A DNA stretch of 64,000 bases from Mactra quadrangularis (taxonomy: Eukaryota > Mollusca > Bivalvia > Venerida > Mactridae), in assembly GCA_025267735.1 (NCBI GenBank), contig CM046304.1, positions 17,732,001-17,796,000 on the forward strand. The letters run 5' to 3'. Every line of letters begins with the position of its first letter. Positions within the stretch are counted from its first letter, which is position 1. The notes below the pieces were generated by a model. That model saw only the letters and a program-made list of their open reading frames with translations, searched no databases and was not told where the DNA came from. Shown here piece after piece: positions 1-64,000 of the stretch. The position numbers and the translations under genes were made by a program.

Positions 1-303
1 CATTACAATAACCCGGTTTTCGTTGAAAACCTGGTTAAAAATTACCTATATATGTAAAAATGAAGCTTTCATAAAATATGAAACAAATGTTTTTGTGTGG
101 GCTTAAGGTTATCTGCATTTATACCTCAGCCTGCCTATTGTGGGTTTTTTTTACATTTCTCAATGAAATAAACTAAAAGTTGACCAAATAGAGGGTTAAT
201 GAATCAATTATGGTTATTGAATAAAAAGTCAATATAAATTCTGAAGTTATCAAAGTATTTATTTATTTCCTTCCGGTGAGGAACTAGGACACATTGAACC
301 TAC

Positions 304-440
304 TTTTTGGTACTCTAATTCTGTAGGGTTATGTCTTTGTAACCAGTCTTTGATTGGACGATCTTTAAATGATCCAGTAACTCCTGATGAAACCTGAATC
401 TTTCTTAATGTATCAGATTCTGTAACCAGTTCAATAAAAC
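304..440 (-). CDS. PIK3C2: PIK3C2 exon 24 (kinase, last exon in window)
   Basis: 137 bp between TTCCAG and AAA|GTAGGT. Encodes [34 protein letters not shown] and LEYQK. The conserved continuation into the catalytic loop is expected left of base 1. Bases 1-303 are intron with nothing recognisable. Confidence 0.93.
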
Positions 441-3400
441 CTGGAAATATTACCAAGAAAATTAAGGATTGAAACAATAGAAACTGACTTTCATCAAAAA
501 ATAAATAAAGAAGCTATTGCCATTATTACTGCTTCTGTATATAGTTGCAATAAAATAGTGTTTTACTAATTATCAATCTAAAGTATTATTTTTTATCTTT
601 ATGTACATTTAACATCATAATTTACAACAAAAAGACTCAATTTATTGAAAATATTGAAATGTAAAAGAAAAGATGAAAAAAACAATATGCGGCTCTCTGA
701 GGGACGAATTTACTTGTAGTGGCAGTGGTTATTGATTTAATTAGGGGAAATAACTGCTGGGGGAGTTTAGAAATATAGAGGAATACGAAAGTACAAACCT
801 TTACGAAAGCCGCCCGGCTAGCTCAGTTGGTAGCACGCAAGTCTACTGATCGAGGGGTCATGGGTTCGATTCCCGGGCAAGGCATACTTTCGTGGAGTTT
901 GGTCATGAAATTATTTCTACAGCCATTCTCCCTCCTACCAATGATTTTTAATCATGTAGGGCAGTTGTCAGTCACGGACGAAAGTATGTGCTTAGTAGTT
1001 GGCTAACAGCTAAATCCAGAAATTTAGCCTTTCCAGGAGGAGTGAGTAGGTTGACTGACCGCCGTTATATGACCTATAAAATGTGTTGCTAAGGCGTTAA
1101 ACCCAACAAAACAAACAAACAAAACAAACAAACCTTTACGAGGTCCAGTAGGTAAACAGCTAAACGTTATCATCTTTAAATCCAGACCTTCTTTCAACCA
1201 AAGTCTATCCATAATTCTGACAATTTGCATAGTCATCATGTCTTGTCTTAGATCATCACCCACTTTAAACATGGCATATACATGTCCAACATTCTCTGTG
1301 GCATTCTTAAACACTAGTCTCAATGGAAACGCATTAGACGTGAAAAATGAACAAGACTGTAAAATACAACATAGGTATTATTAGTTACACAGTCAGGTAC
1401 TGACCGGATACGGTGTGATACCGGGTCAGTAAATTAATATTGGGTGAGAGCGTAGCTCGAGCCCAATATTTATTCACTGACCCGGTATCACACCGTATCC
1501 GGTCAGTAACTGACTGTGTAACGAATTTATCTTACCGAGTACTAATTTTGGAGTAGAAAAATAAGGTTTCGTCAGCGCTATCATTTATAAATTTTGTTAC
1601 TGACTGGATATTAGAATCTACTGACCTAATATGGGATAATACATGGTCAGCACGTGACCGCTCTCGGCCAATGAAAAACGAGTATTCTGTACGAGGTAAG
1701 ATAAACAACATTAAAGGTACTCATTCACAAACTTCAACTTAGATATCAACTTTTTCTAAAACTATCAAAATTGTATGGCACTATTTTTGGAAACAGGAAA
1801 ATAGTGTTCTGATAATGACATTTTTAGTGCAAATTGACATACAACTACAAATGATGGTGTTTCATGTAGTAAATATCTAACCCGTATGTCACGGTATTTT
1901 TTCACTTTTATTGTATATTTCTTGCAACATTTAGGTAACTTTGTCTTAAAATAATAAAAATTATTTTTTGACACAATTACAGACACTGAATGGTATTTTG
2001 AAATTATAGAAAAAATAAACCAAATCTGAGAACTAGTACCTTTAACAAACAAAGCGCTGAAGTATTGAACTTGTTTGCTTTTATATTAAAAAGTAAGTAA
2101 TTTCAAATCAAGTGGTCTGAAGGGGGTACTGGATCAAATCCCACCCAGGGTGGTTATACTCTTCCATGAAAATTTGACAATAATGTTAATTTTCCTCAAA
2201 TATTAAGTTATGAGGAAAAGATGCCAGCCTTGTGAAAAGAAAGGTGAGAAATGGTTATAGACAAGGGTCCAGGAAAACTAGGTTAGTGAGCAGACTGCTG
2301 TTATTCAATATGAATGGAGTAGGTACATTGTTGAACCCAGAAAGAATAGTAATTAGTAATTTCATAGGATTCAAATATTTTCTTTTTTTAATTAAAAAAA
2401 TGACCTTTGACTTTGACAGGTTACCAGAAGTTAAAGGGGTCATTATTAGTGACCTCAGGTTTATAAAAAAAAATTTTTGATTGAAGAATTCTAGTAAAAA
2501 ATCAACCTGCCCTCATAAGCCTGGCTCCATGAGGGAGCTTTTGGAATGATGCAAGAGGTAACTTCAATATACAGAAATTCAGTCATCATACAGTATTACA
2601 GAATCAATTTAAAATAACAAGAAACAAATTACTTACTTTCATATCAATTCCAGATACTTCATACCCAGGATTATGTGGTAACAATACTTTACATTTATTT
2701 TGAAATATTTCATATAATACATCTAGATTTTGTCTCAACGTAGCCTGCAAATATATACAATAATATTCATTTCAAAATATATCATACAAAAAGTTATTTC
2801 TCTTTGTCTTGATTCTGTTGAACCTGTCAAAAAAATCATAATAATTAAAAAGTTGAAATAAACTAAAAAAAGGAGGTAATTCTAATGTCTTTTCTAGCCC
2901 TGTTTACTTTTTCAAAGAGTTGTCAATTTCAAAATTAATACTCTATTAGTAAGTAATGCCTCAGTCCCATAAAATCGTGGCTTGTTGTGGACCCGTACGT
3001 GCAGACTGGCATAGGCCGTGGGAAGCTTATAAAGTTTACGGTGCCCACATGGCACAAAACAACACACCTGTACGGAGCCGTAGCTGGAAGATATGCAAGT
3101 TTAATCCATACTCGGCCACGCTTTTTGTTCACGATTTCACTTTGAACCTGATACATGTATCCTGGGCTTATCTCACGGACCCTGGTAAAAACTTAACAGT
3201 CCGTACGGGTACCAAAGAGTTTGTACGGGTCCTTACGAGCTTGATCGCACGGCGCCCGTACTGTGCCCTCACGGCTATTTTTATGTTTATGGGACTGTAG
3301 CTTAAGGGTTGTCCTGACACACAAGTCCTGCACCAAAAATGCAATGTATCACAAAAATTCCCAAAGTTTTTAATATTGTGCATCCACATCAATGCAATTT

Positions 3401-6400
3401 CATCACAACAGCTTTTGTTTACCACCAATCTCCGTAAACAGATATCCTGTAAGCCCTGTCATACAGAATCTCTAAGGTTCGTTATGAGGGTCACATAGAG
3501 ATGACCTTTATGTTGACTAATCAATGTGTAGCTTTCATCTAAACAAAATGCTACAAACAGCATCTTGATTTCACAATTTCTTTTTTTAGACTAAGGCTTG
3601 CAAGATAATTTGGTGGTGGTGTTATTTACAGGCTGTGATTGGAGAACTCTTTTTAAATTGCCTAACATAGACTATGTAAACAAGTTACTAAACAGAATAT
3701 AAAAGGTCACCTGAACTTTCAAAAAGAAACAGCCAGATCTAAACAAGTAAATCTGTGAGCTTATGCTCACTAGTGATACCCCCGCAAAAATTTAAAAATA
3801 TGCAACAAACAGGAAGTAGATGAGCAAGGAGCATGAAATCGCTTTACACCACATGGGACTATGGGATGAAGCAATATGCAAAGTATTAGGCTGCTGCATG
3901 TTATAGTTGCTGAGAAAACTGCGACGGAAATTTTGTAACGGACCGACGCACGGACGGACAAGGGTAAAACAGTATACCCCCCCTCTTCTTCAAAGCGGGG
4001 GTATAATAAGTGAGTAGACAAGCCGAGAATTTATGATTGGGTTTTAATCAGATTGGTTTATCACCAATGTGTTTCCAAAAATCTACTTTCAGTTTCATTA
4101 CTCTTAAAAATATCATCATCATCATCATTTATAGTACTTGCCTCACTCTTCATAGAGCATAATCGCGATGAAAACTTATGTACATGCGCAGCAATTGGGC
4201 ATCTTTTTACAATTAAAATTTTTTCTATATACATCTTTTAAAAATATGGTTAAAAACTGGCAATAAATTTAGTTGGTTGTTGAGTGGATCATCAGAGCCG
4301 ACTTGAAACTATCCAATGTCTGTTGCTCGACGACTTGATTGGGTAGGCGGTTCCAGAGGATGATGGTGGCCGGGTAGAAGCTGTTCTGGTACACAGACTT
4401 CTTGCATGAAAGCTAAAATATAACATACAATAAGCTATACAAGTAAATTTTTCACCTCTTTTTCACTGCCTCTTGCTTTTTGTACTTTCTCAGCAGTATT
4501 CTGTAAAACCTTTACAATTTCTTCTTGTTTCATAAATTCTTGATATAAAGCCTCCCCAGCCACACTTACTAAAGCTACAAACATTAACTCATATCTTCTC
4601 TTGTATTGACTATCTTGTGTCGCTCCTTTCAATAACCTAAAATAAAGTTTGGAAAGTTAAAAGTCTGCCCAGCTAACTCAGTTGGTAGCACTCAAGTCTA
4701 ATGATTGAGGGGTAGTAGGTTGACAATCTCAGTAAACAGATATCCTGTAGAGCATTGTCATACAGGATCTCTACTATCTCAATGGAGGGTCATGTCGAGA
4801 TGACCTTTATGTCGACTAATCAATGCATAGTAGAGGTGAAACGATTAATCGCGGTTCACAAAGAATCACGATTTTTTACGCTCGATTCGGTTCGGTTCGA
4901 TTCGATTCGGAAGAGGCAGTTTCGATTCGATTCTTTTTTTTAAATACTGTCTTTTTCAGTAGTTTTGTGAGTTGAATGAAACGCCCCTTTTCGGTTAAAA
5001 TAAGCATTTTTTATAGTAAACTAAAATAGTGTACCCTTATTGACCGACGATTGTTAATCCAGATAAGAGTTGTAAAAAGTGAGACTGCCCGCTGCAATTA
5101 TACATGTTAATTACGCGTACATGTCAATTAGACCTTATTGTCGGTCACACGCTGGGAGATTTACTCGCTGACAGAAAATCGATAATGGAGTCGCCGAGTT
5201 AGTTAACACGCTTGATATCATTCATATATACCTAAGACTGGTACCTAGAGAGAATATAGTGATAAAGGGGCCACCAAGATATAACCAGTCAATTTAGTTT
5301 TACACGATCGGCAATATTGGGGGATTTTTCTTAAGAAAAACAAATTAAACTTTTCACATCGTCGTTTCCTGAAGCATCATTTGTTAAATCAAGATGAAAA
5401 CATTGAAAACAATAAGTTTTTTAATCACAAAAGATGTTTCATATGAAATTGCTATCTAGCGTTGGTAGCGAAAATGAATGACATAACGCCGAAATGGTTG
5501 AAGCGATTTCGTTCCCTATGATACAGAATTAAATCAAGCATGATAAAGTAATTTAGAGATAAACTGTAAACTTAATTGTTTGTTTTGACGTTATTTATGT
5601 TAATTTTCGGGAAAATCCTCTTTGTTTTTCTTAACTATTAAAATCGGGCAAAACGTGGTTGGTTAGATTTTATTTACTATAAATTGGAAATGAATTCTAT
5701 GAAATGTCCGAAGATAATTGTATATTTTCACTAATACGTTCATTTAAGCCCAAAAATAATTTTATTTTGAAATAAACATTAGTGTAAGAAAGTTATAAAT
5801 ATAGATCTAGAGTTGATAAAAATTAATTTATAAAACGTTTATGATGTAATGAGAATTATTTTAAATCATGCCAGAGCCAAAAGAAAATATTTTGAAACAA
5901 ACTAAATTAAGTTGGTCATAGTGATTTACATTTGCTGAATGCTTGCAATTTTTTATTGTCTAAGCGTAACCTTAACTAGTCATTAATTATGGCATTGATG
6001 CACTGAAGAATAATTTTATTTTGATAATGACTTGAGTCATTTACTGTTTGCACGTACATGTAGGTAAGGAGAAATAAACAATTTGTCCATGGGCATTACT
6101 TTTCATTAAAAAGTTGGAAATAATATGATTTGTCATTTATATATGCTAAAATGCAGTAAAATATTTTTAACTATTCAAGCTCTAATACCTGTAAAATGGG
6201 TATTATTAAAGAATTAGAATTTTTCGTCTTCCAGGAGGGAGGTCCCTCAGATAAAAATGCACTGTTCTTAAATATTATAAATTATTTTCATCTAAAAATA
6301 ATTCGATTTATTTACTTTAGAAATACAACGTGTCGTCTGCTCTGTCTTAATTCTAATGGTTCCCGTTTTCATAGCGTAACGCAATTCACGCTCACTCACG

Positions 6401-9400
6401 AACGGGTACAAGAGACTATAAATTCAAAAATCTCGTGCGACCGTTTCACTCTCACTTTAAACTTCGCCGAGTCAATTGCTTCTTCTTATTACGTACCGAG
6501 TTATAGTTATGCCACGTGGAAGGGGCAGAAGAGTTGGAAGGCGTGATAATGGAATTGTTACCAGAGCTATGAGGAGGGAAGCTCAACCAGCTTTGGAAAG
6601 GAGAAGGAATGAACGAGAAGACCAAGCGCCGAAGAGACGTAGGAAGGAGGATTGTGAACAGCAGAACGTGGACGAGATAGACGGGGGAGATAATCCTTTA
6701 TTATTGGACGAGTCGGGTAGGTGCAACACTTTTGTCGATTTTGAGCATGTTTTGGCCACTGAGAACATTTTACCAAGCACTAAAACCCCTTTTGGCTCAT
6801 TGCATAATGCTGCAACTGCTTTTAGCAACGAGGGGAATGTCGGCAACCCTGGCCCCCCACCTACTCAGGCGAGCGCCCAAGCTAATATTTATCCCACTTT
6901 CTGTCAGCCAAACTTAGTATATCTAGCCTCAGACGATATAGCTGCACACGTGCCTTCGTCGTTAAAACAACAAATTTGTAGGGGTGAATATATTAATTTA
7001 TCGTTGTTACTCAAAGGTGCCATTGAATTGGATAATTATTGTAAAGGCGGTGTACTCAAGCTAACGGCTGAGGGACAGATTGAAACCGTTCAGAAAGAGT
7101 GCAAGGATAAAATTTATTCTATTGAGCAATGGACAAACGCCTTTATAATTTTTGCGTCCATTTATTTGTTATCTCACAGTGATAAAGTACATGACTTGCT
7201 TCATTATATGTTCAATATTAGGGAATGTGCTTTACGCGAAGGTGGCTCAGCCTGGCGTATATATGATGAACAGTTCCGTCTCCGTCAAGCTCTATCTCCC
7301 AGATCCTGGTCTAAAATTAATAACGACCTGTGGTGGAGATGTATGCAATTAAAAAATCCACAAAAAAGTGCCACACCAAACAATCGTAGATATACATGTA
7401 TAGACTTCAATAAGGGTTACTGTTCTTGGCCTAATTGTAAATTCACACATATGTGCAATAAGTGTTCTGGTTCTCACCCAGAAATCAACTGCTACCAGTC
7501 TAGGCCCAATATGAGCCCCCTGAATAGTAATTTTAGTCCCAATAACTTTCGTGGAAGGGGCTTTAGAAGACCCTTTAGAGGCCCAGGACGAGGCCAAAAT
7601 CAGAAACGATCCTAAGGTAAACGACCCAGAACATTTAAATTTGTTTAGTTTGGCTAAATCTCCGGTCAATATTGAAGCAATAAAACATTATTCTCTTGGT
7701 TACGATAAAAACGAGGCAGATTTTTTAATAAAAGGTTTTTCAGAAGGTTTTTCCCTACAGTACACTGGTCCAAGGTCCCCCAGAGATTCAAAGAACTTAC
7801 GCTCTGTTTCGCTCAATCCTGAGATCATTAAAGTTCAAATTAACAAAGAGATAGAGAAAGAAAGAATAGGCGGCCCGTTTACTTCAAGGCCACTTCCGAA
7901 CCTTATTGTTAGCCCTATCGGTCTAGTTCCAAAAAAATCACCGGGTGAATACCGTATGATCCATCATTTATCTTTTCCCGTAGGCGGGTCGGTAAATGAT
8001 TATATTGATCCTTCATTGTGTTCCGTCAATTATACCAACTTCGACCAAGCCGTTAAATTAGTGCAAGATCTTGGCCAAAATTGCAAACTGTTCAAATCAG
8101 ATATCAAAAGTGCTTACCGTCTCATACCAATAAATCCATCCGACTTCGAACTCTTAGGCTTTTGCTATGACGACAAATTTTATTTCGATAAAGCCTTACC
8201 TTTTGGAGCATCAATAAGTTGTATTACTTTTGAAAGATTTGCTAGATTCTTGGAATACTGCGTAAAATTGAACTCTAAATCCGACAACCTGATTCATTAT
8301 TTAGACGATTTTTTGGGTGGGGACAAAACAACAGACACATGTACTCATCTTCTTAACTTATTTAAAGAAACTATGATTGAATTAGGTGTACCTATTGCGG
8401 ACGAAAAGACAGAGGGGCCGACGGAGATATTGATATTTCTTGGCTTAGAACTTAACTCACGTGACATGACTGTTAAGATTCCTAGCAATAAAATAAACGA
8501 AGTCATTGACAAAATTCACGGCATATTGGCTAACAAAAAAACAACACTAAAAAAAAATGCAGTCTTTAATTGGATCATTAAACTTTTGTTGTCGGGCAAT
8601 AGCAATCGGTAGACCCTTCTGTAGACGTTTGATCAATTCAGTCTGTGGTCTTACGAAACCGCATCATCATATAAGAGTTAAAAAGGAAATTCGTTTAGAT
8701 CTGTCCATGTGGTTAAAATTCCTTAAACATTTTAATGGTATATCTGTCTTTCATGACCGCTATTGGATAACCAACGAAGATACCCATCTGTTCTCCGACA
8801 GCGCGGCGGGCGAAGGTTTAGGCTTCGGATTATTATTTAAAAACCACTGGTGTCAAGAAAAATGGCCTGATGTATGGCATGCAAACAGTTTTACGAAAGA
8901 TATAACGGTCCTAGAGTTGTTTCCCTTGTTGGTTGCACTATTTGTTTGGGGTCACGAATTAAAAAACAAAAAAATTCAATTTAATTGTGATAACATTGCA
9001 GTTGTCCATATCCTAAACAAGTTGTCATCAAAATCAAATGAAATTATGTGCATAGTTAGATTACTTACTCTCCGATGCCTACAGATGAACATTTTAATAA
9101 AAGCTTCACACTACCCAGGCCGTTTCAACGAAATTTGTGACAGCTTGTCTCGTTTTCAGATGTCTCGCTTCAGACAGCTAGCACCGGAGGCAGATCGAGA
9201 GCCAACTCCAATACCAGACTTTCTTTGGAGCATCTTCAATCAAGAGCTGGACAGCTACTTAGATCCGGAATAGCACTTAACTCTACCTTGACATATAATA
9301 CTTCCATCCGCAGTTTCGAGCAATTTAGACGGCTATACAAACTACCAGCAAAATTTCCTTTCCAAACTCATCATGTTATCCTATTTATAACGTATTGCTT

Positions 9401-12400
9401 TGAGAAGGGATTATCACCAAAAACTATAACAACCTATGTTGCAGGTCTGAATTATATTCACAAACTACATGGTCATTCAGAGATTTCAAATTCTTTTGTT
9501 ATAAACAAACTTTTGGAAGGTTGTCGTAGAACCCGCACTTCTCGAGATTATAGAGCTCCTTTGACTAAGACTATATTAGAGTCCGTCTGCAGCCTTCTAC
9601 CTCAAATTTGTTATGACAAATATGAAACAACTTTGTTCAATGCCATATTTTCACTAGCATATTATGGACTCTTTAGGGCAAGCGAACTAGTCGCACCGAC
9701 AAAAGAGAATACTGTTGGTCCCGTTAGGTTCTCAGATGTATCATTTAAAGATAACAAATACTTGATTATTATATTATATAGATTCAAAACTAACCAAAGG
9801 GGAACCCCCTACAAATTGAAGATACCTGCTACTATAGGCCCTACGTGTCCGGTCCGTGCTGTGTCCGAATTTGTTTGGATTAGACCTAACAAGCAAGGCA
9901 TGCTATTTTGTCACTCAAACGGGACCCCAGTAACTAGAGCCCAGTTTACATTTATTTTGAATAAATGCACAACTAATCTAAAACTAAATGGCACTTATCG
10001 CACGCATAGCTTTAGAATAGGCAGAGCAACAGATCTAGCAACTCAAGGTGTGTCGGCTGATTCTATTTGCAAGTTGGGACGTTGGTCATCCGATTGCTAC
10101 AAGTCATACGTTCGTTTGTAATCCATAAGGATGCTTAACAACATGGTGCATGCCTTATACTAATATATACTTTATATAATTAAATTATGTCAGGAATATA
10201 TATCATATCTTTTGTTAATGGAAGTATCATTGCCTAAAATTACATAAAATGATGCGTATAAATATTTAATATTTTAGAAATATGGATACTGGGCGATTCA
10301 ATCCCCTATTGGGCGGGGGAACGAGCTAGAAAGACAGGGAAGCCTAATTTAAAAGTCAACAAGAAGATATCTTGGCTTGGAGTAAGGGGCCTGGGATGGC
10401 AGAGCTTTCGCCACGCATATGAGGGTAAAGTCATATTATCAACCCCACCAGAAATTATTTTCATTCATTTAGGGGGAAACGATCTTCATAACTTATCTAT
10501 CTGCAAAATTAAAAACCTCATTAAGAGGGAATTAAAATATTTAAATTCTGCTTTCCCATCAACAACTTTAATTTGGGTAGACATTTTACCTAGAAAAAAT
10601 TGGCGGGGGGACTTATCCCAGAAACAAGTAGAACTAAAACGGAAACGCATTAATAAATTAGGGCGCGCTAATGTTGATTCACTAGGCAAGGGAGCACATA
10701 TCAGTCCTGACATAGATGTCAACACCAATTTCTTCAGGCCAGATGGGGTCCATCTAAATGATGTGGGTCTAGAATTTTATTTAGACTATGTAAGGGACGC
10801 AATTAGTAAATATTCTCTTTGTTAATAAATAATAGATTTTGGGGGATAAATTTTTCAAATTTTCAAAATTTATTGTGGCGTAAAAATCTATAAGCCACCT
10901 AGTATTCGCAATTCCCGTCATTCCATTATAACCGGTTATTTGGGTCTGTGGAAAACAGATCTCATGTGGCACCTACTGGGTGCATATCACTTGAGATCTG
11001 TAGAACACTGCCACGCGGTAGCCGGTTCAAGTCTGCAAATTCTTCTTGTTACTAGCCACTTGTACAAAATTCTTTACCTGTATTGCCAAATTGTAATAAA
11101 CTGTAAGCAGTTAGTACTCAGAATTTTTATGGATTGCGTCCCTTGCATAACGCCTGGTCCCCTTCCGGTGAATCTTCATAAAGCGGCCAATACAAGCCAT
11201 ACTATCAATTATACTTTATGTTATTAATATTAAACTGTAATCTTCGAGGGTCAATCCCCTCCAGGTTGGATCACATTTACTGTATATCCATGCTTCCGTC
11301 TTCATTGTTTAACATGTTTTCTTGAATTACTCGTACTTAGAATAATTCTAAGTATTTAATAAACATTGAAAACTTTATTTGGTTTCATTTTTATTTCTAA
11401 TAATGTAAATAATATAAATTATTTTCATCTAAAAATAATTCGATTTATTTACTTTAGAAATACAACGTGTCGTCTGCTCTGTCTTAATTCTAATGGTTCC
11501 CGTTTTCATAGCGTAACGCAATTCACGCTCACTCACGAACGGGTACAAGAGACTATAAATTCAAAAATCTCGTGCGACCGTTTCACTCTCACTTTAAACT
11601 TCGCCGAGTCAATTGCTTCTTCCCACCACTCCCCCCCCCCTAAATTTATGACTATAGCTTTTCATATTAAAATCAAGCTCGGAGGATATGCCCAATTTGT
11701 TTCCATTTACTGCCCATATTATTTATATATTACAGATCATTATATGATAGATGTTTCGAAATGTTATGAGTGTATTGAGATCCATATTATCAGCAATGGC
11801 TTGAAATACAAACGTTCAAAGTACAGTTCTCCATTGTTCTACTTACACATGAGAAGTGAATTGGAAAGATGATTATGGAACAATATTTTATGGAAAAGAA
11901 AACCAACAACGAATAACACGAGTGCCAGTGAACAAGAGGATCTCAAGGTTATAAACAATGTTTTACATAAGTGATAAAATCTATTATCACTACAATAATA
12001 ATTTCAGTGTTAATACAGACATGAATGGTATAGTGGATAATTGGTGAATATTCAGATAATTAAACGTAACGGGGATGAAGAATTATTCTAACTAACTAGT
12101 TTTATCATTTTAATGAACGCTAGCTGAACTGACGAATTATTAACTATCCGAAACTCTGAAGCTTAGAGCAATGCAATCGTAGCTCCAATTTTCGCATTCT
12201 TACAGTCTAAAAACATTTATTTTCAATTTTGATAGAGTGAATACTAGTAATTACGTCGAAAAAAAAAAAAAACGTACGCACTCATGACAGGTTATTTGAT
12301 AATACTTATTTGTACATTAACATTTCTTTTGGAGTTACGATTGTATTCCAACTAAACACCAGAAATACACAAGGTTGTCGTACTTGTAGCCATATATTTG

Positions 12401-15400
12401 TTTATATATGTTTATATAATATCGCTATTACCATGATGTTATTATACCATTGTTTTACATAAGGTACTATGTTTGTAATGGCTGTTATATGATACTGGAA
12501 TTGCTGCTCATCTTACTGAGAGTTTACATATACGACCTATTATAAGAACTTAAGTCGCTTTCTTATGTTTTTAGCTCCTTTTTACCGGAAGACCCAGGCT
12601 TATGTAAGGACTTTCAATGAGTTTTGTTTGGAAAATTAGCATTTTAATTATACCAGGGAAAGCGTTTGTACTTGAGGTTTGCATACATAATGGTTACCCA
12701 CTATATTATGACAGTGATTATCTAGTCATACATTACAGGACCAGCTGTATTCAAGAAAGTTGTCTTCGGTAGTTACATAGTGTGGGTGTTTATTTAGCAA
12801 ATTACATTACTAGTGGCAAATCCTATTTGTTTGCATGGTTTATAGGATTTTACTCCTTGAATTGCTCACTTGCCTAACCCATGGTTGCATATGGGATGTC
12901 ATTTTGCGGTTTGCCTATTGCGTAGCCGGTGGACTGATTACGTCTATTATAGGATAAGCAATTATGGCGGTCTTATATATCGGCATTCTGACTCCTAAAG
13001 TACAGATCTGTATGAAGAGCATTAGTTGGGTAATGCTATTTAGTAATTAGTGCATAGTCTCAATAGTGACACACACAGACTGAGCAGCCACACTTAAAAG
13101 GACTAATGCTTATCCTATACTTTGCAATTTTTGCTAGTTTTGCTGGTAACCACGTAAAAGTACTCAAGGAATGGACTCAAGTTGCTTGAGTCAATGGATC
13201 TAGCTCTTTTCTAGTACTGGCGAGATCTATTTTGCGTTGCATTAATAGAGTACTGTAGATGTCACACGTTGATAATTTGCTTGTTTGCTTATCGCCAATT
13301 AATAGTACTCAAGGAATAGACTCAAGTTGCTTGGGTCAATGGATCTGGCTCTTTTCTAGTACTGGCGAGATCTATTTTGCATTGCGTTAATAGAGTACTG
13401 TAGATGTTAAAAGTTGATTGTTTGCTTGTTTATTTATTAACACTTAATAGTACTCAGTGAATAGACTCAAGTTGCTTGGATCAATGGATCTGGCTCTTTT
13501 CTGGTACTGGCAAAATCTATTTTGCATTGCGTTAATAGAGTACTGTAGATGTCAAAGACACCCACACTAGCTGAACTAAACAATATTAAGCGGTTATGAG
13601 AGGCAATGAAATGATTGCATACTAACTTATCATTGCTTCAAACAATTATTGTCTGTGCTCCGTGTCTTAAAAACCGGTTGTTTGGGTCTGTGGAAAACAG
13701 ATCTCATGTGGCACCTACTGGGTGCATATCACTTGAGATCTGTAGAACACTGCCACGCGGTAGCCGGTTCAAGTCTGCAAATTCTTCTTGTTACTAGCCA
13801 CTTGTACAAAATTCTTTACCTGTATTGCCAAATTGTAATAAACTGTAAGCAGTTAGTACTCAGAATTTTTATGGATTGCGTCCCTTGCATAACGCCTGGT
13901 CCCCTTCCGGTGAATCTTCATAAAGCGGCCAATACAAGCCATACTATCAATTATACTTTATGTTATTAATATTAAACTGTAATCTTCGAGGGTCAATCCC
14001 CTCCAGGTTGGATCACATTTACTGTATATCCATGCTTCCGTCTTCATTGTTTAACATGTTTTCTTGAATTACTCGTACTTAGAATAATTCTAAGTATTTA
14101 ATAAACATTGAAAACTTTATTTGGTTTCATTTTTATTTCTAATAATGTAAATAAATATATATTTATTTATGTTCTATAGTCTTTGGGTTGTATCTCTTTC
14201 TTAATTCTTTTTATAATTTATTTTTTTGTTATGTCCTATATAATTCCAGTAGAAAATCGAATTGAATCAAAAAATTGAATCGTTTGATGAAAAATCGAAA
14301 TCGAATCGAATCGAAAATTTTTGAATCGTTTCACCTCTAATGCATAGCTTTCATTTAGACGAAACACTATTAATAACATTTTGATTTCATAATTTCTATT
14401 TTTAGACCAAGGTTTGCAAGCTAAATCACGGTCTGCAATTGAACAGCTCATTTCAAATTGCGTGACGTAAACGATGTAAACATGTTACGCATCATAACAA
14501 TTTTGTCATGAATATTATGATGAGAAAAGGTCACCTGAATGTGACCCTCGTTTGAAAAAGGCCAGATCTAAATTAGCCTGTAGGCGAGCGGAAAATTTTA
14601 GATCGGGTTTTAATCAGATTGGTAGGTTAAATTCCCAAGTGGGGCACATTTTCAAGGAGTTTGGTAATGAAGTGATTTCTACCCCCATTCTGCAACCTAC
14701 CACTGATTTTAATTCATGCAGGACAGTTTTCAGTCTTGACAGAAATATGCACCTTGTAGTTGGTTAACAGCCAAATCCAGAGATTTAGCCTTTTCAGGAA
14801 CAGTGAGTAGATTGACAGACCTACATCATATGATCTAAACAGTGTTGCCGATTGAAGTTTGCTTCCATATACATGTTCAGCCAACCTATCGATATGGTAT
14901 GATATGCCCTGATCATTGAAATCACTTTCAGGCAGGTAATCTTTCCAATTTATTCTTTGAAGGAGGGGAACAACCGTAGGTAAACTTCTTGCTCAAAGAA
15001 ATTAGCATAGCCACTCATTGGATTTGCACCTAGAATGTCTTGATCCCTAAGAGCATGTCCAACAACTGAACCACTGCTCCTACAATATACATCTACACTG
15101 GGGTCCAAAAGTTTCTTTACACATGTAATTTTTACATATTTTCTCTGAAAAATTATATTTTGTAGAGACCTTTATAAGTATGCAATAAAACTTATTTTTC
15201 ACTAAAAACTGCATTTTGACATAAATAGGAGGCACAGTGAAAGAATATAATTGAGGTTTATATTAAAATGTATATTAGTTTTGAGACTAATAGCTACATG
15301 TGAAGTACATGTATATCTAAGTATTTTCTAAAACATCAAAATTCTACTTGTGTAAAGAAACTTTCGGACCCCAGTGTATTTTAGTATTTCAGATTTTTTT

Positions 15401-18400
15401 TTAAAAAAGTTATGACAAAAAACTCTTATGTTGCCAGGGTAAAATTTAAGTGTTACTAAACAAAAGTCAGGAATAGAGCTGATTGTTCACAGATTTCAAC
15501 ATAAATATATACTTTTCTAAAAACTCTCAAAGTGATATAGAAATGTTTTGAAAGCAGTGAAGAAGTGTCCTGATAATGACAATTTTAGTTCAAATTGACA
15601 TAAAACAGTAGAAGGTGTTAATTTCATGCAAAAAAAGTCTTACCCCATTAGCATTATATCTTTTTTAACAGACAACTTCTTCAAAACTATAAATACCCAT
15701 ACATGTCGATGGCTCAGAGCAAAAGTCTACAAACTTCTTTATCTAAATGCAGTAAGACTAGTTTTTGCACTGACCCATACATTTATGAGTTTCACTGACA
15801 AAACTTACCAGAAAAATTGATGTGCAAATCTAACACTTTTACAAGATTGTTCTAACAGCAATCTTGCCAGAGGTGAACTGTGATAGCTTTCATACTTCAG
15901 TGCCTATACATATACATATACATATAGAAAAGTATCAGATCATGATGGATTTTTAAACATAAGAAATATAACAAAATACAAGCAGAAAATAAACTTAAAC
16001 AAAATTTAGAACTTTTTACTCTTTAACTTGTGGAAAAGTGTCATTTTTTCTGTACATGTACAAATTAAGAAAAACAGAACAATTATTGTATATCTGTATA
16101 AGGCTGCTCAGTCAGTAGCACACAGATCTACTGATTAAGGAGCCATAGGTAGGATTCTTGTGTAGGGCATTCTTTTGTTGAGCTTGGTCATGAAATAATT
16201 TCTATGGCCATTCCCCTCCTACCACTGATTCTAAATCCTGTAGGGCAGCTTTATGTCACTTACAAAGTATGTGCCTAGAAACTGGTTAATAGCTTACTCC
16301 AGAGATTAACCCTTTCCAAAATCAGTGAGCACACTGACTGACTGCTGTATTTTTACCTATACAATGAGTTGCCATGGTGATAAATCTAACAAAAAGTACC
16401 TGTATAAGTTGAGGTATAAAATCAATGAGATCATCAGTAGGCATCTTTCTTAAACAATCTACAGCAAAAGATCGAACTTTTAAATCTGGGTATCTGAAAC
16501 ATTATGTAAAAATACATGTATAAAATAAATGAATACCCAAAGAATATATATGGGTACATTGAAATATATATGACAGTGTTTATTTTCACTCGTAGGGGAA
16601 AGGTGGCGGGGCCCTTTTTGAGGGGAAAATCGCGACAAAAATAAAATTAGGGGGGAAAAATTTTCAATATTTGAGTTAACATGGATCCTCAAACAGAGTA
16701 ACATTTCTGTCTACTTTTATGAAATTTCAACTATTGAACCTTTATATTCATCAATGATTTCTCCGTAATTTTGAGGAATGGGCATAAATGCTATAAAAAG
16801 TACAAAAGTTTTAGGACACTCTGACAGAGGAATTTTTTACCTGGGAAGGTGAAAAATATATACTTTTTGGAGAGGAGAATGGGGCCCAATTTCGGCCCCA
16901 AAATGGCCTGAAAAAAACCACTGAATATGTGTTGTATATTTCTCTGTTTTTAATGGTAAGTAAGCCATATTGTAAAACTATACAAAATGCAAGAGAATAA
17001 AATCACTTTCTAAATTTGAATTACACCAACACGAAATAAATCTATTGCTCATAGGTACATTGACTTGATTACCTAAGCTATTCACATTCATTATTGGGTG
17101 TTGTAAATTATATCATATAATACACGTTCCAAATACCTGCTCTATTTTGAACATAACAAGAGTCCAAAATATGTATACAAGATCTCAAGTTATCCTAAAT
17201 GAGCTATATTTCTTAACCTTACCATATCCATGGAAACAGTAAACAAGAAATGTAATGTGGAAACAACAGACAAAAACTACAAAGGGAAATAATCCATAAT
17301 AAAGACAGATAGAGTTGTACTTACTTTCTAATTCTGTTCATCACATGGTATGTTATCATTGTATGAAGTTTCATAAAGATCTGACGATAAGGCAGAAAAG
17401 AATGGAAAAGAAAAACTTTAACGCAATTGTTAAATGACACCAGATACCTGAAAACCCACCCACCCAACCGCGTTTCGCAAACTATTAGCCAAATTATTTT
17501 CATTGAAAATCCAGCTAAAAATATGAAATCAATCATTAACTTACTGTGGCAGTAATAACTCCAATGACTGCATGGGTTGTAATGTAGACCAATGTTTTAA
17601 AATGGCATATATTTCTGGTAGACACGCCCAGTCCCAGCCAGGTGCTGCCTGTAGTATCCATGGTAACAAACCAGGATATTCATGTAAATAATAACGAAAT
17701 GTCCATAATATTTCTAGTTGATCAGCTGTACATCTGTAATCAAAATAACCTTACAGTGGCGCTTTTCACTAAAAGTCTTACGATTAAAATCATCTTAAGT
17801 CAAAAGCAAAAAATATTAATGATAATATGGTCATTTTTTGGCCAATCAATTCCAAATGTCTTACGATTAAAATCATCGTAAGTCAAAAGCAAAAAATATT
17901 AATGATAATATGGTCATTTTTTGGCCAATCAATTCCAAATATTCTTGAATTACACCATGTATGTAGAATATTGTATACCTTCTGAATATATACTTTTGTC
18001 TATTGTCCTTACCTAGAGCTGCAAAATGTATGAAATTGACTTACAATAACTTTTTTCATAAGAATTTTTTGAAAAGGTTCACTGTTTATTACTGTTTTTA
18101 CTTATTTATTTTATCTTGACTATGTTCTTACAACTTAGATTAATCACTTTTGATTCCACTTTCTGATCCCCAAGTACTGAGCTTAGGTTTAGGATGGAAT
18201 TTGAACCAATGCATTATTGGCTATCCAATTGATGAATACCAGCCAAGGTGTAACCACACAGCACCAACCACTCTATATTTATTTGAGATTGATTAAATTA
18301 TGTGTGCCAAGAATCACTTTCATGATTTTTGTGGTAGGTACCCGGCAAAAAATGTGCAAAAAATTGAATCAATGTTAACATTAAAATTAACTTCTACTGA

Positions 18401-21400
18401 CACTGGAACTATTATGTAAATAAGCCCAAGGGGGTACAACAACATGTATTAAGTACCAGGGCTTTTTCAGCCTATCTCACGGGGCCGAATATGGGCCCCG
18501 TTCCCAATGCCAAATAAGTACCATTTTTCCCAATTTCAAGTAAGAAATTCCCAAATTTGTTAAATAATTACCTTTGAACAGGATGTCTTTTGCCTTTACA
18601 AAAGAAACCACGAGATTTCATGCAAAAAATAATAAATAATATAGAATTTGCATTGAATGCCTCACTGAACTGTAAGAACAAACTCTTGATAAGCACTGCA
18701 ATACTTTCAGAGACACCATAGCAAAGCATATAAAGGTTAAATGCAGAAAACTTAATGATGAAATTTTCCAGTTGGATTGATTTGTCGATATTTCACTTCC
18801 AAATTGGACTATTTATGGCGTTAAAATTCCCAATTTGGGCAGGGGCCTTTTTCCCAAACCCCCCTGAAAAAGCCCTGAGTACACAAGTAACTATTGGCCC
18901 CTAGGGATCATCAATATTTATATAAAGTACAGGAAGAATAACATACGATGTAACACAATCTTTTTTCATGACTTCTTTGATTTTATCTTTTACCTCAGGA
19001 GCCAAATCAACCATTGATGCCTTTTTCCTGTAAAACAAATCAAGATACAAACTATTATTTAGTTAGGGCCAATTGTGACACAGTTTACAAAATGTTATTA
19101 ATCCCCCCCCCCCCCCGTTCATACTTTGAAAGCAAAATTCCGTTTTTACATAAGGAAGAAACAAGTAAATCTGTGAGCTAATGCTCACTAGTGATACCCC
19201 CGCTGTGAGAAATATGACTACAAACAGGAAGTAGATGAGCAAGGAGCATGAAATCGCTTTACACCACATGGGACTGTGGGATGAAGCAATATGCAAAGTA
19301 TTAGGCTGCTGCATGTTATAGTTGCTGAGAAAACTGCGACGGAAATTTTGTAACGGACGGACGGACAAGGGTAAAACAGTATACCCCCCTCTTCTTCGAA
19401 ACGGGGGTATAAACATGCATTTCTCTTAATAGGAGATTAAGGGCTTATTCCCTAAGGAAATCCCTTTGTAAAGGTTTTTGAAAGTGTTTTTTGTAGCATA
19501 GAAGTTCTACCGAACGGTTTTGCTTCAAAATAGCAATTGCAAAATGGCAACTCTCTCAAACAAAACTTCAGAATTGAATCAAATGAAAAATACTAATCAA
19601 TCATCACCATGCATTTCAATTTCAACTGACCAGACAGAATCTATTCATTAAATATAGAAATTAGTCAGTATTCCTGAAAAAAACCATTCACAATTGGGGC
19701 AGTGATTTTGAATAGCAGAGGTGTTCCAAATGTTTTTGGCAAGCAAGAAAAAAAACTTGCAACATATTGCTAGCTAGTAATTCAGTTTCCTACATTGCAG
19801 CAGACTGTTTCATAGGATATTGCTACATCTACATAGTGATATGAAGCACTATCCTCGATATATAGGCTTCTAGTCTGATATGGGTTCACAAGATGAAATA
19901 AAAACAATCTTATATCAAACATTTAGAAATGTTCTATTTCTTTCATGCTTTTGTTTGTGTTATGAGTTTTCATTTTTCAAGAAATATATCATAACAAGAG
20001 GGTCCTGACAACTCTGGACCTCTCATCTGAAAACTAGATCAGGTAAGCTAACAAGAGCAGTTCACAGACGGTGTGTTTGACTATTTACAACCGCAACAAC
20101 CTGTCAAATTTCCTGCTAGAGTTATGCAACTTGGTATCTGACCTCCAGTAGTAAACCTGTAGACATGTGTGAAGTTTAAAGTGAATCTCTTCTGTAGTTT
20201 CAAAGATATAAAAAAGTTGAACCAGAAAACTTAATCAAGAAATGTTACGCCAACGCCACCACCACTACACAACTGAGTAGGATAGCCCCACTATTCTTTG
20301 AATAGTTGAGTTAAAAATGAATATAAAAACAGTAAAATCTTACCATGATGATAAATTCAATGCTTCAGAAAACACAATCATCTTACCAAAATCTGGTAAA
20401 TTAAACTGAAATATACAAAAATTATCTAAGTAAATAATCACAACAAAATACTCAAAGCATAAAATCAAAGAATTGAAAGACAGAAAGACTTTCCTGCACA
20501 ATGAAACCTTACAAATCTATACTAATGATTACTTCTTACAAAAATTTGGGCCAAGTGTTTATTCTACCCTGTATTACAAGCAAATATAATAAAGATTTTA
20601 TTTTCTTCTTCTTGCCTTACAAAATGTTGAAGTACAATTTTCCACTGCACACTTTGCATACAAATTATGTAGGTTCATTAGTGTAGTTTAATATGATAAT
20701 TATGGTACAAAACTGTAAAACAACTTAAACTTCAAGATATACAATGAACGACCGCAGTATCATTACATTAAACAGATACAGACACTATCAATATATATGT
20801 ATTAATCATCTTATTGCTCTTACACCACAAACTTTTCAACATGGAATTTAAACCTTTGATGTGCTTAGTGTATTAACTGCTTACTGCTTAGTGTATTCCC
20901 GAGATTTGACTACCCCCCTCCTACATGCTTATCAATATAAGTAAACACTTGTCACTAATCAGTGAAACAATGACTGACAGAACTACTTTTATGGCCTAGA
21001 TATTGACTGTGTAGTAAATAAGAGACACATGTATCACTCCGCAGGATAAACTGGTCAGGCATTTTTGTCAATAGTTTTCGATTTGTGGTATAACTTATGC
21101 CTTTCTAACTGCGGTTTAGAATTGAACAGATGTTTAAAGTCAAATGTGCTACACGTACAAGATTAGCATCTTAGCTATCATATGCAGGTGGGTTAAAATT
21201 GAACCAACATTTTAAGTCAAACAAACTGCATGAGTGTTAAGCAATCTTAGCTCAGTATAGAAGTAGGTTGTATTACCTGTAACAAGGCTGAATCATGTTG
21301 TAATGTTGAACAAAATGGTGTCACAGGATCTGCTGCACAATTCATTTGTAACGGTACAAGTTGACTTCCTTGTGATAAATATCTAAAATATAAATATGAG

Positions 21401-24400
21401 AAACTTAATGTTATCATGTGCATATATCATCTATGTACTGTTTTTTTTCTATTGTACCTCTATTCACATGTATCATGTGCTTAGTGGAAATAAACTAAAC
21501 TACATTACCAACCAAGTTAAATTAGGTATATATATATGAGCCAGGCTCTGTGAAAACCGGGCTTAATGACATCGATTATGACGTCGCGAAACGACGTCAT
21601 AAAGTACACACATTTATAGAAACCGAAAGTTGTTTGACGTTGTGTGATTATTGCATTGTTTATACACCGACTAGGCTCTCTTTCATTAATTAAAAAGAAT
21701 TTAAATTATGTTATTTTAGTATGACTGACTATAAGTATCAATGTTTCAAAAAATTATTACTAAATAGCGTAAAAAATAAGGATAATTGACAGTATTGAGT
21801 TGTGTTTTCCATCCGACTTTCGTCAACGTGCCGAGCCATTTTGTGGTGTAGATTCTTTTAAAAGGTGACTTGTCTGTTATTTTCCATATCAAATATTCTG
21901 TATTATTTGTGCTTAAAGAATCGGATTGCTGAGTAGATAAACTATATTTTTTAGAGAATTACAGGCATAATTTCGGCATCATAGGTTTAAAAAGTAGACG
22001 GATAATAGCTTCTTCACGCGTTGCCATCAAATTGTTTACTGGTTACTACGCGTACACGTTCACACCTGTGAACACAGTACACGCTATAATCTTATGTGCG
22101 GACTCGTACAACTCATTTTGAATTTGATTCAGTGCATTTACAAATGTAATTTTGATCGGGAAAATTGGCCACACAAAATTAGAAAGAAGTCTTCCCCTAT
22201 TCTGAACTGAAATGTCCTTGAGATTTTTTAACATTAAATTTCCAGCCTATATTGAGTTAGATATTTTATAAAATCACTTAAGCAAAGACAAAAATGTATA
22301 CACCGTGACGACTTTGCTTAATAATCATAATTAAAATATGGTAATTTGTTATTAAATTAATGTTCAACAGTCTGTTGGCCTCCTTCAGCAGTTCCAGCCG
22401 TGACGTGTGTCAGGTTTGATCCTGCTAGATATTTGTTATTTTTTCATTATTAGACTAAAAAAGCTGGACTTAAATTTTAAGCTACAGTCCCATAAACATA
22501 AAAATAGCCGTGAGGGCACCGTACGAGCACCGTACGGGCACTGTACGGACACCGTACGGACACGTGCGATCAAGCTCCGCAAGGACCCGTACGATACCCG
22601 TACGGACTGTTACGTTTTTATAAGTGTTCGTAAGATTAGCCCATGATATACATATCAGTTTCAAAGTAAAATCGAGAACAAAATCGTGGCCGAGTATGGA
22701 TTAAACTTGCATATCTTCAAGCTATGGTTCCGTGCGGATGTGTTGTTTATTGCCATGTGCGTATCGTCACCAAAATACGCAAGGCTTCCCACGATCTACG
22801 ACTGTTTGCACGTACCGGACCGCAACAAGCCACGATTTTATGGCACTGAGGCATAACATCATTCATAAAATATCATAATTTTACCAAATTGTACCACTTT
22901 CTAATTACCACATATATCTGTTCGATCTTGGAAATCTATTACAAATACCGAGCAAAATAACACTTGTGACTCAATATAAACCGGTTGCAAATAAGACTGC
23001 CTGTATGTTTTCCAAAGGCGTAACATCTTAATATTTTTAAATGAGTATTAGAAAAATAATGTTACCATCTACCCATATATATCGTGGTTAATAAACACTA
23101 AACTGGTATAAGACAAAGATTTGTTTCTTTCTTAAGTACCATTATAACCAACTACGAGTTCATTAGTACGCATCATTTTCGTCATACAAAACTGTAAATA
23201 CTTTCAATGTCGTTAAGAATAATTACAACAGTTTATTGAAAACAAAATGGTAGCAATATTTAGTCATGTGAGAGTACATTTTGTACTAGTGATGTTTTAT
23301 CTTACTTCGTGTTAAACCTGATCTATACATGACTCATGAGTAGGCATAGGCCTTAGAAGTAAATGGCGTTTTGTGTCTGTTGTTTACTGTTTATCACATT
23401 AGTGTGTATCAAAGCGTTGGCATGCAATCTGATTTTTTTGTCATAGAGCATGCAAATTACACACAAGTCATCGTTGGACCACTGTAATAACGTCAAACTT
23501 TAATGTAAGTTGAAATAACCGCTTCTGTGATTTAGAGCCGCATTTCCATATCTATGCTCCGTTTCCTCACTTGTACAAAAACTACAAGTATTAATTAGCA
23601 TTTCCAAAAATGCTTGAAATCGACGTTAGCCGTGTAACACATCTTCTCCTTTGAGTTAATGGATTTAAGTAATTCGTGTCAACGCTTTAAGCCGTGCAAA
23701 GTCTATTCAGAGAATATCGGGATTTGCGTGACCCGTTAACGATATGTAAAACATTAAGACCTTTTTTATTCATTGTACGGAACCTTCTGACTGATAAAGA
23801 TACATCGAATAAACAGGTGCTGTCCAGGACTTGCTCCGACTACGCACGTAAAATCGCATTATTATGGTAGACTCTAGTATTTTTCCTGTCTATTTGGCAT
23901 ATAGTAAATACATTCAATTTTTTAGTTTAAACCGAAATATTCAGGCGAACGATTATCGATATGAATCAGTAGGGCGTTCGCAATGGTGAACGTTAAGTTT
24001 GGTACAGCGAAAAATAATGAGGGGCGAGACTTAAACCTGTCTCAGTGGATACTGGTTACGCCTCTCGGCTGATTGGATATAGATAATCTTCTCCCGTATA
24101 AATAAATTCGCCCGTTAGAAGGGAATTTTCAACAAATAGTAGTTTAAAAAAGAAAACAAACATGTTGCAGCTAGTTTTGCATTTTCTGTGTCTTAAATTA
24201 CAACCTACTTGAAACTGGTACTCATTCCTACTTTGATTATTGTATTTTCTGGTAATACAAACAGGTAACCCGACAAAACATGGCGTCCAGACGAGTCAAT
24301 TCACGCACCCCTAATTTGACAATTTGCCGTCCATTTTATATCATGTCATCTCAAATGCATCTATTTGATTGGCTTAAGGCAACCGGTGTCAACTACAAAA

Positions 24401-27400
24401 TGCTCAAATCTTGTGTATATCGACGTTTCTGGAAACGTCGATATTAACTGCTCGTGCATTTCTTCGGCCAATTGAACTATCAAAGGATCGCCGACTATCA
24501 TTTACAAACTTCAATATTCCTCATTTCTTTGATAATATTGGCTTCCGAAAGTATTGTAGTGTCGGCATTCTGTGATCTTTCAAAGCAAAGGTTAGCAAGT
24601 TCCGTATTACGAAATTTTCTCATTTTAGTTGTACTAGATATTTTAAAAATCTTTTACTTTGATTCTGGACTTAATGTGTTTTAATGTTATAACATGATTA
24701 CACTTCGCGTGTAAACTACGACTATGTCGACATAAAAATATGTTCAGAGAATATTGTATTGATCGTTGTCATTAAACGCAGTTCACATATTTGATATAAG
24801 TTTAACATTATTAAACTCATAATTATAATTTTTTCAAAAATATTTACAGACGTATACATTGCGTAGGGTCTTTTTTGACGATTAAAATTGCTTTTATACA
24901 AATTGGTTCACACGCATGTATAACAAAATAAAAAAAAATATCTAATTTATTTAGCTCTACTCTTTATTATAAGCATATCATGACGTTGACATGTGCAACT
25001 CTTCTCGTGGATAACAACGCGTCAGACGTCATTTTGGATAAATCGCAACGTCGTTGTTGCAAGAAACATCATTTTATGCGTGACATTCATTTAGCTGTAA
25101 AATCGTTAATATTGGTCAGATTTTGAAAAGGTTTTCAGTTTCATGCATCGGAGATGTTGTACTTTCCGAAAATGTAAAAAAGTAAAAATCAAAAATTTTG
25201 TCATTAAGCCCGGTTTTCACAGAGCCTGGCCCATATATAATGAATAGCAGTGTAATGGTTAACCAATATGCCTGTCAATATTGCAATAGGAGTTATGACA
25301 ATTTTTACTGGTTCATTTTTCCTTGAACTGGTTTTAGTAGTTATGTTCCATACTTATTGTTTTTAAATCAGAATCCAAAATTTAAAGGTTTATATAAATC
25401 TTAAGGTATGTTGAAAACTTGAAATAATATTTTTATATTGCCAAAACATGCTTTCTAACATCTAGTCCATTATACACAAATCATTCAACATTTGTTAAGA
25501 GATCATTTTAGCCATTTCCACACGGCTAAAATCACATCAAAAACATACCTCATTGTTTTATAGAGTATAAAAATTTATCCTACTTGTTTGTTGAATTGGG
25601 CAACCTAATTTTACAATTAATGTCAAACTCCGTTGACATAAAATTAATTTGTACAAGTTACATTGTAAATGATTTTAAAAAACATCTTTGTGTTGTCTAA
25701 TCAACTTACCCTCTTCGATTAAATAGTTGTATTGTTACCCCACCCAGTGCTGTTGTCTCTTTCTGTGACTCACCAGCATTAGAAGAAGAACCAGTCTGTG
25801 AATTCTTGATTCCAATAAGAGTGATACACAGTCTAGATTCTCTAGGTAACAAACATAGTTGTAGATCAAATGTTAACCTGAAACAAATTTGAAGATCAAA
25901 TGTTAACCTGAAACAAATTTGAAGATCAAATGTTAACCTGAAACAAATTTGAAGATCAAATGTTAACCTAAAACAAATTTGATGATAAAATGTTAACCTG
26001 AAACAAATTTGAAGATCAAATGTTAAACTTAAAAATAATTTTAAAATCACATTTTAACCTAAAACAAATTTGAAGACCCGATGTTAATGGTTAATCTAAA
26101 ATCAAATTTAAAGATCATATGTTAACCTAAAAACAATTTGAAGATCACATTTTAACCTAAAACAAATTTGAAGACCAAATGTTAATGGTTAATCTAAAAT
26201 CAAATTTAAAGATCAAATGTTAACCTAAAAACAATATAAGGAAATAAAATGTTGATTTAGAAATAATACAAAAATAAAATGTCAACCATAAAATTTATTT
26301 TAAAAAACTGAGACTAAAATTATATGAAATAAATTGTTAACATGAAAAACAAATACATTAATTAGTAGGATAATAACAGTACTTTATTTGATTTTAGATT
26401 TCTTTTATTATCTGGACACATCAATGTTTGTCAAACCAAAATATACTTCATACTCTATCCAAAATGGAATTCAACTATTAAATGTACAATCAATGTGGGT
26501 GTTTTCGTTTTCATTAAATTATGTTCTATATTTATGGCTGCATTGACAAATCTAATACTGTTTGTAATTACAAAACACATTTTGCCATGCAAGGCACGAA
26601 CATAATTTGAATGTTCATATATAAGATGTAAATATGAACTCTTTTTGGATGCTGGTACATCGTTCTATTATCAGTAGTACTCTTAACTATATCTGTGAGT
26701 TTACACTTTGTATTTTACAATTATTGTGTGTCTTTTATATGTTATAGGTTAGCAATAAGAACGGCAGGAGATTTTTTAACTTGGCGTGTCAATCAAACAA
26801 AAGACAAATTTTACTTTCAAAACCAGAAAGAAATGAATATATTAAGAAATATTCTATAATAATCTACATAATAGAACAAATGAGTAATATTAACACTTTT
26901 ATCTACTGAGCCACACATACTCAACAATTATTTTGTTTTCATAAGAAAAAAATTCTTTGAAACAGCACCACAATAACACTGACTTATGTGTTCCTCCTTA
27001 AACGGACCAGCCCAAAATTTAAAGTAGCCTGGTACAACCAATTTTCGATCAGCTAACAGTTAATTGCCGTGAAAGGCATACGTAAGGGACGAACAGCGTC
27101 TGTAAACGCTGAAATACTGTTCAACAACTATTTAGCACTAAAAATATGCAAAAAACACAACTTTACCTTATGTCATGTTTTAAATATCCGTTTTCTACGT
27201 AACTGACCTAATTTTACTAAACCGGAAGTTGCGCAACCTATTTTCGCTCAGATGCTGTTAAAGTATAGTGCGCGTCATAGATAGTGTGACAAGATGTCAT
27301 AAACCATTATCATAGATATTAAACACAATATTTAACTGTCACTAACGAATACTTTTCAAAACCTATTTACAGTGTATCTTAATGATAGTTTTTAAAATTT

Positions 27401-30400
27401 ACATGTGGAGGAAACACAGTTGGGGCACAGGAATGTGTCTTCTCTTCTAATGACCCTTACTGTTCTCAAAAATCGTTATAGTATCCGTTTTGTCATGATA
27501 ATATAGGGTCTTTATGACCCGCTAGTAGGTACATGATTTTCAAAAATATCAAAGAGTAAAACATTTGGTAAACAAGCAAATTCGTTGAATTAATATCCCC
27601 CGCCGAGTACTTGTTTTTACTAACACAACAACTGGAGACATAAGGCTTTATTAATAAATATAAAAATCCATAAAACCATAATAGGGAACATACATAACTC
27701 CATGTTAATAAAAATTATCAGGACATGCCAATGAGATGCAAATTTCTTTTCTGTATTGTTGGTTTCCATAAAATCTTGTTGAAATCAATCCAGCTGTTGC
27801 AAAGAAATAGCAATATTTCTCTATATGAACACTGCACAATTAATCAAGGGCAATAACTCTGAGCTGAAAGGTCTGACCAGAACAAGGCGACAATATGCGC
27901 GTCTCCTCTAGATATTGATGATTCCCATAAAGTTTCGTTGAATTCCAGCCATTAGTTGCAGAGAAATAGCGCAGAAATTTTTTTTCCTCTATTACGCATA
28001 CTGCATAACTAATCAAGGGCCATAACTCTGAGTTAAAGGGTCTGACCCGAACAAGCTGATGATATGCGCATCTCCTCTTGGTATTTAAGGTTCACATAAA
28101 GTTTCGTTGAATTCCAGCCAGAAGTTGCAGAGAAGTAGTGCGGAAACAACTTTTACACTAAATGCATACTACATAACTAATTAAGGGCCATAACTCTGAG
28201 TTAAAGGGTCTGACCGGAACAAGCTGACAATATGCACATCTCCTCTTGGTATTGAAAATTCCCATAAAGTTTCGTTGAATTCCAGCCATTAGTTGCAGAG
28301 AAATAGAGCAGAAACGACTTTTACTCTATATGCATACTACATAACTAATCAAGGGCCATAACTTTGAGTTTAAGGGTCTGACCCGAAAAAAGCTGACGAT
28401 ATGCGCTACTCCTCTTGATATTGATGATTCCCATAAAGTTTCGTTGAATTCCAGCCATTAGTTGCAGAGAACTACTCCGGAAACGACTTTTACTCTATAT
28501 GCATACTACATAACTAATCAAGGGCCATAACTCTGAGTTAAAGGGTCTGATCCAAAAAAAGCTGACCACATGCGCATCTCCTCTTGATATTGATGATTCC
28601 CATAAAGTTTCGTTGAATTCCAGCCAATAATTGCAGAGAACTACTCCGTAAACGACTTTTACTCTATATGCATACTACATAACTAATCAAGGGCCATAAC
28701 TCTAAGTTAAAGGGTCTGATCCGAAAAAAGCTGACCACATGCGCATCTCCTCTTGATATTGATGATTCCCATAAAGTTTCGTTGAATTCCAGCCAGTAGT
28801 TGCAGAGAACTACTCCGGAAACGACTTTTACTCTATATGCATACTACATAACTAATCAAGGGCCATAACTCCGAGTTAAAGGGTCTGATCCAAAAAAAGC
28901 TGACCACATGCGCATCTCCTCTTGATATTGATGATTCCCATTAAGTTTTGTTGAATTCCAGCCAGTAGTTGCAGAGAACTACTCCGGAAACGACTTTTAC
29001 TCTATATGCATACTACATAACTAATCAAGGGCCATAACTCTGAGTTAAAGGGTCTGATCCAAAAAAAGCTGACCACATGCGCATCTCCTCTTGATATTGA
29101 TGATTCCCATAAAGTTTCGTTGAATTCCAGCCATTAGTTGCAGAGAACTACTCCGGAAACGAAATTCGGACGGACGGACGGACAACGCCAAAACTATATC
29201 CCCCTCCCGATTTCATCGGCGGGGGATAATAATATATATAAACTACAACTCCAAATATTTGAAAAAATAAGAAAAGTTCGTCAAGAGCCATATGTCACAA
29301 ATTCTCAACTTTTCCGTGAAGTATACTTTTCCAAATATGGAAAAGTAGGTGGAGCCATATGAAATGATGTTGTCTGTCAGACGACACGCTTCAAACAAAG
29401 AGAAAATGTTGGATGTAATATTTAAAACACATATTTACGATGTAAAATTTTGGGAATAGTGAAAACAACTAAAAATTTGGTGTAAGTAAGTTTTGTTCGT
29501 TTGTTTTTACCAATTGTATCCCCAATTTTCTTTAAAAAAGGTTGAATGATATACCTATGGCGTGTGTAAACAAAACATGTGCGTGACGAAGCGGAAAGGG
29601 CGAGTTTAGCCAGCATAACTAAAATTTTCCAGAGCCGATCGAATATTGGTTGTGATTGAAAATAGGTTGTGTCGGGATACAATAAAACACCATGTTTACA
29701 AAATTGATTGATAAGTACTGATTTGTTAGAAAACTGTATAATATACCATACCATTCATCCCATACAATATGTGGTACAAGACCAGATGTGTTTGTAGAAG
29801 CACATGTTGATGTTGACATCGGTACTAGCTTTCTTTTACCATGATATAATTCACATTCTACTTTAAATTCATCATATCTGCAAGTAGTACAGTAATAAAC
29901 AATTTATGATAATTATGGGATAACTTTACTGGAGCTTTATGTGTAGGACCAGAGGTAGGACACACACTTAGAGGTCCAGAGGTTCTGGTTCAAATCCTAC
30001 ATAGAGCACTACTAATTTCCTTCAGCAAGAAATTTGAAGTTGTTAAACACCATCCAGATATAAATGGGAAGTGAGAGATCACCTGCCTGAAGTTGATTTC
30101 AATGGTCAGGGGATATCGCACAAAATTGTGAAGACTGCTTAACCTGTATTTGGAAGCAATAGGTACTGTGAGGGATCACCTACCTGAATGCGAGTTCAAT
30201 GATCAGGGGTTGTTGTACAAAATTGTATTGTCAGCTAAACATGTATATGGAAGCAGACTGCAAAACTCACTTTAACTTTTTTTCTCATTTTTTCAGGGGG
30301 GGGGGAATTATGCCATAGAAACAAATTGTATAGATTATATCATGGTGGTCAGTCAACCTACTCATTGTTCCTAGAAAAGCAAAATCTCTGGATTTAGGTG

Positions 30401-33400
30401 TTACCCATCTACTAGGCACATACTTTTGTCAGTGACTTACAACTGTCCCACATAATTAAGAATCATTGGTGAAGGGAGAATGGCCGTAGAAATAATTTCA
30501 TGACCAAGCATCACAAAATTATGCATCGCCCAGGAATCAAACCCACAACTCTTTGATCAAGCACTTGTGTGCTACCAACTGAGCTAGCTGAGCAGCTATT
30601 AACTTCTTTTTACTTTAGAGCTACTACATGTACCATGTAGTACATACAATAAATTGAACATTAGAATGTACTTACCTATTGCCCCAGTCTGGAGGTATTC
30701 TATGTACTGAACAAATCTGTACTATAACGTTTTCTGATGTACTTACCTATTACCCCAGTCTGGAGGTATTCTATGTACTGAATAAATCTGTACAATAAAG
30801 TTTTCTGATGTACTTACCTATTACCCCAGTCTGGAGGTATTCTATGTACTGAATAAATCTGTACAATAAAGTTTTCTGATGTACTTACCTATTACCCCAG
30901 TAATGAGGTATTCTATGTACTGAACAAATCTGTACAATAAAGTTTTCTGATGTACTTACCTATTGCACCAGTCTGGAGGTATTCTATGTACTGAATAAAT
31001 CTGTACAATAAAGTTTTCTGATGTACTTACCTATTACCCCAGTCTGGAGGTATTCTATGTACTGAATAAATCTGTACAATAAAGTTTTCTGATGTACTTA
31101 CCTATTACCCCAGTCAGGAGGTATTCTATGTACTGAATAAATCTGTACTATAACGTTTTCTGATGTACTTACCTATTGCACCAGTCTGGAGGTATTCTAT
31201 GTACTGAATAAATCTGTACAATAAAGTTTTCTGATGTACTTACCTATTACCCCAGTCATGAGGTATTCTATGTACTGAACAAATCTGTACAATAAAGTTT
31301 TCTGATGTACTTACCTATTGCACCAGTCTGGAGGTATTCTATGTACTGAATAAATCTGTACAATAAAGTTTTCTGATGTACTTACCTATTACCCCAGTCA
31401 TGAGGTATTCTATGTACTGAACAAATCTGTACAATAAAGTTTTCTGATGTACTTACCTATTGCACCAGTCTGGAGGTATTATATGTACTGAATAAATCTG
31501 TACAATAAAGTTTTCTGATGTACTTACCTATTTCCCCAGTCTGGAGGTATTCTATGTACTGAACAAATCTGTACAATAACGTTTTCTGATGTACTTACCT
31601 ATTACCCCAGTCAGGAGGTATTCTATGTACTGAATAAATCTGTACTATAACGTTTTCTGATGTACTTACCTATTGCACCAGTCTGGAGGTATTCTATGTA
31701 CTGAATAAATCTGTACAATAAAGTTTTCTGATGTACTTACCTATTACCCCAGTCATGATGTATTCTATGTACTGAACAAATCTGTACAATAAAGTTTTCT
31801 GATGTACTTACCTATTGCACCAGTCTGGAGGTATTCTATGTACTGAATAAATCTGTACAATAAAGTTTTCTGATGTACTTACCTATTACCCCAGTCTGGA
31901 GGTATTCTATGTACTGAATAAATCTGTACAATAAAGTTTTCTGATGTACTTACCTATTACCCCAGTCTGGAGGTATTCTATGTACTGAACAAATCTGTAC
32001 AATAAAGTTTTCTGATGTACTTACCTATTGCACCAGTCTGGAGGTATTCTATGTACTGAACAAATCTGTACTATAAAGTTTTCTGATGTACTTACCTATT
32101 ACCCCAGTCTGGAGGTATTCTATGTACTGAATAAATCTGTACTATAAAGTTTTCTGATGTACTTACCTATTACCCAGTCAGGAGGTATTCTATGTACTGA
32201 ATAAATCTGTACTATAAAGTTTTCTGATGTACTTACCTATTACCCCAGTCTGGAGGTATTTTATGTACTGAATAAATCTGTACAATAAAGTTTTCTGATG
32301 TACTTACCTATTACCCCAGTCATGAGGTATTCAATGTACTGAATAAATCTGTACAATAAAGTTTTCTGATGTACTTACCTATTACCCCAGTCATGAGGTA
32401 TTCTATGTACTGAATAAATCTGTACTATAACGTTTTCTGATGTACTTACCTATTACCCCAGTCATGAGGTATTCTATGTACTGAATAAATCTGTACAATA
32501 AAGTTTTCTGATATACTTACCTATTACCCCAGTCATGAGGTATTCTATGTACTGAATAAATCTGTACTATAACGTTTTCTGATGTACTTACCTATTACCC
32601 CAGTCATGAGGTATTCTATGTACTGAACAAATCTGTACAATAAAGTTTTCTGATGTACTTACCTATTGCACCAGTCTGGAGGTATTCTATGTACTGAATA
32701 AATCTGTACAATAAAGTTTTCTGATGTACTTACCTATTACCCCAGTCTGGAGGTATTCTATGTACTGAATAAATCTGTACAATAAAGTTTTCTGATGTAC
32801 TTACCTATTACCCCAGTCTGGAGGTATTCTATGTACTGAATAAATCTGTACAATAAAGTTTTCTGATGTACTTACCTATTACCCCAGTCTGGAGGTATTC
32901 TATGTACTGAATAAATCTGTACTATAAAGTTTTCTGATGTACTTACCTATTGCCCCAGTCATGAGGTATTCTATGTACTGAATAAATCTGTACAATAAAG
33001 TTTTCTGATGTACTTACCTATTACCCCAGTCTGGAGGTATTCTATGTACTGAATAAATCTGTACAATAAAGTTTTCTGATGTACTTACCTATTACCCCAG
33101 TCAGGAGGTATTCTATGTACTGAACAAATCTGTACAATAAAGTTTTCTGATGTACTTACCTATTACCCCAGTCTGGAGGTATTCTATGTACTGAATAAAT
33201 CTGTACAATAAAGTTTTCTGATGTACTTACCTATTACCCCAGTCAGGAGGTATTCTATGTACTGAACAAATCTGTACAATAAAGTTTTCTGATGTACTTA
33301 CCTATTACCCCAGTCTGGAGGTATTCTATGTACTGAACAAATCTGTACAATAAAGTTTTCTGATGTACTTACCTATTACCCCAGTCATGAGGTATTCTAT

Positions 33401-36400
33401 GTACTGAACAAATCTGTACTATAACGTTTTCTGATGTACTTACCTATTACCCCAGTCATGAGGTATTCTATGTACTGAATAAATCTGTACTATAACGTTT
33501 TCTGATGTACTTACCTATTACCCCAGTCATGAGGTATTCTATGTACTGAATAAATCTGTACTATAACGTTTTCTGATGTACTTACCTATTACCCCAGTCA
33601 TGAGGTATTCTATGTACTGAATAAATCTGTACTATAACGTTTTCTGATGTACTTACCTATTACCCCAGTCATGAGGTATTCTATGTACTGAATAAATCTG
33701 TACTATAACGTTTTCTGATGTACTTACCTATTACCCCAGTCATGAGGTATTCTATGTACTGAACAAATCTGTACAATAAAGTTTTCTGATGATCCTGTCA
33801 CATCTTGTGGGTCTAAAATAATACAAATAGAGTCATTAATATCAAAAATAATTTACTAGTCATAACCATTATCAATTTTCTTTTTGGATATATTCTAACA
33901 TACAAGTCAAGTCACTCACATGTGAGGACTCACCAAATTTAACAATTTTGAATTTCTGCAGCTAATTTTAAAATTTGGCAACAAAAAACAGCCCAGATCA
34001 TTTATCTTTGACATATTAAGTTAAGAAGTTGTAATACTAATTATATTGAATAATAATTGATGTCTGTATACTCTCTTTTAGTAATACTCGCAATTAGAGC
34101 TAAGTGAGACTTTGTTATAATAATAAACTCTTGATAACCTGCTTCTATGAAAACATTACATATAATAGTTAAGCATTGGTTAATAATGAAAACTTTCTGA
34201 GTCAGATTTTTATCGTGGAATATATATAGGACGGTTTTCTCTAAGATGCATTGTCTTTGCCAAAGTGTTATGCCAAAAAATCAATTTAGCAAACTGATTT
34301 CACATTGTTGAATAAAAAAACACACCCTTTATTCTTTACAGTGAATAAATCCTTTCCGTTTTAATAGTTTTCAAACTGTTAAGTGCAAATGTGTAGAAAA
34401 AGAATCTCCTTATCATTTTAGCGAAGTTTTTTTTTCAACCAATACTCTAACATTTTAACAGTATGGCATAGGATTTTAAATACCACACAAATAGAATCAG
34501 TCTCCAAAAAAAGGTGAAGGTCAAATAGAGTTTGTCAACATGGGTAAAATACTACCAATAAATAATGCATTATTAAACCTATATTCGCTGCAATAGATCA
34601 GATGTAAAAGAATAAACTGATAACAATTTTTTGAAAAGATAAGCTTTCATTTTGTTACAAAGATATTTTGTTTGGTAAGTACCGCAGAAATAGAAGCAAA
34701 CCTGGTACAAGTAAATATTGTAGGAGGAAGACTAGTTTTGCACAGTGCCATCTATGTACAGGTCGTCCACGTAAACATTGCGTATATAAACATAGCCGGT
34801 TTCATTACACACCAATATTTAGGGGTGAATTACTTTTAAAATTTTATAGTTAAATTTGTTAACACTTATTTTATAAACATATCTTTATATAAAATTTACA
34901 ATGTGCATACACACTATTTAACAAATGTTACATTTACAAATGGCTTGTTTAAATCAGTAAAATAATGTTCATGCATTAGCTTATTCACTTATTAAGTGGG
35001 CAAGTCGATCAGTAGTACGATCAGTAGACGGGCTGAACAATCACAATATAGCCCAAATATTATTGAATTGTTTTGTTCGTTTTTGTTGGGTTTTATGCTG
35101 TTGCAACACATGGTATAGGTCATAAAACAGCAATCAGTCAATCTACTCACTGTTCCTGGAAAGGCTAGATCTCTGGATTTAGCTGTTAACCAACTACTTA
35201 GCACATATTTTCGTCAGTGACTGACAACTGCCTTACATAATTATGAATCATTTGTAGGAGGGAGAATATTATAAAAGTAAAGATTTAATCAAGAATATTT
35301 ACGAAGACTACACAGAGTTTCAAAAATGTAACCAGTTAACAAACTATATCACAGACAATATAAAATGGCATTAAAGAGTGACCATCAGCATGCAACTACT
35401 GACAACGAACATTTAGTGCTTTAATATTTTATGACTCAAGCAAGGAGAAATACGCTAATGACAAAATAGGTGAAGCATTCAATTATTTAAACCCTAAAAA
35501 TACAGATCTTTCCAGGCGAACATAGAAGATCATGCTAATATGACAGGTAGAAAAGTGACCAGTTTCCTAAACGTATCGCTAGCTGGCGCTTTGTCCCCTG
35601 GTACTCTTGATTTGACATCACTTACTTATTAATTTTGGTGTAAAAAGGGTACCACAGCACAAAGTGCTTGATAGAGATTTCCTTAGAAAACTGAACAATG
35701 GTCAAACTATAGACATAATCTAAAGCCTACCTCCAGAAAAAGAATGACCTATACTTTAAGCACAAAATACATAACCATTGGCCATTTCCCTAATTATAAG
35801 ACTAGCTAACACTTCATCCTTGGTACCCTCGATTTGATATCACATACTACATGTAATTCCTTTTGATTTAAGAAGGGTACCAGAGGACAAAATGTCACTT
35901 AGTGATATCCTTAGGAAACTGACCACATGCTTCTTAATTCAACTTGACATTCAAAGTTCAAGTCATTTATTCCAGGAATTCTATCTTAGAAAGACAACTT
36001 TCATTCAATAAAAACAACATGCCATTACAGAAGGATTTACAGAAGACTTAAAGAAAGGAAGCTATGATGAACTATTTCATACATCAAAGTTGAGACAATC
36101 TTACATCCACAATATTTACATAAAGATAACAATCTAGAGCACTACAGTAAAACTATACTCAATATTTACATCTATATATTTTTCCATCATAAAATTTATC
36201 TGAAATAAATCATGTAGTCTAATTCAATATCGAACTGACAGGAGCAACTGGTTAAAGCCACAATTGTATATGAAGATAGTTTCATTTACAGCTGACATGA
36301 AAACAGTCTTAAAAACTTAAAGCTATCAAAAAATAACAAGCATTACATGGGTAGATCCAGGGGGGGGGGTCAGGGGGTTCGGACCCCACCTAGAATTTGG

Positions 36401-39400
36401 AAAATGTACCTGTCCATTAGTGTATTTTTGCCTGTAAGTCATTTTTAAGTAGCATGAAGCAAATTTCTCGGAGCTTAACAAAGATTTGATGGTTACGTAG
36501 TTTTTATTATCAATTTATTGCATTTTTTTCTGCAAATTGTGTATAATGTGGTTGTGGTTCGGACCCCCCTTAGAAAAGTTCGGACCCCCCTAGAAAAGTT
36601 CGGACCCCCCTAGAAAAAAATCCTGGATCCGCCCCTGCATTACTAGTGTTGCCTGCAAGACTGTAGTAAGTGCATTGTGTTAAAGAGCAAGTGACTACAG
36701 TCTTGCAGGCAATCCTTGATTAGAGACATAATGAACATTTCAAACCATTTTTCTCTCTAAGGTTAACTTTGAAAAAGTTTCCATGTCTGAAAAGAGGGTG
36801 TCCTTTAATAAGAATACTCTATATTCATGTTTTTGTTAACACTGACTATACATGTTTTAAAATCGTTTTAAGGCTAAATTATTTAATTTGGAAGAATTTT
36901 TTCCCATCAGTTATTATATGGCGTCCAGCACACCTAACCTAGCTTTTCTTGAACCTTGTCTATTACCAGTGCACACTTTCACAAGGCTGGTTTATACCTT
37001 ATTAATGGAGGAAAACTGACATTATTGTCAAGTTTTCATTGAAGGGTACATGTATAACCTCCCCAGTGGGGTTCAAAACCTGTGCCCCTTCGATACACAA
37101 GATTTTTAAATCCAGGCGCGCTACCAACTGCGCTACCAACCTGTCTCATTCAATACTCAAAAATAAATAAACTCTGAAACTCAACTGATGCCAGAGGCAT
37201 AAAACTTTTTTATTAAGCAAACCATTTCCATGTTCCGAACCAAGATAATTAAAAAAACTAAAATCTAAACAATATAGATATAATCCACTTACCCCATGGT
37301 TGGTCTATTCTTATACCAAGATGAAAATCAGTATGAAATGCTTGACAATATATTCTAACAAGTTGTTTTACAGATTTAACTAATGATTCCAAGGCTTCCT
37401 CTAACTGTGGTACATGTGCTACTCTCAATCTATAATAATAAAAGTAATGTAACAGTTGGGAACAAAGGTCCTGTTATACATGTTAACCAGGCTTTACAAT
37501 CATGTAGGATAACCCCAGCACATTAACGTTAAAAACACCTTCAAGCAGGTGATCTTCACAGTATCAGTTAACACCATGGTTGTGTAAAGCAATTGAAGGT
37601 ATTTTTTTTATTCAAAGATATAAGCTTCATAACGCACCAGTAAACACCATTTCTCATGGTACCAGTACTTTAATGGGTATTTTTAACATTTGAAAACAAA
37701 ATTATATCTGACCAAATAAGGATTATCTTTTGTTTGAAATGTTTAATTATGATCACATCTTAACTGTTGACAACAAAACTTGATTTTTGCCATTCAATGC
37801 TTACTGCATTTTCACTTTGATATCAGTATCGATTCAAAATAACCATATCATTTTATCAGAACTAGTTCAATTTTAGCAGTATCCAACCCTTGGTAGAATA
37901 TACAGAGAATTTAACTTACTTTCCTCTCTGTAAAGTAGCATAACCTCCACCAGTATGTTCTAACGTAGCACTTCTGGATGGTAAACTTTCTTTCATTTGT
38001 TTTAATAGACTTTCAACTCTTATTAAACATTTAGCTATATCTATAGTCTCTATTTTAGATAATATATTACATATAGCTTTAACAGACTGGGACAATGATT
38101 GGAACTGTACACGATCTACTTCATCCTGAAATATCACAAAACCAGTCCATGGAAATTTGAAAATATAAAATACTCTGAAAGAAGAGTTGAATTATCACAA
38201 AACCAGTCAAAGAAATTTTGAAAAATATCAAAACCTGCTTCAATGACAATAAACATCATACAATGACTTTCAGAGAAATTCTAAGACTAACTATTTTCTT
38301 TATAAATAAATAACTAAAATATTAAATAAATCAATCAATTTAAATAAATAATTTTTATTTTGAGTCGGCACAGTAACAAAATAAATGACAAGCTAATATG
38401 AGCTTTTATACTGACTATGTTTATTTTAAACAAATTTATTTGTGCTGGATTTTTAATCAAGTAATTATAACTTAGATTAATCACTTTTGATTCCAATTAC
38501 TGGTCCTCCAATTCTGAGCTAGAAGAATAAAGTTTCTTGCTCAAGGAAACAACTGGTTAGTTGTTGGATAGGATTTGTACCAACGAAGAGCTGGCAATCC
38601 AATGATTCCAAACTATGTTATGAGATAAAAAGTCTGTAATAATATACACACTTTAGACCTATCAGGAAGAAATAGTAATACAAGTTTACCTGTAGAACTA
38701 GATCTGAGACTCTTTCCACTTCTGTATAAAATGTATTCATCAATATTTCTAATGACTCCCTGAAAAAACATGTATATTAATAGAACTTGTCCAACAAAGT
38801 AATTATGAATGGTTCCACCAAAGACATAGTTGTGGATTTCGATAATTTTTCTTCTACATTATTAAATCAACGCTAACCCAACACGTCACAATAACAGAAT
38901 GAACCAACTTAGCCTAATACTAACCAATGGTCATAACTTAGGAACAATTTTATCATAACGACCATTTTCTTCTCAGTTCAAGCTATGGGACAAAAACCTC
39001 AAATATGACATGATTTTGCAATAATCACAAAGGCCTTTGAAGTGGAATTTTATCATACAAAATGACAAATGAGGTTTACAAAACCCTTTAACTAAAATCA
39101 GACATAGTATTACGTAGAATGATAAATCATAACATACCTCGTAACTTCAGTTTCTCTAACATGATCTTGTGGGAAATATAACTGTTGATTATCATCATCA
39201 ATCTACAAAATTAAAACATGAAAAATATTCACTATTCATAGAATTTAAACTAGAATAATTTTTAGTCATATAAAAATGAATCATGAGGGATTTTTCTTCA
39301 TAAATCTTTTATTCACTCAATATATCCTAAGTTAAGGCTAAAGGTGGAACTTTTACACAGACCTGTGATAAAGGCCTTTGGTCGAAATGTTGGATATTTA

Positions 39401-42400
39401 TAGTAAATAAAATGAATAATTTTAACAAATATGTCATAGAGGGTGAGAACTTCTTTAAAGCCACATTTCATCAGATTGCTTTAAATTCAGGTAAAATTTT
39501 ACAGCTCTGTTTTATTTATTGTTACAAATGGTTAAAAACTTATACATTGTATATTATATAAGTATAGATTATGGTAAAATAACAGCATGGGAGAAACTTC
39601 ACAATTTTCAAATCCTGGAGTTCCTGAATTTCATTATTTTGGCAGATTTTAAATATAAGATGAACTCTCATTCAAATATAATGCCCTAAATTTCCGGAAG
39701 AAGTCTTTAAAAGTTAAATCTAAGAATTGGACAAAAGAAAAGGAGAGTGGGAGCAAAATGAATACATTTATCTACTATTTTACAGTCAAAGAATACTGAC
39801 CAATTAAAATCATTAAATCAATATCAAAATCATAGTTGAAATGTACATATGTGTACTTACTGTTCTAAGAAATGGCAATGCAACATCCTGTCGTCTCATG
39901 ATACGAAAACATGGATCTAAATCCATCTTTAAACAATCATGAGTATAACTGTAAGCTGATAGTGGATAGTCACTGTAAATATATATAAAATAGTATTTAA
40001 AACTATTATTTTGAAATAAGATGAAAATTTAATGAGAAATAATATGGAGTTGAAATTCTTAAATCAATAATAAAATGTTGTATAGTTATATTTACAATTA
40101 CTTTACTTTACATTCATGACAAGGTGAAAAATTAAGGAGCAGTGGTCAGGTGGTTGGAGGCTTAGGAATCGAGAGGTCCTGGGTTTAAACCCCATTAAGA
40201 GCACTGCTAATTTCCTTAAGCTAGCAATCTAAATACAGTTGTTTCACTTCAACTAAGTGTAAAGGAGTACTGTGAGGTATCATCTGCCTAAAAGTGATTT
40301 CAATGATCAGGGGTTATTGTACAAACTTGTAAGTCTGCTGAACCTGTCTATGAAAGCAGACTTTAAACTTTAACTTAAACAGAAAGATATAACATTGAAC
40401 TGGCATGCAACCCTGCCTACTTAGCATCTCCTTTACATCCAACAGCCAGATAGGTTGTTATGTTTCTAAAAATTATTCAAGCAAGGGCAGTAACTCTTAC
40501 CTTAACAAATATTCTGATCTATCATTAACTTTCAATATAAAATCTACAGATTTTAGTTCACCCAGTTGTTGCTTGGATACAGATAAACAACTATATAATA
40601 CCTGATCAATCACATGTTCAACTATACAATGTACTGTAACAAGAGAAAGATTATATAACGTAATAATTGTTTTTTGCATAAATATATTAATTAACAAGAG
40701 CAGTCCACTGTTGTCTGGCTCCACTATTCAAGGTCCTCATGTAAACATAATTAATCATTAATATGCAATCATATTGAGATAAGTGAAATTTATAGTGGAT
40801 ACTTTTATTGGTTGATAATCATGTTACTAACTTCTAATTTTGAGAACTGAACTATTAAAGGGCCATTACTCTGTCAATATTCATGCTAGAGTTGTGCAAC
40901 TTAGTATTTGACTTCCAATGATAACCCAGTAAACATGTATTTAGTTTCAACCGAGTCCCCTCAGCAATTCAAAGATATGAAAGATATAGACATGTAGCCT
41001 CTAAAAGCTTAACCAAGAAGTGTTACACAGACACCAACACACAGCTGAATGTGGTAGCCACACTATTATCAAAATAGTCGAGCTAAAAAGTAAACGTATA
41101 ATGGCATTTAATAATAACCCACAAGACTGCATGGATGAAAGTTCTGAGCATTTAAAATCATATAGAGTTTCATAATTCCAATACCTTTAATACTTGAAAA
41201 AAACTCTTTCTTGGGACTGAAAAATGCTCAAACTGTAAGACTAATCATCACCAATGCAGAAATGTTCACCCTTACATGAGAAGATATAGAGGATATTTGT
41301 CAACTTTAGTGTAAGACCGATTTTTATTTCACCGAGTGAGCTCAGAAATCATATACATGTATTCACGAGTGGCATAGCCACGAGTGAAAATGTAATTTCC
41401 AGAGTTCACGAGTTGAAATAAAAAAGATCTTACACCAAGGTTAACAAATATTCTGTTTCTTTCATGCTAAATTTTGCGCTTTATTATAATGTATTTTACA
41501 CAAATTATAACGTGACGTCATTTCATCTCCAATATGACGTCATTTATCTTTAAAGATGACATAATTAACAATGAAAAAATAAGGTTATATTTTCACAACA
41601 ATGAAAATATAAAATTTATATTTTCATCGTTTATTTTCACCGAATAACGTGACGTGTTACCATTAAGCGTGAAAGAAAATGTAGTCTTTACATAAAGTTT
41701 CCACAGCATATTGCTTCAAGCATTGTACAAGGTCAGAGCTCAACATTATTAAAAAGTAGGTAGCCCGATCGGACAAGTTATACACAATACTTGCCCCCAA
41801 AAAATGTAACATGTAACAAGTTGCCTGAACCCAAAAATAGGTCATCAGGGTCAATAGCATGACCTTTAATGTCAAGCTCTGCAAGGTCAAAAGGTCAAGC
41901 AATAAGAAAGAGATATATAACTTACCATCAACAGTAAAGGAGAAAGGTTCAGTATTATATGAGATATATAACTTACCATCAACAGTAAAGGAGAAAGGTT
42001 CAGTATTATATGAGATATATAACTTACCATCAACAGTAAAGGAGAAAGGTTCAGTATTATATGAGATATATAACTTACCATCAACAGTAAAGGAGAAAGG
42101 TTCAGTATTATATGAGATATATAACTTACCATCAACAGTAAAGGAGAAAGGTTCAGTATTATATGAGATATATAACTTACCATCAACAGTAAAGGAGAAT
42201 GGTTCAGTATTATCTGAGATATATAACTTACCATCAACAGTAAAGGAGAATGGTTCAGTATTATATGAGATATATAACTTACCATCAACAGTAAAGGAGA
42301 AAGGTTCAGTATTATATGAGATATATAACTTACCATCAACAGTAAAGGAGAAAGGTTCAGTATTATATGAGATATATAACTTACCATCAACAGTAAAGGA

Positions 42401-45400
42401 GAATGGTTCAGTATTATATGAGATATATAACTTACCATCAACAGTAAAGGAGAAAGGTTCAGTATTATATGAGATATATAACTTACCATCAACAGTAAAG
42501 GAGAATGGTTCAGTATTATATGAGATATATAACTTACCATCAACAGTAAAGGAGAAATGTTCAGTATTATATGAGATATATAACTTCCCATCAACATTAA
42601 AGGAGAATGGTTCAGTATTATATGAGATATATAACTTACCATCAACAGTAAAGGAGAATGGTTCAGTATTATATGAGATATATAACTTACCATCAACAGT
42701 AAAGGAGAAAGGTTCAGTATTATCTGAGATATATAACTTACCATCGACAGTAAAGGAGAAAGGTTCAGTATTATACGATGAATGAACAATAATCTTTACA
42801 GACATAGGGTCTTGTTGTTTAGAACACAATGGACTAACAATAAAACCAAGGTTGGTTCTTTCATCTGTTGATTTATATTCATTCTTCAGCCTAGAGTAGA
42901 AATGTAAGATAATCATTACACTGAGTTTAACATAACTGTTGACAATGTTATGTGTTGAGTACTCAGTTTAAAACTATTGTCTGTCTTGGTCTTGATAAAA
43001 AAAATATATAGCACAATGTGGAAGTAACAATAATAACTTCATTCAGGGATACTGTATAACAGGGATTTGTAACGAAGTTTGTTTTTTTAATTTTCTTGGT
43101 CGTCACTGTCTATAACCGGCTGAAGCAGGCTGTACAAATTATTCAAGAGTTTAAAAACTTGATTTATGTTTTTGTATGTGTCTTCAATGCAACTTGTTAA
43201 TGTTTCTAAAGTTTTTTACAAAAAAAATTATGACCGAAAATATGACTTTAGGTAATGTAAAATGGGGCTAAAATTGGCACATCGGCGGGAAAATGCATTA
43301 TATTGTGAAACAGTCTGTGAGCATAATTTACCTCAAAATCATCTAGAAACACATTTTTCCTAACATTTATGTCAATTTGAATGGTACTGGTACAAAATTT
43401 CATGTGAATATCTTTATTTAAACTTGTTATACTTGTTTTCCGTATGGGCCGAAATAATAGCGACGACAGTGAAATTTGATGAAAATCTATTACAATTACT
43501 TATAGTTACAAATCCCTGTTATATAAAATCCCTGCTTCATTTAATGAGGCAACTTCATTTGGTAAGCCCAGTCTTCCCTTACAGTCTCTACAGTTCCCCC
43601 AAAGTATTCTACACTACAACAAACCTCAGGGAACAGAGGTGGTTTCTAAGTTGAAAGCTTATGTTAGAGATCTGTGGTGCTTTTCACAAAAATTCTTATG
43701 AAAAAAATCATCGTAAGTCAAAAGCAAGAAACCTTGATAATATGCTAATTTTTTTACTTATCAATTCTAAATATTACAGAATTGTGTAGAATAGTGTATA
43801 CCTTTTGAATACCATATCATAGTTTTGCTTATTATCCATCTGACTTTGAAGTGCAAATTATATGAAACTGACTTATGAAGACTTTTTTTCGTAAGAAAAG
43901 CACCACAGGTATATGAAGTAAACTTGAGAATAACTAGTACATACTGTAACCCATCTGATAAAAAATTGAATTATCTTACACCTGAGAAGAGAGCAGTATT
44001 GGTCACATTTCAGCTGACCATTTCTACAATAATATTAACGATGCAACATACAAACAATTGTCCAATCACAGCCTGCGAATAATATGCACCATCAAAAATG
44101 GTCAGAAACCCAATAGAAATTCTTAAATTCTGATGCTATTTGAATTATAGTGTTTCATCTAAATAAAAACTAAGCATTGGTATGTCCACACAAATGTCAT
44201 CTGTAAGTGAACCCATGAGTGATGTCAGAAGATCCTATAACCGCATTTATAGAATTCTGTTCCCAGATTTTGAGCAAGTAAATAGTTTTACAATTTAATA
44301 GAACTTGGAGTTCATACATGAAAAACTGTTTTTAAGTACTGCTAGTAATACAATCAATACATACTCTGCTACCATTTGACAGAATGCATCTGATTCTTCA
44401 TCAATATATAACTTCTTACGTAATCTTTCATGTCCAGTCTGTAATAATAATAATAAAACATGTAAATTCACTATTATCACTTTTTTGTTTGGTTGGGTTT
44501 AACATCATAGCAACACACTGTATAAGTCATATCACCGCAGTCAGTAAACCTACTCTATGTTCATGGAACTGCTAAATCTCTGGATTTATTTGTTATCCAG
44601 CTACCAACTTTATATTTCTTTCAGTTTACAACTGCCCTAAATGGTTTAGAAACAGTGGTAAGACATTATTCCATGACTAAACTCCACAAAAGAGTGCCCT
44701 GACAGGGAATCAAAACCTACCACCTCTCAATCAATAGAATTGTGTGACACCAGCTGAGCTAGCCAGGTAACTCAGATTGGATCAATTTTACTCACAAAAT
44801 CATGTCAAAAACTTGAATATTTCACAAATCTAAACCCACATCTCATCAGAGAGGTAAAATCATTTTGCTGATAATCATTGAATGCTAAAATCTGCTGAAA
44901 ATAACTGATCCCCTAAAGTTAGCAGATCTATGTTAAATAATGTAGAAACTTTTACCTTATCATCAAGTTCATTTGGTTTATCTTTGTTTTTATCATCCAC
45001 TTTAACAGTAACCACATCAGGTTTATCTTCAACAGTTTCTCTACCAAATACACTACCATCATCATCAAATGTTACCCATGCATTTCTATCCATACTGACT
45101 ATATCAGTCTCTTCAGGAGGCTTTGCGAAGAAATAGTTTGACACAGATGATGACGGTGAAGATGCACATATTGACATCGTTCTACCTTTCCGATGAAGAG
45201 GATCAAAATATTCCAATGAAAAATATTCTTTCTCCTCGGACGTCAAAATATTGTCAAATCCTAGTTGAATAAGATCACTACTTTTACGTTGGTGAGTTTT
45301 GTACGCATTGTCGTCAGAGGGGGTCTCTCCAAACTGTTGGTTAAACGAATCTGTCGAGTCACCCCAAACGTCGAAGTCAACGTTAGGCACCAAATTAAAC

Positions 45401-48331: not shown

Positions 48332-49002
48332 CTATAAAATCACATGTGATTGTACAAGGTATTCAAAGTATACAAGTATTATAGACTTTAAAAATCTGAA
48401 AATAAATATACTGAATTGAAAGAAACAGGCCGTGACAATCTATACGTCAATTAATGAGTGTATAAAGCATGCATATACATAAATAAAATAATGATACTTT
48501 GGGTTTTTGAGGCTCGTTATCCCCGTGCATTACATGCATTATCCAAGGCCCAAGGCCAAGTAAGGGAAGGGACAAGTAAGCACGTCTTTCTTTGAAGAGT
48601 GACAACGGCATATTTCTCGTCTAGAATGACACTTAACATCAAACACTATGATGCAAATATTGAATGACAACAAATCAACTGACAATTACAGAACTATTTA
48701 CCGTTAATTAATTGTCAAATGGGGCGTTAAAATCCAACTGTTTTGTTTTGAGAGTTATACACTTCCGGGTTCGGTAAAAACCCACATAACAACGTTGTCG
48801 TCCCAACAACAGTTTTAACTAATTCCACTGCAATTAGTGACGAGCTTTCTGTATATTTTTTCGGAACTTAACAGACCAATTGATGTTTCTTCAAAATTTT
48901 AGAAGCAAAAAATATCATGCAAAAGGATTGTGTAGCCTTCTTGAAATTGTAAGACGACAACGACACATCATCCTTATTCGTAATTATTCATCGTTTGTAA
49001 AC
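48332..49002. promoter_or_regulatory. Shared promoter region of the divergent PIK3C2 and KIAA0930 genes
   Basis: About 670 bp separate the two first coding exons. A CACTTCCGG at 48759-48767 matches the ETS/GABP consensus (CCGGAAGTG on minus), common in bidirectional promoters. A non-coding first exon of PIK3C2 ending at 48702 (GTAAATAG donor) is possible. No TATA box is obvious. Confidence 0.6.
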
Positions 49003-63255
<14,253 letters not shown>

Positions 63256-63630
63256 TAGTTGTAAATTTTTTGACCAGGTGGATGTGAACACCAGGGTTTA
63301 CTTAGAATCAAATTTGATAGGCTAATCTTAAATTTAACGTGTACAGCCCTTAACTAAAAAGCTATGTTTTACTGCAGCTGAAAATGATATAATTTCACTG
63401 GATTGATTATGTTTTTATATTTTATCATAATTTCACTGGATTGATTATGTTTTTATATTTTATCATCTTATAATCATTTTCGTTTTCATTTAAACTTGTA
63501 TTTCCTAATTATGCATATGATTGTGAAGTGCTTTTGAACATTATGTTCAATATCAAAACAAGAGCGCTATACAAATGTGGTATATAATGATAATAGATTG
63601 TACATTGTATTTCCAAACTTTGCACCATGT

Positions 63631-63981
63631 AATGCCTCAGTCCCATAAAATCGTTGCTTGTTACAGACCCGTACGTGCAGACAGTGGTAGGCCGTAGGAG
63701 GCCTTGCGTTTCAAGGTTACGGTACACACATGGCACAAAACAACACACCCGTACGGAGCCGTAGCTGGAAGATATGCATGTTTAATGCATACTCGGCCAC
63801 TATTTGTTCATGATTTGACTCTGAAACCGACACGTGTATCCTGGTCTCAACTCACGGACCCTGGTAAAAAAGTAACAGTCTGTACGGGTACGCAAGAGTT
63901 TGTACGGGTCCTTGCGGAGTTTGATCACACGGCGCCCGTACGGTGCCCTCTTGGCTATTTTTATGTTTATGGGACTGTAGC
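63631..63981 (+). mobile_element. CGTACG-rich MITE, copy 3
   Basis: Same as 2956-3304, with CAGTCCCATAAA and TTTATGGGACTG ends. Lies in KIAA0930 intron 6 close to the window edge. Confidence 0.85.
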
Positions 63982-64000
63982 TTAAGATATTTAGATAAAG

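What the first reader, a model, noticed from the sequence alone, without database searches (positions are those of the whole stretch)
25710..42890. Three separate tandem arrays in one gene, each built on a splice junction
Exons 5, 12 and 14 of PIK3C2 each seeded a minisatellite whose unit contains the exon edge and its splice site (51 bp with donor, 71 bp with donor, 30 bp with acceptor). The unit sequences are unrelated, so these look like three independent events in one gene. Repeated expansion at splice junctions suggests either a local mechanism (e.g. short matches near GTAAGT / CAG) or selection for spare splice sites. I know of no described system of this kind.
Basis: partly seen in the sequence, partly recalled or inferred. 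Interest (0 to 1): 0.88.

Follow-up and report, generated by a model that had tools for sequence, protein, structure and literature searches.

The report
Splice-junction minisatellites in bivalve PIK3C2 gene
In one kinase gene of what looks like a bivalve, three short stretches that each straddle an exon-intron border have been copied in tandem up to 44 times; such arrays are already known from lancelets under the name mirages, so this is a striking new case of a known kind and not a new system.

Summary
A minus-strand class II PI3-kinase (PIK3C2) gene spans 48322..304; 25 coding exons give a stop-free 1303-aa frame. A molluscan orthologue aligns through all three junctions with no inserted repeat, so the exon-end copy is the ancestral site and the extra copies lie in the intron. 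[quoted passage not shown] Enrichment at junctions is weak (3 of 10 arrays against 0.7-0.8 expected, P about 0.03, after the fact). I see no sign of selection for spare sites. Best reading: independent short duplications that crossed a junction, tolerated because the extra copies fall in the intron, then grown by unequal exchange. In the 51-bp array, and near the exon in the 30-bp array, alternative sites would keep the frame; in the 71-bp array any later donor gives an immediate stop. No RNA data exist here.

The parts
304..48322 (-). PIK3C2 gene (class II PI3-kinase), 25 coding exons in the window, 3' end beyond the window's left edge
   Evidence: stop-free 1303-aa spliced frame; Pfam PI3K_rbd, PI3K_C2, PI3Ka, PI3_PI4_kinase; 589 of 930 aligned columns identical between P0001 and an earlier 15-exon, 894-aa draft
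42742..42890 (-). exon 5 (ras-binding domain), donor GATG|GTAAGTTA
   Evidence: orthologue aligned without gap at the junction
41910..42775 (-). 51-bp array, 17 units, each with 33 nt of exon 5 end plus 18 nt of intron; 16 of 17 donors intact; in frame and stop-free
33728..33812 (-). exon 13 (start of C2 domain), donor ATAG|GTAAGTAC
   Evidence: no gap at the junction
30666..33791 (-). 71-bp array, 44 units, each with about 64 nt of exon 13 end plus about 7 nt of intron (3-bp CAT ambiguity); 44 of 44 donors intact; read-through meets TAA at once
25710..25877 (-). exon 15 (C2 domain), acceptor TTTGTTTCAG|GTTA
   Evidence: no gap at the junction
25851..26230 (-). 30-bp array, about 12 units, consensus TTTGTTTCAG|GTTAACATTTGATCT.., overlapping the first 27 nt of exon 15; most diverged of the three (78% matches); the five nearest upstream acceptor-like sites are in frame
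36170..36199 (-).
   Evidence: fills the 10-residue gap
38123..38228 (-). diverged two-copy 61-bp duplication that reaches the exon 10 acceptor; flagged as touching the junction by 2 nt, but by eye the likeness ends at the AG

Best explanation
These are three independent mirage-type minisatellites. In each, a short tandem duplication (30, 51 or 71 bp), perhaps helped in two cases by a 3-5 bp sequence match, crossed an exon-intron border. Because the duplicate of [exon end + donor + intron start] lands on the intron side (or, for the acceptor, [intron end + exon start] lands upstream), the original exon and its splice site stay intact and the extra copies behave as intron; selection therefore tolerates them. 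Unequal exchange then grew and homogenised the arrays. Normal mRNA uses the exon-end copy of each junction. Shown here: the anatomy, the orthologous borders without inserts, no visible coding constraint in the copies of the 71-bp array. Inferred: tolerance, growth by unequal exchange, and use of the exon-end site.
For: With the exon-end copies the frame is open, and it aligns without gap to the orthologue P0001 across all three borders ([66 protein letters not shown]). Extra copies lie on the intron side. Exon-derived part of the 71-bp copies: 9 distinct non-synonymous variants, one a stop, against 4 synonymous, each column scored alone on the majority codon (43 of 44 copies; copy 22 with a 1-bp deletion dropped); I tested no neutral ratio. 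Seed matches TGTTT and CAT read from the flanks. The same structures, with RT-PCR suggesting regular splicing, are reported in amphioxus.
Against: No RNA evidence. By a simple matrix from the gene's other sites the authentic exon 15 acceptor scores 7.6 while decoys upstream score up to 11.1, 16 donors of the 51-bp array tie at 11.7, and the 71-bp stretch holds 79 GT sites scoring 4 or more, with a top score of 9.7; clean use of the exon-end site is therefore not obvious. For arrays of at least 4 copies, 3 of 4 at junctions is more than accident predicts (P 0.0012-0.0035). A looser scan flags 4 of 10 in-gene duplications as touching a junction, the fourth by 2 nt.
Confidence: 0.76

Rival explanations
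1. Some array sites are used, giving protein length variants: each further 51-bp donor would add 17 aa (such as [17 protein letters not shown]) to the ras-binding domain, each of the nearest 30-bp acceptors 10 aa ([10 protein letters not shown]) to the C2 domain.
For: The 51-bp array is one open frame with exon 5; the five nearest upstream acceptor-like sites (offsets 30-150) are in frame; human IFI6/6-16 uses downstream repeat units as donors (passage in PMC4526556).
Against: The orthologue has no repeat there; the 71-bp unit breaks the frame and gives TAA at once; two or more of three units being multiples of three has a chance of about 0.26 (my arithmetic); the repeats would sit inside folded domains; no RNA data.
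Confidence: 0.12
2. A junction-directed mechanism (for example stalled transcription or chromatin at splice sites) favours tandem duplication there.
For: 3 of 10 gene arrays of unit 20 bp or more, and 3 of 4 with at least 4 copies, cross a junction; a fourth duplication abuts one; short matches lie close to the splice site in two of three seeds; amphioxus shows several such loci.
Against: P 0.025-0.036 for the larger set, after the fact; by coverage, 3 of 49 junctions in arrays is below the 6.7 expected; the three breakpoints share no motif.
Confidence: 0.07
3. Selection keeps spare splice sites as insurance against mutation.
For: 44 of 44 and 16 of 17 donors intact.
Against: Units match at 95-97%, so unvaried stretches are expected; a spare donor in the 71-bp array would truncate the protein; many other columns do not vary either.
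Confidence: 0.02
4. Assembly artefact.
For: No reads to check; long arrays are error-prone.
Against: Copies differ by shared and private variants; three different arrays, clean flanks and an intact gene.
Confidence: 0.03

Closest known systems
Amphioxus mirages (Adh3, globins BflGb6 and BflGb9, PGBD5, troponin C)
   Same: Minisatellite-like tandem duplications that span an intron-exon border, at 5' or 3' borders, units 10-160 bp, AG/GT kept in many but not all copies.
   Different: A mollusc and not a lancelet; up to 44 copies against 6 in BflGb6. Three in one gene here; Adh3 units of 10-72 bp may mean several per gene there too, but the founding paper was not seen. RT-PCR and length instability were looked at there, not here.
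Human IFI6/6-16 minisatellite (Turri 1995; paper not held, seen only as cited)
   Same: Repeat units carry a splice donor.
   Different: Downstream repeat units are used as donors in mRNA there (as stated in PMC4526556); unknown here.
Human internal tandem repeats at exon-intron boundaries in segmental duplications (PMC2812944, passages)
   Same: Minisatellites, about 30-bp units on average, some at exon edges.
   Different: There in recently duplicated genes, with alternative transcripts and new introns; copy number of this gene was not examined.
Intron gain by tandem genomic duplication (PMC4974935, PMC3443670: search listing and start of abstract only)
   Same: Tandem duplication within a gene bound up with splicing.
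   Different: No new intron recognised here; the arrays lie at borders that also fit the orthologue's protein.

Membership tests
[quoted passage not shown]
mirage minisatellite | authentic border is the exon-end copy, other copies on the intron side | tested here: met
   orthologue alignment; sequences, (by protein homology, no RNA)
mirage minisatellite | unit size in the reported 10-160 bp range | tested here: met
   30, 51, 71 bp
mirage minisatellite | regular splicing not disturbed | not testable with these tools
   no RNA data
mirage minisatellite | length instability between alleles or cells | not testable with these tools
   one assembly, no reads
mirage minisatellite | concerted evolution with border copies left out | tested here: inconclusive
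   the exon copy's 58-nt exon part is identical to copies 16, 33 and 35 of the 71-bp array, which fits exchange or retained ancestry
minisatellite supplying alternative donors (IFI6/6-16 type) | donor in the repeat units | tested here: met
   44 of 44 and 16 of 17; the 30-bp array carries acceptors instead
minisatellite supplying alternative donors (IFI6/6-16 type) | several donors used in mRNA | not testable with these tools
   no RNA data
intron gain by tandem duplication | a new intron at a new position | tested here: inconclusive
   no orthologous gene structure available; the protein alignment gives no hint of it

The most novel reading that the evidence does not exclude
In this lineage splice junctions are hotspots for tandem duplication, and the resulting arrays make length-variable, individually polymorphic isoforms of a signalling kinase's ras-binding and C2 domains through chance choice among tens of equal splice sites.
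Probability: 0.07. Interest if true: 0.85.

Novelty: new member of a known kind. Interest (0 to 1): 0.45.

Why it matters
Each array is a natural competition between many near-equal splice sites; in the 71-bp array only one of 44 donors leaves the reading frame open. If the animal makes normal mRNA, this tests how the spliceosome picks the exon-end site. It also suggests that mirages, described in lancelets, may occur in molluscs too, which a survey of bivalve genomes could settle.

Tried and rejected
Selection for spare donors: set aside for want of any contrast between donor and other columns. Duplication driven by GTAAGT or CAG themselves: not borne out by the breakpoints, though short matches do lie near the splice site in two of three seeds (read by eye, no control run). 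Translated copies in the 71-bp array: set aside (9 non-synonymous variants incl. a stop against 4 synonymous; frame broken). Further mirages at other junctions: a 30-mer scan of 47 of the 49 junctions (2 too near the window's left edge were dropped) found the three arrays at 29-30 of 30 matches, reached by 0.1-0.2% of 1500 intronic controls; the controls left out five large array stretches. The next best were the exon 12 donor (21 of 30, 1.6% of controls) and the exon 10 acceptor (19 of 30, 8.3%), not notable among 47. A looser scan found 17 duplication loci in the window, 10 in the gene, 4 of them flagged at a junction; the fourth is the 61-bp pair at the exon 10 acceptor, which by eye stops at the AG. 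Chance tests dropped TRF rows with units below 20 bp, rows that repeat one array with another period, and rows outside the gene; 10 arrays remained, 9 in the version without the mobile-element block. Papers on earthworm metallothionein and seabream myostatin-2 (passages): the passages seen mention intron minisatellites or duplications, no border-spanning unit. Exchange between the array and the coding copy (codon CAT for H in 16 of the 43 copies counted, the exon copy included; P0001 has P, P0002 has A) could not be told from ancestry. Literature searches answered; I noticed no mollusc case in their listings, several of which were cut to the best 10 or 20, and the library lacks most subscription papers.

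Full report
What is there. The region holds a minus-strand gene. Joining 25 exons with AG/GT borders gives 1303 codons without a stop, with Pfam ras-binding, PI3K C2, PIK and kinase domains. The 894-residue product of an earlier 15-exon draft was searched: 7992 candidates were scored and 4 proteins passed E 0.001. The best, P0001, is named 'phosphatidylinositol 4-phosphate 3-kinase C2 domain-containing subunit beta-like isoform X2 [Ru', the organism being cut off; I take it for Ruditapes, which is inference. It shares 589 of 930 aligned columns (63%). Next are a Pinctada imbricata protein (38%) and two from gastropods. So the host is most likely a bivalve; the species is not known to me.

The arrays. 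TRF finds 51 bp x17 at 41910-42775, 71 bp x44 at 30666-33791 and 30 bp x12 at 25851-26230. On the minus strand the first begins 33 nt before the end of exon 5 and runs into the intron, the second begins 64 nt before the end of exon 13, and the third runs through the intron into the first 27 nt of exon 15. The units therefore carry a copy of the border: GATG|GTAAGTT, AATAG|GTAAGTA and, in most copies, TTTCAG or TTTTAG|GTTAA. Intact donor motifs: 16 of 17 and 44 of 44. The acceptor array is the most diverged (78% matches in TRF against 95-97%).

Which copy is the real border. The orthologue aligns across all three borders with no added residues, so the copy touching the exon is taken as ancestral. 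Reading on from the first copy, the 51-bp array stays open for all 17 copies (a 434-aa frame), the 71-bp array stops at once (AAT AGG TAA; sequence), and in the 30-bp array the five nearest upstream acceptor-like sites are in frame while sites further up are out of frame or meet stops.

More than chance? With seeds placed at random on positions not wholly exonic, 0.69 of 10 arrays of unit 20 bp or more should cross a border; 3 do (P 0.025). With arrays collapsed to one unit, 0.79 of 10 (P 0.036); with a mobile-element block also removed, 0.80 of 9 (P 0.036). For the four arrays with at least four copies P is 0.0012, 0.0019 and 0.0035. On the other side, a looser scan flags a fourth duplication at the exon 10 acceptor. 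A junction preference is thus open, not shown.

How they arose. From the flanks printed, read by eye: the 30-bp unit is the distance between TGTTT in the polypyrimidine tract and TGTTT in the exon; the 71-bp unit is bounded by CAT in exon and intron; the 51-bp unit shows no clear match. This fits ordinary short tandem duplication, though I ran no control for such matches. Copies of the 71-bp array share variants in a mosaic pattern with little trend by distance (mean mismatches 2.6-3.7 for lags 1-8, lowest at lag 2), as in a minisatellite turning over by unequal exchange (inference). Their exon-derived part shows no sign of coding constraint (9 non-synonymous, one a stop, 4 synonymous).

How it works. 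Most likely it does nothing but is put up with: exon-end sites are used and the rest is spliced out. The strain on this view is that the rival sites are as strong or stronger by a simple matrix made from this gene's other sites: the 16 intact donors of the 51-bp array all score 11.7, and acceptors at 26195 and 26097 score 11.1 against 7.6 for the authentic one. The consensus 30-bp unit also holds TTAAC about 25 nt before its AG, which would suit a branch point (recalled consensus, not tested).

What is known. [quoted passage not shown] PMC3902484 (one passage) adds PGBD5 and troponin C. PMC2812944 (passages) reports human repeats at exon-intron borders that change splicing, and PMC4526556 (passages) cites the IFI6/6-16 minisatellite. 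The founding papers are not held. So the kind is known; the host group and the 44 intact donors look new, as far as nine answered searches of an open-access library can tell, and the three in one gene may be.

Noticed in passing
6461-10825: A DIRS-like retroelement (label recalled) in intron 21 on the plus strand: reverse transcriptase (PF00078, frame 7524-8609) and tyrosine recombinase (PF00589, frame 9141-10118); stretches at 10850-11227 and 13610-13969 encode near-identical peptides.
   Followed up: partly
49401-56679: A 7.3-kb element-like block with inverted arms (225 nt, 99% complementary, at the ends) whose inner parts are arrays of a 27-bp unit in opposite orientation.
   Followed up: partly
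27819-29162: A 169-bp x8 tandem array wholly inside intron 14, not on a splice border.
   Followed up: no
   Followed up: yes
17762-17956: Two copies of an 83-bp unit (97% matches) end 29 nt upstream of the exon 19 acceptor without including it.
   Followed up: no
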